Source of the DNA: Pseudomonas sp. GM78
GTDB taxonomy: Bacteria > Pseudomonadota > Gammaproteobacteria > Pseudomonadales > Pseudomonadaceae
Length of the DNA stretch: 64,000 nt
Direction of reading: 5' to 3'
NCBI RefSeq assembly: GCF_000282475.1
Contig: NZ_AKJF01000201.1
Location: 1 to 64,000, forward strand
Positions 1 to 64,000 of this stretch are shown piece after piece. The notes beneath the pieces were generated by a model. That model was given only the letters and a program-made list of their open reading frames with translations, was not told the origin of the DNA and ran no database searches. A program made the translations under genes and the position numbers. Each line of letters starts with the position of its first letter. The stretch's first letter is position 1.

Positions 1-60
1 TCCCTTCCAGGCCTGACCGGGTTCACGGCTGATCGTTGCGGGGGGACCGATGGGGTCACC
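1..60 (-). ncRNA. ffs: 4.5S RNA (signal recognition particle RNA), 3' end cut off by the window
   Basis: On the minus strand the stretch CCCCCGCAACGATCAG followed by GGTCAGGCCTGGAAGGGA matches the core of bacterial 4.5S RNA (in E. coli CCCGCAACG and GGTCAGGTCCGGAAGGAA). This is the hairpin bound by the M domain of Ffh and by FtsY. By alignment with the E. coli RNA the mature 5' end falls near position 60. The 3' strand of the hairpin lies beyond position 1. A promoter about 26 nt upstream of this end fits the known case in which the precursor leader is removed by RNase P. I am confident of the identity; the exact 5' end is inferred. Confidence 0.85.
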
Positions 61-92
61 ATAACGACGCTCACCTGACGGCGAGCCGCGCC

Positions 93-120
93 ATTGTACC
101 TATCTGCGACGAAGTTACAA
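93..120 (-). promoter_or_regulatory. Sigma-70 type promoter of the 4.5S RNA gene
   Basis: On the minus strand a TACAAT -10 box (93-98) and a TTGTAA -35-like box (115-120) are 16 nt apart. Initiation about 7 nt downstream of the -10 box would give a leader of roughly 26 nt before the mature 4.5S RNA end. Confidence 0.6.
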
Positions 121-196
121 CCGTTCGTGCAGATTAAAAAATATGAGCTGGTTCAAGGACATGCAATCTGCTTGAAAAGCTCGCGGCGGGTTGACT

Positions 197-314
197 GTAG
201 GAGCGAGCGGTGCGGCGATCCGACTTGCCCGCGAACCAGGCGACACGGCGCATCTGACACACCGCGTCATCGTTCTTCGCGGGCAAGTCGGATCGCCACG
301 CCGCACGCTCCTAC
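197..314. repeat. Pair of inverted REP-type elements
   Basis: Two arms of 39 nt (197-235 and 276-314) are reverse complements with three mismatches, around a 40-nt centre. Each arm begins GTAGGAGCG and contains CTTGCCCGCGAA, the signature of intergenic REP sequences in Pseudomonas. The stop codon of the DUF1989 gene (TAG, 311-313) lies inside the right arm, so the element also forms the 3' end of that transcript. It could act as a transcript stabiliser or terminator. Confidence 0.8.
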
Positions 315-1162
315 AATTCCCAATCGGCCTTCGCAATGTGCAACCCATGCAGCCCCTTGTACGTTGCACGCTCCGGCTGGCTCCAGCCCTCGAGCAACGA
401 ATCATCCAGTTGATAAACCTCCACCCCCAACGGCCGGCATACGCTTAACGGATCCTGCGCATCCGGCCCCCACATGGCCAGCGACAGATCGCCTCCCGGG
501 CAAGTCGACAATGCGCAGAGCAGATCGATCTCAGCGAAGAACTCCAGGTAATCGCCCTTCTGCGCCGGGCAAGACTTCATGAAGTACATGTCGTCGTGGT
601 TCAGCCCCGTGCACTGGAAAATGTTCAGCACGTCATGCACGTCAAATTCGCTGAGGCCGTGAGGCAGTACCGCCCGGGTCAGGTTGGAATGACAGTGATG
701 ATGAAAGTCCTCGCCGGTGAGCATCTTGTTCACGTACGGGTCGCAACGGGTACCCAGCAAGTCGTGCAGGCGCCCGCCATGCTCATCGATACCGTACGCC
801 GCGAGGCTGTCGTCGGTGATGGTCACCAGCGGCCGCAAGAACGGCAGGTTCGACCAGAGCCGGTCGTGGGTGCTGACGTGCGCCCCCTGCAACTGCCGGG
901 TCCGTGCCGCCCACAAGCGTTCGCGCGGATCGTTGGCGTTCCATACATTGAAATCCCCCACTTGCGGCCCGACCGGCGTGGTGACGCGAAACACGTGCCC
1001 GGCCGGCACCTTCCAGGCACGACCGGTACGGATCGGCACTTCGAATGACTCGATCAGGGTGCGCCCACCCTTCGCGTCGCGAACTCGCTCGTAGAAGGCC
1101 TTGTCCACCTGCAAGGCCGAGCCTTTGCTGACTTGATAGGCCGCTGGATAGTCTTTGTACAT
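311..1162 (-). CDS. DUF1989 / urea carboxylase-associated family protein
   Basis: A 283-residue soluble protein. It carries the DUF1989 hallmark region: a segment VGDFNVWNA followed by the acidic and histidine-rich stretch TGEDFHHHCHSN, then a conserved LNIFQCTG and a CPAQKGDYLEFFAEIDLL motif with a cysteine near residue 200. Members of this family often accompany urea carboxylase or amidohydrolase genes, but their reaction is not firmly established. The gene ends in the REP element and is 15 nt downstream of a GntR-type regulator on the same strand, so the two are probably co-transcribed. No urea carboxylase gene is nearby, so the substrate cannot be inferred. Family assignment is good; function is unknown. 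Confidence 0.75.
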   Translation of the reverse strand: MYKDYPAAYQVSKGSALQVDKAFYERVRDAKGGRTLIESFEVPIRTGRAWKVPAGHVFRVTTPVGPQVGDFNVWNANDPRERLWAARTRQLQGAHVSTHDRLWSNLPFLRPLVTITDDSLAAYGIDEHGGRLHDLLGTRCDPYVNKMLTGEDFHHHCHSNLTRAVLPHGLSEFDVHDVLNIFQCTGLNHDDMYFMKSCPAQKGDYLEFFAEIDLLCALSTCPGGDLSLAMWGPDAQDPLSVCRPLGVEVYQLDDSLLEGWSQPERATYKGLHGLHIAKADWEL

Positions 1163-1177
1163 GGCACAGATCCTCGA

Positions 1178-1831
1178 TCAGTGATGGGAGGCAGGGGCAA
1201 ACAATCGCAACAGCAGGTGTTCGGAATCGTCGAGATACAGGCTCATGGCGTCTTCGGCCCCGCGCTTGTCGCCCTCGAGGAGCAGCTCATGGATCTGCCG
1301 ATCGCGAGCCAGCCAGGGCGCCTGGAAACGTGATTCATCGGGGGCGCTGCAGAACACCAGACGCAATTGCGCGACGACGTTGGTGAAGAACGCGTCAAAC
1401 AACGGGCTGCGCAACAACCCGACGATATGTTGGTGAAAGGCCAGGCCATGGGTGCCGACGGCGCGCCAGTCCTCGCGCTCCCGGGCCAGCTCGGCGGCTT
1501 CCAGGGCTTCAAGCATGCGGTCGGACTCATACTCGCGCAGGGGCCGGCTGGCACTGATCGCCTGCAATTCGAGCGTGCGACGAACCCGAAACAGGTCCCG
1601 CACATCCTCGAACCCCAACCGGCGCACCATCCCCCCCTTGTTGCGCACATAGCGGGTCAAACCTTCCTGACCCAAGCGGTGCAAGGCCTCGCGAATGGTA
1701 TTGCGCGAAGCGTTGTAAGCGACCACCAGATCACTTTCCACCAGGGCCATGCCGGGCAGTAATCGCCCACCAATAATGTCGCCGCGTAGCTCCAGTGTGA
1801 TGTGATCGGCCAATGACAGTCCGCTGTTCAT
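1178..1831 (-). CDS. GntR-family transcriptional regulator (FadR/VanR type)
   Basis: A 217-residue regulator. The N-terminal winged helix-turn-helix spans about residues 8-75 (ALVESDLVVAYNASRNTIREA and the wing after it). The C-terminal FCD-type helical ligand-binding domain (about 85-210) contains the metal-site style residues seen in FadR/VanR relatives. The reading frame is open further upstream. I chose the ATG at 1831 because AAGG lies 8 nt before it; an ATG at 1837 is too close to that site. It sits directly upstream of the DUF1989 gene and probably controls it. The effector is unknown. Confidence 0.8.
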   Translation of the reverse strand: MNSGLSLADHITLELRGDIIGGRLLPGMALVESDLVVAYNASRNTIREALHRLGQEGLTRYVRNKGGMVRRLGFEDVRDLFRVRRTLELQAISASRPLREYESDRMLEALEAAELAREREDWRAVGTHGLAFHQHIVGLLRSPLFDAFFTNVVAQLRLVFCSAPDESRFQAPWLARDRQIHELLLEGDKRGAEDAMSLYLDDSEHLLLRLFAPASHH

Positions 1832-2005
1832 ACTCATTACCTTGGATTGTTCAACAATCGTTGATGAATGAATAATCACTATTCGTGCCATATTTCATTG
1901 GGGTTTCGATCAAGTTCGACGCATCTGCATGCTTTTTAGAAATAGAAGTACAGTCACCATCCAATTTTCATTGGTTAATATGGCGCATTGATGTGGAGAT
2001 ATCAG

Positions 2006-2557
2006 ATGCGTTACTCGCAGGACCATAAAGCCCAGACTCACCAACGCATCATCAAGGAAGCTTCCGTACGCTTTCGCCGAGACGGCATCGGCGCGACCGG
2101 CCTGCAACCGCTGATGAAAGCGCTGGGCTTGACCCACGGGGGCTTTTATTCACACTTCAAGTCCAAGGACGAATTGGTGGAAAAAGCGCTACAGGCAGCC
2201 GGGGATCAAGTGGACGTCACCTGCGCGGAGCTGTTTGCCCAGGAGCGCCCGCTGGAGGCATTCATCAACGCGTACCTGTCCGAATGGCACCAGACTTCGC
2301 CCCACGAAGGCTGCCCGCTGCCGACCATGTCATCGGAACTCGGCATGCGTGGCCAACCGAGCCCCACTTCCGACGTGGTACTCCATGCACGACTTCGCCA
2401 GATCCAGGGCACCCTCGAGGGCGAAAACATCGAGCATCGCAGCATCGTCATCATGTCCACACTGATCGGCGCGCTGCTGCTTTCGCGCAGCGTCGAGAAC
2501 CCCGAGCTGGCCGCCGAGATCCTCGAAGTGGCACGCAACCACCTAATCCGGGACTAA
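2006..2557 (+). CDS. TetR/AcrR-family transcriptional regulator
   Basis: A 183-residue protein with a typical TetR N-terminal DNA-binding domain (about residues 8-55). The recognition helix region reads LGLTHGGFYSHFKSKDELV, a strong TetR signature, followed by a variable helical ligand domain. The start at 2006 is preferred because GGAG lies 7 nt upstream; earlier TTG (1988) and ATG (1991) codons lack this. The gene is convergent with the ketoacyl synthase gene and their ends overlap by 4 nt. Such regulators often control an adjacent reductase, so the short-chain dehydrogenase gene is a plausible target. That is inference. Confidence 0.85.
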   Translation: MRYSQDHKAQTHQRIIKEASVRFRRDGIGATGLQPLMKALGLTHGGFYSHFKSKDELVEKALQAAGDQVDVTCAELFAQERPLEAFINAYLSEWHQTSPHEGCPLPTMSSELGMRGQPSPTSDVVLHARLRQIQGTLEGENIEHRSIVIMSTLIGALLLSRSVENPELAAEILEVARNHLIRD

Positions 2558-3828
2558 TCAACCCAGCGTTTGAACAGCACGCTGGCATTGACCCCGCCAA
2601 ACCCGAAACCGTTGGACAGCGCGTACTCGATCGCCATGGGCCGCGCCTGGCCACGGACAATATCCACGCCTTCACTGGCCGGGTCCGGATTATCGAGATT
2701 GAGGGTCGCCGGCACAATCTGGTCCCGGATCGCCAGCAGCGTGAAAATGGCTTCGAGCCCGCCAGCGGCACCGAGCAAATGCCCGGTGGCCGACTTGGTC
2801 GAGGTCACTGCAATACCGTTTTGCGAACCGAACAATGCCTTGATGGCCGCCAACTCCCCCAGGTCGCCCACTGGTGTCGAGGTGGCGTGCGCATTCAGAT
2901 GTTGCACTTGGTCCGGCGAAACCCCTGCCTGCGCCAATGCCAATGACATCGCCCGGCGAGCGCCGCTGCCATCCTCAGGCCCGGCGGTCAGGTGATAGGC
3001 GTCGGCACTGGTGCCGTAACCAACCACTTCTGCCAGGGGTTGAGCGCCCCGCGCCAAGGCATGCTCCAGGGATTCGACAACCAGCAGGCCAGCCCCTTCG
3101 CCCATGACAAAGCCGTCGCGGTCGCGATCGAACGGTCGCGAGGCGCGCTCCGGAGTGTCATTGAAAGCGCTGGACAAGGCACGTGCCGCCGCAAAGCCGG
3201 CAAGACTGACCCGATCGATCGCCGCCTCCGCCCCCCCACACACCGCAACATCCGCCTCACCGCTACGAATCAACCGCACCGCATCGCCAATGGCCTGGAC
3301 GCCGGCCGCACAGGCCGTGACCGGCGCGCCCAGCGGGCCCTTGAATTCATGCTGGATCGACACATGCCCCGCCGCCAGGTTGACCAGAAACGAAGGAATG
3401 GTAAACGGCGACAAACGCCGCGGCCCACGACTGTCCGTGGTACGCACCGCATCGGCAATCGCCCCGAAACCACCGACACCGGAACCGATGATGGTTGCCG
3501 TGCGCTCCTGGGCATCCGCTGTTTGCGCCTGCCAGCCCGCCTGCTCGATGGCCTGCCGCGCCGCCTCCATGGCAAACAGGATAAACCTGTCCATCTTCTT
3601 CTGTTCCTTGGGCGCCGTTGCCCGATCCGGATCAAAACCCGCCTGCGGGTCCTCCGCCAGGGTTGGCACCGCCCCGCCGACCTTGGCCGGCAGATCGGCC
3701 ACCACCTCGTCCGGCAAGTTGCGCAACCCGGAACGCCCGGCCAACAAACGCGCCCAGACCGCTTCGACACCGCTACCCAGCGGAGACACCAGCCCCATGC
3801 CTGTCACTACCACTCGACGATCACTCAT
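2554..3828 (-). CDS. Beta-ketoacyl-ACP synthase, FabF-type
   Basis: A 424-residue condensing enzyme with the Cys-His-His triad of KAS II: Cys173 in TACAAG, His314 in NAHATSTPVGD, and Lys345/His350 in TSTKSATGHLLGAAGG. It would condense malonyl-ACP with an acyl-ACP. The length is normal for FabF. It is isolated from fab genes and follows a short-chain reductase on the same strand (31 nt apart), so it is probably an accessory copy rather than the housekeeping FabF. A role in a specialised fatty-acid or polyketide-like product is possible but not shown. Confidence 0.88.
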   Translation of the reverse strand: MSDRRVVVTGMGLVSPLGSGVEAVWARLLAGRSGLRNLPDEVVADLPAKVGGAVPTLAEDPQAGFDPDRATAPKEQKKMDRFILFAMEAARQAIEQAGWQAQTADAQERTATIIGSGVGGFGAIADAVRTTDSRGPRRLSPFTIPSFLVNLAAGHVSIQHEFKGPLGAPVTACAAGVQAIGDAVRLIRSGEADVAVCGGAEAAIDRVSLAGFAAARALSSAFNDTPERASRPFDRDRDGFVMGEGAGLLVVESLEHALARGAQPLAEVVGYGTSADAYHLTAGPEDGSGARRAMSLALAQAGVSPDQVQHLNAHATSTPVGDLGELAAIKALFGSQNGIAVTSTKSATGHLLGAAGGLEAIFTLLAIRDQIVPATLNLDNPDPASEGVDIVRGQARPMAIEYALSNGFGFGGVNASVLFKRWVD

Positions 3829-3859
3829 ACCGCAACCACCTCATACCGGTTCGCGCGCG

Positions 3860-4654
3860 TCATTTGTAACGCGCAGCCGCTTTGCTTTTGGAAAGGTTAG
3901 GCGCCATGACGAGTCGCGCCGCCACAAATGCATCCCAGTCACCAGCATCCGGCAATGACGGAATGGTCACCAACTCACCCTGATCCAGCCCCGCCAGGGC
4001 CGCATCGACCATCTCACCCGCCTCCATCACCATCTCCTCCGGAATCTGCGACGCATCGATACCCGAGCGCTCCCAGATTTCAGTGCGTGTTACCCCTGGC
4101 AACACAGCCTGGACCTTGACGCCGGTGCCGTCGAGCTCAGCGCTCAATGATTGGGTCAGGCTCAACACATAAGCCTTGCTCGCGCTGTACGTGGCATTGA
4201 AACGCTCGGGAAACAACGCCACCACCGATGCAATGTTGATGATCGTGCCTCGACCCGCCTTGGCAAAACTCGCCGCCGCCGCCGACGCCAAACGCGTGAC
4301 CGCCGTGATGTTCAACTGGATCATGCGCTCCATCTGGTCCAGATCGGCATTGGCCAACAACCCATCCGCCGCCACCCCCGCATTGTTCAGCAACAGGCTG
4401 ATACTTGAATCACTGCGCAGACGCTGCTCCAACTTCAGGACGTCATCCTTCTGCGTCAAATCCGCCTTCAACACCTCAACCTGAACACCATGGGCATCGC
4501 GCAACGCGCTCGCCGCCGCTTCAAGCCGTCCTTGATCACGGGCCACCAACAACAAATCAAAACCACGCGCGGCCAACCGCTGCGCGTAGACCGCGCCGAT
4601 ACCGGAAGACGCACCGGTGACGAGGGCCGTACCTTGGGACTGAATGGAAGTCAT
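3860..4654 (-). CDS. Short-chain dehydrogenase/reductase (SDR) family oxidoreductase
   Basis: A 264-residue classical SDR. The cofactor motif TGASSGIG is at residues 13-20, NNAG at 90-93, and the catalytic residues are Asn115, Ser143, Tyr156 and Lys160 (YSASK). An Arg after the second beta strand (VARD) suggests NADP preference. The substrate is unknown. It lies upstream of the ketoacyl synthase gene in the same orientation and probably forms a two-gene operon with it. The ATG at 4654 follows a GGAG-containing region. Confidence 0.88.
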   Translation of the reverse strand: MTSIQSQGTALVTGASSGIGAVYAQRLAARGFDLLLVARDQGRLEAAASALRDAHGVQVEVLKADLTQKDDVLKLEQRLRSDSSISLLLNNAGVAADGLLANADLDQMERMIQLNITAVTRLASAAAASFAKAGRGTIINIASVVALFPERFNATYSASKAYVLSLTQSLSAELDGTGVKVQAVLPGVTRTEIWERSGIDASQIPEEMVMEAGEMVDAALAGLDQGELVTIPSLPDAGDWDAFVAARLVMAPNLSKSKAAARYK

Positions 4655-4727
4655 GACGTTGCTCCTGGGAGATGCCAGAGGAATGGATACGCGCCAGGCA
4701 CTCAGCGCGCCTTGATGGAAATCGAAT

Positions 4728-4765
4728 TTATTATAGGCATAATTTAATTAGCATATGATAGCCGT
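4728..4765 (-). promoter_or_regulatory. Possible promoter of the SDR/ketoacyl synthase genes
   Basis: A perfect TATAAT on the minus strand (4730-4735) lies in an AT-rich patch 75 nt upstream of the SDR start. No good -35 box is present, so it may need an activator. The surrounding AT-rich, partly palindromic sequence could hold an operator for the nearby TetR-type regulator. Confidence 0.35.
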
Positions 4766-4813
4766 AATTTTTTAATTGGCGACGAAAGGCAAAACCTCGC
4801 AGCATTCGCCAGA

Positions 4814-4842
4814 AAGAAAAAAGGCCGGTCAATGACCGGCCT
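4814..4842 (-). terminator. Rho-independent terminator of the comEA-like gene
   Basis: A perfect 10-bp stem (4822-4831 with 4833-4842, AGGCCGGTCA and its complement) is followed on the minus strand by a run of T residues. It begins 20 nt after the stop codon of the comEA-like gene. Confidence 0.85.
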
Positions 4843-4861
4843 CCAAGGCTGATTAACAAGC

Positions 4862-5197
4862 TTAGTTCACCTGAAGCTTCTCGCGATTCTTATCCAGCAG
4901 GGCCTTGCCGATACCTTTCACTTCGAGCAACTCGTCGACAGATGCGAAAGGACCATTACTTTCACGATACGCAACAATCGCCAAAGCCTTGGCCTCCCCT
5001 ACACCGGATAACTCACGCTGCAAGGTTGGCGCATCAGCCTTGTTGAGGTCCACTTTGCCTGATTGCGTACTCACCGCAGCCTCCATCGCCACCGGAGCCT
5101 TGGAAGCCTCTGGCTTGACCGCAGGCGCAGCATTGGCAGTGATAGTGGCACTGGTGAGCAGGGCAAAAACCAGGGAATAGAAATAGCCTGTACGCAT
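4862..5197 (-). CDS. ComEA-family helix-hairpin-helix protein
   Basis: A 111-residue protein with an N-terminal signal peptide (about residues 1-23, ending ITANA). Its C-terminal domain has two helix-hairpin-helix motifs: VDLNKADAPTLQRELSGVGE and VDELLEVKGIGKALLDKN. This is the DNA-binding fold of ComEA, the periplasmic receptor for incoming DNA. Pseudomonas genomes carry such a small ComEA-like protein near the O-antigen locus; natural competence is not implied by this gene alone. The start has GGAG about 8 nt upstream. It appears monocistronic, with its own terminator and an unusual hairpin in the leader. Confidence 0.85.
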   Translation of the reverse strand: MRTGYFYSLVFALLTSATITANAAPAVKPEASKAPVAMEAAVSTQSGKVDLNKADAPTLQRELSGVGEAKALAIVAYRESNGPFASVDELLEVKGIGKALLDKNREKLQVN

Positions 5198-5219
5198 AAA
5201 TGACGCTCCATGACATCGG

Positions 5220-5255
5220 TTGAGGAAGCAGCTTTTTCCGCAGCTGCTTCCTCAA
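5220..5255. repeat. Perfect 13-bp inverted repeat in the comEA-like leader
   Basis: TTGAGGAAGCAGC (5220-5232) and its exact complement (5243-5255) flank a 10-nt loop. The element ends 22 nt before the start of the comEA-like gene, just upstream of its ribosome binding site. It could be an RNA hairpin in the leader or a protein-binding palindrome. There is no T-run, so it is not a simple terminator. Confidence 0.75.
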
Positions 5256-5414
5256 GTTAGGCGATGTGGGGAGGGTGTCAAAAATGTGTCTGTTGCGGGA
5301 TGTGAGATAATCCGGGATCAGGGGACGTCGACGACTTCACCGCCGGGTGTTACCGCCGAGCAATCAACCGGAGACACGTCCGCCCCATTCACAATCTCGA
5401 ATGTGAAAACCAAC

Positions 5415-6812
5415 CTAACGACTGACCTGCTTGGGATTGGACGCATCAGGCTGGATGACATTACTGTCCTCCGCACTCAGCCACGCATTGACACTGGCCA
5501 CGCTACCTTCCGAGAGCTTTCCAGCCCAGCGGTTGAGCGCAAACAAGTTGATGACAAAATCGTACTGAGCCTTGAGCAGATCGCGACGCGCCTTGAATTC
5601 GTTCTGCACACTGGTCAATACATCCACCGCGTTCACCACGCCATAGGTGAACGCCTTCTGTGCGGCAATGCTGGACTGGCTGGCCGAAGACAACGCATTG
5701 CGGCTCGCACGGATCTTCTCGACACTGGATTGAGCCGTCAGGTAGGCATTCGTGGTTTCTTTAACCACTTGGCGCCTTACTCCCTCCAGTTGCTCCTCTG
5801 CTACTTGCTGATCGTCATATAAACCACGAACACGGGCCGAGGTGGAGCCACCGCTGTATATCGGCACTTTCACACCCAGGGTGGCGACGTAGCTGTCGCT
5901 GCGCGGGGTCAGGGTGTTGTCATACCCCACGTCGCTCTGCTGGCCGCTCAGACTGAACGTCAGGGATGGATAATGCCCGCCCTTGCCTTCACGCACCGCC
6001 GCTTCGGCCGCTTCGACGCCGCTCTGGCTCGCCTTCAGGGCCGGATTGCCACTCGCTGCCAGTTGCAACCAGTTATCCAGGCTTTCCATAGGCGCCTGGA
6101 ACTCCACATCACTGCGCACGCGACTCAGGCGCTCATTAATAGGTCGCCCCACCAACTCGGCCAGTGCCGCGCGACTAAGGCGCACCTGGTTGCGCGATTC
6201 GACTTCCTGGGCCGCCAGGCTGTCGACCCGCGCCTGCAGGTCCAGTTGATCGGTGATCTTGGCCATGTGCCGGGCATACAGCGCATTGACCTGGTCGAGA
6301 TTTTTTTGCGTCGCCCGACGCTCGGCCATGACCAGTTCCAGGTCGTCATCGGCCGCCAACGCGACGAAATAGCGCCTGGCCAGATCCACCGTAGCCTCGG
6401 CCTGAGCCTCATCAGCTTCCGAGACCTTTTGCCGGCTGACGCTTTTGGACTTCTGCCAGCTTTCCCAAGCCTGCTTGTTATAGATGTATTGGGTCAGGCT
6501 CAATCCGTAATTGTTGTTGTCATAGATTTCCCGCGAGGCATCGTCCTTGCGCAAGATGCGGTTGTAACCGCCGTTGGCCGAGACCTGCGGGAGCAAACTA
6601 CCCAGCGCGGCGCGCTGCTGTTCGGACGCGGATCGCGCCTTGGCGTAGGCCGAGATAATGCGCGGATCTTCCAACCGCGCCTCGCGATACAGCGCCATCA
6701 GGTCAACCGAATAATCATTGGCACTGACACCACGCTCTCCCTTCGCAGCTGCCGCTTGAGCCTGACAAATCGATAAAACGAGGAGCACAACGGGTAACAA
6801 ACGCACAATCAT
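5415..6812 (-). CDS. TolC-family outer-membrane channel of a type I secretion system
   Basis: A 465-residue protein with a cleavable signal peptide (about residues 1-20, ending QAQA). It has the two-fold repeated helical and strand pattern of TolC/AprF channels, for example a YNRIL repeat-start region near residue 85 and LGVKVPIYSGGSTSARVR near 310. It would form the outer-membrane exit of the exporter encoded just upstream. Its ATG overlaps the stop of the adaptor gene by 4 nt (ATGA), so translation is coupled. Closest in style to AprF/PrtF. Confidence 0.9.
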   Translation of the reverse strand: MIVRLLPVVLLVLSICQAQAAAAKGERGVSANDYSVDLMALYREARLEDPRIISAYAKARSASEQQRAALGSLLPQVSANGGYNRILRKDDASREIYDNNNYGLSLTQYIYNKQAWESWQKSKSVSRQKVSEADEAQAEATVDLARRYFVALAADDDLELVMAERRATQKNLDQVNALYARHMAKITDQLDLQARVDSLAAQEVESRNQVRLSRAALAELVGRPINERLSRVRSDVEFQAPMESLDNWLQLAASGNPALKASQSGVEAAEAAVREGKGGHYPSLTFSLSGQQSDVGYDNTLTPRSDSYVATLGVKVPIYSGGSTSARVRGLYDDQQVAEEQLEGVRRQVVKETTNAYLTAQSSVEKIRASRNALSSASQSSIAAQKAFTYGVVNAVDVLTSVQNEFKARRDLLKAQYDFVINLFALNRWAGKLSEGSVASVNAWLSAEDSNVIQPDASNPKQVSR

Positions 6813-8137
6813 TCCTCGATCATCGACTTGGCAAACATGTTGCGAGCCGGTTTCAGGAGGTACTGCAGCATGGTTCGATCACCCGCATTGATCAGCACGT
6901 CCGCCGGCATACCTGGCAACAACTTGCGATCGCCGAGCTTTTTCGCACCCTCGTCCGTGAGTGTCACCCGCACCAGGTAATAGCTGTCACCCGAACGCTC
7001 ATCGGTCAAGCGGTCCGCAGATATTCGAGTGACCTCGCCCTCGATAACCGGCGTGGTCGCATAATTGAATGCGGTGAAGCGAATGTCCGCCGTCTTGCCC
7101 AACGAGATGCGATCGATATCATTGGTGCCGACGCGCGCTTCAATCACCAACTGTGAGGCTTCAGGCACGATGTCCATCAAGGGTGTGGCCGGGCTGATCA
7201 CACCACCCACGGTATGCACCTTCATATCCAGCACCATGCCACCCTCCGGAGCCCGGATGACTATCCGCGAGAGCCTGTCCTTGAGTGCACTGACTTTTTC
7301 CTGCAGCTCAAAGACCTCGCTTTGCACATCGGCAAGGTTTTTCACCACCTCGGAGTTAAAGTTCTTGGTGAGCTGAACAATCTCCAGCTGCGTTTCGTTA
7401 ATCTGCAAACGGGTGGTCAGGATGTTCGATTTGTGGTCAGCCACTTCCGACCTGAGCATGTCCAGCTTGCGCTCCTGCTCCAACAACCTTTGCTTGTCGA
7501 CGAACCCCTGGGCTAACAGCTCCTTGAGCTCAGCAATCTCACCGCTGTAGGACTGCTCCAGCCCTACTTTGGTACGAACCATCGCTTCCAGTCCGGCGAT
7601 CTGTTGACTGAGCTGAGCAATACGCTCTTTCTTGACCGCTATTTCCCCAAGACGCGAACCACGCCGAGCATTGAAGACATGCGTTTCGCCCTCCAATGCC
7701 TCCTGCGCGCGCTGCGAATCAGGACCATCAATCGACACCATCGGCAACGCCGGCAAGTCATCGCGTTCGGCTCGCAAACGGGCTTCCTTGGTTTTGGCGG
7801 CAATCAGCTGGCTACGGGTAGATTCGTATTCGGAACTGATTTGCGACTCATCCAGCACAATCAGCGGATCGCCCTTGCGCACCAGATCCCCATCATGCAC
7901 GAGCAGCTCCTTGACGATGCCGCCCTCCAGATGCTGAACCGTCTTGCGATAGCTTTGGACTGTAACCTGCCCACTGCCAAATACAGCGTTACCCAGCGGA
8001 GCGAAAGCAGCCCAGCCGCCAAACAGGCCGAAGGTTACAAGCACAATGCCGAGGCCGAGCCGGCGTATATTTCGGTCAGAAGTAGGCACCTCATCCAATT
8101 CGTCATCGTTGAGGGTGATCAGGGTAGTACGGGTCAT
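6809..8137 (-). CDS. HlyD/AprE-type membrane fusion protein of a type I secretion system
   Basis: A 442-residue adaptor. A short cytoplasmic N-terminus precedes one membrane segment (about 27-45, rich in Gly, Leu and Val). A beta-barrel/lipoyl region with VQHLEGGIVKELLVHDGD follows, then a long coiled coil (about 100-290) and the closing lipoyl and barrel half. It links the inner-membrane ABC permease to the TolC-like channel. The frame is open upstream, but the ATG at 8137 is preceded by AAAGGA at 8 nt and matches the family start. It lies 13 nt after the permease gene. Confidence 0.9.
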   Translation of the reverse strand: MTRTTLITLNDDELDEVPTSDRNIRRLGLGIVLVTFGLFGGWAAFAPLGNAVFGSGQVTVQSYRKTVQHLEGGIVKELLVHDGDLVRKGDPLIVLDESQISSEYESTRSQLIAAKTKEARLRAERDDLPALPMVSIDGPDSQRAQEALEGETHVFNARRGSRLGEIAVKKERIAQLSQQIAGLEAMVRTKVGLEQSYSGEIAELKELLAQGFVDKQRLLEQERKLDMLRSEVADHKSNILTTRLQINETQLEIVQLTKNFNSEVVKNLADVQSEVFELQEKVSALKDRLSRIVIRAPEGGMVLDMKVHTVGGVISPATPLMDIVPEASQLVIEARVGTNDIDRISLGKTADIRFTAFNYATTPVIEGEVTRISADRLTDERSGDSYYLVRVTLTDEGAKKLGDRKLLPGMPADVLINAGDRTMLQYLLKPARNMFAKSMIEE

Positions 8138-8150
8138 CGATGGATTCCTT

Positions 8151-9902
8151 TCACGCGCCGGCCGAAGCCGCATCTGAAGCGGCCGCCTGGGCGACCCGCT
8201 GCTGAGTCTTGGCTTGCTGGGCCGCCAGCTCGGCAATAACCTGCTCACGCGCACCATAAAGACTGATGGTGCCGGCATTCAACACCATCACGCGATCGAG
8301 CCGGGCAAGAATATTGGGGCGGTGCGAGACGATGAACACCGTGGCACCGGTTTCCTTGATTTTCTGCAAGGCGACACCCAAGGCACGCTCGCCGACATCA
8401 TCAAGGTTGGAGTTGGGCTCATCCAGGACAATCAATCGCGGATTACCGTAGAGTGCCCGCGCCAGGCCAATACGCTGGCGCTGACCGCCAGACAGGTTGA
8501 CACCGTCGCTGCCGATGACCGTGTCGTAACCGTCGGGGAGCATCAGGATCATTTCATGCACACCCGCGACCTTGGCCGCGTGCACTGTTTTCTCGGCATC
8601 GATCGCTTCAAAACGGGCAATGTTTTCGCTGATGCTGCCCTCGAACAACTCGATGTCCTGCGGCAGGTAACCCACGTGCGGGCCCAGCTCGTGCTTGTCC
8701 CAGGTACTGATATCCGCACCGTCCAGGCGCACCACGCCATGCTGCGGCGCCCATATCCCCATCAGCGCCCGAACCAGTGTCGACTTGCCCGCCGCGCTGG
8801 GCCCGACAATGCCCACCACGGTACCTGCCGGAGCGACGAAGCTGATGTTACGAATAACCGGGGTTTTCGCACCCGGTGGGGTCACGATCAGGTTCTCTAC
8901 TTGAATATGCCCCTGCGGTGCGGGCAGCTTCATGCGCTCAGGTTCGGCACTCAGCTTGTCCAGGGTCTCGTTCAGGCGGTTGTATTGCACCCGCGCACCG
9001 ACAAAGCCCTTCCAGCTGCCGATCATCTGGTCGATAGGGGACAAGGCGCGTCCGAGCAACAGCGAGCCGGCCATCAACAAGCCCGGCGTTATCTCGTGGG
9101 TGATTACCAGGTAAGCACCTAGCGCCAGCATGATGGACTGAGTCCACTGACGGAACGTCTTGGACACGGATGTAATGATGCCGCTCTTGTCGCTGGCATA
9201 CGACTGCAGCCTCAGTACCTTACGCTGGCGCTGTGCCCAGCGGCTCATCAGGGTGCCAAGCATCCCCATTGATTCGATGACTTCGGCATTGCGCAGGGTT
9301 TTGGTGGTGTGCAGGGAGGCTGCAACGTTTTCCTTGTTGGCCTCCGCCAGCGCCTTGCCAGTGAAGCGCTGGTTCAACACAGCCAGACAGATCAGTACGG
9401 CCGCGCAACCCACGGTAACCCACCCATATAAAGGGTGGAACATGAACATGACCGCGGTATAAACCGGCAGCCACGGCGCATCGAAGAAGGCGAACAGGCC
9501 ATTGCCGGTCAGGAATTGGCGCAGGGACGTAAGGTCATTGAGCGACTGGGCCGACGCATCCATACCGCCACTGTCCAGGGCCCTGCGGAAGCTGGCTCGA
9601 TAAACGTCATGACTCAACAGGGCGTCAAGCCGGTTGCTGATACGCACCATGATCCGTGAGCGCACCCACTCCAGTGAACCCAGGGTCAACATCAATACGG
9701 TCAGGATGAGTGTCAGCATCACCAGCGTGGAGACGCTGCTGCTGGGCACTACGCGACCGGAAACCTGGATCATGAAGAACGTCGGAACCAACATCAGCGC
9801 ATTAACGAACAGACTGAAAAAACCGACGGAAATAAAGCTGCTCTTGCAAACCCTCAAGGCGGCTTGCAAGTTGTTTTCGGGTAGGCGACTCATAGCATCC
9901 AT
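8151..9902 (-). CDS. Type I secretion ABC permease/ATPase (AprD/PrtD type)
   Basis: A 583-residue fused transporter. The N-terminal membrane domain has about six helices (residues 20-300). The C-terminal ATPase has Walker A GPSAAGKST (367-375), signature LSGGQRQRIGLARAL (near 480) and Walker B LIVLDEPNSNLDD. There is no N-terminal C39 peptidase domain, so it should export proteins with an uncleaved C-terminal signal, such as RTX proteins. It is the first gene of the permease-adaptor-channel operon. It is divergent from the genes for an unknown protein and the RTX/DUF4214 protein, its likely cargo. ATG codons at 9902 and 9893 are both possible; neither has a strong ribosome binding site. Confidence 0.92.
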   Translation of the reverse strand: MDAMSRLPENNLQAALRVCKSSFISVGFFSLFVNALMLVPTFFMIQVSGRVVPSSSVSTLVMLTLILTVLMLTLGSLEWVRSRIMVRISNRLDALLSHDVYRASFRRALDSGGMDASAQSLNDLTSLRQFLTGNGLFAFFDAPWLPVYTAVMFMFHPLYGWVTVGCAAVLICLAVLNQRFTGKALAEANKENVAASLHTTKTLRNAEVIESMGMLGTLMSRWAQRQRKVLRLQSYASDKSGIITSVSKTFRQWTQSIMLALGAYLVITHEITPGLLMAGSLLLGRALSPIDQMIGSWKGFVGARVQYNRLNETLDKLSAEPERMKLPAPQGHIQVENLIVTPPGAKTPVIRNISFVAPAGTVVGIVGPSAAGKSTLVRALMGIWAPQHGVVRLDGADISTWDKHELGPHVGYLPQDIELFEGSISENIARFEAIDAEKTVHAAKVAGVHEMILMLPDGYDTVIGSDGVNLSGGQRQRIGLARALYGNPRLIVLDEPNSNLDDVGERALGVALQKIKETGATVFIVSHRPNILARLDRVMVLNAGTISLYGAREQVIAELAAQQAKTQQRVAQAAASDAASAGA

Positions 9903-10748
9903 ACTGAGTGGGAAGGCGTAAAGCGCGGCAGTGTACCACCCACCTCCAGCACCGGCAGCCAGAAAAGTGCTTGGTAAAGGAAGTTTAATGATGGAAGCGA
10001 CGAATGACGCCAGCCCAAATTAACGCCCCTTTTTACCTCCCGCACCACCGACACTTCCCTTCAACTAGCTTGAGCAACTGTAACAATCCACCCTCATGCT
10101 GACTGACTGGTCAGGACCGACTTAAAGACAACCGGCAGCAAGTCCACTTTCTTTAGGGTGCACAAAAAATATTTTTTAGCAAAGCAAGTACCGAGTCGAC
10201 CGCTGGTAAAGACAATTGGTTTTTTTGCCTCTACCATAGCCGCCAATTTGCATGCTCCGCCGAACAGCCAGAGAACACTAGGCAGACTCAAAAGCACAAC
10301 AAGCATGGCCAACCCAAACGTCTGACCTGCTTTGCACCGACACCCCAAAAACATAAACACACCGTTTGCCGATCAACATTTTCCCGGCCTGCTTTTCTCT
10401 GCCGCGCAAGATCTTGCCCAGACAAACCACCAGGTCCAGGTTGCGAAGGTGCATAGCAAAAATTTTAGACAGGCCCCGGGCCGGGCGGGCGTTTGCGCCG
10501 ACCAGCGAGGGGACGGACGCCGTGATTTCACGGGGTCCAGGCGAGGTTTTTGGCCAACCTCCCTTGCAATGCAAAAATTGTTTCGACACAGGATTGTTAA
10601 AAAAATCCAGATAGCTTAATCTTCCTGCCGTCAAGGAAGCCACCAATCCGCCATTAGCCTTTTAACTATATAGGCTACATGCGCTCATCAGATATTTGTT
10701 GAGCCTTGTATGGATTATCCAGTTCAAGGATTGAAGGAGTTTTACCGC
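9903..10748. other. Long divergent intergenic region between the secretion operon and its likely cargo genes
   Basis: I see no convincing gene in this stretch of about 850 nt. Short open frames lack codon bias or ribosome binding sites. It must hold the promoters of both divergent units. An AT-rich segment near 10,660-10,675 (TTAACTATATAGG) is a weak -10-like candidate for the rightward genes. AT-rich patches near 10,145-10,185 and 10,440-10,475 could be regulator sites. An untranslated leader or small RNA cannot be excluded. Confidence 0.4.
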
Positions 10749-11633
10749 GTGTCTTCGCAAAGCACTGATGGACTTAAGATCACTTCCCGGGTCACTCTTC
10801 TTGAGCCAGGGATGTATATCTTTCGTTATGCGTCACAAACCAGTACAGACAAAACTGTTTGCATAGCGCTTCAACAAGCGCCCCTTGGCAAAGGTCTTAT
10901 TGACTTTTTCCCCGCCGAGGGTGTTAGCAAAAACATGCTGACCAAACTGGGTGACTGCATCATCGGTCGCGTCAAAAACGGCGTAACTACCGTACTGATC
11001 ACCGAATACCACTTGGCCAATGTCCAAGTCGATCCTGTTGATCTGCGTATCGACCGAATCGACACTTCGGCCGCCATCATGCGCAACTTCGTGCCACCCG
11101 CCCCCGCCAAAGAAACCAGCAGCGAGTTACCATCTGCGGTTGCGCCGGGGACTTTAAAATTGATCGGCCATATTCAATCCCGCGGTGATGTCACTGCCAC
11201 CCAAGAGTGGCTTGGTGAGCGCCAGGGCACGACCAACATTGAAGGCTTCCTGGTTGACTGGGCAGACCGTCCCGATGGCGTTGACCTGGTGTACACCAGT
11301 ACCGTCGCCGGCTCAGGCCCCAGCCCCAAAGTTCTTTCCGGTCACTATTGCGGCACGCGCGGCAAGGCCACGCCCCTGATCGCTGTCGGCTTCAGCCTGA
11401 CCGGCCCCCACAGCAGTCGTTATCGACTGGTTGGCGAGGTCGCCTTCGCAGGCGCCGATCCGCAACCCATTGTTGCTGACCAGATGTTTTTCGGCCCCAG
11501 CGGCCAAGAACCCCTGGTTGGAATCAAGCTTTCCATCTTCGCCCATCCTGAGATCAACGCTCCCCGCTATAAGTCTCCCTGGGAAAACCTTGCGACTACG
11601 CAAACATATAGCCATGAGGGCCAATTGGCCTGA
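10749..11633 (+). CDS. Unknown protein next to the RTX/DUF4214 gene
   Basis: About 294 residues, not recognised. It has no signal peptide or membrane segment. The middle and C-terminal part (about 150-270) is rich in beta-strand patterns and includes EGFLVDWADRPDGVDL and a YRLVGEVAFAG segment, loosely like the beta-sandwich modules of the large glycosyltransferases downstream. I prefer the GTG at 10749 because GAAGGAG lies 9 nt before it; an ATG at 10710 is in frame but has no binding site. The gap to the RTX/DUF4214 gene is 17 nt, so the two are probably co-transcribed. Roles to consider are a second secreted component, a chaperone or a carbohydrate-binding partner. Confidence 0.7.
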   Translation: MSSQSTDGLKITSRVTLLEPGMYIFRYASQTSTDKTVCIALQQAPLGKGLIDFFPAEGVSKNMLTKLGDCIIGRVKNGVTTVLITEYHLANVQVDPVDLRIDRIDTSAAIMRNFVPPAPAKETSSELPSAVAPGTLKLIGHIQSRGDVTATQEWLGERQGTTNIEGFLVDWADRPDGVDLVYTSTVAGSGPSPKVLSGHYCGTRGKATPLIAVGFSLTGPHSSRYRLVGEVAFAGADPQPIVADQMFFGPSGQEPLVGIKLSIFAHPEINAPRYKSPWENLATTQTYSHEGQLA

Positions 11634-11650
11634 TCTACAGGAATTGAAGC

Positions 11651-13024
11651 ATGCAATACGATAACCCGTTCTTGGCCAGCGACGTCAAAGACGCCCTGAC
11701 CCAAAACGCTAGCATCTCCAGCACCACCGCTAACGCTATCTCGCAAATCCTCAATCTGGATAACGCAGAGACCGTCGCAATCGGTTCGTGGGATGGCAAG
11801 GGCAGCGTCGTTGCACCGACCGGTTCGACCACTCAGGCTATCTTCGCTGGCATCGCTGGCGCTGCCGGTACTGATGTCACTGTGGACCTGACCACTGCGG
11901 GCCTGTCCGACACCAAGGCATTTGTCTTCGCCAGCGACGCCAACCTGGCTCTGGACTTCACCGCGGCGTCTGTCGACACCACCGATCGCGTAATCGTCAG
12001 CGGCAACGGTAACGACCACATCACCGTCGGCAACGGCAACACTACTGTCGACACCGGTACCGGCAACGATACCGTGATCCTGGGCAACGGCAACAACGTA
12101 GTTATCGCCAACAGCGGCGACAACCAGATCTCGACTGGCACTGGCCGCGACACTATCTACACCGGTACTGGCAACGACACCGTCGATGCTGGCGCAGGCT
12201 ATGACGTGGCTCATGTTGCAGGCTCGCGTGCTGATTTCATCGCATCCGTATCGGGCGGTTCGCTGAACCTGAACGGCGGTGATCACGCCATCAACACTTC
12301 GAGTGTCGAATTCATCAGCTTCGACAACAACGAGTCGATCGTTGTTGCCAGCACCGATGAAGAAGCAGCTGCTCTGCGCCTCTACAATGGCCTGCTGGGC
12401 CGTGACGCTGACGCAAATGGCGCCGAGGCTTGGAGCAATGCCGCTTCCGGCACTGCACTGACTGACATCGCGCAAGGCTTCCTGAACTCCAGCGAGTTCC
12501 AGAACAACATGAACAGCGAGTTCATTCAAAGCGTGTACTCCACTCTGCTGGGCCGCGATGCGGACGCTGGCGGCGAGGCGGCCTGGCTGAACCTGCTGGC
12601 AAATGGTACAAGCCGTGCCGACGTCATTGCTGGCCTCAGCAACTCTGATGAAGGCAAGGCTGCAAGCGCAAGTGCCAGCGACACCGATTATGTCAAGGCG
12701 CTGTACACCAGCGTACTGGGTCGTGAAGCTGACGATGCAGGTCTGGAGAACTGGGTTGCCGCACTGTCTGCCGGTGCTGACCGTGCCTCGGTCGCACAAA
12801 GCATCAGCAGCTCGAACGAGTCCAACGCCAAGTCCACATCTGATTTCATCGATCAGCTCTACAGCAACGCGCTGGGTCGCGATGCAGACGCGGAAGGCAA
12901 GGCTGCCTGGACCAACGCTCTGGAGCACGGCGCTACCCAGGCTGAAGTGGCCATCGGTATCGTCGGTTCCGACGAAGGTATCGACAGCAACGGCAACGTG
13001 GTTGTAGTACACGGCGTGGCGTAA
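11651..13024 (+). CDS. Secreted-type surface protein with RTX-like and DUF4214 repeats
   Basis: A 457-residue acidic protein with very few Lys or Arg and no N-terminal signal peptide. Residues 118-190 carry eight RTX-like nonapeptides such as GNGNDHITV and GTGNDTVDA, which bind calcium in this family. Residues 239-443 hold four DUF4214 repeats, each with a LYxxLLGRDADAxG motif. The C-terminus ends in a hydrophobic strand (VVVVHGVA) like an uncleaved type I secretion signal. It lies beside a type I exporter and is its likely cargo. AGGA is 8 nt before the ATG, and codon choice is strongly biased to preferred codons (CTG, AAC, GGC, ACC), which suggests high expression. A surface layer or adhesin role is inferred. 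Confidence 0.88.
   Translation: MQYDNPFLASDVKDALTQNASISSTTANAISQILNLDNAETVAIGSWDGKGSVVAPTGSTTQAIFAGIAGAAGTDVTVDLTTAGLSDTKAFVFASDANLALDFTAASVDTTDRVIVSGNGNDHITVGNGNTTVDTGTGNDTVILGNGNNVVIANSGDNQISTGTGRDTIYTGTGNDTVDAGAGYDVAHVAGSRADFIASVSGGSLNLNGGDHAINTSSVEFISFDNNESIVVASTDEEAAALRLYNGLLGRDADANGAEAWSNAASGTALTDIAQGFLNSSEFQNNMNSEFIQSVYSTLLGRDADAGGEAAWLNLLANGTSRADVIAGLSNSDEGKAASASASDTDYVKALYTSVLGREADDAGLENWVAALSAGADRASVAQSISSSNESNAKSTSDFIDQLYSNALGRDADAEGKAAWTNALEHGATQAEVAIGIVGSDEGIDSNGNVVVVHGVA
12002..12220 (+). repeat. RTX-like nonapeptide repeat region
   Basis: Eight consecutive 27-nt units encode G-x-G-N-D-type nonapeptides (residues about 118-190 of the surface protein). The first units fit the pattern well. 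Units five and eight are degenerate. Confidence 0.8.
12365..12979 (+). repeat. Four tandem DUF4214 repeats
   Basis: Units begin near residues 240, 291, 347 and 399. Each has an aromatic/leucine helix, a GRDADAxG or GREADDAG loop, a conserved Trp, and a helix ending in a serine-rich S-x-E or S-D-E motif. The DNA copies are well diverged, so this is a domain-level repeat rather than a recent duplication. Confidence 0.85.
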
Positions 13025-13053
13025 CACCCCACCCAGCAACAAGCCTGAATATT

Positions 13054-13107
13054 CCCAGCCGCAAGGCTGGGGGTATTTGAAAAGGGGCTCCTTCTTGGGG
13101 CCCTCTT
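13054..13107 (+). terminator. Rho-independent terminator after the RTX/DUF4214 gene
   Basis: A small hairpin (13054-13071, CCCAGCC GCAA GGCTGGG) is followed by a second GC-rich hairpin (about 13082-13102) and a long T-run (TTTTTTGTTTTT). It separates the surface-protein transcript from the glycosyltransferase genes. Confidence 0.85.
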
Positions 13108-13137
13108 TTTTGTTTTTACAGCGAAACCCAGATAATC

Positions 13138-15663
13138 ATGTCAAGACATATAGACCATAAGCCGGGATCGCTTATGGACCACTTCCATCGCGACCGCCAA
13201 GCCGGTCTCCATGACAGTGCCGAGGCTCACCTCGAACGTGCCTTGCATACCCCCGAATATCGTTCCGAGGCCCTGATCTGGAAAGGGATCGAGGCCTTGC
13301 AACATAAAGACCCGCAGCGTGCCTTCGTCTACCTCAGTGGTGCAGCCCATCAGCTGCCTCAGCGTACCGACGTTCGAGCACTGCTCGCACGCAGCCTTCT
13401 GGCGCAAAAAAACGCCAAGGCGGCGACCCGGTTGCTCAGCGCCGCGTGGCGCGACCAACCCCAAGACCCAACGTTGCGCATGGCACTCTGGCAAGCGCGT
13501 AGCCAGTCCGAACAGCCGGCAATACTTTGCCAGTTGATCCTGGCCCACTTGCCCGAAATCAACGACAGCAACGAACTGAAACTTGTGCTTGGCCTGCTGA
13601 GCGCGCTACCCAACGCCCCCAAAAACGTGGGCGTGGTGCGCTACGATGCCCAGAGCGGGGCAATCCAAGGCTGGGCACTGAACCTGCGCGCACCGCAAAC
13701 GCCCCTGCGCCTGCAACTGCAGGTCAACGGACGCACGACACAGTTCCCGGCCGACTCAACTCACCCTTTGCTGCAGCAGGCGGGGCTCAGTGCGACCCAT
13801 GGTGGCATTCAGGTTCAAGTCTCGCAGCCGACCCCGGAACTGCAAATCCGCTTCAAGGATGGCGCCGCCCTTTTGGGCAGTCCGCTGTCGGTACTCTCCC
13901 CCTTCGTTCCGCCAATGCCAGTGGCAGGAAATGTTGCCCGGCAACAACCCGTCGATGTGCTGGTCCCCGTCTACGAAGGCCTTGCCGAAACCCTGGAGTG
14001 CATCGACAGCGTGCTGCGCAACCGCAGCCTCAACCAAACCGAACATCGGCTGGTGGTGCTGGACGATGCCAGCCCGAACCGGGCACTGAGCCAAGCCCTC
14101 AAGAAGCTGGCCGCCAGCGGCCAGATTCACTACGTGCGCCAACCGACCAACCTGGGCTTTATTCGCAACACCAACCGCGGCATGGCCCTGAGCCCGGAAC
14201 GAGACGTGGTCTGGTTGAACGCCGACACCCGCGTCAACGGAAACTGGCTGGATCGCCTCCACGCAGTGGCATACGAAGCCGACGACATCGCCTCGGTCAC
14301 CCCCTTTACCAATAACGGCGAGCTGATGAGCTTCCCGCTCAGCCGCGTCAGCCAGGCCATGCCCAGCGCCGAGCAACAGGCTCAACTGGACCACTTGGCC
14401 AGCCAGACCGACAGCGCCGCCGTCGAGATCGAAACAGGCTGCGGCTTCTGCCTCTATATAAAGCGCAGCGCCCTGGATGAAGTCGGCTACCTGGATGAGG
14501 TTCACCTGTCGCGCGGCTACGGCGAGGAAACCGACTGGTGCCTGCGCGCCCGCAACTTAGGCTGGCGGCATATGGGCGCCCCTCGGGTATTCGTCGCGCA
14601 CCAGGGCGGCATCTCTTTTGGCGATGAGAAGATCCTGCGCGTTGCCCATAACAACGCCATTCTAAGGCGGCGATACCCCGATGCCGAATCGCGCTACACC
14701 GCCTTTTGCCTGCGCGATCCATTGCAGCCAGCGCGCCAGGCGCTGCAGCGAGCCCGGTTGGCGCAGTTGCGCAGCTGGATGACCAGCGAGAACGGGCTCG
14801 ATGGAACACAAGACCTTTTTATCGAGAGCGACCTCCCCTCGACCGCGCCCCTGGCTTTGAAATACCTCAATCGCGGCCAAGATACCGAGGTAACTCTGCT
14901 TGCAGCGCTGCCCGGCCTGCCCCTGTCACTGGAATACCGGTTGCCAAATGACGCATCGCAACTGCTGGCCGATCTGCAATCACTGCCACTCCAGCAACTG
15001 ACCTATCAGCAACTCGACGGCTGCCCCGTAGAACTGAGTGATTTGCCGGCCCAGCTGCAACGGTCTTACCGGATCAACTGCCGCGACGACCGCTTGCTTG
15101 CAGAGCAGGGTGACTTGTACTGGCGGGGCTTCGCCAATCAGGCGCAGAGCGTTCAAATGGTTTGGCAAGCACTGCATGCCCGCTATAACGCCGCGTTTCC
15201 CCAAGCAAAAGTACCGAGTTTTGCCCCCCCCGCCCCCCAGCCTATGAAAACCTGCGCCCTAGTCGGCACGCTCTTGATCGCCGATCGGCTGAACAACGCC
15301 GATGTGGCGCAGCGTTGGCTCAAGCTTGGCCAACGCATCAAGCGCGAGCAACACCCGTACCTGTTATTGGTGGTCGGCGAAAGTCCCTGGCTGAGCACAC
15401 TGCTGTCGACCGGTGCGGTACAGGCATTGGCTCAACTTCCGGGCCTGAACATTACCGAAACCCTTGCCTTGGCAGGGTGCACCGCAGCCCTCAGCCTCGA
15501 CCCAGCCCCTGGATCTGATTGGGCGGCAGCAGACCTGGCTGACGAACATGGCTTGGCCCTGTACGCCGAGTCTGGCGATGTCGCTCGTGAAGCCGGTGCC
15601 TTGCCAGTGGCTCAACTGTCCATTTTCTCGACCCCAGCCCCCGCGCCAGTGGATGCCCTATGA
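13138..15663 (+). CDS. Large family 2 glycosyltransferase with TPR-like N-terminus
   Basis: An 841-residue soluble protein. Residues about 15-160 are helical TPR-like repeats. Residues about 170-255 form a beta-sandwich-like module (GAIQGWALNLRAPQTPLRLQ, ending LLGSPLSVL). Residues about 268-530 are a GT2 catalytic domain: VDVLVPVYEGLAETLECIDS, DDASPN, a DxD-like NADTRV and an ETDWCLRARNLG acceptor-site motif. The C-terminal 300 residues are unassigned. The acceptor is unknown. It starts 30 nt after the terminator of the surface-protein gene and overlaps the next gene by 4 nt. The ATG at 13138 has no clear ribosome binding site; the ATG at 13174 is an alternative. Confidence 0.82.
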   Translation: MSRHIDHKPGSLMDHFHRDRQAGLHDSAEAHLERALHTPEYRSEALIWKGIEALQHKDPQRAFVYLSGAAHQLPQRTDVRALLARSLLAQKNAKAATRLLSAAWRDQPQDPTLRMALWQARSQSEQPAILCQLILAHLPEINDSNELKLVLGLLSALPNAPKNVGVVRYDAQSGAIQGWALNLRAPQTPLRLQLQVNGRTTQFPADSTHPLLQQAGLSATHGGIQVQVSQPTPELQIRFKDGAALLGSPLSVLSPFVPPMPVAGNVARQQPVDVLVPVYEGLAETLECIDSVLRNRSLNQTEHRLVVLDDASPNRALSQALKKLAASGQIHYVRQPTNLGFIRNTNRGMALSPERDVVWLNADTRVNGNWLDRLHAVAYEADDIASVTPFTNNGELMSFPLSRVSQAMPSAEQQAQLDHLASQTDSAAVEIETGCGFCLYIKRSALDEVGYLDEVHLSRGYGEETDWCLRARNLGWRHMGAPRVFVAHQGGISFGDEKILRVAHNNAILRRRYPDAESRYTAFCLRDPLQPARQALQRARLAQLRSWMTSENGLDGTQDLFIESDLPSTAPLALKYLNRGQDTEVTLLAALPGLPLSLEYRLPNDASQLLADLQSLPLQQLTYQQLDGCPVELSDLPAQLQRSYRINCRDDRLLAEQGDLYWRGFANQAQSVQMVWQALHARYNAAFPQAKVPSFAPPAPQPMKTCALVGTLLIADRLNNADVAQRWLKLGQRIKREQHPYLLLVVGESPWLSTLLSTGAVQALAQLPGLNITETLALAGCTAALSLDPAPGSDWAAADLADEHGLALYAESGDVAREAGALPVAQLSIFSTPAPAPVDAL

Positions 15664-18173
15664 ATAGCATGACCCTTACTCCACGCTCCGAATACCAAGG
15701 CGAGATCACCGGGCTGTACGGCGACGTGCTACAGGGTTGGGCCCTGGACACGGCCCAACCTGATGCGCGCCTGGTGATCGAGGTACTGGTAGACGGCGCA
15801 GGCGTGGCCCTGGCCCGAGCCGATCAGTTCCAACCCAACGCAACCACGGGAGATCAGTTCCACGGCTTTGCCGTACAACTGAAGGACGCCTGGTTGAACA
15901 ACGCGAGCCGGATCAGCATAAAGGTCGCCAACCAGGCCGACCTGCTCCCAGGCTGCCTGCAACTGCCCGGCCAACCCGCCAACGAGCCAGCCGCCATCGC
16001 TTCCCAGGTCTGGTACAACGGTGGATTGCGCCTCAGCGGCTGGAGTTGGGATCCGCAAGTACCCCATCGGCACATGCAGATCATTGTGCGCGAAGAAGGC
16101 CAGGTCCAAGCCCGCGTGACCTGCGACCAGCGCCATCTGGCCTTGGCCAATCGCAGCAGCGCTGACCATGGTTTCACTGTCGAGCTGCCCTGGTTGCTGG
16201 CCGACGGTGAGCCCCATGTCCTGCACATCGAAAACGACCTGGGCCAGGCACTCTCCGGCAGCCCGGTCACGCTGTGCTGCTGGCCCCAGGGCCTGGAAGG
16301 ACTTTTGCACGATCATGCAAAGTCGCCCAATCCCGACACCTTGAAACTGATCACTCAGTTGGCCGGTGAACAAAACCGCTGGGCACCCAAAAGTGCCGGC
16401 TTCCACCATTACGCACAGTGGTTCGAATGCTTTCAGCAGGCCGAGCCGATGCCGGCCCAGTTGCCACCGGGCGAAGTCGGAGTGTTGCTGATCAGTACCG
16501 GCAACCCGCCTGATGATGCCGTCACCCTGGCCAGTATCCACCAGCAACGCATGGCCGTCGGTGAAGTCGCCGAAGGCCGCATCGAGAACATCCTGCCGGC
16601 GCTGCTCAAGCTGCTGAGCACTGGCTGCAACACCATTGTCCCGGTCCAGGGTGGCGATCACTTGCCCAGCCACGCAATCGATCATTTGCATGGGGCCTTG
16701 AGTGGCGGCAATGCCTGGGCTTTTGCCGATTGTGATCGCGACGGCCCTTCAAGGGAGCGCAGCCTACCCTGGCTGAAACCGGTGTGGGATGTGGATCTGT
16801 TTATCGGCGCAGACCTGTTCAGCCCCGGTGCGGCTTTCAGTGCAGACATAATCCAGCAAGCACTGGTGTTACTCACTCCCGAACATGGCCTGCAGGTACT
16901 GGATTGGCATCACTTTCTTGCAGCAGTTGCCCTGGCCAGCGAGCGGCGCAAGGCAAGGGTGGTGCACCTGCCAAAGGTGCTTTACCACCGTCATTATCAT
17001 TCACCGGCAAGTCCCGCCGACGCACCAGCCTCGCCGGATCGCCGCGAAGCGATGGAATGGCTGAGCCAAGGACTGGCGCGCGGTGCCCGTGTTCAATCAT
17101 TACCGAACTACCCCGGCCTATTGCGCACCCATTGGCCACTGCCGCAGACACTGCCAAAAGTCAGCCTGATCGTACCTACACGCGATCAGGTCGGGCTCTT
17201 GCGCACCTGCATAGAAGGCCTGCTGAGTAACACCGATTACCCTGACCTCGAAATCATCGTGGTGGACAACCAGTCCAGCGACCCGGCCGCGCTCGAGTAC
17301 CTCGCCAAATTACCGGCGCTTGGTGTGAAGGTATTGGCCCATCCCTATCCGTTCAACTACTCCACTATCAATAACCGCGCAGTGGAACTGGCCAGCGGCG
17401 AACTGATTGGCCTAGTCAACAACGACATCGAGATCATCGAGCCTGGTTGGTTGAAAGAAATGGTTAGCCAGGCGATTCGCCCAGGCGTCGGCGCCGTCGG
17501 AGCAAAACTCCTATGGCCCAATGGCATGGTGCAGCACGGTGGAGTTGTAGTGGGTATCAACGGCTTGGCTGCGCACACCGGTAATAACCTCCATCAGGGC
17601 GATCCAGGTTACCTGGGCATGAACCAACTGGCTCGGCAACAAAGCGCAGTCACCGCCGCCTGCCTCCTGCTCCACAAAACACTGTACCAGGCACTGGGAG
17701 GACTGGACGAACGCGCCTTCCCCGTGGCCTTCAACGACGTCGACTTGTGCCTGAAAATCCAGCTAAGCGGGTTGCACCTGATATGGACGCCCTTCGCACA
17801 ACTCATTCATGCCGAGTCTGCCAGTCGAGGTAAAGATCACACCACCGAGAAAAAATCACGAGCCATGCGTGAACAACAACTGTTTATCGAGCGCTGGTCT
17901 CAATCAGGGCAGCAGGATGTTTACTACCACCCCGCCCTCTCGGCTGAATATTTGAGTGGTCCTTACGGAGGGTTGGCGATGCCTCCTAGGCCTGTCAAAG
18001 CTCGCTCCCGCCAGCACGTGCAAACCGATGCCCGAATAGGAAACTCACTATCAGCATCAGAATTATTTCAAATTGAGACCAAAACTACGCCTGCAATATC
18101 TTTCGCTCCTAAAAACGTAGATTCGGCTCCAATCAAACATGTTCAACCTATTTCCATCGGCGTACAAATATGA
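15660..18173 (+). CDS. Large family 2 glycosyltransferase with two beta-sandwich modules
   Basis: An 837-residue protein whose start overlaps the previous stop (ATGA). Two copies of the GW module occupy about residues 15-110 (GDVLQGWALDTAQPDARL) and 115-225 (LRLSGWSWDP, ending LSGSPVTL). A central region of about 270 residues is unassigned. A GT2 domain follows at about 498-760: KVSLIVPTRDQVGLLRTCIE, VDNQSSD, a DxD-like NNDIEI and FNDVDLCLKIQLSG. It looks like a rhamnosyl- or similar transferase of the WsaF/RfbF style, but the donor is not known. The last 50 or so codons are much more AT-rich than the rest, marking the edge of the AT-rich island. Confidence 0.83.
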   Translation: MNSMTLTPRSEYQGEITGLYGDVLQGWALDTAQPDARLVIEVLVDGAGVALARADQFQPNATTGDQFHGFAVQLKDAWLNNASRISIKVANQADLLPGCLQLPGQPANEPAAIASQVWYNGGLRLSGWSWDPQVPHRHMQIIVREEGQVQARVTCDQRHLALANRSSADHGFTVELPWLLADGEPHVLHIENDLGQALSGSPVTLCCWPQGLEGLLHDHAKSPNPDTLKLITQLAGEQNRWAPKSAGFHHYAQWFECFQQAEPMPAQLPPGEVGVLLISTGNPPDDAVTLASIHQQRMAVGEVAEGRIENILPALLKLLSTGCNTIVPVQGGDHLPSHAIDHLHGALSGGNAWAFADCDRDGPSRERSLPWLKPVWDVDLFIGADLFSPGAAFSADIIQQALVLLTPEHGLQVLDWHHFLAAVALASERRKARVVHLPKVLYHRHYHSPASPADAPASPDRREAMEWLSQGLARGARVQSLPNYPGLLRTHWPLPQTLPKVSLIVPTRDQVGLLRTCIEGLLSNTDYPDLEIIVVDNQSSDPAALEYLAKLPALGVKVLAHPYPFNYSTINNRAVELASGELIGLVNNDIEIIEPGWLKEMVSQAIRPGVGAVGAKLLWPNGMVQHGGVVVGINGLAAHTGNNLHQGDPGYLGMNQLARQQSAVTAACLLLHKTLYQALGGLDERAFPVAFNDVDLCLKIQLSGLHLIWTPFAQLIHAESASRGKDHTTEKKSRAMREQQLFIERWSQSGQQDVYYHPALSAEYLSGPYGGLAMPPRPVKARSRQHVQTDARIGNSLSASELFQIETKTTPAISFAPKNVDSAPIKHVQPISIGVQI

Positions 18174-20203
18174 AAAGCCTATGTATTACCGGTAGTATTC
18201 AAAGCACTCTTGATCAATTTGCTGCCGCCCTGATAGCGGCAGGGTCGACAGTTGCAGTACCTGCCTTGAGGAATGAAAAAATATCCATTGCCCAATGGCA
18301 TGAAAAAGCACTGGCAACACAAACCGGCTCTCCATCGGCACCAGTGCAACTTGGTCGTACATGGGATCAACTAGCTGTAGATATTTTTTACGCAAACCAT
18401 AACCAACCAGTATGGTTGTGGGCAGAAGAAAAAAGCCACCGATTTCTTCAATACTGGTCGGAATTCGATAAAAACACTCACTTCGTATTGATGCATACCT
18501 CACCTCAAGCGGCATTAATTGCGGCTTTAAATGAAGGTAAGGACAATTTACTAGCGCTAGAAGCAGCCTTAGAAAACTGGTGCCAGTTAACTCAAGCAAT
18601 GTTGAGCTTTCATATTTCGCAGCCCGCTCGCAGCGTATTTGTTGACAGCGTCGCAGCCACAAAAGATCCAGCCCTGCATATAAAGGCCTTGGATAAAAAA
18701 TGGCTTCTTTCATTTCAAGACTCACTACCAAAACGTACTCAGCAAACAGATGAGCAGCATCTGGATCTCTATCTGATCAACAATCTTGTTCAACGTCACA
18801 AATATGCCATGGAGCTGCACAATGAAGTCCAGGCACGCCAACTCGTCCAAACAACGCAAATCAAGACTCCAATTTTTGACCAAGTAATTGCTGATCATAT
18901 AAAAACAAAACGCGAGAACTTTAAAGTACATACCGCTAATACCCAGCTAGAAGCGCGACTGCAAATTAAGCAAAAAGAGTTGCAGATCGCCCTCACCGAG
19001 CAAAAAAAAAATCTATCCAAGCTAAATGACCTCAGCCCTCAAATAAAGCAATTAGAAACTCAATCAGAGAAGCGATATCAAGACCTGATAAAAGAGCATA
19101 GCTCTGAGACCAGCAAAAACCAAAAACTCCTTGCATCAGCGGTCTTGGAAAATGAGTTACTACTCGGTCAACTCCACCATACCCAAGAAACACTTGCTTT
19201 AAACATTACTGAAAAAAACGCGCTTGAAAAAACAACCGAAGCACTACAGAGCCGCATTAAGCGAATCTTGGAAGACAACCCAGGTTATTGGGAACTAGAA
19301 ACACTGAAAGTCGAACAGGTAGCAAGTAAAGAAAAAAATAAAGAGAAGACGCTTCAGTGGAACATAAGCAATGTCTATCTAGGCGAGAAAAAGGTACCTG
19401 AGCTTGCGTTTCAAACACGCACCTCAAATGGTGTCACCGAAATTTTGCTTCAACGCCCAATGGGAAGTGTAGAGGCTTGGCCACTGGCACTCCTTGAGCA
19501 CGAAGAACTATTATGTGCGCCCAATCAAGGTTCCGCATACCAGGGAAACAATGAAACTATTAGCAAGCTTGGCAGCAGCGACTGGTCCGGACTACTTATT
19601 CTTGTAAAAAAATTAATCAGTTATTTACAAAACACCAAAACACTTGTACTTCCTGTGGACTTTGACAAGAATGCTCTAGTGATTGGTCTGTACAACCTAG
19701 AAAAAACATTAGCAAACTGGCCAAAGATTCTGCGCTACGACGACCTACAACTAAGCGAAAGCGCTCAAAATGATGAGTATCGATACATTGGCATAAGATT
19801 TAACAATTTGAGCCTAGGGCAATTTACGACTTCAGAATTCAACTACAAAATTGCCACAGTAGATGAGTCAACAGCGACATTCGGTCAGCATCCAAGAATA
19901 GAGTTCCCGGAATCAAGCCAACACGCGTTCAAAAATTGGTTTATAGAAAGCGACGATGAAAGAGGTGCTCGCCTAGAGTTAAGGTTCTCGCAACCCACTG
20001 CTATGGATACTAACATCTGGAACCAACTGCCCGAACAGGACCAAATTCTCGTTGCCAGCCTGATAAGCAACTTACCAATTCAGCTCAAACGCCTACAACA
20101 TAAAAATCCGAATGTAAAAATCGCTTGGAAAAAATGGCACACACTATCGAGCGACGTTAAAACCATACTATCCAAGAACACATCCACAGCAAGAGCCAAA
20201 TAA
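18170..20203 (+). CDS. Unknown protein with central coiled coil, in the glycosyltransferase operon
   Basis: A 677-residue AT-rich gene whose start overlaps the previous stop by 4 nt (ATGA). The N-terminal 200 residues look like a nucleotide- or sulfotransferase-type alpha/beta fold (MKSLCITGSIQSTLDQFAAA), but no P-loop is intact. Residues about 255-375 are a charged, glutamine-rich coiled coil. The C-terminal 280 residues are an unrecognised globular region. There is no signal peptide or membrane segment. Its place between two glycosyltransferase genes suggests a scaffold or regulatory role in glycan assembly. That is inference; I do not recognise the family. Confidence 0.7.
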   Translation: MKSLCITGSIQSTLDQFAAALIAAGSTVAVPALRNEKISIAQWHEKALATQTGSPSAPVQLGRTWDQLAVDIFYANHNQPVWLWAEEKSHRFLQYWSEFDKNTHFVLMHTSPQAALIAALNEGKDNLLALEAALENWCQLTQAMLSFHISQPARSVFVDSVAATKDPALHIKALDKKWLLSFQDSLPKRTQQTDEQHLDLYLINNLVQRHKYAMELHNEVQARQLVQTTQIKTPIFDQVIADHIKTKRENFKVHTANTQLEARLQIKQKELQIALTEQKKNLSKLNDLSPQIKQLETQSEKRYQDLIKEHSSETSKNQKLLASAVLENELLLGQLHHTQETLALNITEKNALEKTTEALQSRIKRILEDNPGYWELETLKVEQVASKEKNKEKTLQWNISNVYLGEKKVPELAFQTRTSNGVTEILLQRPMGSVEAWPLALLEHEELLCAPNQGSAYQGNNETISKLGSSDWSGLLILVKKLISYLQNTKTLVLPVDFDKNALVIGLYNLEKTLANWPKILRYDDLQLSESAQNDEYRYIGIRFNNLSLGQFTTSEFNYKIATVDESTATFGQHPRIEFPESSQHAFKNWFIESDDERGARLELRFSQPTAMDTNIWNQLPEQDQILVASLISNLPIQLKRLQHKNPNVKIAWKKWHTLSSDVKTILSKNTSTARAK

Positions 20204-20272
20204 AATCCACAATCATCATTTCATAACAAAAACGAAAAATTAACTTTGGCTTTATGCACCCGAGCAAAGAAT

Positions 20273-23200
20273 ATGAAAACCCAAACCAAAAACACTCACA
20301 GCGCTTTTTCTAGAGCGAACATGGCTTTAAGGCAGCAAAATTACAGTGAAGCACTGGAGCTGTACAATGTCGCACGCCTAGAAAACGGCGAACTTCATGA
20401 GCTGATTGATTTTAACGTAAAAATAATTTCAAATCGTATCTCAACACTCCCGACGACAAATAAAAGCGTACATAATTACGCTCTAGTCATCCATGCATTC
20501 CATCTGGACACACTTCCGGATCTAGAAATCTATTCGAAAAACTTCCCACAAGACGCTGATCAATATGTAACGTTTCCCGAGGATTTTGGCAACGAAAAAA
20601 TAGATATCATTAAAAAGACCTTCCCTAAAGCGCACCTTATCCCGGTTCCCAATATTGGCCAGGATATTGGCGCTCTATTTAACTTAATGGAGAAGCACAA
20701 CCTATCGCAATACAGCTTCATATGCAAAATACATACAAAAAAAGGCAACAAAAAACCTGATCAGTGGCGACAAACTTTATTGAAGGGAGTTTTGGGCAGC
20801 AAACAACAAGTCCAAAACACTATCAATTTATTTCAGAGCAACCATCATGTAAAACTCGCGGGAGCGAAGCAGCTTTACATTTATGGCCCATCTAATTTAT
20901 GGAAGAACTCCCAAAATATTGAATCAATATTTGGAGAGCTCGTAGGTGATTTTAACTTCAACAAAAATGATTGGGGTTTTTTTGCTGGTACCTGCTTCTG
21001 GATCTCTACTGACATCCTAGGTGACATTTATAAGCAGATGCAAAAAATCGAAATGAAGCCGGCAACTTATACTGATGACGGTACTCCGGCGCATGCAGTC
21101 GAGAGAATGTTCGGTCTATTACCAACAATCATGGGCGCTAAAGTAGTTCTAAATGACGTCGTAAAAATCAACGACTACACAGTAGAGTCAAAGACTTTTC
21201 CGAACGACTTAGCAAAAAATCAAATATCAATAGTAGCTTTACTAGAAAATTTGACACCCGCCGCTGCTCCCAAAACCGCAACCATCATTGAGGCACAATC
21301 TACACTAAAGAGCATTCCTCAACTGGCCAAACTGAAAATTCGAGGTTCTTTGGAATGCGTTGTTGATCGTGCTGAGATTCACGGCTGGGTTGCTGCCATC
21401 GGAGATCAAGCTCCCAGGACAGCTATATTACGCTTCGGTAGCGATACGGATACTGGTACGGATATCACCGTAGAGGCAAGCACATTTAGAGCTGATCTGA
21501 AAGCCCATAATATAAATGAAGGCAAGCATGCATTTTCTGTGACTGTTCCTCATGCTTTCATGAACGGTAAAAAACATAAGATTTTTCTAATTGACGCTCA
21601 AACAAAGACCATTATTTCGGAAAAAACAAGCTCGTGGAAACAACCGAAACGAAGCTATGTCGATTTTTCGGGCTTTTTAAAATCGTCAATGACTCAGCCT
21701 ATGGTCAACGCGCCTTTCACTGAAGAGGATAAGCGCAGTTTCGCCATGATGGAAAACATTGCTAATAGATTACATCACAAAGCTACAGAGTCTAAAAACA
21801 AGCCGCTTGTAAGCGTAATAATGCCAACTTACAATCGTGAAAAAATAATTAGTCTAGCAATTCAATCTGTACTTTCTCAATACTACACAAACTTTGAGCT
21901 TATCATTATTGATGACTGTAGTACTGACGACAGCATTCAAATCATAGAACAATTCAATGACAGCCGAATTCGCCTTTTACGTCAAACTACTAATCAAGGT
22001 CACTCTGCGTCGAGAAATAAGGGATTAGAAGCGGCACAAGGTAAAATCGTAACATATCTTGACTCCGACAACTTATGGGATAGCCGCTATATAGGCGCAA
22101 CAGTAGGCGCCTTTATGAGTCTGCCCAATGCCAACTCTATTTATTCCGGGCAACTTCTGTACCGCGGAGAGTCATCAACCCCATTTGCCGCCAGGTACGG
22201 TCACTTCAACCGCTCCCTTCTAGAAAATAATAATTATATTGACTTGAACGCGTTCGCCCATCGCCGAGAGCTTCTTAGTAAAATAAAGGGTTTTGACGAA
22301 ACCTTAAAAAGATTCGTCGATTACGACTTAATCCTGAAAGCATCTGAACAAGGCACCATGTTTTCTGTACCAGTACTACTTAGTCAGTATTATTATGACA
22401 AGGCGGAAAATACAGTAACTAATGATTCGCGACACTTAGTCAACATGGGCGTTGTTCGCAATCGCATGTCGGAAAGACTAGCAATTAAGCAATTAAAAAC
22501 CGCCCAACAAAAACTTAAACGGCGCGTTACAATTGTAATACCAAATTGGGAGTCACTGGAAGATATTCAGGAATGTATAGACTCTATCCACGCCTTTGAA
22601 TGGTATGGAATGCTGAGTACGATAGTGATTGACAATGCATCAAGCATCGAAGTAAAAGAATATCTGCGTTCAGAGGCAGAAAAATCTAGAATTACCCTAA
22701 TAGAAAATACTAAGAACTTTGGCTTTACCTATGCCGTCAACCAAGGTATTGAGTCCGCTCAGAAGGACGCCGATATTCTACTACTTAATAATGACGCGAT
22801 GATTCATGGCGGAGCAATACAAGCCCTGCAAAACGCTTGCTACAAGTTGAAAGATGCAGGAATGACTGTACCAAGACAAATACTTCCAAAAAACACAAAA
22901 ACACTTCGTACCCACGTCCCCTATGCAAACGAAATGAATGACTGCGATGTAAACATTTCAGCCCACCATCAAAATATCGCAGAAGTTTCTCTTTTCCATG
23001 ATGGAAGTCCTCTTGACCTTTCATATGCTGCATTCTTTGCCGTGTACATTCGGCGTGATGTTATTAATGATATAGGACCATTAGATGCTGAGTATGGGCG
23101 ACACTACCGTTCAGACCGCACATATTGTGACCTCATGAGAAACACATTGAAACGAAAACTCTATTATGTACCAGAGGCGTTTGTTACTCATAAACTTCAA

Positions 23201-23335
23201 AAGGCAACAGATAGCCTGAGGGATGACAACGCATTAATGAGCGAGTTTGAATTAATGTTTCGGCGAAACCAGTGGGACAGTTCGACCTCTAAAGAACTAA
23301 ACTTCCGCAAGGCGGCCTGGGATTGTTTTGACTGA
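20273..23335 (+). CDS. Three-domain glycosyltransferase: RgpF-type domain plus two GT2 domains
   Basis: About 1020 residues. After a short TPR-like start, residues about 50-320 match the rhamnan synthesis protein F family: NIGQDIGALFNLM, YSFICKIHTKKG and WGFFAGTCFWIS. A GW-type module follows (about 345-450, IHGWVAAIGDQAP). A first GT2 domain (about 515-740) has SVIMPTYNREKIISLAIQS and a YLDSDN motif. A second GT2 domain (about 750-1000) has VTIVIPNWESLEDIQ and LLNNDAMIHGG. One polypeptide could therefore add several sugars in order. The ATG at 20273 fits the start of the TPR part; an in-frame TTG at 20246 is less likely. The gene is AT-rich and ends before a terminator-like repeat. Confidence 0.82.
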   Translation: MKTQTKNTHSAFSRANMALRQQNYSEALELYNVARLENGELHELIDFNVKIISNRISTLPTTNKSVHNYALVIHAFHLDTLPDLEIYSKNFPQDADQYVTFPEDFGNEKIDIIKKTFPKAHLIPVPNIGQDIGALFNLMEKHNLSQYSFICKIHTKKGNKKPDQWRQTLLKGVLGSKQQVQNTINLFQSNHHVKLAGAKQLYIYGPSNLWKNSQNIESIFGELVGDFNFNKNDWGFFAGTCFWISTDILGDIYKQMQKIEMKPATYTDDGTPAHAVERMFGLLPTIMGAKVVLNDVVKINDYTVESKTFPNDLAKNQISIVALLENLTPAAAPKTATIIEAQSTLKSIPQLAKLKIRGSLECVVDRAEIHGWVAAIGDQAPRTAILRFGSDTDTGTDITVEASTFRADLKAHNINEGKHAFSVTVPHAFMNGKKHKIFLIDAQTKTIISEKTSSWKQPKRSYVDFSGFLKSSMTQPMVNAPFTEEDKRSFAMMENIANRLHHKATESKNKPLVSVIMPTYNREKIISLAIQSVLSQYYTNFELIIIDDCSTDDSIQIIEQFNDSRIRLLRQTTNQGHSASRNKGLEAAQGKIVTYLDSDNLWDSRYIGATVGAFMSLPNANSIYSGQLLYRGESSTPFAARYGHFNRSLLENNNYIDLNAFAHRRELLSKIKGFDETLKRFVDYDLILKASEQGTMFSVPVLLSQYYYDKAENTVTNDSRHLVNMGVVRNRMSERLAIKQLKTAQQKLKRRVTIVIPNWESLEDIQECIDSIHAFEWYGMLSTIVIDNASSIEVKEYLRSEAEKSRITLIENTKNFGFTYAVNQGIESAQKDADILLLNNDAMIHGGAIQALQNACYKLKDAGMTVPRQILPKNTKTLRTHVPYANEMNDCDVNISAHHQNIAEVSLFHDGSPLDLSYAAFFAVYIRRDVINDIGPLDAEYGRHYRSDRTYCDLMRNTLKRKLYYVPEAFVTHKLQKATDSLRDDNALMSEFELMFRRNQWDSSTSKELNFRKAAWDCFD

Positions 23336-23382
23336 GACAGAATCAAATCTCATTAATACATATACCTGCACCAGGCTAACCG

Positions 23383-23430
23383 AAGGCTCTAATTCAACTA
23401 GATATCGTACTATCAGATAATTAGAGCCTT
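23383..23430 (+). terminator. Terminator-like inverted repeat after the RgpF/GT2 gene
   Basis: AAGGCTCTAATT (23383-23394) and its exact complement (23419-23430) flank a 24-nt loop and are followed by TT. It lies 48 nt after the stop of the three-domain transferase gene. The long loop and short T-run make it a moderate terminator candidate. Confidence 0.55.
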
Positions 23431-23448
23431 TTACAGCATGAGAATAAG

Positions 23449-24261
23449 ATGACAATTGAATTACAAAAAAAAATAGTTGATCGTAATGACTTCAACGCTA
23501 TAACTTCGGAAGGCTGGTACAACGTAAATTTAGGCGCGTTTACACTAGATTTCTATTTTCGTCCGTCTGAATTTAAACGAGCGTGGATTTTTTCACCCGG
23601 GTGGTTAGATAGAAAGCAGTTCCCAGTACCTTACTTCCAAAGAGCTAAATGGTTTAGCTCCTTAGAAGGTGTAGGACTATCGCTTTCGGACCCAAGCTTA
23701 GCACTCGATGAAGATATTCAAGTTGGCTGGTTCTTGGGAAATGATAAAACTGACTACCTCTACGAAACTGCCAAATATATCGGAGAACTGCTAGAATTCA
23801 TGGGAATTCCAAAAGAGCAAATTAACTTTTTTGGTTCATCAGCCGGCGGGTTTTCTTCATTAGGCTTTGCTACCTATCTTCGAGGTTCGAGAGCATTAGT
23901 AGTAAATCCGCAAACTGACCTTTTTCGCTTCCACAACATACCCGAATTGGGGAAAATCATCAGATCCGGATTTTACTCTCGAAACACGACACAAATTAAT
24001 ACAGAATACCCATGGCGATTTTCTATTTATGCTTTATTCAAAAAAGAAAACTATACACCACCATGTTTGATCATGATAAATACCGCTGATGATTGGCACG
24101 TGTCAGAGCACGTTGCCCCACTATTAGCAAAGCTCAGTGGACATGCGTTATCTAACGAACTAACTGTAAAGTTTTTTTATGATATGGACATGGGGCATAA
24201 TCCCCCAGGCCCTCAAATCATGCTACCTATAATGGAAAAATTTTCTCACCCTTATGCTTGA
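23449..24261 (+). CDS. Alpha/beta hydrolase-like protein
   Basis: A 270-residue soluble protein. The nucleophile elbow is GSSAGG with Ser131, followed by GFSSLGFATYL. Candidate acid residues are Asp214/Asp215 (NTADDWHVSE) and the candidate histidine is His250 (DMGHNP), giving a plausible Ser-Asp-His triad. There is no signal peptide, so it acts in the cytoplasm. The family is uncertain; it could be an esterase or an acyltransferase acting on a nucleotide sugar or glycan intermediate. It stands 28 nt before an AlgX-like SGNH gene, and the two may form a functional pair in acylation or deacylation. Confidence 0.65.
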   Translation: MTIELQKKIVDRNDFNAITSEGWYNVNLGAFTLDFYFRPSEFKRAWIFSPGWLDRKQFPVPYFQRAKWFSSLEGVGLSLSDPSLALDEDIQVGWFLGNDKTDYLYETAKYIGELLEFMGIPKEQINFFGSSAGGFSSLGFATYLRGSRALVVNPQTDLFRFHNIPELGKIIRSGFYSRNTTQINTEYPWRFSIYALFKKENYTPPCLIMINTADDWHVSEHVAPLLAKLSGHALSNELTVKFFYDMDMGHNPPGPQIMLPIMEKFSHPYA

Positions 24262-24289
24262 TTAATATGCTTTTATCGAGAGAGTTATC

Positions 24290-25621
24290 GTGCCGACACG
24301 TGAATTCAAATATCTTCCTATCATAAGCGCGGACCAAAAACGCCCAAATGCTAGATGGTGGATTGATACCCCACTTAACGCTGCTTCATGCGCGGTGCAC
24401 AATGATTTACTAGAAATCAAGGGCTGGGTGTTAAGCTCACAAAATACCAGCATACTTATCCGCACGTCGCTTAAAACGTATGAATTTCAGTTAACCGAAG
24501 AAAGGCCTGATGTATTAACTAGATTACTTACAGCTGAAACTATAGGCAATTTTAGTTCGAAATGTGGATTTGATATTAAAATCCAATTTGAAGAGCATTT
24601 AGACTTTGGATTAAAGCAGGATGGCTGCGAATACTGGATTCAAGTAATCGCTGCTGTTGCTAGACCAAAGGTTCTTATCGGAACTGATAACTGGTTATTT
24701 TTAGACAACGATACAAATAGAAGCGTTGATCAATTTCGGGGCAAGTTTACTCTATCTACTGAGACCATCTTAAGGTGGCGAGATTATTACAACTGGATAC
24801 GCAAAAAAGCATCTGACGCAGACTTGACATGGCAATTCTTTGTGGCTCCAGCCAAAGAAGAGTTATTTCCCGATTTCTATCCATTCAATCGCGGAAAGAC
24901 AACCCCCATCGATCAGTTTTTGCATGAGTTCAAACTCATGGATAATATCGTCTACCCGTTAAAACAACTACACGAAGCCAGGGAACTTTCTTATTACCGC
25001 ACAGACACTCACTGGAGCGACTACGGGGCTTATTTAGGGGCAATAGATATACTAAAAGGATTTAAACTAGGGTCGCACTCCGACCGTTTAATTAATTCTT
25101 TCAAGGCCGTATCGTCTAAAGGAGACTTGGGTTCAAAGTTGTTTCCAGAACAAACATCAACATCATTATTATTATCAAATGCACCAACTAGCGCCATTAA
25201 AATATTTGACAACGGCATATCAAATATCGGCAGAATATGGATTTATGAGAATATTAAAAGCTCTACTGAGTATACTTTACTCATTTTCGGTGATTCTTTC
25301 TCTGTAAACCTTATAGCTCAGTTGGCCTGTGTATTTCGCAGAATTGTATATGCACACACTGCAGCAATTTTTGATCAATCAATCGTAGACCAAGAACACC
25401 CTGATTTTTTACTACTACAAACAAATCAACGATTTTTAGCTAGACCACCAGAGGCTAATCAAAGTATCTGGGATACCATACATGACAAGCTTTTGGGATT
25501 TACCCCAAACGATCTAATACTTGTTACCAATCATATGAATAAACAGCAAGATCAATCTAGCATTTTTTACACAAAAAAAATGCTAGAGCAACTGTACAAC
25601 CAACCTCACCACCACCCATAA
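24290..25621 (+). CDS. AlgX/AlgJ-like SGNH-fold acyltransferase, apparently cytoplasmic
   Basis: A 443-residue protein. Residues about 35-120 resemble the GW module of the neighbouring transferases (LLEIKGWVLSS). From residue 128 (KVLIGTDNWLFLDND) it matches the AlgX/AlgJ SGNH domain, with Asp239 and His241 in DTHWSDYGAY and Ser336 in FGDSFS, in the order known from AlgX. AlgX and AlgJ O-acetylate alginate in the periplasm, but here there is no signal peptide or membrane anchor. Translation appears to start at GTG 24290, with GAGAGAG 5 nt upstream. The stop is followed directly by the next gene. Function in glycan acylation is inferred. Confidence 0.72.
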   Translation: MPTREFKYLPIISADQKRPNARWWIDTPLNAASCAVHNDLLEIKGWVLSSQNTSILIRTSLKTYEFQLTEERPDVLTRLLTAETIGNFSSKCGFDIKIQFEEHLDFGLKQDGCEYWIQVIAAVARPKVLIGTDNWLFLDNDTNRSVDQFRGKFTLSTETILRWRDYYNWIRKKASDADLTWQFFVAPAKEELFPDFYPFNRGKTTPIDQFLHEFKLMDNIVYPLKQLHEARELSYYRTDTHWSDYGAYLGAIDILKGFKLGSHSDRLINSFKAVSSKGDLGSKLFPEQTSTSLLLSNAPTSAIKIFDNGISNIGRIWIYENIKSSTEYTLLIFGDSFSVNLIAQLACVFRRIVYAHTAAIFDQSIVDQEHPDFLLLQTNQRFLARPPEANQSIWDTIHDKLLGFTPNDLILVTNHMNKQQDQSSIFYTKKMLEQLYNQPHHHP

Positions 25622-25651
25622 GTGATTGTAACTACAAAAGCGAGAAGCGTC

Positions 25652-26818
25652 TTGAAAATTACCGTTGTTGGAACAGGTTATGTTGGATTATCTAACTCTG
25701 TTTTGCTTGCGCAACATAACGAAGTTACTGCTCTAGATATATCGCCAACCCGAGTAAATGCTCTAAACCAGCGAAAAAGTGTAGTCTCCGATTCTGGACT
25801 AGAAGATTTTCTAGCAAATGAAACCCTAAATCTACATGCGACCCTGGACACAAAACAAGCGTACGAAGATGCTGAATTTGTTATCATTGCAACGCCTACA
25901 GATTATGATCCAGAAACCAACCACTTCAATACATCATCAGTAGAAAATGTTATAAATGATATACTTTCCTACAACAAGAAAACCACTATAGTTATTAAAT
26001 CAACTGTCCCCGTTGGCTTTACTGAACGGATGCGTCACCATTTTGATTATGAGAGAATATTATTCTCTCCTGAATTTTTGCGCGAAGGGCGCGCACTATA
26101 CGACAATCTGCATCCGTCTCGAATTATTGTTGGAAGCAAAACCAAGCAGGCCGAAACATTTGCAAACCTACTTAAGCAGGGTGCAATAAAATCCGACATA
26201 TCGATACTTTTAACAGACTCGACTGAAGCCGAGGCCATTAAACTTTTCTCCAACACTTTCCTAGCAATGCGAATTGCCTACTTTAACGAACTCGACACTT
26301 ATGCAGAAGTACACAAACTCAACACAAAAAACATAATCGAAGGGGTAAGCTTAGACCCTCGCATCGGAAACCACTACAACAATCCGTCATTCGGCTACGG
26401 CGGCTACTGCCTTCCAAAAGATACCAAGCAATTATTGGCCAATTATGCAGACGTGCCAAGCACATTGATTAAGGCAATTGTAGACTCAAATACTACGCGG
26501 AAAGACTTCATAGCCGATTCTATCCTTAAAAAGAATCCGCGCTCAGTTGGAATTTATCGGTTGATAATGAAGTCCGGGTCAGACAATTTCCGCACCTCAT
26601 CCATACAAGGTATAATGAAAAGATTAAAATCAAAAGGTATCGAAGTTGTCGTATATGAGCCAACAATGAGCGACTCCACCTTCTTCAACTCAAAAGTAAT
26701 CAATGATCTTTACACCTTTAAAAGTCAAGCCGATATTATAATTGCCAACCGTCTTTCCGATGAATTGTCTGACGTTTTAGAAAAAGTTTACACCAGGGAC
26801 CTATTTGGCAGTGACTGA
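25652..26818 (+). CDS. ugd: UDP-glucose 6-dehydrogenase
   Basis: A 388-residue enzyme, the same length as E. coli Ugd and closely similar through to the final DLFGSD. It oxidises UDP-glucose to UDP-glucuronate with two NAD. The N-terminal Rossmann motif is GTGYVGLS, the catalytic cysteine is in [12 protein letters not shown], and EFLREG and STVPVGF are conserved. Comparison with E. coli (start MKIT) places the start at TTG 25652 (KIT follows), with GAGAAG 4 nt upstream. An in-frame GTG at 25622 would add ten residues with no counterpart. The product may feed a uronic acid into the glycan made by the large transferases. It closes the AT-rich block. Confidence 0.9.
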
Positions 26819-27072
26819 ATGAAACTACTCAATCATGCTGTTTTTTTGATCACGCCGAAATCTAAACAGCTTGACGCGCACAATTACACCGTCACTATAG
26901 TTTTATATGGTGACAGAATTTTGCTTTCGGAGCGTCCCTAATAGCTATTTAACGATAACCATACGAATTCAAGCCGACGTAAATGACGCGCTACACGGAA
27001 CTTTTACAAATCGTGCTCAAGCTGTAATAATACGCAACCAGTTAGAACTTCAAACGCCAAGAGATATTACGG
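26819..27072. other. AT-rich intergenic region before rmlB
   Basis: No gene is supported here. The sequence is AT-rich up to about 27,060 and then becomes GC-rich at the start of rmlB. It should hold the rml promoter. No RfaH ops (JUMPstart) motif was found. Confidence 0.4.
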
Positions 27073-28173
27073 ATGATCTTAATCACAGGCGGAGCCGGGT
27101 TTATCGGCTCCAATTTCGCTCAGCAATGGTGTGCACATAGCAGCGAGCCTATCTTGAATCTGGACGCACTGACCTATGCCGGTAATTTGGCGAACCTACA
27201 GTCGTTAGAGAATTCGCCACAGCATACTTTCGTCCATGGCAATATCCTGGACGCCGAGCTCCTCGCACGCTTGTTCTCCGAGTACGCCCCCCGCGCAGTG
27301 GTCCATTTTGCTGCAGAGTCCCATGTGGACCGCTCCATTCACGGCCCGGAGGCATTCGTCGAAACCAACGTGAATGGTACGTTCCGCTTGCTCGAGGCCG
27401 CACGAGCTTATTGGTCGGGTCTGGACGCTGAAGCCAAAAGCGCCTTCCGCTTTCTTCACGTCTCCACCGATGAGGTCTACGGAACATTAGGCGCGGAAGA
27501 TCCCGCGTTCAGCGAAACAACTCCGTATGCTCCTAACAGCCCCTACTCTGCCAGCAAGGCTGCAAGCGATCACCTGGTGCGGTCATATCATCACACCTAC
27601 GGCATGCCGGTGCTGACCACCAATTGCTCGAACAATTACGGTCCCTTCCACTTCCCGGAAAAGTTGATCCCGTTGATGATTGTCAACGCACTCGCCGGCA
27701 AGTCGCTGCCTGTTTACGGTGACGGGCAACAGATCCGTGACTGGCTCTTTGTTGAAGACCACTGTGCAGCCATTCGTCGAGTTCTTGAAGCAGGGACTCC
27801 AGGAGAGGTTTACAACGTCGGCGGCTGGAACGAGAAGGCCAACATCGACATCGTGCACACCGTCTGCAATTTGCTGGACGAGTTGGCGCCGGCAGCAGGG
27901 CGTGGTGTTCGCCATGCGCTGACCGATGCCCCTGTTGAACGTTATGTAGAATTGATCACCCATGTCACTGATCGCCCCGGCCATGACCGTCGCTATGCTA
28001 TCGACGCGCGCAAGATCGAGCGTGAGCTGGGCTGGTTGCCTGCCGAGACATTCGAGACGGGTATCCGCAAGACGGTGCAATGGTACCTGGCGAATCAGCC
28101 TTGGGTGAACGGCGTGCTCGATGGCAGTTATCGGGAATGGGAAAAACTGCAATACAAGACCGAACACGCATGA
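27073..28173 (+). CDS. rmlB: dTDP-glucose 4,6-dehydratase
   Basis: A 366-residue SDR of normal length. It removes water from dTDP-glucose to give dTDP-4-keto-6-deoxyglucose, the second step of dTDP-L-rhamnose synthesis. [11 protein letters not shown] binds [12 protein letters not shown] carries the Thr/Asp/Glu catalytic group, and [12 protein letters not shown] gives Tyr-x-x-x-Lys. [15 protein letters not shown] is typical of RmlB. It is the first gene of a tight rmlBDAC operon and overlaps rmlD by 4 nt. A decayed rmlB-like fragment lies at the far right of the locus. Confidence 0.95.
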
Positions 28174-29072
28174 AGATCCTACTACTAGGCAAAAATGGTC
28201 AAGTGGGTTGGGAACTCCAACGTGCCCTCGCCCCTTTGGGCGAGGTGATTGCGCTCGATCGCCAAGGTGAGAATGGATTATGCGGTGACTTGGCAGACCT
28301 CGATGGCCTGGCAGCCACTGTTCGACGAGTAGCGCCCCAGGTGATTGTCAACGCAGCGGCTTACACCGCCGTAGACAAGGCCGAAAGCGAGCCAGAGATC
28401 GCCTACCGTATCAACGCCGAGGCCGCCGGTGTCCTCGCGAGGGAGGCTGTGGCTCTTGGTGCCTGGCTGGTTCACTACTCTACCGACTATGTATTTGATG
28501 GCAGCGGTGACCAGCCCAAAGATGAAACCACCGCTGTAGGGCCGTTGTCCGTCTACGGCAGCAGCAAGCGTGCGGGTGAAGCAGCTATCACGACCTCGGG
28601 CGCAAAAAGCGTCGTGTTCAGGACCAGTTGGGTCTACGCCGAACGTGGTAACAACTTCGCAAAGACCATGCTTCGCTTGGCTCAGGAACGCGAACAACTG
28701 AACGTCGTCGACGATCAGATTGGAGCGCCGACCGGCGCAGACTTGATTGCCGATGTGACGGCTCATGCCATTCGCTTACTGATGTCCAACGACAGTCACG
28801 CCCTGGCAGGGATTTATCACCTGGCGGCGAAGGGCGAGACCTCATGGTGCGGCTTCGCACGCCATGTACTGGAGCATGCGGAAAAGGCGGGTATTCCTCT
28901 CAAGGTCAGTGCCGCAAAAGTCGGCGCAATCATGACCGAGGCGTACCCGCTGCCAGCGGCACGACCACGGAACTCACGCCTTGATTGCAATCGGCTGGAG
29001 TCGACTTTTGGCCTGAAACTGCCGCATTGGCAATTCGGTGTCACGCGCATGCTGAATGAAATAATCAACTAG
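28170..29072 (+). CDS. rmlD: dTDP-4-dehydrorhamnose reductase
   Basis: A 300-residue enzyme that performs the final reduction to dTDP-L-rhamnose. The motif [14 protein letters not shown] binds the cofactor, and YSTDYVFDG and [10 protein letters not shown] (Tyr-x-x-x-Lys) form the active site. The start at 28170 overlaps the rmlB stop (ATGA) and begins MKILLLGK as usual for the family. The frame is open further upstream but that part is inside rmlB. Confidence 0.95.
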
Positions 29073-29080
29073 GAGGCAAC

Positions 29081-29962
29081 ATGGCACGTAAAGGAATAAT
29101 TTTGGCGGGTGGATCGGGCACTCGACTGCACCCCGCGACTTTGTCGATATCCAAGCAACTTTTGCCGGTTTACGACAAGCCGATGATCTACTACCCGCTC
29201 AGCACATTGATGCTGTCGGGCATCCGCGACATTTTGATTATTTCTACTCCCCAGGATACCCCTCGCTTTGAACAGCTGCTGGGCGACGGCAGCCAGTGGG
29301 GCATCAATCTATCCTATGCCGTGCAGTCGAGCCCGGATGGTTTGGCACAGGCCTTCGTAATCGGCGCCGATTTTATTGGCAACGATCAATCGGCACTGGT
29401 TCTGGGCGACAACATTTTCTACGGTCATGATTTCCAACCGTTGCTCAACAGTGCCATGCAACGTGATACGGGTGCAACGGTGTTCGCATACCATGTGCAG
29501 GACCCAGAGCGCTATGGTGTTGCGGAGTTTGATTCGGCTGGCCGTGTATTGTCCCTGGAAGAAAAACCTCTCGTACCGAAATCCAGCTATGCGGTGACCG
29601 GCCTGTATTTCTACGACAATCAAGTAGTTGATCTGGCTAAAGAACTGCGACCGTCACCTCGGGGTGAGCTGGAAATCACAGACCTCAACTCCCTGTATCT
29701 TGATCAACAGAATCTGCATGTCGAAATCATGGGCCGTGGCTATGCATGGCTTGACACCGGCACCCATGACAGCTTGCTTGAGGCCAGTCAGTACATTGCA
29801 ACCCTCGAAAGGCGCCAAGGCCTGAAAGTGGCCTGCCCTGAAGAGATCAGTTTCCGAGCAGGTTGGATCGACGCGGAACATTTACTGCGCCTGGCGCAAC
29901 CACTGGCTAAAAATGGTTACGGCAAGTACCTGCAAAACCTCCTGAAGGACAAGGTGTACTGA
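29081..29962 (+). CDS. rmlA: Glucose-1-phosphate thymidylyltransferase
   Basis: A 293-residue enzyme that makes dTDP-glucose from glucose 1-phosphate and dTTP. The signature [20 protein letters not shown] is near the start, and FALED-type metal residues appear in [10 protein letters not shown]. The ribosome binding site AGGAGG precedes the ATG closely. It lies 8 nt after rmlD and overlaps rmlC by 1 nt. Confidence 0.95.
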
Positions 29963-30507
29963 TGCAAGGCGTTCAACTGGCAATTCCTGAAGTCGTATTG
30001 ATTACTCCCAAGGTGTTTGGGGATGAGCGCGGATTCTTCTATGAGAGTTTTAGCGCGGGTGCCTTTTATGAGGCTACGGATGTCAAGCCCAGCTTTGTGC
30101 AGGACAATCATTCCAGGTCGGTAAAGGGTGTTCTGCGCGGACTGCACTACCAATTGCCCCCGCACGCACAAGGCAAGTTAGTACGAGTCATTCAAGGCGA
30201 AGTCTTCGATGTGGCGGTGGATATCCGCCGTAACTCCCCTACATTTGGCCAATGGGTAGGTGAAATTCTTTCTGCCGACAACAAGCGACAACTGTGGATT
30301 CCACCTGGATTTGCCCACGGATTTGTCACCTTGAGCGATACGGCTGAATTCCTCTACAAGACGACCGATGTCTACTCGCCATCTTGCGAGCGGTGCATCA
30401 TGTGGAACGACCCTGAAATTGGCATCGATTGGGGATACGACGGCGAGCCTATCTTGTCTGGAAAGGACCAGCTTGGTGTATTGCTCGCCAATGCCGAAGT
30501 CTTTTGA
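29962..30507 (+). CDS. rmlC: dTDP-4-dehydrorhamnose 3,5-epimerase
   Basis: A 181-residue cupin of normal length. Family motifs are FGDERGFFYESF, FVQDNHSRSVKGVLRGLHYQ (catalytic His) and a later WIPPGFAHGFVTLSDTAEFLYK. It epimerises the 4-keto sugar at C3 and C5. It is the last gene of the rml operon, with a terminator about 35 nt downstream. Confidence 0.95.
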   Translation: MQGVQLAIPEVVLITPKVFGDERGFFYESFSAGAFYEATDVKPSFVQDNHSRSVKGVLRGLHYQLPPHAQGKLVRVIQGEVFDVAVDIRRNSPTFGQWVGEILSADNKRQLWIPPGFAHGFVTLSDTAEFLYKTTDVYSPSCERCIMWNDPEIGIDWGYDGEPILSGKDQLGVLLANAEVF

Positions 30508-30540
30508 AGGTTTGAGCTGAAGTAATAGCAATTGCTGCAC

Positions 30541-30571
30541 AAGCCCCACCGGAAAATCTCAGGTGGGGCTT
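30541..30571 (+). terminator. Terminator of the rml operon
   Basis: A perfect 10-bp stem, AAGCCCCACC (30541-30550) with GGTGGGGCTT (30562-30571), has an 11-nt loop and a short T-rich tail. It lies between rmlC and wbpM, which converge, and may serve both strands. Confidence 0.8.
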
Positions 30572-30620
30572 TCAATGTTTGGCATTAAAAGCGTGATGCT
30601 CTAAACACCATGCGAAACAA

Positions 30621-32630
30621 TCATGGCTCAAGGCGACGCTGCTGGTAAATCCAGTCGACAATATCGCCGTCAGGGGTATAGCCGCTGACCATGTCACGCA
30701 GTAACTGGCGTACACGTGCGTAATCATCCTTTTCAACGGCGCTGAGTAGTTCGGACAGTTTATCCTTGAGTACATCCCAAGGCAGGTGATCTTCATTGGC
30801 GCTCATGATCATCGGGTGCTGGGTGGCACTGACGTTGTCGCCAATCAGCAACTCTTCGTAAAGCTTTTCACCAGGGCGCAGCCCGGTAAATTCGATCGAG
30901 ATATCGCCCTGGAGATTTCTCTCCGAACGAACACTCAAACCGGACAGATGAATCATCTTCTCTGCCAACTCGACAATCTTCACCGGCTCGCCCATGTCGA
31001 GCACGAACACATCCCCACCCTGCCCCATGGAACCCGCCTGGATCACCAGTTGCGCGGCCTCGGGAATGGTCATGAAATAGCGAGTGATTTTCGGGTGAGT
31101 GACTGTCAATGGTCCTCCGGCCTTGATCTGCTTGTAAAACAGCGGAATCACCGAACCTGAGGACCCCAGCACATTCCCGAAACGAACCATGGTAAAGCGC
31201 GTTTTATTAACTCTGGATACATTGGCCTTGTCGCCGAACAGGACCGGCGCAATCTCATGACTCAAGGCCTGGAGCGTCAATTCGGCCAGACGCTTGGTAC
31301 TGCCCATCACATTCGTGGGACGAACCGCCTTGTCCGTGGAGATCAGCACAAAGTTGGAAACACCCGCCTGCAATGCGGCCTGAGCGGTGTTGAGCGTACC
31401 AATGACGTTGTTCAACACGCCTTCTGCAATATTGTGCTCGACCATGGGTACGTGTTTGTACGCTGCTGCGTGGTAGACCGTATCTACACCCCAGGTCTTC
31501 ATCACATCCACCAGTTTGTCCTGATGACGTATGGAGCCGAGGATCGGCAACAGTCGAATAGGCACCGTCTGCCGGGCCGCACGCTGCTCCAGCTCCGTGA
31601 GAATGCTATAGAGGTTGAATTCGCCGTGATCAAACAACAAAAGCGTGGTCGGGGCCAGCGAGAAGATCTGTCGACACAGCTCTGAACCGATCGAGCCCCC
31701 AGCCCCTGTCACCATGACTGTCTTGCCTTTGATACAGCGCTCGAGCAAGTCCGGTTGTGCAGGCACCGAATCGCGTCCCAGCAAGTCAGCGATATCGACT
31801 TCCTGAATGTCTTCAACCTTCACCCGGCCGCTCGCCAGGTCGCTAAAGTTGGGAACGCTGCGAATGTGCAGCGGGAAATGCTCCAGGAAAGTCAGGATTT
31901 CCCGACGTCGTGCACGGGTAGATGACGGAAGCGCCAGAAGAATCTCCTGAGCACCGGTCTCGTCGATCATCTGTTGAATATGCTTGGGTTTATAGACCTG
32001 CAAACCGGCAATCACCCGATCTGCGATGCTTTGATCGTCATCGATAAACGCCACGGGACGCATGACCCGCCCCATGCGAAGCGCCGCGACCAGCTGATTT
32101 CCCGCCACTCCCGCACCGTAGATCGCGACTTTGGTGAGGCTATCATCGCGAACGGTAAAGGAGATATGTTGAGCGCCGGCGAACCAGTCGCCCATGAAGT
32201 AATGGCGCATGCACAGACGTAGCCCGCCAATGATAACGAGGCTTAACCACCAGTAGTTGAAGACGATGGATCGCGGCACTACGGTTTGGTGATTGCTGTA
32301 CCAATAGACCACGAGCGCCAGAATCAACGAGGAAAGACTGACCGCCTTGATAATAGCGATCAGCGCGTCATTGCCGAAGTAGCGCATGACGGCACGGTAC
32401 ATGCCGAACCTGATGAATAGCGGTATGGCGACGACAGGGGCGCTGACGAACAACCAGAAATGGACCCTGAAGGGGTTGTACATATCATCGATGCCCAGTC
32501 GCACGAGGAATGCCAACCACAGAGCTCCCCAGACCAAAACGATGTCTGTGGTCACCTGTATCAGTCGCTTGCGGCGTCTGGGAAGCCCTAAAAGGCCTGC
32601 CCTGACCTTGTCCATGAACTCTTCAAACAC
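30621..32630 (-). CDS. wbpM: UDP-GlcNAc 4,6-dehydratase, membrane-bound WbpM family
   Basis: A 669-residue protein. Four membrane helices occupy about residues 20-135. A CoA-binding-like Rossmann domain follows, then the catalytic SDR domain with VTGAGGSIGSELCRQIF near 290 and STDKAVRPTNVMGSTKR, where Met replaces the usual Tyr, as in WbpM/FlaA1. It makes UDP-4-keto-6-deoxy-GlcNAc, the precursor of UDP-QuiNAc or UDP-FucNAc. The last gene of the minus-strand gmd-wbpM block. GTG 32630 has AAGG 5 nt upstream; ATG 32615 is an alternative start. Confidence 0.93.
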   Translation of the reverse strand: MFEEFMDKVRAGLLGLPRRRKRLIQVTTDIVLVWGALWLAFLVRLGIDDMYNPFRVHFWLFVSAPVVAIPLFIRFGMYRAVMRYFGNDALIAIIKAVSLSSLILALVVYWYSNHQTVVPRSIVFNYWWLSLVIIGGLRLCMRHYFMGDWFAGAQHISFTVRDDSLTKVAIYGAGVAGNQLVAALRMGRVMRPVAFIDDDQSIADRVIAGLQVYKPKHIQQMIDETGAQEILLALPSSTRARRREILTFLEHFPLHIRSVPNFSDLASGRVKVEDIQEVDIADLLGRDSVPAQPDLLERCIKGKTVMVTGAGGSIGSELCRQIFSLAPTTLLLFDHGEFNLYSILTELEQRAARQTVPIRLLPILGSIRHQDKLVDVMKTWGVDTVYHAAAYKHVPMVEHNIAEGVLNNVIGTLNTAQAALQAGVSNFVLISTDKAVRPTNVMGSTKRLAELTLQALSHEIAPVLFGDKANVSRVNKTRFTMVRFGNVLGSSGSVIPLFYKQIKAGGPLTVTHPKITRYFMTIPEAAQLVIQAGSMGQGGDVFVLDMGEPVKIVELAEKMIHLSGLSVRSERNLQGDISIEFTGLRPGEKLYEELLIGDNVSATQHPMIMSANEDHLPWDVLKDKLSELLSAVEKDDYARVRQLLRDMVSGYTPDGDIVDWIYQQRRLEP

Positions 32631-32722
32631 CTTTGCCTTCTCCCCTGAACTGCCATATCACGGTAGTGGAACCTTATAGGCGCATCTCATCCACTTTAGA
32701 ATCGAAATGACCGAAATGTTAC

Positions 32723-33751
32723 TCAGTTTTTCACCGGTGGGGTTTCAAGCTCGCCCGCGTGGTACTTGATAGCGAGCGCAATCAATGGAGCATAGGCCAA
32801 AATCAATCCCGCCCCTGCGTTCAGGCCGAATCGTGTAATGCCTACTGCGATAGGCAACAGCCAAAGCAAATTGATCGCCCCCACGACCGCTGTAACCGTC
32901 AAATGGCTGCCAAACCGACGAGAGGCGAACTGATAGGCATGGCTGCGATGCGCTTCATAGACCTTGTCGCCGCGCAGTAAACGGCGAAACAGCGTGAACG
33001 TTGCATCGACAATGAACACGCCCAGCAAGATCAGCCAGCCCCACAGCAAGTCTGCCGAGACCCACGCTGCTTGGAGTGAGAGCCCTCCAAGGACAATCCC
33101 CAGAAAACCACTCCCGGCGTCCCCCATGAAAATTTTCGCGGGGGGGAAATTCCAGAACAGAAAACCGGCTACGGCAATGGCCAACAACAACGGAGCCCAG
33201 ATCAAGTCCGCCGCATTACTCACCCAGTACAACAAACAAGCCCCGAGACAAACGCAAATTGCCTCGACACTGGCAATTCCGTCGATACCGTCCATGAAGT
33301 TGTAAAGGTTGAGCAGCCAAACCAGATAAAACGTCGCTAGCACATGACCAAACCATCCGAGGTCAAATGGGTACCCAAAGAACTCAATAACGGGCAACCC
33401 ACCGAGCCAGAATAGCAACCAGATCGATGCAGCGAAATGCCCCAACAAGCGCCAACGGGCAGCGATGTGCCCGTGGTCATCCATGAATCCGATAACGGCG
33501 ATCAGGGTGCCGGCACCCGCAATGCCTAGAAACGCCTGGGAGGGCATCAACCTTGCCAACCAAAGCATCAACAGCGCCAAGGTAAATGCCAGGACAATTG
33601 CCACGCCTCCACCCCGAGGCGTTGGCACCGAGTGAGAGCTACGCGCATTGGGAATATCCATCAGGCTTCGTGAGAGGGCATAACGACGCAGGGCCCACGT
33701 CAGGGAAAAAGACGCAGCGACAATGACAGGGATAAACCAGCCATAATTCAT
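32723..33751 (-). CDS. wbpL: Initiating glycosyl-1-phosphate transferase, WbpL/WecA family
   Basis: A 342-residue membrane protein with about ten or eleven helices. It has the WecA-superfamily motifs NARSSHSVPTPRGGG, NLYNFMDGIDGIAS and a MGDAGSGFLG loop, plus an AHRSHAYQ segment. It transfers a 6-deoxy-HexNAc 1-phosphate, probably QuiNAc or FucNAc, to undecaprenyl phosphate and so starts each O chain. In P. aeruginosa WbpL initiates both A-band and B-band antigens. Its ATG overlaps the stop of the upstream reductase gene by 4 nt. Confidence 0.92.
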   Translation of the reverse strand: MNYGWFIPVIVAASFSLTWALRRYALSRSLMDIPNARSSHSVPTPRGGGVAIVLAFTLALLMLWLARLMPSQAFLGIAGAGTLIAVIGFMDDHGHIAARWRLLGHFAASIWLLFWLGGLPVIEFFGYPFDLGWFGHVLATFYLVWLLNLYNFMDGIDGIASVEAICVCLGACLLYWVSNAADLIWAPLLLAIAVAGFLFWNFPPAKIFMGDAGSGFLGIVLGGLSLQAAWVSADLLWGWLILLGVFIVDATFTLFRRLLRGDKVYEAHRSHAYQFASRRFGSHLTVTAVVGAINLLWLLPIAVGITRFGLNAGAGLILAYAPLIALAIKYHAGELETPPVKN

Positions 33752-34719
33752 GATTTATGGGAGTCCAGAAAATGTTGCGCCGTCAGGGCCAAAGCTTGAT
33801 CGAGTGTGACCGGAGGCCTCCAGCCCAATAGTTGTCGGTTTTTGCTGATATCAACTTGCAGGGACCCGAGAATACGATCTGCCAGTGCTTGCTGACCAAG
33901 TAACGCGGCAACGCCACTCATGAGTCGCGCCGGTACGGGCAATAACCTGGCTGGCTTGCCCAAGGCTGCCCCTAACTTGTGCAACAGTTGCGTGGTCGAG
34001 ACGTCTTCACCGTCGCTGACCAGGAATACTTGATTGGTGGCCGCCGGATGATCGGAACAGGTGACGATCAAGTCCACCAGATTGTCTACGGAAACCAGGC
34101 TACGCCGATTGTCGACAGCGCCAAAAGGTAACGGAACGCCACGATACAACCAGCGCATCATGCTGAGAAAGTTGGCTTTGACGCCTGGGCCATAGACCAA
34201 TACGGGCCGGATGATGACCACCTCCATCCCCGTGGTTGCGGCGAGCGCCATCAATCCTTTCTCTGCCTCATATTTGGAGATCCCGTAAGGGTCAATGGGG
34301 CCTGGTACATCATCTGCCCGGTATACGGTGCCCGGCGCTGTGCCTTCCCCATTTACCTTGATGGAACTGATGAAGATAAAACGCTTCACACCGTACGCCG
34401 CGGCCTGACGGGCAAGGTTGAGTGTAGCCTCGACATTGACTTCACGAAACGCCGCCAACGGGTCCGAAGCCACCTCATTCATGACATGAACCCGAGCAGC
34501 CGCATGGACAACTACATCGACGTCAGTCAGGGTGGTCTTCCAATCGTTTGCTCCATTGAGGCTGCCCAACTGCGGCGAACGCACTCCCATGGGCAGTGTG
34601 GCGGACGGTGTTCGCAAAGGCGCTGTAACTAAACACCCAGGCATCTGCACCAATCGATTGATCAATGCCCGCCCCAGAAATCCGCTACCGCCGGTAACCA
34701 GAAATGACATAGATCTCAT
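33748..34719 (-). CDS. wbpV: NAD-dependent nucleotide-sugar reductase/epimerase, WbpV-like
   Basis: A 323-residue extended SDR: VTGGSGFLGRALI at the N-terminus, SSIKVNGEG with the catalytic Ser and YGISKYEAEKGL with Tyr-x-x-x-Lys. In P. aeruginosa O6 the order wbpV-wbpL-wbpM is the same, and WbpV reduces the 4-keto product of WbpM to UDP-QuiNAc. The same reaction is likely here; a FucNAc epimerase is the alternative. I chose ATG 34719 because AAGGG lies 7 nt upstream. Confidence 0.82.
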   Translation of the reverse strand: MRSMSFLVTGGSGFLGRALINRLVQMPGCLVTAPLRTPSATLPMGVRSPQLGSLNGANDWKTTLTDVDVVVHAAARVHVMNEVASDPLAAFREVNVEATLNLARQAAAYGVKRFIFISSIKVNGEGTAPGTVYRADDVPGPIDPYGISKYEAEKGLMALAATTGMEVVIIRPVLVYGPGVKANFLSMMRWLYRGVPLPFGAVDNRRSLVSVDNLVDLIVTCSDHPAATNQVFLVSDGEDVSTTQLLHKLGAALGKPARLLPVPARLMSGVAALLGQQALADRILGSLQVDISKNRQLLGWRPPVTLDQALALTAQHFLDSHKS

Positions 34720-34773
34720 GAGTGGCCCTTGGAATACAAAAAAAACAATGCCCGGGCACTGTGCCGCAATCTT

Positions 34774-35883
34774 TCAAAGCAGTGAGCGATAAATCTCGGC
34801 ATAGGATTTTGCCATCGAATCAGAAGAGAACACCGTTTCGAAACGTCGCTGCGCCGCCTCTCCCATCGCTGCCGCCACATCCGGCTGATTCCAGAGGCAG
34901 GTCATTGCCGCGGCCAGCGCGACGGAATCACGGGGAGGCACGACCAAACCGGTCTCCCCCGCAATATTGATGTAAGTGGTGCCAGAACCCATTTCACAGG
35001 AAATCATTGGCTTGCCGTACATCGCACCTTCAAGCAACGAAATACCGAAAGACTCAGATCGCAGGTGTGAAGGGAAAACGAACGCGTAGCACAGTTGCAG
35101 AAGAGCAGCCTTGTCTTCGTCAGGTAACCCACCAAGGAAATGCACGTTGGACAATCCCATTTGATCAGCCTGTGCCTTGAGTTCAACCTCAAGCCCCCCT
35201 CCTCCCAGAATGACGACGGGAAGTTGAGTCGCTTTAGCGGCCTCAAGCAAATAGTTCAGGCCTTTGTAGTAACGCAATGCACCGACGAACAGAAAAAAAC
35301 GCTCTCCCAGACGCTCACGCCACAATGCAAGTTTCTGCGCCGAAGGCGTGGGGTAGGTTTCACGGTCCAACCCATAAGGCACGACACGAACCTTGTCTTT
35401 GAAACGTGTTAATACCGGACTGCTTTCAGCATAGTTAGGTGAAGAAGCGACAATACAGTCAACGCTGGACAAGAAGCGATTCATCAACGGTTGATAAAGC
35501 TTGAGAAGCATTTTTTGCTTGACGATATCCGAGTGATAACTGACGACAGCTGGCTTGTTGATTCGACTGACAAAATGCACCAGATCCATGTAAGGCCATG
35601 GGAAATGGTAGTTAACAATATCTGCCTTCTTCGCCAACTCGGCAAAATCCTTGAACGCCGATAGCGAGAAACCGGTGGAGGCGACATGCAAATCGAGTTT
35701 GGAGCGATGAGTCAAATGGTGCCCCACCCTTTCATTGCGTGCCGCACCTCGCTCACTGAGATAAAGCACTTCAGATTCAAACCCGTGACGGATCCCGCCT
35801 TCGGCAATCTGAAAAATGACTTGCTCGATACCACCCATGGTCTCCGGGTAGTACGTCTTGAAGAAGTGCAGAACCTTGATCAT
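34774..35883 (-). CDS. wbpZ: GT4 glycosyltransferase, WbpZ-like
   Basis: A 369-residue GT-B enzyme. The start MIKVLHFFKTYYPETMGGIE and the C-terminal ESFGISLLEGAMYGKP (the E-x7-E donor-sugar motif) place it in family 4. It resembles WbpZ of the P. aeruginosa A-band locus, which adds the first D-rhamnose to the primer. Its neighbours rmd and gmd make GDP-D-rhamnose, which supports that donor. It overlaps the next transferase gene by 4 nt. The family is firm; the WbpZ identity comes from memory of the family and is moderate. Confidence 0.75.
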   Translation of the reverse strand: MIKVLHFFKTYYPETMGGIEQVIFQIAEGGIRHGFESEVLYLSERGAARNERVGHHLTHRSKLDLHVASTGFSLSAFKDFAELAKKADIVNYHFPWPYMDLVHFVSRINKPAVVSYHSDIVKQKMLLKLYQPLMNRFLSSVDCIVASSPNYAESSPVLTRFKDKVRVVPYGLDRETYPTPSAQKLALWRERLGERFFLFVGALRYYKGLNYLLEAAKATQLPVVILGGGGLEVELKAQADQMGLSNVHFLGGLPDEDKAALLQLCYAFVFPSHLRSESFGISLLEGAMYGKPMISCEMGSGTTYINIAGETGLVVPPRDSVALAAAMTCLWNQPDVAAAMGEAAQRRFETVFSSDSMAKSYAEIYRSLL

Positions 35884-37025
35884 TGTCCCTTGACCACCTT
35901 CTGGTAAACCTCAAGCGTTTGCATTGCACAGCGCTCCCAGGAAAACCTGGCAGCATGCAACAAACCTTGCTCGACGGCACTGGCACGCCACATCTCATCT
36001 TCCAGACCTCGACGGATGAGCTGTGTCAGCGTTTCCGTGTCCTTGGCATCGCACATCAATGCGGCTTCACCGGCGACTTCCGGTAACGAAGAGCTGTTTG
36101 AGCAGACCACCGGTACACCGGAACTCATCGCCTCTAGTACCGGCAATCCAAACCCTTCATAAAGCGAAGGAAAGGTAAAAAGACGAGCACCAGCAAACAA
36201 CAAAGGAAGATCTTCACTGGGTACAAAACCCAGGTAATAAGCCCAGCCTTCGCGCTTTGCACTTTCCAGACGCTGGTGAATGGCCTCGTTTCGCCAGCCA
36301 TGATAACCGGTCAACACCAACGGCCAGCGCTTGCGCAACTCGAGCGGAAGCCGGGAGTAGGCATCAAGCAACGTCTCGATGTTCTTGCGAGGCTCGATTG
36401 TCCCGACAAAAAGGCTGTAACCGCCCACCTCAAGTCCATGACGCGAAAGCGCACTTCTGAGCACTTCTGCGCTACGAGGATGAAACTCCGCGGAACTGGC
36501 GAGCGGTACCGTATGGATACGCTCGATAGGCCAGGAAAAGTAATCGGCTAACTCTCTGCGCGTGTACTCGGAGTCAGTGATCAGCGCATCCGCCCTTACC
36601 AAAGTGGTTTTAAGCTCTTTCTGCAAATAGCGCACAAGCTGCGGCGCATGGCAGTGAGACCAGGTAAAGGGCGACAAATCGTGGAAGGTTGCAACACTGC
36701 GGCCCGGAAAAGGCGGCAGATAATAATTAGGGCTATGGTAAAGAAAATCACCATGACCTTTTAGAGCATGTTTCCTGAGCAATGGCATCAGGAGACGATA
36801 AGCCTCGACCGCCAGGAAGTTTTTTTGTACAGCCCGTTTCAGGCCGTAACCGCTACCGGACGCTTCGGCAGCTGTCGGTAACGTTGGTAAGAACCTTCGA
36901 CCAGAAAAAAACTGCAGATCGACGATTTCTGGACTCTGCTGCAGTCGCAGCGCCAATTCATAGGTGTAACGACCAATACCGGTTAGCGGGAAGCGAACCG
37001 GTTCAACAGACAGAATTAACTTCAT
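35880..37025 (-). CDS. wbpY: GT4 glycosyltransferase, WbpY-like
   Basis: A 381-residue GT4 enzyme with N-terminal acceptor motif PLTGIGRYTYELALRL and donor motif EGFGLPVLEAMSSGVPVVCS. The middle has the usual FVGTIEPRKNIETLL strand. It resembles WbpY, which adds alpha-1,3-linked D-rhamnose residues in the common polysaccharide antigen. It sits between rmd and the WbpZ-like gene, with no gap to rmd and a 4-nt overlap downstream. Confidence 0.75.
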   Translation of the reverse strand: MKLILSVEPVRFPLTGIGRYTYELALRLQQSPEIVDLQFFSGRRFLPTLPTAAEASGSGYGLKRAVQKNFLAVEAYRLLMPLLRKHALKGHGDFLYHSPNYYLPPFPGRSVATFHDLSPFTWSHCHAPQLVRYLQKELKTTLVRADALITDSEYTRRELADYFSWPIERIHTVPLASSAEFHPRSAEVLRSALSRHGLEVGGYSLFVGTIEPRKNIETLLDAYSRLPLELRKRWPLVLTGYHGWRNEAIHQRLESAKREGWAYYLGFVPSEDLPLLFAGARLFTFPSLYEGFGLPVLEAMSSGVPVVCSNSSSLPEVAGEAALMCDAKDTETLTQLIRRGLEDEMWRASAVEQGLLHAARFSWERCAMQTLEVYQKVVKGQ

Positions 37026-37921
37026 TTAATCGGCCGTCAGCATCCAGTTCAGGGTTTCGCCCAAGGAAGGGGTTGCCCAGCCAGGTACTAGCGCCAGCAA
37101 TCTGGAGTTATCTCCGCAGAGGGTTTTCACCTCGTTGGCACGGACAAAGGCAGGATTCACATCAACCTCGATATCGTGCCCGGTAATCCCTTTACACAGC
37201 TCGATGATCTCACGCAGCGAATGGGTCTGCCCCGAACTGACATTGATAGTCTGACCAAGCGGTCTCGCTTCAATCAATTCCCGATAAGCAGCCACTAACG
37301 CGCGAACATCGCTGAAGTCGCGCCAGACATCCAGGTTACCGAGTTCGATCCTCTGCGCCTTGCGGCGGAAATGAGAAACAATTTTTGGCAACAGGAAGTT
37401 TTCGGCCTGGCCAACACCCGTGTAGTTGAAAGGACGAGTGATCACGATGGGTAGACGGTCGTGCCAGAGATTGGCCATGTATTCCATGGCCAACTTGCTG
37501 ACAGCATAATCGTTGGCTGGTGCCGGAGGCGTGGTCTCCGACAACAAGCCACCCGACGCGTTGCCATAGACATTCGCGCTACTGGCAATCAATACGCAAT
37601 CCGGCGTCTTGCCGCTGCCGGCAATGGCTTCCAGCAAATTGCACGTGCCAATCAGGTTGACCTGATAGAAAGCGTGCGCTGCGCCATGCCCAACAAACGC
37701 CAATGCTGCGAGATGCACCACAACGTCAGGCTGAATCTTTGCCAGCAACGTGCGCAAACCAGGACCATCGGCCAAGTCTACCTGATGATAATTGTGCTCA
37801 TCGGAGGGCTGACTGCCCAATCCGAAAACCTCGTAGCCATGAGCTCGAAGTTCAGCAGTCATGTAACGACCGGTGAAGCCTTGAATACCCGTAATCAGTG
37901 CACGTTTGCCAGCATTGGTCA

Positions 37922-37922
<1 letters not shown>
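37026..37922 (-). CDS. rmd: GDP-4-keto-6-deoxy-D-mannose reductase
   Basis: A 298-residue extended SDR with TGIQGFTGRYM as cofactor motif and NDYAVSKLAMEY as Tyr-x-x-x-Lys site. It reduces the Gmd product to GDP-D-rhamnose. The start overlaps the gmd stop by 1 nt, and the WbpY-like gene begins right after the stop. This gmd-rmd-wbpY-wbpZ block is the core of a D-rhamnan (common polysaccharide antigen) pathway. A related fucose synthase role is less likely because there is no Cys-His epimerase region. Confidence 0.9.
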
Positions 37923-40088
<2,166 letters not shown>

Positions 40089-40889
40089 ATGCGCAATGGT
40101 TCAGTAAGTATCGCCCTGTCGGACATCGTCGCTGCGATGAGGCGATACGCTTTGGTAGGGATGCTTGGCTGGCAGGACGTTCGTCAGCGTTATAGACGGT
40201 CCGCGCTCGGTCCGTTCTGGCTGACAATAAGCATGGGCGTGATGATCGGCACCATCGGCGTCGTTTTCGGTCAGATCTTTAATTCTCCCCTCCAGGAGTT
40301 TTTGCCCTTCCTAGCAGTCGGCATGATCCTCTGGGGCTTCATCGCAACCGTTATAAATGAGGGATGCACTGGCTTTATCTCCGCCGAAGGGATCATCAAG
40401 CAGCTACCGATCCCCTTGTTTACCCACATACTTCGCATGATTTGGCGGAACATATTAATTCTGGGTCACAACATCCTGATCTTCCCGCTGGTGCTGCTAG
40501 CAGTCGGCAAGCCACTGACCTGGATAGCGCTAGTCAGCATCCCAGGCTTGCTCGTTGTACTCCTGAATCTGACCTGGATAGCACTGTTGCTGGCGGTCTT
40601 GTGCGCACGTTATCGCGACCTTCCGCAAATCATAGGTAGCTTGCTGCAAATCGTTTTCTATCTCACCCCGATCATGTGGATGCCAAACTTGCTGCCACAA
40701 CGTGCAGGTCTGTATCTGCTAGACCTGAATCCGACCTATCATCTTATTTCCGTGGTGCGCTCCCCGCTGATTGGGCAACTGCCTTCCGATACTAATTGGT
40801 GGGTTTCGCTTGGCATGGCGGCCGCTGGATGGCTCATCGCACTCGTGGTTTATGGCCGATACAAGCGCCGTATCGCCTACTGGCTCTAA
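40089..40889 (+). CDS. wzm: O-antigen ABC transporter permease
   Basis: A six-helix ABC-2 membrane protein of about 266 residues. RYRRSALGPFWLTISMGVMI after a short amphipathic N-terminus is the Wzm family signature, and LTPIMWMPNLLP lies in the last third. It exports lipid-linked polysaccharide across the inner membrane together with Wzt. In-frame starts at 40065 (TTG), 40080 (GTG) and 40089 (ATG) are possible; none has a clear ribosome binding site and I list the ATG. It is 12 nt upstream of wzt and opens the plus-strand block. Confidence 0.88.
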   Translation: MRNGSVSIALSDIVAAMRRYALVGMLGWQDVRQRYRRSALGPFWLTISMGVMIGTIGVVFGQIFNSPLQEFLPFLAVGMILWGFIATVINEGCTGFISAEGIIKQLPIPLFTHILRMIWRNILILGHNILIFPLVLLAVGKPLTWIALVSIPGLLVVLLNLTWIALLLAVLCARYRDLPQIIGSLLQIVFYLTPIMWMPNLLPQRAGLYLLDLNPTYHLISVVRSPLIGQLPSDTNWWVSLGMAAAGWLIALVVYGRYKRRIAYWL

Positions 40890-40901
40890 GAAGAAATTTT
40901 A

Positions 40902-41645
40902 ATGTCCTCAATTGAATTCAAAAATGTTTGCGTGGATTTCCCGATTTACAACGCCAACAGCCGCTCCCTGAAAAAGCGTCTGATTCAGGTTGCGACGGGC
41001 GGACAATTGGGCTCCGATCAGCAAGGGCGTGTAGTTGTCCGAGCACTGGAAGACCTCACTTTCACGCTCAACAAGGGTGACCGGGTCGGGCTGCTCGGGC
41101 ATAACGGAGCCGGAAAAAGCACCCTGCTGCGCTTGCTGAGTAGCGTATATGAGCCCTCTTCGGGCACGGCCCGGATCAACGGCGAGATCGGCTCGCTCAT
41201 CGACATTTCCCTAGGCACTGATCCCGAAGCGACCGGCAGAGAAAATATTTTTCTTCGCGGCGGCCTACTGGGAATGACAAAAACCCAAGTGAAAGAAAAA
41301 CTTGATGAGATCATCGAATTTTCGGAACTGGGTGATTTCGTGGACATGCCGCTGCGTACTTACTCAACCGGTATGCATTTGCGCCTAGCCTTTGCCGTAT
41401 CAACCACAGTCAGACCAGAAATTCTGTTGATGGATGAATGGCTGTCCGTAGGCGATGAAGGCTTCAAGCAAAAAGCTGAAGCGCGAATGAGAGAGCTTGT
41501 CAAGTCAACCAATATACTGGTCATAGCCAGCCACTCCCGGGAATTGGTTATGCACACCTGCAATCGAGTACTATGGCTGGAGCACGGCAAGATAAAAATG
41601 GATGGCGACCCGGAAACGGTCACTGCTGCCTATTTTGGAGCTTAA
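40902..41645 (+). CDS. wzt: O-antigen ABC transporter ATP-binding protein, short form
   Basis: A 247-residue ATPase: Walker A GHNGAGKST (66-74), signature YSTGMHLRLAFAVS, Walker B EILLMDEW. It energises export through Wzm. The protein stops right after the ATPase domain, so it lacks the C-terminal carbohydrate-binding domain found in Wzt of E. coli O9a and of the P. aeruginosa A-band system. Short Wzt proteins are known where synthesis and export are coupled and the chain end is not capped. A broken second wzt tail with such a binding domain lies at 55.4-55.9 kb. Confidence 0.9.
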   Translation: MSSIEFKNVCVDFPIYNANSRSLKKRLIQVATGGQLGSDQQGRVVVRALEDLTFTLNKGDRVGLLGHNGAGKSTLLRLLSSVYEPSSGTARINGEIGSLIDISLGTDPEATGRENIFLRGGLLGMTKTQVKEKLDEIIEFSELGDFVDMPLRTYSTGMHLRLAFAVSTTVRPEILLMDEWLSVGDEGFKQKAEARMRELVKSTNILVIASHSRELVMHTCNRVLWLEHGKIKMDGDPETVTAAYFGA

Positions 41646-41651
41646 GCGCCA

Positions 41652-43199
41652 ATGAAGACGATAAAACGCGAAGGCCTAGATGTCGGCACTGCATTTTCCT
41701 CGACATCTAAGCGGATGCAAAGTAACTGCAGCGGTTTGCCGGAAGAACCCCAGTTGCTGGATACGCCTGAACAGGCCCTACGGAAGGATGCATCCGTAGA
41801 GCCTCAGCCGGCAGAAAACTTTCAACCCCCGGCTGAGCAATCTTCCTTTTACCGTGACAGCTTCAAGGCAAAAATCAAGCGCGTGCTGCGACTGATTGCA
41901 AAGCATACATATAGAATCCTGAAGCCGCTCATCAAGCCGATCGCCTTTCGTGCCCGAGAGTACTTCATCGCTGGTTTTAGCACCCAATCCTTGGGTATTG
42001 CTCGCCAACAACAAGCAGCCATGGATGAATTTCTACTCAAGATTGAAGCAATAAAGCATCAATCAGCCATGGATGAACTCCTGCTAAAAATCAAAGCCTT
42101 GGAAAACCCCTCAGCCGTAGCTGGACTTCAACTCAAAATCGAAGCACTGGAGCATCAGACGGCCATGGATGCGCTCCTGCTCAAAATTGGAGCACTGGAA
42201 CACAAAACAGCAATGGACGGACTCATTCAGAAAATTGAAGTGCTGGAAAACTCAGCAGCCATGGATCAGCTCATTCTGAAAATCGAAGAACTGGAGCAGC
42301 ATGTTGCCTCTGTTGCTGCGAGCCAACGATTAGCCGCAGAACATCCTCAGCAACTTGTACCCGCAGAACTGGTACAGCAAATTAATAGAATTGAAGAATA
42401 CACCTACGCGTCCGCTCGACGCGTAGCTGTGAACTGTGGGTCTGACGAAATAATGATACGGAGTGAAATCGGCTTCGTACTTTGCTCGGCTGACGATCAC
42501 GCATTGATCGCAACGCTTCTCGAAGCTGGAGAACTGGAGCCAGGAACCCGCCAGCTCATCCGTAAAACATTAAAACCTGGCGACACCTACATCGACGTTG
42601 GCGCTAACATTGGAATGCACATGCTAGCAGCCGCTCAAGCCATGAATGGTTCCGGCAAAATAATTGGCTTCGAACCCTTCGGCCCGACGAAAGCCCTGAT
42701 AGATAAAACCATGTGGATTAATGGCTTTTCAGGCATTACTGAAACCCACCAGATGGCCGTATCAAACAAGTCAGGCTCGCAACTGCTCAATCTGGGCGCG
42801 ACAAGCGGCCACCACTCTCTTTTTAAACTCGATACGCCTGCGGCGCTTGCCAAACCACCCGTTCAGGTCGAACTGATTTCCCTGGACGAAATAATAAAGC
42901 CAAATCAGGTGGCTCACCTCCTGAAAATTGATGCAGAAGGTGCAGAGCTGGAGGTTATTGAGGGCGCCAAGCGGTTGCTGAAAGATAATCCGCAGATCAA
43001 ACTTATCGTCGAGCTGGGCCTTTCTCACTTGGAGCGGACAGGTCATACCATTGAAGACTGGCTCGAAAAATTCAGCAACCTGGGTTTCGACTATCAAGTC
43101 ATCAACGCTAACTCGGGAGAGCTTGAAACCCACAGCGTTGAAGAACTGAAAATTGCGGGAGCCGTAAACTTGTTCTTTTCTAAGACCCAAACAATCTAA
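41652..43199 (+). CDS. FkbM-family methyltransferase with tandem-repeat coiled coil
   Basis: A 515-residue protein. After a variable N-terminus and a basic segment (about 70-110), residues 124-219 are six tandem 16-residue repeats (consensus AMDxLLLKIEALEHQT), predicted to be helical. From about residue 300 an FkbM methyltransferase follows: LKPGDTYIDVGANIGMHML binds SAM, then LLKIDAEGAELEVIEGA. It may O-methylate a sugar, perhaps at the chain end. It is 6 nt after wzt. By analogy with WbdD, where a coiled coil sets chain length, the repeat could act as a spacer. That is inference. Confidence 0.82.
   Translation: MKTIKREGLDVGTAFSSTSKRMQSNCSGLPEEPQLLDTPEQALRKDASVEPQPAENFQPPAEQSSFYRDSFKAKIKRVLRLIAKHTYRILKPLIKPIAFRAREYFIAGFSTQSLGIARQQQAAMDEFLLKIEAIKHQSAMDELLLKIKALENPSAVAGLQLKIEALEHQTAMDALLLKIGALEHKTAMDGLIQKIEVLENSAAMDQLILKIEELEQHVASVAASQRLAAEHPQQLVPAELVQQINRIEEYTYASARRVAVNCGSDEIMIRSEIGFVLCSADDHALIATLLEAGELEPGTRQLIRKTLKPGDTYIDVGANIGMHMLAAAQAMNGSGKIIGFEPFGPTKALIDKTMWINGFSGITETHQMAVSNKSGSQLLNLGATSGHHSLFKLDTPAALAKPPVQVELISLDEIIKPNQVAHLLKIDAEGAELEVIEGAKRLLKDNPQIKLIVELGLSHLERTGHTIEDWLEKFSNLGFDYQVINANSGELETHSVEELKIAGAVNLFFSKTQTI
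42021..42308 (+). repeat. Six tandem 48-bp repeats inside the FkbM methyltransferase gene
   Basis: Units start at 42021, 42069, 42117, 42165, 42213 and 42261, each exactly 48 nt. Five of six begin ATGGA(T/C) and all contain an ATT or ATC plus GAAGC-like core. Divergence between units is moderate, and the period is 16 residues rather than a heptad multiple. Confidence 0.9.
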
Positions 43200-43215
43200 A
43201 CATTGGAAATACAGC

Positions 43216-43845
43216 ATGAAGAGTGAGATTGTCATTATAGGTGCAGGCGGCCATGCAAAAGTTTGCATTGAGTTGCTCAAGGCTCAAGGTGACTTAGTTG
43301 CTTTCTGTATCGGTTCCGCTGACAGCTCAGACACATGCCTGGGGGTTCCTGTCCTTAAATCCGACGAGCACCTCACAACGCTACGAAGAGAAGGCTACTC
43401 GAAAGTTTTCGTAGCCATTGGCTCGAATGCGCTGAGAAATCGTTTAGCCAAAACTGCTACCGACCTCGGTTACGAGCTCGTGAACGCATTCAGTCCGAGT
43501 GCTGTAATTTCACCCTCGGCAAAGATTGGCAAAGGTGTAGCGATAATGGCGGGCGCGGTAGTAAACGCGGAAGCCACAATTGATGACTTGTGCATCATCA
43601 ATACCGGGGCGACGGTTGATCACGACTGCCAAATCGGTCGCGCTGCTCACATCGCCCCACAATCAGCCCTTGCCGGCAACGTACATATCGGTAAAGAGTC
43701 ATTTGTGGGCATCGGCACCAAAATCATTCCGAGCATCTGTGTGGGCGAGTGCGTGATGATTGGTGCAGGGAGCGTGGTAATATCGAATGTCGACTCGAAA
43801 ACCACAGTCGTTGGCGTTCCAGCCAAAGCTATAAATATTATTTGA
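43216..43845 (+). CDS. perB: Sugar O/N-acetyltransferase, PglD/NeuD family; likely GDP-perosamine N-acetyltransferase
   Basis: A 209-residue protein. The N-terminal Rossmann-like nucleotide-sugar binding part begins IVIIGAGGHAKVCIELL. The C-terminal left-handed beta helix has hexapeptide repeats, with the catalytic His in the TGATVDHDCQIG region. It uses acetyl-CoA. Because it lies 10 nt before a GDP-perosamine synthase gene, its likely substrate is GDP-perosamine, giving GDP-N-acetylperosamine as with PerB of E. coli O157 and Caulobacter. The family is sure; the substrate is inferred from context. Confidence 0.8.
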   Translation: MKSEIVIIGAGGHAKVCIELLKAQGDLVAFCIGSADSSDTCLGVPVLKSDEHLTTLRREGYSKVFVAIGSNALRNRLAKTATDLGYELVNAFSPSAVISPSAKIGKGVAIMAGAVVNAEATIDDLCIINTGATVDHDCQIGRAAHIAPQSALAGNVHIGKESFVGIGTKIIPSICVGECVMIGAGSVVISNVDSKTTVVGVPAKAINII

Positions 43846-43855
43846 AGGATTAAGT

Positions 43856-44956
43856 ATGAAACGTATTTCTGTCGCACAACCGAAACTGGCTGGAAACGAA
43901 CGAAAGTATGTACTCGATTGCCTTGATACCAACTGGATCTCGTCGAACGGCAAGTACATCGGTGCGTTTGAAGACAGCTTCGCCAAATTCTGCGACGTCA
44001 AACATGCGATAGCCACAAATAATGGTACGACTGCACTACATCTCGCACTGGTGGCTCTGAACTTGCAGCCGGGTGACGAAGTCATCATTCCGACCGTTAC
44101 CTATATCGCCACGGCTAACGCTGTACGTTACTGCGGCGCTACCCCTGTTCTGGTCGACGTCTGCGCCGAGACCATGAATATCGATCCGCTGGAAATCGAA
44201 AGCAAAATTACAACGAAAACAAAGGGTATTATTCCTGTTCATTTGTATGGTCACCCCGCTCAAATGGACCTGGTTAACGAAATCGCTCGCAAGCACGGTC
44301 TCTGGGTTGTCGAGGATGCCGCAGAAGCACACGGCGCCGAAGTAAAAGGCAAGAAAGTCGGCACCTTGGGCACTTGTGCCACCTTTAGCTTCTTTGGTAA
44401 CAAGATCATCACCACTGGTGAGGGTGGAATGGTCACGACTAATGACGATGAACTGGCCGCCAAGCTTCGACTGTTGCGCGGGCAAGGAATGGACCCGCAA
44501 CGCCGTTATTGGTTCCCTGTTGTCGGTTACAACTATCGGATGACTAATATTCAAGCTGCTATTGGCTTGGCGCAAATGGAAAACATCGATACCGCCCTTT
44601 CTGAGCGCAACCACCTCGCAGCGTGGTACAACGACGCACTTCAAGAATTGCAAGACAAGATCTTACTTCCCACTCAAGCGAGTTGGGCAAAGCAAGTATT
44701 CTGGATGTATAACATCTTCTTGCGCGACGGCGACGAGAACAAGCGTGATGCCGTGATGAAGATGCTGGACGACATGGGCATCGAAACGCGGCCAGTCTTC
44801 TATCCAATGCATGTATTACCACCTTACAAAGAAGACGGTATCTACCCTATTGCAGACCTTTGGTCTGGTCGTGGCATTAACTTGCCAACGCACCAGGATT
44901 TGACTCAGGAAGATATCCTTCGTATCGCGGACACCTTGAAAAAGGTCCTATTGTAA
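43856..44956 (+). CDS. per: GDP-perosamine synthase (DegT/DnrJ/EryC1 aminotransferase)
   Basis: A 366-residue PLP enzyme that aligns along its length with RfbE/Per of E. coli O157 and Vibrio cholerae: SVAQPKLAGNERKYVLDCLD at the start, WISSNGKYI, FSFFGNKIITTGEGGMV with the catalytic Lys region (the internal aldimine position is His in GDP-keto-deoxymannose dehydratases such as ColD), VGYNYRMTNIQAAIGLAQ and IETRPVFYPMH. It transfers an amino group to GDP-4-keto-6-deoxymannose from Gmd. AAGGA lies 6 nt before the ATG. Confidence in the perosamine assignment is high, but other 4-amino sugars cannot be fully excluded. Confidence 0.85.
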   Translation: MKRISVAQPKLAGNERKYVLDCLDTNWISSNGKYIGAFEDSFAKFCDVKHAIATNNGTTALHLALVALNLQPGDEVIIPTVTYIATANAVRYCGATPVLVDVCAETMNIDPLEIESKITTKTKGIIPVHLYGHPAQMDLVNEIARKHGLWVVEDAAEAHGAEVKGKKVGTLGTCATFSFFGNKIITTGEGGMVTTNDDELAAKLRLLRGQGMDPQRRYWFPVVGYNYRMTNIQAAIGLAQMENIDTALSERNHLAAWYNDALQELQDKILLPTQASWAKQVFWMYNIFLRDGDENKRDAVMKMLDDMGIETRPVFYPMHVLPPYKEDGIYPIADLWSGRGINLPTHQDLTQEDILRIADTLKKVLL

Positions 44957-44958
44957 AA

Positions 44959-45993
44959 ATGAAGATCGCGCTGTGTTCTTCAATGGTGCCATTTGTGCGC
45001 GGCGGAAGTCGAAACATCGTGGAATGGCTTGCAACTACCCTACGTGAAGCAGGCCATCATGTTGAAATAGTCTATCTTCCTGAGGTTGATAATCCTGACA
45101 CTTTATTTCAACAGATGATGGCATTCCGCTGGGTGGATCTTGAGTCCGCTGACCGGATAATCTGCTTCCGACCGCAAGCTCACTTGATTCCGCACCCACA
45201 TAAAATTTTGTGGTTTATTCATCACGTGCGCATTTTTTATGACCTATGGGACTCCGAGTATCGCCCCTACCCCGACGACGAAAAGTTCCGCGGCTTTCGC
45301 AACGCACTGTATTCCGTTGATGATCAAGCACTGCGTGAAGCAAGAGCCGTATTTACCAACTCGCAAGTCGTGTCGGCAAGACTTAAGCGTTACAACGGAT
45401 TGGACAGCGAGGTTTTGTACCCTCCGGTTTTTCTACCTGAACGTTTTCATTGCTCAGGGCAAAGCGATGAAATTGTGTATATCTGCCGACTGGAACACCA
45501 TAAACGCCAACACCTGCTGGTAGAGGCCATGGCGCATACCAAGACGCCGGTACGATTGAGGCTTATAGGCTCCAGTGGCGGAGCTGAATACCCCAACTCG
45601 ATTGAAGAAAAGATCAAGGCGGCTGACCTTTCTGACCGGATTATGCTGGAAAACCGCTGGATTACCGAGGAAGAAAAAGTAGAACAGTTTGCAAAATGTC
45701 TCGCGGTGGCCTATTTACCGTTAGACGAAGACTCTTACGGCTATCCGAGCCTGGAAGCCAGCCATTCCTCTAAAGCGATTTTGACCACGACGGATTCAGG
45801 CGGAGTTCTGGAGCTGGTGCAAGATGGTTTCAATGGTCTAATTGCCGATCCAACGCCAGAATCTCTCGCACAGGCAATGGACAGGCTTTACCTGAATCGG
45901 GCGAACACTGAAGCCATGGGCGTCAATGCCAAACAACGCTTGGCTGACTTGAATATTTCCTGGAAACACGTTCTAGAGCGACTTCTAGCATGA
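44959..45993 (+). CDS. GT4 glycosyltransferase (first of two paralogues)
   Basis: A 344-residue GT-B enzyme, 2 nt after per. N-terminal MVPFVRGGSRNIVEWL and a C-terminal DSYGYPSLEASHSSKAILTT donor motif place it in family 4. It shares length and a LIPHPHKILWFIHHVR signature with the next protein, so the two arose by duplication. Given the per/perB genes just upstream, a perosaminyl transferase is plausible. It overlaps the next gene by 4 nt. Confidence 0.8.
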   Translation: MKIALCSSMVPFVRGGSRNIVEWLATTLREAGHHVEIVYLPEVDNPDTLFQQMMAFRWVDLESADRIICFRPQAHLIPHPHKILWFIHHVRIFYDLWDSEYRPYPDDEKFRGFRNALYSVDDQALREARAVFTNSQVVSARLKRYNGLDSEVLYPPVFLPERFHCSGQSDEIVYICRLEHHKRQHLLVEAMAHTKTPVRLRLIGSSGGAEYPNSIEEKIKAADLSDRIMLENRWITEEEKVEQFAKCLAVAYLPLDEDSYGYPSLEASHSSKAILTTTDSGGVLELVQDGFNGLIADPTPESLAQAMDRLYLNRANTEAMGVNAKQRLADLNISWKHVLERLLA

Positions 45994-47027
45994 AAGTTTT
46001 GGTTGTCAACAACATGGCACCTTTCATATGGGGTGGTGCTGAGGAGCTCGCCGTCAATGTGCAAAAGCATCTGACTCTTGCAGGACACGAGTCCGAAATC
46101 TTGCGCATTCCGTTTCAATGGGAACCTTCGAACAAAATACCCTCCCAGATGTTGATGGCACGCGCACTTGAACTGACGAATGTAGATCATGTAATCGCAC
46201 TTAAGTTTCCAGCCTACTTGATTCCACATCCGAGAAAATCGTTGTGGCTTTTGCATCAGTATCGCCAGGCCTACGATCTGTATGATGCAGGTCAAACAAA
46301 TCTACCGCCCGGCCAGAGTGGAGACGATATTCGCTCCGCTATTCTGAATGCAGATAACGAATGCTTCTCCCAGAGCAGGCATATCTACACCAACTCAGAA
46401 GTAACCCGACAACGCCTTTTGAAATATAACGGCTTTGACTCAACGGTATTGCTGCCACCTGTCAATGATCCAGAATCATTTATCAATGGCACCCACGGCG
46501 ACTATATTTTCGCTGGAGGTAGAGTCAATGGCATGAAGCGCCAGTTCCTGCTCCTTCAGGCTTTGGCAAAGACCGATAAGCGCGTCAAGTTGATTATTGC
46601 CGGACCGCCGGAGTCACCAGCGGATGCTGAGCAACTGATTGAGATGGCCCAGACACTGGGCGTAACGGACAGAGTTCGCTTGGATCTGCGCTTTTTGCCA
46701 CGCTCGACCTATGTCGACTATGTAAACGGCGCGATGGCTGTGGCCTATATACCATTCGATGAAGATTCGCTGGGTTATGTGGCCATGGAGGCCGCTACTG
46801 CCTCCAAGGCGCTGATCACTACTACTGACAGCGGCGGCATATTGGGATTGGTCAAGGACCGTGTTACCGGCTGGGTGGCGGAACCCACGGCTGAAGGCCT
46901 GGCTGCTGCCATGAGCGCTGTGGTCGTCAGTAAATCTACAACCGTCGAATATGGGGCTGCTGCACACGCACTGTGGAATAGTCTGGGCGTCAATTGGAAT
47001 GAAACCATCGAGGCGCTTCTGAAATGA
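45990..47027 (+). CDS. GT4 glycosyltransferase (second of two paralogues)
   Basis: A 345-residue enzyme with APFIWGGAEELAVNVQKHL at the start, LIPHPRKSLWLLHQYRQAYD matching its neighbour, and DEDSLGYVAMEAATASKALITT as the donor motif. Coupled by ATGA overlaps on both sides. A role in linking perosamine or rhamnose residues is inferred from context only. Confidence 0.8.
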   Translation: MKVLVVNNMAPFIWGGAEELAVNVQKHLTLAGHESEILRIPFQWEPSNKIPSQMLMARALELTNVDHVIALKFPAYLIPHPRKSLWLLHQYRQAYDLYDAGQTNLPPGQSGDDIRSAILNADNECFSQSRHIYTNSEVTRQRLLKYNGFDSTVLLPPVNDPESFINGTHGDYIFAGGRVNGMKRQFLLLQALAKTDKRVKLIIAGPPESPADAEQLIEMAQTLGVTDRVRLDLRFLPRSTYVDYVNGAMAVAYIPFDEDSLGYVAMEAATASKALITTTDSGGILGLVKDRVTGWVAEPTAEGLAAAMSAVVVSKSTTVEYGAAAHALWNSLGVNWNETIEALLK

Positions 47028-48331
47028 AGTTTCTAATTTTCACTCCAGCCATTCAAACCTCAGCCATTGGCCGGATGACAAGTTTGGTGACGCATGCTCT
47101 TGTGTCCCAAAAACATGAAGTCGTCGTAGTTCGCACTGAAATAATCGGGCTTCTTAATACCCAAACGCATGACTTCGGCTGCGATGTTACTTCCTGGATA
47201 GACACATCCGAGGTCCAGGCCAGCATAGAAAACGCCGATGTATGCATTCATCAGGTTGGAAACAGCTACGAATTCCATCAAGGCAACATTGAGTGGCTAG
47301 CGCGCTCTAGTGGCATTATTTGTCTGCATGATTTTTTCCTTGGGCACCTGTTTTGGGGCTGGGCCCAAAATCATACTGAACAGGCACGAAAAGTATTAAG
47401 TACTTACTATTCGAATGAGGCTGCCGAGCGCTTTTTCAACATTAGTGGTAATGAAGCATTCATCGAACTCACCAAAGATCAGTCCCCCATGACTGAGTGG
47501 ATTTGCTCGATGGCATCCGGAGTGGTGACTCATAGCAATTGGGGCTGTGACAGAGTTTTGAGTTCCTGCCCAGGCCCTGTGCGGGTAGTGCCACTGGCTT
47601 ATGACTGCCCCGGCCTTTCACTGGCTGGAACAAAGCAAAAACGTGTGCCAGCGACCAAGCTCAAGCTGCTAACCATCGGTCATGTTAACCCCAACAAGAG
47701 AGTCGAATCCTGCATCAAGGCCATCGCCGCTAACCCAACGCTTAGAGAAGCAGTGTCTTATCGATTGGTGGGGGCTATTCAGCCTGATGTAAAAGTTAAA
47801 ATCCTTGATCTCGCGCAAAGCCATGGCGTAGACATCGAGATTTCGGGAGAGGTTGACGGAACCACCTTGGCACTAGCCATAATTGATGCAGACATTATTA
47901 GCTGCTTGCGCTGGCCTAGCTTGGAAGCGGCGTCAGCCTCCGCAATCGAAGCAATGCTTTACGGAAAAACCACGATTGTCACCAATACAGGTTTTTACAG
48001 CGAGCTTCCCGAGCAATACGTTCTAAAAATAAACCATGATAAAGAAATCGAAGAGCTTGAAGCAACACTACTGTCTCTCCATGCAAACCCTGACCTTTTA
48101 GATGTAAAAGGCCAGCAAGCACAGGAATGGGCAAAATCGACCTTCACGGCTGAAAACTACGCCCGCCAGTTAGTCGACATGAGCACCGCCTGCATTAGAA
48201 CCAGTTCTACCCTGAAGGCGGCATCGTATTATGCTGGCATACTTCAGGGCTGGGGTGCCGACACCAACCTGTTGCAAAACAATGAGTCACTTGCTCCACT
48301 GGCTATTTTTAACGAGATCCATCCGCACTAA
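47024..48331 (+). CDS. GT-B glycosyltransferase (group 1 type)
   Basis: A 435-residue protein. The N-terminal half has the GT-B acceptor domain with VTHALVSQKHEVVVV, and the C-terminal half has LKLLTIGHVNPNKRVESCI and a SLEAASASAIEAMLYGKTTI donor motif. It shares the general scheme of family 4 but is more diverged than the two genes before it. It is the last gene of the wzm-wzt block and is followed by an inverted repeat. Confidence 0.75.
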   Translation: MKFLIFTPAIQTSAIGRMTSLVTHALVSQKHEVVVVRTEIIGLLNTQTHDFGCDVTSWIDTSEVQASIENADVCIHQVGNSYEFHQGNIEWLARSSGIICLHDFFLGHLFWGWAQNHTEQARKVLSTYYSNEAAERFFNISGNEAFIELTKDQSPMTEWICSMASGVVTHSNWGCDRVLSSCPGPVRVVPLAYDCPGLSLAGTKQKRVPATKLKLLTIGHVNPNKRVESCIKAIAANPTLREAVSYRLVGAIQPDVKVKILDLAQSHGVDIEISGEVDGTTLALAIIDADIISCLRWPSLEAASASAIEAMLYGKTTIVTNTGFYSELPEQYVLKINHDKEIEELEATLLSLHANPDLLDVKGQQAQEWAKSTFTAENYARQLVDMSTACIRTSSTLKAASYYAGILQGWGADTNLLQNNESLAPLAIFNEIHPH

Positions 48332-48347
48332 TCAACTGCATTAGCTT

Positions 48348-48385
48348 TAGTGGTTCGACGGATATCCAAAGCCGTCGATCCACTA
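48348..48385. terminator. Inverted repeat between convergent operons
   Basis: A 14-bp stem with one mismatch (48348-48361 with 48372-48385) and a 10-nt loop lies between the plus-strand glycosyltransferase and the minus-strand gtrA. There is no T-run on either strand, so it is a weak bidirectional terminator candidate. Confidence 0.45.
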
Positions 48386-48502
48386 CAAGCAGTGTTAGCC
48401 TTTGAGTAATCTACTGTCCATTCTTTCCAGTTGATCGGCTTGTATCGACTTTAATGGCGGCCACGTTCAACTCCAATTCACTGAGTGCGCAAGCCTCCAC
48501 CG

Positions 48503-48898
48503 TCATCGTGTGGGGGCAAATGCCCAGATTTTCATGACCAAGTAATTCAATACCGGCACCACAAGGATCACCATTACCAAGCCAACACCGTAATGCCAAC
48601 CAAGGTATTCAACTATGGAAGTGATCAAGAGCGTGAGTGCCAAAGAAACCAGGGATACCACAAGGAACCGTCGGTAGCCCAGGAAGCTTACGGGGGTCTT
48701 GAATGTAAACCGGCTGTTGAGCGCGTATGACATCAGATTGGCAAATACAAATGCCACCCCGTTAGCTACAAAGGCTGGTGGCGCGAAGATTTCCATCAAT
48801 GCAATGACGATACTGGCATGCACTGCTGTGTTCGCTACGCCAACCAAGCCGAAGATTATGAATTCATGGTATTTCGCAGGAATGATCACGTTGTTCAC
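48503..48898 (-). CDS. gtrA: GtrA-family flippase
   Basis: A 131-residue protein with four membrane helices and the GtrA signature VGVANTAVHASIVI and NLMSYALNSRFTFK. It is thought to flip the undecaprenyl-linked glucosyl donor to the periplasm. It is the last gene of a gtrC-gtrB-gtrA cassette; its start overlaps gtrB by 4 nt. Confidence 0.9.
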   Translation of the reverse strand: MNNVIIPAKYHEFIIFGLVGVANTAVHASIVIALMEIFAPPAFVANGVAFVFANLMSYALNSRFTFKTPVSFLGYRRFLVVSLVSLALTLLITSIVEYLGWHYGVGLVMVILVVPVLNYLVMKIWAFAPTR

Positions 48899-49839
48899 TT
48901 GATCACGTCACGTACGATATATACCGGCCGATTTTTGGACTCAGCAAAGATCCTGCCCACATATTCACCGAGAACACCGATCCCGATCAGTTGTGCACCG
49001 CTGGCGAACAGCACAGTAATCATGATTGAGGCGTAGCCAGGAGTGTCAGCGCCAAAGAACAATGTCTTGATTAATAGATAGGCTGCGTAAACAAATGACA
49101 AAGCTGAGATCGCGCCACCCAGATAGGTCCACACTCGAAGAGGTACAGAACTGAAGCTGGTAATACCTTCGAGCGCGAAGTTCCACAACTTCCAGGTGTT
49201 GAAGCTTGTGGTGCCGTGCTCACGAGGGGCCACCTTGTACTCCACCGTGGTGGTTCGGAAACCTACCCAGGCGAACAGGCCTTTCATGAAGCGGCGAGTC
49301 TCCGGCAGAGTCTTCAACGCTTCGACCACTTTGCGATCCATCAGGCGAAAATCACCGACATCGGCCGGGATATCGATGTCGGAAATACGGTTGTGAAACT
49401 TGTAGAAGCAGTTGGCAGTCAGCTTTTGAAGGGCTCGGTCGGTTTCACGGTCGACTCGCTTCGCCAGTACCACCTCAGCGCCCTCCTCCCATTTTTCAAT
49501 GAGTTCAATGACCACTTCGGGTGGATGCTGAAGATCGGAGTCAATCGGAATCACCGCGTCGCCAGTTGCGAAGTCCAGCCCCGCAGAAATGGCAGCCTCC
49601 TTACCAAAATTACGCGACAGGTCGACAATAGTCAGGTAGTGGTTTTTCACCTTGGCCTTGATCAGCTCCTCGTAGGTCTGATCACGGCTTCCATCGTTAA
49701 TCGCGATGACTTCAAGATCGTACCGATCTGCCAGCGGACCAAACACTTCATTGATTCTATTGAAGAATGCCTGCACGCCCTTTTCTTCGTTGTAGAAAGG
49801 GGACACTAGGGAAATTTTGCGTTTTTCTGAGGTTATCAT
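48895..49839 (-). CDS. gtrB: Bactoprenol glucosyltransferase, GtrB type
   Basis: A 314-residue GT2 enzyme. The catalytic half has SLVSPFYNEEKGVQAFFNRI, INDGSRDQT and a DSDLQHPPEVV motif. Two C-terminal membrane helices (about 230-295) anchor it. It moves a sugar, usually glucose, from UDP-glucose to undecaprenyl phosphate. It overlaps both neighbours by 4 nt. Confidence 0.9.
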   Translation of the reverse strand: MITSEKRKISLVSPFYNEEKGVQAFFNRINEVFGPLADRYDLEVIAINDGSRDQTYEELIKAKVKNHYLTIVDLSRNFGKEAAISAGLDFATGDAVIPIDSDLQHPPEVVIELIEKWEEGAEVVLAKRVDRETDRALQKLTANCFYKFHNRISDIDIPADVGDFRLMDRKVVEALKTLPETRRFMKGLFAWVGFRTTTVEYKVAPREHGTTSFNTWKLWNFALEGITSFSSVPLRVWTYLGGAISALSFVYAAYLLIKTLFFGADTPGYASIMITVLFASGAQLIGIGVLGEYVGRIFAESKNRPVYIVRDVIK

Positions 49840-51476
49840 TGAAATTCACGCACCCGGTGATTAAGACGGCAGATATTGGCAAAGTCGACTTCTATACAGG
49901 TAGGCAGATACTTGTCAGGGAACAAGGCCTTCACCTGCTCCACTTGCGGATAGTCGCCTTTGACAAACACATATAAGGAGTGGTCCGGTGCTGATGCAGC
50001 AATTTCAGCCTTTGTGCTCTCGACGCTACAATTGGAATTCGCCCGCGCTACGTAGCCAGTATTGATCTTGATGCCATGCACAGCGGCATAGCGCATCGTG
50101 GGCATCAAGGTATTGAGAATCAGCTCCGAACGCCCGCAGCGGAACTTCGGAAAGAAATACAGTTCCTTAATTTCGCTGGTGACTTGTTGATCCCATGCAG
50201 ACTGCGTCAACACAAGAGAAGGCGGACGCTTGGCGGTATCGACAAGCCGATGGCGTAGGTTAGACAGGTCAGACACTTGCAGCAGCACCAATAGAACCAT
50301 GCACCCTGAAAATAAAACCGGACCAAGCTTTTTGTACAGAGTCGCGATTGCAAAAATAACGATGCAGTATCCTACCGGCCAGAAGAAACGCCCAGACGCT
50401 CGGAACTGGGAAGTGATTTGATCCATGAAGGACGGATAGTTAATGGTTACTACTTGGTGGACGCCGTAATAAACGATATTGGACAACGCATAGGCAGTAA
50501 ACAGAAACATTAGCCATGTCAATGCTCGGTGCTGCGAAAAACTCCCCACAGCGGCCTTGCGGTTGAGTACAACGCTCAATGCAAATGCCAGGAGTACGCC
50601 GAGGCCGATGTAATTGAATCCTTCATACTGGCCCGGCATTTCCGGATCGGGAAAATTCAGGTAATTTCCGCCATGAAAGGGCGATAGCAGATTCATCGAA
50701 TAAATGCCAAACCCCCCCTCCTTGCCTACCGCAACTCGCTCCATCGGCAGTATGGTCAGGAATAAGCTCGCGCCGATTATCAGGAACGGAATTAACGCCC
50801 GACCCAGTTCAGCTGGCTGAAATTTCGCACGGTTGCACAGGCAACTGACAATATAGATGGCACTTGCCATTACACATAAGTAAATATTGATATAAAACGC
50901 CACCACCAGCAGCAGTGACCAGGCAAAACGCTGTGGTTCGTTGGTCCTTCTGCACCGGATGTACAGTGCCAAAGAGGATAGTATGATCCAGTGCGACATC
51001 AGCGAAATATGGCCCAACCGCGTCGTCAGCGCCGGGAACGTCAACAAGCACACGGTCAAGGCTAGCAACGCAAGCCATGACTTTATCTGCAGTTCCCGGA
51101 GTATCCACCACGCGCATATTGCCTGACCGACAAATGCCAGGGCTACCCAGAATCCAAACGGGTTGAATGGAGCAAAACTGGCAGGTACGAAGAGCTTCAG
51201 TAATAGCGCGTACAGGGGTATCGCGTCTACAAATGTTACCCGGGTGCCTTGTGGATAATTAATGCTATCGAAGCTCAGCAGTGGATAACTGAACGGCGCG
51301 CTAAAAAAAGCATTGAAACCTGCAAAATACTGAGTGACGTCATCAACTTCGGTCAACCAATAAGAAGAGGTCCCTAAGACGAAACCGGTGGGAAAGTATC
51401 GCCATACAAAAAACAACCCAATCGCCAAAGCCACTGCAAAGCCGGCCCTGCCCGTTGAGTCAAGCTTGAAATCCAT
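49836..51476 (-). CDS. Polytopic membrane glycosyltransferase of the gtr cassette (GtrC role, DUF6311-like)
   Basis: A 546-residue membrane protein with about ten to twelve helices in its first 400 residues and a soluble C-terminal domain with several Cys residues. This is the usual shape of the serotype-specific third gene in gtr cassettes, which transfers the lipid-linked sugar to the O chain in the periplasm. Sequence in this class varies widely, so the sugar and linkage are unknown. AGGA lies 10 nt before ATG 51476; an in-frame TTG at 51482 is possible. Confidence 0.75.
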   Translation of the reverse strand: MDFKLDSTGRAGFAVALAIGLFFVWRYFPTGFVLGTSSYWLTEVDDVTQYFAGFNAFFSAPFSYPLLSFDSINYPQGTRVTFVDAIPLYALLLKLFVPASFAPFNPFGFWVALAFVGQAICAWWILRELQIKSWLALLALTVCLLTFPALTTRLGHISLMSHWIILSSLALYIRCRRTNEPQRFAWSLLLVVAFYINIYLCVMASAIYIVSCLCNRAKFQPAELGRALIPFLIIGASLFLTILPMERVAVGKEGGFGIYSMNLLSPFHGGNYLNFPDPEMPGQYEGFNYIGLGVLLAFALSVVLNRKAAVGSFSQHRALTWLMFLFTAYALSNIVYYGVHQVVTINYPSFMDQITSQFRASGRFFWPVGYCIVIFAIATLYKKLGPVLFSGCMVLLVLLQVSDLSNLRHRLVDTAKRPPSLVLTQSAWDQQVTSEIKELYFFPKFRCGRSELILNTLMPTMRYAAVHGIKINTGYVARANSNCSVESTKAEIAASAPDHSLYVFVKGDYPQVEQVKALFPDKYLPTCIEVDFANICRLNHRVREFQ

Positions 51477-51519
51477 AATCAAAACGTCCTGAAATTCATA
51501 CTAGGTAATGGCTGGCGCG

Positions 51520-54054
51520 TTAAAACGCGCACTTATCAATCTCGCCAATGAGCTGCTGCGCACTGCCTTTCCAGGTCAGCCAAGGCATTTCTCCAGACTG
51601 CGGATGCTGCTTGAGTTCATACAACTTCAGCCATTCGGCCAAGCGGTCAGCAATATCCTGCGCAGTTGCCCCTTTGAAGTACCATGCGAATTCACCCGCC
51701 ACTTCATGGAATACGGGCAGATCCCTCGCGATAATCGGCAGCTTGTATTGTGCCGCTTCGATTAATGGCAAGCCAAAGCCTTCGCCATACGAGGCGGCCA
51801 CCAAGCAGTCGCAGTGGGTATAGAGATGCTCCAGGTATTCGTCGCTTACCCCTTCAAGCCAGAGCAGCCGCCGCCCCAATTCTGGATGATTAATAAGCCT
51901 GGTCGCAAGCTCATCCACCAGCCAGCCGTGCTTGCCTACAATGATCAGGTTTGCCTGGATACCAGCTGCCCAAAGCAGCTCAAAGGCATCAAGGGCCTGC
52001 GCGTGCCCTTTACGGGGCTCCAGTGTACCCACCATCAGAAAGTTCGGTGATGCCTCCAGCGACTCGATCCGCAGCGCAGGGTTCTCCGGAAAACCGGTGG
52101 AAGGCATTGATTGATCAATATCGGCGCCCAGATGGAACGCACCGATACGAAATGGACGCTTGCGTGGTGGCACATTTTTGTCCAGCCACTTACCTAGTTC
52201 GTCAGCGACTGCATGGGATATACATATCGCGCCGTCGTACTGGGCCACGGCATGAATCCATTTCATATAGTGCGCTTGCAGACTTTCAACAAAACAATGA
52301 GGAAGTTGCAGAATCAGGAGATCGTAGACCACGAAAAAAATGCTGACCCCATGGGCGCGCATCGTATCGAGGTAGGTTTGTTTGTACGGAATCACGTCCA
52401 TGAGTAGATCCAGACACAGGTACACGTCCCCTGCCCGGTAGCTGATGGGCTCGTCCTGGCCTGCTTCGCTAGCGTCCTTACCCAGAAACATTGTGGCGAA
52501 ATGCGACGCGTAGCGGTAAAAAGTCTCCCCCGATTTGGTGTACACCGGCTTGATTTCATAACCTTCGGGAGGATTGTTCAACCACTCCGCCAAAATGCTG
52601 CGCACGACTCGCTGAATGCCACTCTTGCCATCATGCTTGCACAACTCTGAGATATCGACGAACAGAGTTGGCTTGCCGGCCAGACCTTGCAGCGAATAAT
52701 CGATAATCTTGGCTAGTCGCTGAATATCCACAGCGCCTGTGTGCAGGTGCCCGGTAGCAGCCAGTGCGTCGATCAGCACTTGCGTACCGTCTCCTGATGA
52801 CCGAGAGGTATCACTGCACTTCTCTGGCCGTTCGAAATTTGCAAAAGCTTGCTCGAACGCCGCTACAGCTGCCATGCCGGTACGGTCCCAGGAGAACTGC
52901 TCTGCACGCTGCAGACCATGTGTTACCAGTGCAGCACTGAAAGTATCGTCTGTCAGCGCCTGACGAAGTTTTCCACAAATGGCCTGGATATCAAACGGGT
53001 CGAAGGTCGCTTCTTCCCAACCAATCACTTCTGGCACGCTGGACTTATTTGCACCAATCACTGGAGCGCCACACTTCATGGCCTCGAGCGGTGGCAGGCC
53101 AAAACCTTCATGCCATGAGGGGAACACATACAAACTGCACACATTGTACAGGGCGACCAACTCCGAGTCGGTAATGTAGCCCGTAAACACCAGGTCGGTT
53201 TGGCTCAGGCCTTGGTCGTGGGCAAGCTTCTGGAAGTTGTAGATGTGGAGCTCGGGCATTTTTCCCGCAAACACCAACTGAATATCTTCCAGTTCCGCCT
53301 TTACAACGGCGAAGGCCTTGATTAGTTGCGGCAGGTTCTTGCGGTCATCGGCGCCACCGGAATACAGCACGAACTTTTGTCGCAGGCCGAATTTTTTATC
53401 GAGCGCGTCACGTTCATCCGAGCTGAGGGCAACCGGCCGGAAGACATCGTCCGCTGCGGTGGAGACGTTGACCACGTTCGCGCTGTCCAGCGGCAGCAAC
53501 GACAAGGCTTCTTCTCGGGCGAAATCGGAAATGGAAAGCAGCAAACCGTAATCCTTGAAAGCGTCTACTTTTTCCAGGTAATGCTTTTTATAGCCGGGGT
53601 TGCCGTCCAGATACTGCTTCGGGGTGACCAGCGGGATGAGGTCATAGATTGTGGCACTGACAAGTGCATGAGTGTCCAGTAGAGGACTGCCGATGACCGC
53701 ATCGTCCACGTAGCCTTCTATCGCGCTGGTGACATGTACAACGTCAGGCTTCAGGTCATCGATACAAGCTTGTCGAATCCGTTGCGCCATTTGCTTTCTG
53801 GCACTGTTAGCTGGATCGTGTTCACACACTGGCCCTTGGCTGTACCACACGCGGATGTGGCTTTGCGGCAGGAGCCCAATGAAAGCTGTGCGGATTCGGT
53901 CAACGCTCTCGCTGAGCATACCGTTGAGCACCAGGTAAACTTCATTTTCGCCACGATTACGCACGATAGCTTGCGCCAGGGACAAGCTGTAGCGACCAAT
54001 ACCACGGAACTGGTTTTCAGTCTGTGCGCCCTGCATGTCAATTACGATACGCAT
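51520..54054 (-). CDS. Two-domain GT4 glycosyltransferase, WbdA-like
   Basis: An 844-residue protein holding two complete GT4 units. The first (about 1-400) has QFRGIGRYSLSLAQAIVRN and EGFGLPPLEAMKCGAPVIGA. The second (about 445-844) has NFLMVGTLEPRKGHAQALDA and YGEGFGLPLIEAAQYKLPII. Length and layout match WbdA, the polymerising mannosyltransferase of E. coli O8/O9a. With GDP-mannose and GDP-D-rhamnose made locally, it may polymerise a mannan or D-rhamnan. It starts on the last base of the upstream methyltransferase stop (TAATG). Confidence 0.85.
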   Translation of the reverse strand: MRIVIDMQGAQTENQFRGIGRYSLSLAQAIVRNRGENEVYLVLNGMLSESVDRIRTAFIGLLPQSHIRVWYSQGPVCEHDPANSARKQMAQRIRQACIDDLKPDVVHVTSAIEGYVDDAVIGSPLLDTHALVSATIYDLIPLVTPKQYLDGNPGYKKHYLEKVDAFKDYGLLLSISDFAREEALSLLPLDSANVVNVSTAADDVFRPVALSSDERDALDKKFGLRQKFVLYSGGADDRKNLPQLIKAFAVVKAELEDIQLVFAGKMPELHIYNFQKLAHDQGLSQTDLVFTGYITDSELVALYNVCSLYVFPSWHEGFGLPPLEAMKCGAPVIGANKSSVPEVIGWEEATFDPFDIQAICGKLRQALTDDTFSAALVTHGLQRAEQFSWDRTGMAAVAAFEQAFANFERPEKCSDTSRSSGDGTQVLIDALAATGHLHTGAVDIQRLAKIIDYSLQGLAGKPTLFVDISELCKHDGKSGIQRVVRSILAEWLNNPPEGYEIKPVYTKSGETFYRYASHFATMFLGKDASEAGQDEPISYRAGDVYLCLDLLMDVIPYKQTYLDTMRAHGVSIFFVVYDLLILQLPHCFVESLQAHYMKWIHAVAQYDGAICISHAVADELGKWLDKNVPPRKRPFRIGAFHLGADIDQSMPSTGFPENPALRIESLEASPNFLMVGTLEPRKGHAQALDAFELLWAAGIQANLIIVGKHGWLVDELATRLINHPELGRRLLWLEGVSDEYLEHLYTHCDCLVAASYGEGFGLPLIEAAQYKLPIIARDLPVFHEVAGEFAWYFKGATAQDIADRLAEWLKLYELKQHPQSGEMPWLTWKGSAQQLIGEIDKCAF

Positions 54055-55403
54055 TATTTCTGGTCCTTAATCATGGCTTCCCTGAGGGCACTCTCGATAG
54101 TACGACCCCGTTGAGTCAGTGGCGCGTGATCAATCTCACCGTCCTGAAGACTATGGGCAGTCGCTGCCGCAGCGGCGTTAAGAGTGCGCTGATGCAAACT
54201 TCGCAGCTTGGCCACAAGCCATGGACTGCGATTCAAGATCGCCATGAGCCGGCGCTGGATTACAGGGCGGCGAGCCAGATAGAGCCGAGCATGTGGAACT
54301 CCGCGGAGCAACACTTGGCTCAGCGGTGACCTGCTGGAACGAAATGGCCAGCGAATGGCGCGGACCATTAGGCGGAATGGCGCGGTGATGCGCCAGGATG
54401 TGCTGTTGCGCACGGTTTCCAGCTGCTGCTCGTACGTAGTGGCGCGCAGTTCCCAGCTGTTTGCATTGCCAAGTGCTTTATTGAGTTCAGCCTGCAATGC
54501 ATCCGTCTTGGCCAGTGCTGCATCCAAGCTGTTTTTGTAACGCTCCTGCATATGCATTAGCTGTTCGACTTGAAGACGCTGGATGCTGTCCAATGCTTTC
54601 AGGTAATCCGCACGGCCTGTCGACATCTCATCCTCTATTTTTGAAAGTTGGCTTTCCAAAACGCAGTCGTCGCGAACTGCCAGTTGATCGAGCGGTGCGC
54701 CTTGGGCCGCGTCAAATACAGGATTGAACACGCAGAGCAACTCGGGTGCTGCTTGCTTTTGCGCCACGACGGCACAGTCAGGGCGGGTAGTCGACAGCAC
54801 TTGCCACATGCCATCCCTGCTGCTTTCATCCCGTAGCGCGGGTGCTTCCTGAAGAAGCACGATCCTGGATTTGGCAAAACCACTGTGCTCAGTCAAAAAC
54901 GACAGCAGCAGGCTCGGCAACGGGCGCTGGTGGGCGGGGTCCATGTAGAAACGCTCGTCACCTACCACCACGCCTTCGACATTGGGGCTCTCAAGGATCA
55001 AAACCCCGGCAGGACGCAAAACCCTCAGCGCTTCAGCGATCAGTTTTTGCAAGACCGGGAATGAAACCTGCTCAGCGATTTGGAAGCCGGTTACGGCAAC
55101 AAGACTGTTATCAGGCAGCTTCTGCATAGCGCTGAGCGCGTCATCCTTGCGCACAGGCAGCTCCAGCATGCGACATGCTTCAAGCATACCGTCGTCGAGG
55201 TCTACCCCTGAAGGCGCAAAGCCTTCGCGGCCAAGCAGCTCAAGCCACTCGCCGCGTCCACACCGCAGGTCCAGGATGGGGTAGTCTGGATACAGCTCTT
55301 TCAATGGCGCAAGAAATGGAAGGTACGCTTCAAGTCGCTGGCTGATCAGTTCTCTGGAACCGCGATTCTGCCCTTGAAAAGCTCTGGAAAAACCATAACC
55401 CAT
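54054..55403 (-). CDS. SAM-dependent methyltransferase with coiled coil
   Basis: A 449-residue protein. Residues about 40-200 are a class I methyltransferase with the SAM loop LDLRCGRGEWLELLG (usually LDLGCG, here Arg for the first Gly) and DALSAMQKLPDNSL. A coiled coil spans about 250-325, followed by a basic C-terminal region of amphipathic helices that could bind the membrane. This resembles the methyltransferase plus coiled coil of WbdD, but no kinase domain is visible. ATG 55403 overlaps the stop of the broken wzt (TGATG) and has GGAG 8 nt upstream. Confidence 0.8.
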   Translation of the reverse strand: MGYGFSRAFQGQNRGSRELISQRLEAYLPFLAPLKELYPDYPILDLRCGRGEWLELLGREGFAPSGVDLDDGMLEACRMLELPVRKDDALSAMQKLPDNSLVAVTGFQIAEQVSFPVLQKLIAEALRVLRPAGVLILESPNVEGVVVGDERFYMDPAHQRPLPSLLLSFLTEHSGFAKSRIVLLQEAPALRDESSRDGMWQVLSTTRPDCAVVAQKQAAPELLCVFNPVFDAAQGAPLDQLAVRDDCVLESQLSKIEDEMSTGRADYLKALDSIQRLQVEQLMHMQERYKNSLDAALAKTDALQAELNKALGNANSWELRATTYEQQLETVRNSTSWRITAPFRLMVRAIRWPFRSSRSPLSQVLLRGVPHARLYLARRPVIQRRLMAILNRSPWLVAKLRSLHQRTLNAAAAATAHSLQDGEIDHAPLTQRGRTIESALREAMIKDQK

Positions 55404-55890
55404 CAATTGCACTCCACGGCAGGAGGCATCCTGAAAAATCCGACAAACGTGCTTTGCGAACTATTGACTACGTTAAACACTTGGATTGAACCCACCCACT
55501 CGTAATTACGTGATAAATGATTGTCCGCTGCATGTATTGCGACGACCACAGAATACGATCCCACACCCGGCTTCCTGATCCACTTCGAGGTCATCAGCTT
55601 TGGAGCCCAAGTGCTGCGTGTTGTTGCCAAGCACTGGCTGCCCAAACCTGTCCTTGATCGGATAACCAACGACCAACTCCGGGCTGGCACTGTGTAACCC
55701 TTGGCCGATGAGCAAGGATACGTTTTCTCCAGCTGATAGGTACTCGATACTAACATCACCGCTGCCGGATCGGGTCTGTATGGAGCCGGTGTGCAGCTCG
55801 CACCTGTACCATTGCGTTCAATTCTTTGGCAACGAAGGCGCCGTAGAAGTCCATGACTTCTCTTGTGCTGAAAGTAGCCGTCAGTGATCG
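55403..55890 (-). pseudogene. wzt: Remnant of a second wzt: C-terminal carbohydrate-binding domain
   Basis: Two minus-strand frames together read as the sugar-binding domain of long Wzt proteins. Frame one (from 55790) gives RSGSGDVSIEYL, LVVGYPIKDRFGQPVLGNNT and stops at 55506. Frame two takes over near 55570 with SYSVVVAIHAADNHL, FNVVNSSQSTFVGFF and ends VECN at 55403. A possible linker (EVMDFYGAFVAKELNA) lies upstream to about 55890 in yet another frame. The ATPase part is absent. It directly precedes the methyltransferase gene, the order known from wzm-wzt-wbdD loci. Confidence 0.8.
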
Positions 55891-56143
55891 ACAGCGATTC
55901 GCCCACGATTAGATCCCCAAGACGAATTGTGCCGCGGCCACAGCGAAAGCAGCATGCACTGCATGCCATCGGAGCAGGTGTAGACAGGCTCGTCGAAATA
56001 ATCGACTGCCTCGCCCTAACGCCCGATGCACCACATCGGGCGAGGCGAATCACTGGAGTGTTCGCCTGATGGCCAAGTTTTCGCGGGTCACCGCCTGACA
56101 GGTGCGTCAGGTCGCGCGTCGACCACCGAAGAGCGCAGAGGCA
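55891..56143. other. Intergenic region between the broken wzt and manB
   Basis: No gene is supported. A 9-bp hairpin (56020-56042, CGCCCGATG with its complement) lies about 100 nt past the manB stop and may help end that transcript. Confidence 0.4.
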
Positions 56144-57508
56144 TCAACCTTCTTTAATTAGCAACTCGATTTCTTTCAAGCGAGCCCACATCAGCTCCTG
56201 ATTCCCCTTAGCCTCGACGTTGAGTCGTAACAATGGCTCGGTATTGGAACCCCGCAAATTGAAACGCCAATCCGCAAACGAGATGCTGATGCCGTCTGTC
56301 CTATCGAGTTCAGGATTCTCAGGCAGGTAATGAGCCAAGACTTTCTGCAAGGTAGCAGCCACATCCTCAACCCGGTAGTTGATCTCGCCTGTGCATGGGT
56401 ACGACTCGATACGCTCATCTACCAACTGCGCAAGAGTCTTACCCGTTGTCGACATCAATGCCGCAACCAACAACCATGGAATCATCCCACTGTCGCAGTA
56501 CGCAAAATCGCGGAAGTAGTGGTGAGCGCTCATCTCCCCGCCATACACCGCGTCTTCCTCGCGCATGCGTTCTTTGATGAATGCATGTCCGGTTTTGCTC
56601 TGAACGGCGATACCGCCTGCCTGTTCGACCTGTTCGATGGTGTTCCAGGTCAGGCGCGGGTCGTGGATGATCTTGCTGCCTGGGTGTTGCTTAAGCAACA
56701 TCTCAGCCAGCAGACCAACGAGGTAATAGCCCTCGATGAACCGACCATCGGCATCGAAGAAGAAGCAGCGATCGAAGTCACCGTCCCAGGCCAGGCCCAT
56801 GTCGCACTGGTTGGACAGTAGCGCCTGACGAGTCAGTTCGCGGTTCTCGGGCAGCAATGGATTGGGTACGCCGTTCGGAAAGTGGCCATCGGGCACTTCA
56901 TTGATGAACACAAATTGCAGCGGCAGTCGTGCAGCCAATGCCTGCATCACAGGGCCAGCAGCGCCATTGCCCGGGTCTGCGAGGATCTTGAGGGGCTTCA
57001 AGGCGCTGATGTCGACGTAGGTGAGCAAATGGTCGATGTAGGCGGTCTTGTCGAACGCTTGGCGTACCGCGCCTTTTTCTGTCGCAACGGTGCCAAGCTC
57101 ACCTTGATCGACACGCTGACGGATAGCGTCGAGACCGGTATCGCCGCTGATTGGACGGGACTCGGCCTTGACCAACTTCATGCCGTTATAACCCTTGGGG
57201 TTATGGCTGGCGGTAATCATTACGCCGCCGTCGACCTTGTAGTGACTGGTGGCGAAGTAGACTTCCTCGGTGCCGCACAGCCCGATGTCGATCACATCGG
57301 CACCTGCCTCGGTAATCCCGCGCAGCAGCGCTGCCGCCAAGGGTGGGCTTTCGAGCCTCATGTCCTGGCCCACCACGAAGGTTTTCCCCTGCAACTCAGC
57401 CACGAGCGCGCGACCTATGCGGTAGGCGATGTCTTCGTTAAGTTGAGCGGGAACCTGACCACGGATGTCATAGGCTTTGAAGCATTGCGTCACGATAGGA
57501 GAATACAT
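56144..57508 (-). CDS. manB: Phosphomannomutase
   Basis: A 454-residue alpha-D-phosphohexomutase. TASHNPKGYNG holds the phosphoserine, DGDFDR the metal site, GGEMSAHHYFRDF the sugar-binding loop and RGSNTEPLLRLNVEA the phosphate-binding loop. It converts mannose 6-phosphate to mannose 1-phosphate for ManC. The length matches CpsG/RfbK. An in-frame GTG at 57517 is an alternative start; neither has a strong ribosome binding site. It follows manC on the same strand. Confidence 0.92.
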   Translation of the reverse strand: MYSPIVTQCFKAYDIRGQVPAQLNEDIAYRIGRALVAELQGKTFVVGQDMRLESPPLAAALLRGITEAGADVIDIGLCGTEEVYFATSHYKVDGGVMITASHNPKGYNGMKLVKAESRPISGDTGLDAIRQRVDQGELGTVATEKGAVRQAFDKTAYIDHLLTYVDISALKPLKILADPGNGAAGPVMQALAARLPLQFVFINEVPDGHFPNGVPNPLLPENRELTRQALLSNQCDMGLAWDGDFDRCFFFDADGRFIEGYYLVGLLAEMLLKQHPGSKIIHDPRLTWNTIEQVEQAGGIAVQSKTGHAFIKERMREEDAVYGGEMSAHHYFRDFAYCDSGMIPWLLVAALMSTTGKTLAQLVDERIESYPCTGEINYRVEDVAATLQKVLAHYLPENPELDRTDGISISFADWRFNLRGSNTEPLLRLNVEAKGNQELMWARLKEIELLIKEG

Positions 57509-57633
57509 ACTACTCACTAACTGAAAGTCCGCTGCCGCCCTGAGGCGGCAACGGCAAGAATGAACCGCCAGGGCCTGATGCCGCTGGCGTGCTGACCTCG
57601 TAAGGCGCGAGGCTCGCTTCGGGTTCAGTATTG

Positions 57634-59076
57634 TTACTTGTCGACGCGACCGTAGTTGTCTTCAAAACGAACGATGTCGTCTTCGCCGAGGTAGTCGCCG
57701 CTCTGCACTTCGATCAGCACCAGATCAATCACACCCGGGTTTTTCAGGCGGTGTTTATGACCTGCGCGAATGAAGGTCGATTCATTGGTATGCAGCATCA
57801 ACTCTTTCTGGTCGTTGACGACGACAGCAGTACCGCTGACCACGATCCAGTGCTCACTGCGGTGGTGATGCATTTGCAGCGACAGGGATGCACCAGGCTT
57901 CACCACAATACGCTTGATCTTGAAGCGCTCACCGTTTTCCAGTGTCGTATAGGTACCCCAAGGACGGTGCACAGTGCGGTGGAGCAAATGCACGGTGTGG
58001 CTGGATGCCTTGAGCTGGTTGACGATATGTTTTACGTCTTGGGCGTGATCCTTGTGGGCAATCATCACCGCGTCGGGTGTATCGATCACCAGCAGGTCTT
58101 GCACGCCCACCAGCGCAGTCAGGCGACCCTCACTGTTCACATAGTTGTTACGCGAACCGTGGGACAGCACTTCACCTTCGAATCGGTTGCCGTTCTCGTC
58201 AGACTCGGTCAATTCACTGACCGCGTTCCAGGAGCCGATATCGCTCCAACCGATATCGCAGGGCACGGTAGCCACTTTGGACGAACGCTCCATCAATGCA
58301 TAATCAATGGAAATGTCCGGCACTTCCGCGAATGCATCTGCATCAAGCGCCAGGCAACGGTACTTGTTAGATGAGGTCAGACGCGAAAGTTCGATTGTCC
58401 TGGCAACTGCCTCAACCACATCCGGAGCATGCTGGCGCAACTCTTCCAGCACCGTGCCCACCCGGAAACAGAACATCCCGGAATTCCAGAAGTAGTTACC
58501 TGCGCTGACATAGCCTTGCGCAGTGTTGAGATCTGGTTTTTCAACGAAGCGCGCGACCTTCAAACCACCCTTCAGTGGTGCATCTTTTTGCGCTTCGACG
58601 TAACCAAACCCGGTTTCAGGATAAGTCGGTTGAATACCGAACGTTACCAGCCATCCTTCAGCGGCAAGCTTCGTAGCGCTGACCACCGCTTCGGCAAAGG
58701 CTTTTTCGTCCTGGATCAGATGGTCGGCAGCCAGCACCAGCATCTGCGCATCCGGGCCATGCGTGGCTTCCAGCTGGAGCGCGGCAGCGGCGACGGCAGC
58801 AGCTGTGTTACGGCCGAAAGGCTCAAGAATGAAACCCTGAGCAAGCTTGGCTTTATTGACCGAACCGTACTCGTCTTCAGTCTTGAACAGGAGCTCACGG
58901 TTGGTCACCGTAAGAATCTCCACAACACCTTCCAGGCCTGAAGCGCGCAGGAAGGTTTTCTGGATCAGATTCTGACCATCCGGCAGCTCCATGAACGGCT
59001 TTGGATGAGCTTCTCGAGAAACAGGCCACAACCGGCTACCTACTCCACCAGACAAAATTACGGGAATCAGTTCCAT
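57634..59076 (-). CDS. manC: Mannose-1-phosphate guanylyltransferase / mannose-6-phosphate isomerase
   Basis: A 480-residue bifunctional enzyme. The N-terminal nucleotidyltransferase has GGVGSRLWPVSREAHPKPF and the FVEKP motif. The C-terminal cupin isomerase has RPWGTYTTLENGERFKIKRI and metal-binding HHHRSEHW. It supplies GDP-mannose to Gmd and, if mannan is made, to the WbdA-like enzyme. Closest in type to WbpW/AlgA. It is the first gene of the manC-manB unit. Confidence 0.94.
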   Translation of the reverse strand: MELIPVILSGGVGSRLWPVSREAHPKPFMELPDGQNLIQKTFLRASGLEGVVEILTVTNRELLFKTEDEYGSVNKAKLAQGFILEPFGRNTAAAVAAAALQLEATHGPDAQMLVLAADHLIQDEKAFAEAVVSATKLAAEGWLVTFGIQPTYPETGFGYVEAQKDAPLKGGLKVARFVEKPDLNTAQGYVSAGNYFWNSGMFCFRVGTVLEELRQHAPDVVEAVARTIELSRLTSSNKYRCLALDADAFAEVPDISIDYALMERSSKVATVPCDIGWSDIGSWNAVSELTESDENGNRFEGEVLSHGSRNNYVNSEGRLTALVGVQDLLVIDTPDAVMIAHKDHAQDVKHIVNQLKASSHTVHLLHRTVHRPWGTYTTLENGERFKIKRIVVKPGASLSLQMHHHRSEHWIVVSGTAVVVNDQKELMLHTNESTFIRAGHKHRLKNPGVIDLVLIEVQSGDYLGEDDIVRFEDNYGRVDK

Positions 59077-59492
59077 GCTCTAAGTCCTTAATCCCCCCTC
59101 TGGCAGATGCAACCAGCAAGCGGGGCTCAGTTATGTTTCCAGTCATTCCTGCATCATAGTCACTAGCAGGATTGACAGCTCTACGTCGTTCCAGACCTTT
59201 CCAGCCTTGCCTGCACTCGCGCTTCCAACGTTCCTGCCCCCCGTGTGGAGGCTGTTCGGCAATTATGCCTTTTTCAAGAAAAAACAAGTCAGTTGAGATC
59301 GAGATGCAGCACCGAACCAGGGGCGAATACTTCTGCCGGCCATTCTACAGCTAGTACTGGGAATTAATAACTCATGCGCCGACAGGAGACAAAAAAATCA
59401 TTTGAAAACAAATAAATACTTTCTTCCGAGCTATCAAAATAACATCAACCATCATCCAGCATCAAACCGCAGCGACTCGGCGCCTCCGGTAA
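59077..59492. other. Promoter-proximal region upstream of manC
   Basis: No gene is supported. An AT-rich segment (about 59,360-59,450) probably contains the promoter of the manC operon, but I could not place -35 and -10 boxes with confidence. Confidence 0.4.
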
Positions 59493-59852
59493 CTATTTGC
59501 AGGGAATCCCCCTATTCGGTTTTTTCAAGTCAACCTGCTTGAATCGACAGCTGCCCTGCGAATCACCCAACACCAGGAAAATGAACGCAACTGCGACCTT
59601 ACGCGCACCATCGCCGCAGACCGCTTCCAGCAAGGTGTATGCGCCAAAGAAATTGGTTTGGATGAATTCAGCCGACCCGGAGATCGAGCGATCTATATGA
59701 GACGGGGCGTCCAGATGCATGATGGCGTCGGGTTGGTACTGCTGCAGAATGCGGTCAACCCGCTCGAAAACATAGCGAGGTCTTTGGCCAACCTCAGCCA
59801 GGGAATAGAGATTTGCGGCGCAAGTCAGCTTTTCGGCGCTGACAATAGAGTC
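59493..59852 (-). pseudogene. rmlB: Decayed rmlB (dTDP-glucose 4,6-dehydratase) fragment
   Basis: The minus strand from 59852 reads EKLTCAANLYSLAEVGQRPR, then QQYQPDAIMHLDAPSHIDRS and EFIQTNFFGAYTLLEA, clearly the part of RmlB after the cofactor loop (compare [20 protein letters not shown] in the intact copy). A few residues are deleted after the FERVD segment, key Ala-Glu residues have changed, and the frame diverges after about 70 residues. The N-terminal GGAGFIG and the catalytic region are gone. It is a relic of an earlier rml operon at this edge of the locus. Confidence 0.85.
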
Positions 59853-59957
59853 GCTGGCGGTGGAACCGGCCGAGCCACAAGCAAGCAGCCTTTATGCCTC
59901 TACTGGCTCGACTAACGGATATGACAAGCACTGACGCGCATCACGCCCGTGCCGCAA

Positions 59958-60197
59958 TCAAACAAGGCGCTTGCGCGAGGCTCTGGAGGAGCGAGCCAGC
60001 AACCAGCTGATAACCGGACCAATCACCATGCCAACCAACAACGCAATCACCAAAACCACCGAAACAGGGAGTTGCGGCCCCGCCCATCCCAGGAACAGCA
60101 GCGCGACCGATTGCTGGTTCTCGAGAACGAACGCCAGGATCGCCAAAATCAGCAACAGAACGAATACCGCGAGCAATACGCGCTTGAGGTTATGCAT
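59958..60197 (-). CDS. lapA: LapA-domain (DUF1049) inner-membrane protein
   Basis: A 79-residue protein with two membrane helices (about 5-25 and 43-65), an ENQQSVALLFLGW segment between them and a basic tail. This is the lipopolysaccharide assembly protein A domain, which in E. coli works with LapB in controlling LPS synthesis. GGAGG lies close before the ATG. It follows ihfB by 27 nt in the usual Pseudomonas order. Confidence 0.85.
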   Translation of the reverse strand: MHNLKRVLLAVFVLLLILAILAFVLENQQSVALLFLGWAGPQLPVSVVLVIALLVGMVIGPVISWLLARSSRASRKRLV

Positions 60198-60224
60198 CAG
60201 GGCCTCCTTGAAGTGCAGCTGCCA

Positions 60225-60521
60225 TCAAACTCCCTCCTCCTCGTCCTCGTTCACACGATCGCGCAGCTCTTTACCCGGCTTGAAATGCGGAACGAATTTA
60301 CCGTCGAGGCTGACAGATTGGCCAGTTTTTGGGTTGCGACCTACGCGCGGCGCGCGGTAGTGCAAGGAGAAGCTGCCAAACCCACGGATCTCGATGCGAT
60401 CGCCGGTAGCCAGGCATTGGGACATTTGCTCAAGCATGGTCTTGATGGCCAGCTCCACATCCTTTGATGAGAGCAGCCCTTGATGGGTGACAATTCGTTC
60501 GATCAACTCCGACTTCGTCAT
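60225..60521 (-). CDS. ihfB: Integration host factor subunit beta
   Basis: A 98-residue DNA-bending protein. [15 protein letters not shown] at the start, [17 protein letters not shown] and the beta-arm [12 protein letters not shown] with RNPKTG are diagnostic. It pairs with IhfA. GAAGGGA precedes the ATG. It marks the conserved edge of the O-antigen locus in Pseudomonas. Confidence 0.96.
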
Positions 60522-60652
60522 AATTTTCCCTTCTTTTTCAAGCAGCTAGATCAGCGCTTCAAAGGTTTTAGCATGCCCTGACAAATTTGAACAGCCCCAT
60601 CCCGAACCCTGTTTTTTTCTCGCTCAGACACCGCAACCCCCAACCCGCCCAC

Positions 60653-60931
60653 TCACCTGCAGATAACCAACATCGTCCGCGTGCTAAAGCCCGCAGGATT
60701 GAGGCCTAAGAGAAACTCTTGCTCTTCCTTGGCGTCATCGGACCTTGCTACGACTTTGTAGCCTGCACCTTTGCATTCTTTGCCCGCGCGCTTTTGGCAC
60801 CTCTCCCACCCCGATCCCAGCCCCGAGCAATCGACCTCGATACCACTGACCCCACGCACCGCATGCGTTCTTGTATTAGTTGTACAACTCACCAATGCCA
60901 GCATTGCCATCACGACAACGAGCCTTTTCAT
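60653..60931 (-). CDS. Small putative lipoprotein
   Basis: A 92-residue protein with a signal peptide (MKRLVVVMAMLALVSC) that ends in a lipobox with Cys16. The rest contains three more Cys residues and no known domain. ATG 60931 has AAGG 6 nt upstream; longer open frames upstream are not supported. It lies between rpsA and ihfB on the same strand. Function unknown. Confidence 0.7.
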   Translation of the reverse strand: MKRLVVVMAMLALVSCTTNTRTHAVRGVSGIEVDCSGLGSGWERCQKRAGKECKGAGYKVVARSDDAKEEQEFLLGLNPAGFSTRTMLVICR

Positions 60932-61102
60932 TCGCATCCTTATGTCAGGCAGACTGCCCGACCGTCGCTTGCCCCAGACTAAGACTAGCTGCAAATAAGC
61001 GATTGATCCTGCTAAGGAAAGAGACAGTTTTGGCGAGGAAATGTTTCGTGACTAGCCACACAGAAGATCGCGCCGACGGCGGATCGGCCAAATTCCAGGC
61101 AC

Positions 61103-61132
61103 AAAAAAGGGCGACCGAAGTCGCCCTTTTTT
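61103..61132 (-). terminator. Terminator of rpsA
   Basis: The stem GGGCGAC/GTCGCCC with a CGAA loop is flanked by A and T runs on both sides, so it can stop transcription from either strand. It begins 15 nt after the rpsA stop. Confidence 0.88.
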
Positions 61133-61147
61133 ACAGAAAGTCAGAAC

Positions 61148-62842
61148 TTAGTTCTGTTTTTCCGCTTGTGCAGCACGCAGCAGGTCACCCAGGGTGGTGG
61201 CTACTGGAGCGTCACCAGCTACTGGCTTGTCGCGCAGGCTCTGGATAGCTTCTTTCTCGTCTTCAACGTCTTTCGACTTGATCGAGAGCTGGATTACGCG
61301 GCTCTTGCGATCAACGCTGATGATCTTGGCTTCTACTTCTTCGCCTTCTTTCAGAACGTTGCGCGCGTCTTCAACGCGGTCACGGCTGATTTCGGAGGCT
61401 TTCAGAGTCGCTTCGATATCGTCGGCCAGGGTGATGATGGCGCCTTTGGCGTCAACTTCTTTCACGATGCCCTTAACGATTGCGCCTTTGTCGTTCTCTT
61501 GAACGTACTCGGAGAACGGATCGCTTTCCAGTTGCTTGATACCCAGGGAGATGCGCTCGCGCTCTGGGTCAACCGACAGGATAACGGTGTCCAGCTCGTC
61601 GCCCTTCTTGAAACGACGAACAGCTTCTTCGCCAACTTCGTTCCAGGAAATGTCGGACAGGTGAACCAGGCCGTCGATGCCGCCGTCCAGACCAATGAAG
61701 ATACCGAAATCGGTGATCGACTTGATGGTGCCGGAGATTTTATCGCCCTTGTTGAACTGGCCAGAGAAATCTTCCCATGGGTTAGATTTGCACTGCTTGA
61801 TGCCCAGGGAGATACGACGACGCTCTTCGTCGATGTCCAGAACCATAACTTCCACTTCGTCGCCGACTTGTACGACTTTCGAAGGGTGGATGTTCTTGTT
61901 GGTCCAGTCCATTTCGGAAACGTGTACCAGGCCTTCAACGCCTTCTTCCAGCTCAGCGAAGCAGCCGTAGTCGGTCAGGTTGGTAACACGAGCGGTAACG
62001 CGAGTGCTTTCTGGGTAACGGGCTTTGATAGCAACCCATGGATCTTCGCCCAGTTGCTTCAGGCCCAGGGAAACACGATTGCGCTCGCGATCGTACTTCA
62101 GAACCTTGACATCGATCTCGTCGCCAACGTTGACGATTTCGGAAGGATGCTTGATACGCTTCCAAGCCATGTCGGTAATGTGCAGCAGGCCATCGACGCC
62201 ACCCAGATCGACGAATGCGCCGTAATCGGTGAGGTTCTTGACGATACCTTTGACTTGTTGGCCTTCCTGCAGGGATTCCAGCAGAGCTTCGCGCTCGGCG
62301 GAGTTCTCGGCTTCCAGGACACTGCGACGGGAAACGACAACGTTGTTGCGCTTCTGGTCCAGCTTGATGACCTTGAATTCCAGCTCTTTGCCTTCCAGGT
62401 GCGTGGTGTCGCGCACTGGACGGACGTCAACCAGAGAACCTGGCAGGAACGCACGGATGCCGTTAACGTCGACAGTGAAGCCGCCTTTAACCTTACCGTT
62501 GATAACGCCCTTGACCACTTCTTCGGCTGCGAAGGCTGCTTCCAGAACAATCCAGCATTCAGCGCGCTTGGCTTTTTCACGGGACAGCTTGGTTTCGCCA
62601 AAGCCGTCTTCAACCGAGTCCAGCGCAACGTGAACTTCGTCACCGACGTTGATAGTCAGGTCGCCAGCGTCGTTGTAGAACTGCTCAAGCGGGATGAGTG
62701 CTTCAGACTTCAGGCCAGCGTGAACGGTTACCCAGCGAGCTTGGTAATCGATATCAACGATAACACCGGTGATGATGGAGCCTGCCTGAAGGTTCAGGGT
62801 TTTTAGGCTTTCTTCAAAGAGTTCCGCAAAGCTTTCGCTCAT
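61148..62842 (-). CDS. rpsA: 30S ribosomal protein S1
   Basis: A 564-residue protein with six S1 RNA-binding repeats, for example [40 protein letters not shown] and [20 protein letters not shown]. It binds mRNA and brings it to the 30S subunit. The family start [13 protein letters not shown] is at 62842; the open frame extends upstream without support. Codon use is strongly biased, as expected for a ribosomal protein. The cmk-rpsA-ihfB order is conserved in gammaproteobacteria. Confidence 0.97.
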
Positions 62843-62961
62843 TTTAATTCCTGTTGATGAGGGCGAAGAATACGCCCATCTCCACACCCCAGACGGTGTG
62901 GGTTAGTTTCATTTAGAAGAAGCACCACAGAACTATGACTGGTCCCCTGCGGCCTTCTTGT

Positions 62962-63651
62962 TCACCCGGCGATATCGCGAATGGCGATCTCGCTCATGAT
63001 GCGTTCCAGCACCTGCTCGATGGATAATTCCGTGGAATCCAGCTGTATGGCGTCAGCCGCCGGTTTGAGCGGGGCTACCGCTCGCTGGGTGTCACGCTCA
63101 TCGCGTGCACGTATCTCATCTAGCAGACTCGACAGACTAACATCCTCGACTTTGTCCTTCAACTGCAAATATCGACGACGTGCCCGCTCCTCGGCGCTGG
63201 CGGTCAGGAAAATCTTCAGCGGCGCATCCGGAAACACCACCGTACCCATGTCGCGACCGTCGGCCACCAGGCCCGGCGCTTCCTGGAAGGCGCGCTGGCG
63301 CTGCAGCAGCGCCTCGCGCACCGCGGGCAACGCAGCCACCTGGGACGCACCCGAGCCGATGCTTTCGGTACGGATCACATCGCTGACTTCGTCACCTTCC
63401 AGGATGATGCGCTGCAGCTGACCTTCGGTCGCCGCGATGAACTGCACATCCAGATGAGCGGCAAGTTTCTTCAGCAGCTCTTCATTGGTCAGGTCGACGC
63501 CATGGTTGTGGGCAGCGAAGGCCAGCAGACGGTACAGCGCACCGGAATCGAGCAGGTTCCAGCCCAGGCGATTGGCCAGGATCCCGGCGATCGTGCCTTT
63601 GCCCGAACCACTTGGACCATCGATGGTGATGACCGGTGCAGTGCTCTTCAC
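62962..63651 (-). CDS. cmk: Cytidylate kinase
   Basis: A 229-residue CMP/dCMP kinase. The P-loop is [16 protein letters not shown] at residues about 8-23, [12 protein letters not shown] binds CMP, and [13 protein letters not shown] belongs to the lid region. The start is GTG 63651, which overlaps the aroA stop (GTGA); family alignment ([12 protein letters not shown]) supports it over the longer frame. Confidence 0.95.
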
Positions 63652-64000
63652 GACTGAGCCTCTTGGGCAACGCGGATACCGACCTGCGCGCACAGCGCGA
63701 GGAAGTTGGGGAACGAGGTGGCGACGTTGGCGCAGTCATGGATGCGGATCGGTGCAGTGGCGCGCAGCGAGGCAACACTGAAGGCCATGGCAATCCGGTG
63801 GTCGCCGTGACCGTGCACTTCTCCGCCGCCGATCTGGCCGCCGTCGATGATGATGCCATCCGGGGTCGGCTCACATTTTACGCCCAATGCCAGCAAGCCA
63901 TCGGCCATGACCTGGATACGGTCCGACTCCTTGACTCGCAGCTCTTCGGCGCCGGTCAATACAGTGCGCCCTTCAGCACAAGCAGCAGCCACGAACAGCA
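63648..64000 (-). CDS. aroA: 3-phosphoshikimate 1-carboxyvinyltransferase (EPSP synthase), C-terminal part
   Basis: The last 117 or so residues of EPSP synthase; the gene continues beyond the right edge. [31 protein letters not shown] and [13 protein letters not shown] are conserved motifs around the active site. It catalyses the sixth step of the shikimate pathway. In many Pseudomonas it is fused behind prephenate dehydrogenase; that part is not visible here. Confidence 0.95.

Follow-up and report, generated by a model that had tools for sequence, protein, structure and literature searches.

The stretch of DNA analysed here (the window, 64,000 nucleotides from Pseudomonas sp. GM78) carries a type I exporter and an RTX protein close to genes for O-polysaccharide synthesis, which raises the question of what is exported, whether it coats the cell, and what would hold it there. 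A precedent is RsaA of Caulobacter crescentus, described in excerpts of two reports as an RTX S-layer protein that leaves by a type I exporter and is held on the O-polysaccharide, its N-terminal domain binding the O-antigen (PMC6978808, PMC3034196). The initial annotation had proposed a similar S-layer-like coat, anchored by an N-acetylperosamine O-antigen. No published account of this locus was recognised in the openly available full-text literature, which is weak evidence, as most subscription papers fall outside that scope. Our analysis indicates that the products of the island described below probably make up a sugar-decorated coat protein, whose likely anchoring part resembles that of a known surface layer.

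The exporter is encoded on the minus strand by genes for a TolC-type outer membrane channel (5415..6812), an HlyD-type periplasmic adaptor (6809..8278) and a PrtD-type type I ABC permease/ATPase (8151..9902). All three subunits exceed the curated cut-offs (TIGR01844, 244.1 bits against 225.15; TIGR01843, 382 against 208.65; TIGR01842, 741.5 against 510.15), which assigns the system to the PrtD/AprD-type and bears out the AprD/E/F-type exporter, divergent from its cargo, of the initial annotation. On the plus strand, divergently from the exporter, lie an open reading frame for a 307-residue protein (up307) and the gene for the cargo; no convincing conserved promoter or ops element was found in the gap between exporter and up307.

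The cargo (11651..13024, plus strand) is an acidic protein of 457 residues (46 kDa, pI 4.05), which we characterized by Pfam searches, an alignment of 15 sequences, and its pI, cysteine content and codon use. Residues 1-117 have no assigned domain. They are followed by an RTX part (residues 118-189; HemolysinCabind, PF00353, 39.3 bits, cut-off 23), in which eight consecutive RTX-like nonapeptides can be counted by eye and five are marked by a strict pattern, then by four stretches of DUF4214 (PF13946, 178.7 bits, cut-off 23.2) at about residues 236-448 (12356..12997, plus strand), and by a conserved C-terminus. The initial annotation had described an acidic protein with eight RTX-like nonapeptides and four DUF4214 repeats, lacking a signal peptide and showing strong codon bias; indeed, it has no hydrophobic N-terminus, and its effective codon number of 33.8 is the lowest among the 35 window genes computed. 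In its orthologues this number is 28.8 to 37.5 in 13 out of 14 and 44.3 in the remaining one, and codon bias of this kind hints that the cargo is probably abundant. All 15 sequences are cysteine-free, start with M-Q-Y-D (one of them from a TTG codon) and share the C-terminal motif N-V-(V/I)-V-x-x-G; the last ten residues, with a mean conservation of 87%, form a putative C-terminal secretion signal. Directly 3' of the stop codon (13025..13120, plus strand), two tandem hairpins and a T-run are predicted, a terminator-like arrangement present in 15/15 loci. No DUF4214 was detected elsewhere in the window's genome at E 0.001.

To follow the cargo through the genus, 348 congeneric genomes were searched at E 1e-10. 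Matches were obtained in 23, and 15 of these, the window's own included, encode the full-length protein: the match itself spans the protein in 12, while in G117, G192 and G215 it begins at residue 85 or 97, with the remainder encoded in the reading frame. The remaining eight genomes hold partial RTX or DUF4214 matches only. At the same E-value up307 occurs in exactly those 15 genomes, and so does, at 730 bits or more, the TPR-glycosyltransferase (TPR-GT) encoded after the cargo, for which four further genomes have a partial match (31-41%). Moreover, the order tolC-hlyD-abc / up307-cargo-TPR-GT-GT837, GT837 being a second glycosyltransferase, is intact in the 14/14 relatives, where the TolC gene (68-72% identity) and the HlyD gene (64-74%) always adjoin the cassette; this conserved order rules out the reading of exporter and cargo as chance neighbours. 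As the ABC protein is 79-83% identical by local matches, up307 56-64% and the cargo 43-50%, the latter two over full alignments, it is the exported part that varies most. Some 14-17 kb downstream of the cargo, two of the relatives (G043 and G249; L057 and L059) encode a second, 784-residue protein that matches its RTX/DUF4214 stretch at about 29%. Separately, in G066, G115, G149, G155 and G335 (L017-L021, L025-L028) at least two small RTX-matching open reading frames of about 290-370 residues are clustered, and full-length cargo is absent.

We then considered how the cargo compares with RsaA. The last two DUF4214 repeats were modelled as a pair, whose fold is similar to that of phycobilisome linkers and, to a lesser degree, to that of the N-terminal domain of RsaA. 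In the structure comparison RsaA ranked below most phycobilisome linkers, all Z-scores were below 8, and helical folds often give middling Z; in addition, RsaA was not among the best 50 of 124 Foldseek matches (best E-value 0.029), nor among the matches of three sequence profiles (A1, A5, A7) up to E 10, searched without an RsaA positive control. A structural likeness to RsaA may be present, seen as a fold match at modest rank and with no match by sequence profile. Anchoring of the RsaA type is weakened by the low Z-scores, the mostly higher rank of the linkers and the Foldseek outcome. By sequence profile and fold together, the paired repeats belong with the phycobilisome linkers (PF00427) and resemble the RsaA anchor domain. 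Phycobilisome linkers join phycobiliproteins inside cells. Both RsaA and the cargo are RTX proteins with a type I exporter, the cargo pair aligns with the O-antigen-binding domain, and the cargo genes sit among O-polysaccharide genes. The two systems differ in that the cargo has 457 residues against 1026 in RsaA, carries the DUF4214-like part towards the C-terminus instead of at the N-terminus, is too short to include a counterpart of the RsaA lattice domain (250-1026), and belongs to a cassette that includes glycosyltransferases and up307, with D-rhamnose, not perosamine, as the co-occurring sugar.

This last difference emerged from the polysaccharide genes. One cluster (40065..48331, plus strand) comprises wzm, wzt, an FkbM methyltransferase gene, perB, per and three glycosyltransferase genes, and would serve an N-acetylperosamine O-polysaccharide. 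The earlier identification of gmd (37922-38953, minus strand), perB (43216-43845, plus) and per (43856-44956, plus) was correct: among solved structures, perB has its best relative in perosamine N-acetyltransferase (4ea7, 2.2e-61) and per in perosamine synthetase (3bn1, 5.2e-148). The distance between cargo and per is about 31 kb. The co-occurrence survey gave a different picture. At E 1e-60, per was matched in 46 of the 348 genomes, many of these matches having only 35-46% identity, so that they need not be perosamine synthases; they include one of the 15 cargo genomes, the window's own, versus 45 of the 333 without full-length cargo (Fisher p 0.70), and none of the 14 cargo-bearing relatives. 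Close matches (at least 83%) came from five genomes (G000, G150, G053, G347 and, in two pieces, G034), one of them with cargo (p 0.20, at low power). A perosamine link was consequently rejected as a general rule. Although its genes are real and the fold match to RsaA would suit it, the perosamine-anchored, S-layer-like coat of the initial annotation is very unlikely, given the distribution of per and the missing counterpart, by length, of the lattice domain.

Perosamine is 4-amino-4-deoxy-D-rhamnose, so that a domain made for perosamine could nearly fit D-rhamnose. A second cluster (30621..38953, minus strand), assigned by Pfam families, holds genes that we take to be wbpM, wbpL, rmd and gmd, with an epimerase and two GT4-type enzymes, and points to a GDP-D-rhamnose route. 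When 80 genomes were searched for rmd (the 15 with cargo, G264 and a further 64 taken in numerical order), it was present in 13/15 cargo genomes versus 4/65 without cargo (p 7e-10, uncorrected for kinship). In the relatives, wbpM and wbpL adjoin the cassette in 10/14, and rmd is found with gmd in 9/14 (the G142 contig ends there). This co-occurrence and the RsaA fold match favour anchoring on a D-rhamnose polysaccharide; the uncorrected kinship, the lack of rmd in cargo genomes G142 and G117, and the four genomes with rmd and no cargo weaken the link. The same evidence bears on whether the cargo is held on the cell at all. It could be a free matrix or adhesive protein, exported and possibly glycosylated, in keeping with the modest RsaA likeness and with the RTX proteins so far reported from pseudomonads, among them, in an excerpt of one report, the biofilm adhesins LapA and MapA (PMC7716237). 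However, the position of the cassette among polysaccharide genes and the rmd association make such a free protein unlikely.

What accompanies the cargo was addressed next; up307, the glycosyltransferases just after the cargo and the limits of the island had been overlooked in the initial annotation. The partner protein up307 (10749..11633, plus strand) has an open frame from 10710, its conserved part starting at the GTG at 10749. It matches no Pfam family at 0.01 and no NCBIfam family at 0.001; of 15 members compared with Pfam, one meets one family, at E 0.28. A single-sequence structure model was discarded (pLDDT 32), and hhalign returned no match of up307 to either glycosyltransferase, nor of the cargo to the TPR-GT. 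A profile search of 398 genomes of the phylum (E 1e-4) matched seven. Six of these belong to two other families (L077-L082), so that the up307 family is wider than the genus. Near these six distant relatives there is a TPR-GT homologue in five (G684, G386, G636, G702, G613), exporter-like ABC and HlyD genes in three of one genus (G386, G636, G702), and an RTX protein directly adjoining up307 in two (G638, G613). No wzm was detected near them by tblastn at 1e-4; ABC permease-ATPase pairs of undefined kind occur in G386, G636, G702 and G638, so glycan export is possible there.

Downstream of the cargo, an 841-residue protein (13138..15663, plus strand) combines TPR repeats (TPR_19, residues 53-116, 7.2e-9) with a family 2 glycosyltransferase domain (Glycos_transf_2, 274-449, 6.5e-17), has no predicted membrane segment, and is a candidate protein glycosyltransferase. 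As a soluble protein with both kinds of domain it is comparable to FlmG, whose TPR repeats, according to the part of the report available, guide cytoplasmic protein O-glycosylation of Caulobacter flagellin (PMC7591256). FlmG likewise modifies an exported protein in the cytoplasm, and differs in its GT-B-type domain and flagellin acceptor, the acceptor of the family 2 enzyme being only inferred. GT837 (15660..18173, plus strand; 837 residues, Glycos_transf_2 at 502-625) is conserved in 14/14 relatives at 49-64% identity.

It is followed by a strain-variable block (18170..26818, plus strand) encoding an unassigned protein of 677 residues, an RgpF/GT2 protein (1029), another unassigned protein (270), an AlgX-like protein (443) and a UDP-sugar dehydrogenase (398). 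Its GC content is 0.41 against 0.53 for the window, and its called reading frames have at most one predicted membrane segment each; a six-frame membrane scan covered the blocks of the 14 relatives. In the latter, the block measures 4 to 13 kb (GC 0.42-0.48, that of the whole fetched stretch being 0.53-0.60), with ends set by hand in G043, G249 and G117, where no rml genes are nearby. Of the 62 reading frames of at least 150 residues called in these 14 blocks, 17 have a counterpart at 50% identity or more in one of the other loci. Six-frame reading frames of that size have two predicted membrane segments at most, compared with 8, 5 and 7 in the controls wbpL, wzm and g49836. Among the first 25 of the 52 Pfam families in these frames are glycosyltransferases, RgpF, CDP-glycerol transferases (8/62), TPR, AlgX-like proteins and sugar dehydrogenases; frames were called greedily by length and antisense frames were sometimes taken, so these gene counts are approximate. 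The island ends with rmlBDAC for dTDP-L-rhamnose synthesis (27073..30507, plus strand; rmlB, rmlD and rmlA by Pfam, rmlC by dTDP_sugar_isom, 251.9 bits), and rml genes follow the block within the fetched stretch in 11/14 relatives. Judged from its sequence, the block looks like an O-antigen-type swap zone joined to a protein exporter.

Comparison with a genome of the same species, G264, delimited the island. By blastn, window 2554-5328 matches G264 at 97%, and 4921-5328 and 30610-32570 (wbpM, 82%) match adjoining bases there, comEA and wbpM being adjacent. The 25 kb from exporter to rml (5329..30609) are therefore missing from the corresponding place, and near-identical sequence resumes at window 59947. 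The G264 genome has no match to cargo or up307 (E 1e-10) or to the TPR-GT (E 1e-50).

Altogether, we tentatively favour, at slightly less than even chances, a horizontally shuffled island with an exporter, one RTX/DUF4214 substrate, its up307 partner and cytoplasmic glycosyltransferases, giving a glycosylated coat held on O-polysaccharide. Glycosylation of the cargo is proposed because the glycosyltransferases follow the protein cassette and not the polysaccharide genes, because TPR-GT, exporter-like or RTX genes lie near the distant up307 relatives, and because of the precedents of FlmG and of SwmA from Synechococcus WH8102, an RTX S-layer or outer-layer protein which, in an excerpt of the report, appears glycosylated (PMC3034196); SwmA differs from the cargo in being cyanobacterial and of 130 kDa. 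The glycoprotein explanation is favoured by the shared 15 genomes and kept order of cargo, up307 and TPR-GT, as well as by the few membrane segments and glycosyltransferase-rich content of the block, and is weakened by the terminator-like hairpins between cargo and glycosyltransferases.

The block could instead build a lipid-carried O-polysaccharide that a linked Wzm/Wzt pair exports, with DUF4214 binding an unglycosylated, RsaA-like cargo to it. All 14/14 relatives have a Wzt_C gene with an adjacent ABC2_membrane gene, 20-38 kb from the cargo in 13 of them and 111 kb in G181, so that the block glycan might be built on a lipid and exported by this route; on these grounds we abandoned an earlier notion that there was no exporter for the glycan. 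The wbpL and wbpM genes adjoining the cassette, the RsaA fold match and the D-rhamnose co-occurrence would also suit such a coat. Nevertheless, in the relatives examined wzm/wzt have their own glycosyltransferase alongside in 11/11 (G192, G215 and G117 among them) and are convergent to the cassette in 10/11 (the exception being G181), and in other families relatives of up307 and of the TPR-GT are found alongside T1SS-like or RTX genes, the tblastn search detecting no wzm there. An unglycosylated coat is thus possible, if on the doubtful side. In the window, a remnant of a Wzt C-terminal domain (55427-55745, minus strand; two frames, below cut-off) lies between g56144 and g54054, whose homologues flank wzm/wzt in relatives, and the only ABC2_membrane match found on the contig is the perosamine-linked 40158-40763.

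In the favoured glycosylated coat, the TPR-GT would bind the cargo in the cytoplasm and start a glycan, which the other enzymes would extend into a strain-specific decoration. The cargo would then exit through the exporter by way of a C-terminal signal that stays uncleaved, calcium would fold its RTX part outside, and the paired DUF4214 repeats may hold it on a D-rhamnose-family O-polysaccharide, forming a coat or adhesive layer that need not be crystalline. The combination in full, a serotype-like glycoprotein coat with RsaA-anchor-like repeats, strain-variable glycosylation in the cytoplasm before export and D-rhamnose-type docking, with the undescribed up307 family as its marker across proteobacteria, is doubtful. 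If true, a type I exporter would handle a substrate already carrying sugars, and a swap-prone gene block would vary these sugars as in O-antigen serotypes, with a bearing on phage and host recognition in environmental pseudomonads. Moreover, the resemblance among DUF4214, phycobilisome linkers and the RsaA anchor would then suggest a testable role for DUF4214 in linking surface proteins with one another or with polysaccharide.

Viral contigs contained no up307 relatives, and their matches to the cargo fell in the RTX part, one extending to residue 336. Finally, a scan of genome contigs yielded 12 distant loci; at L032, from a Lachnospiraceae genome, two open frames contain four DUF4214 repeats apiece, with a spacing close to that seen in the cargo.
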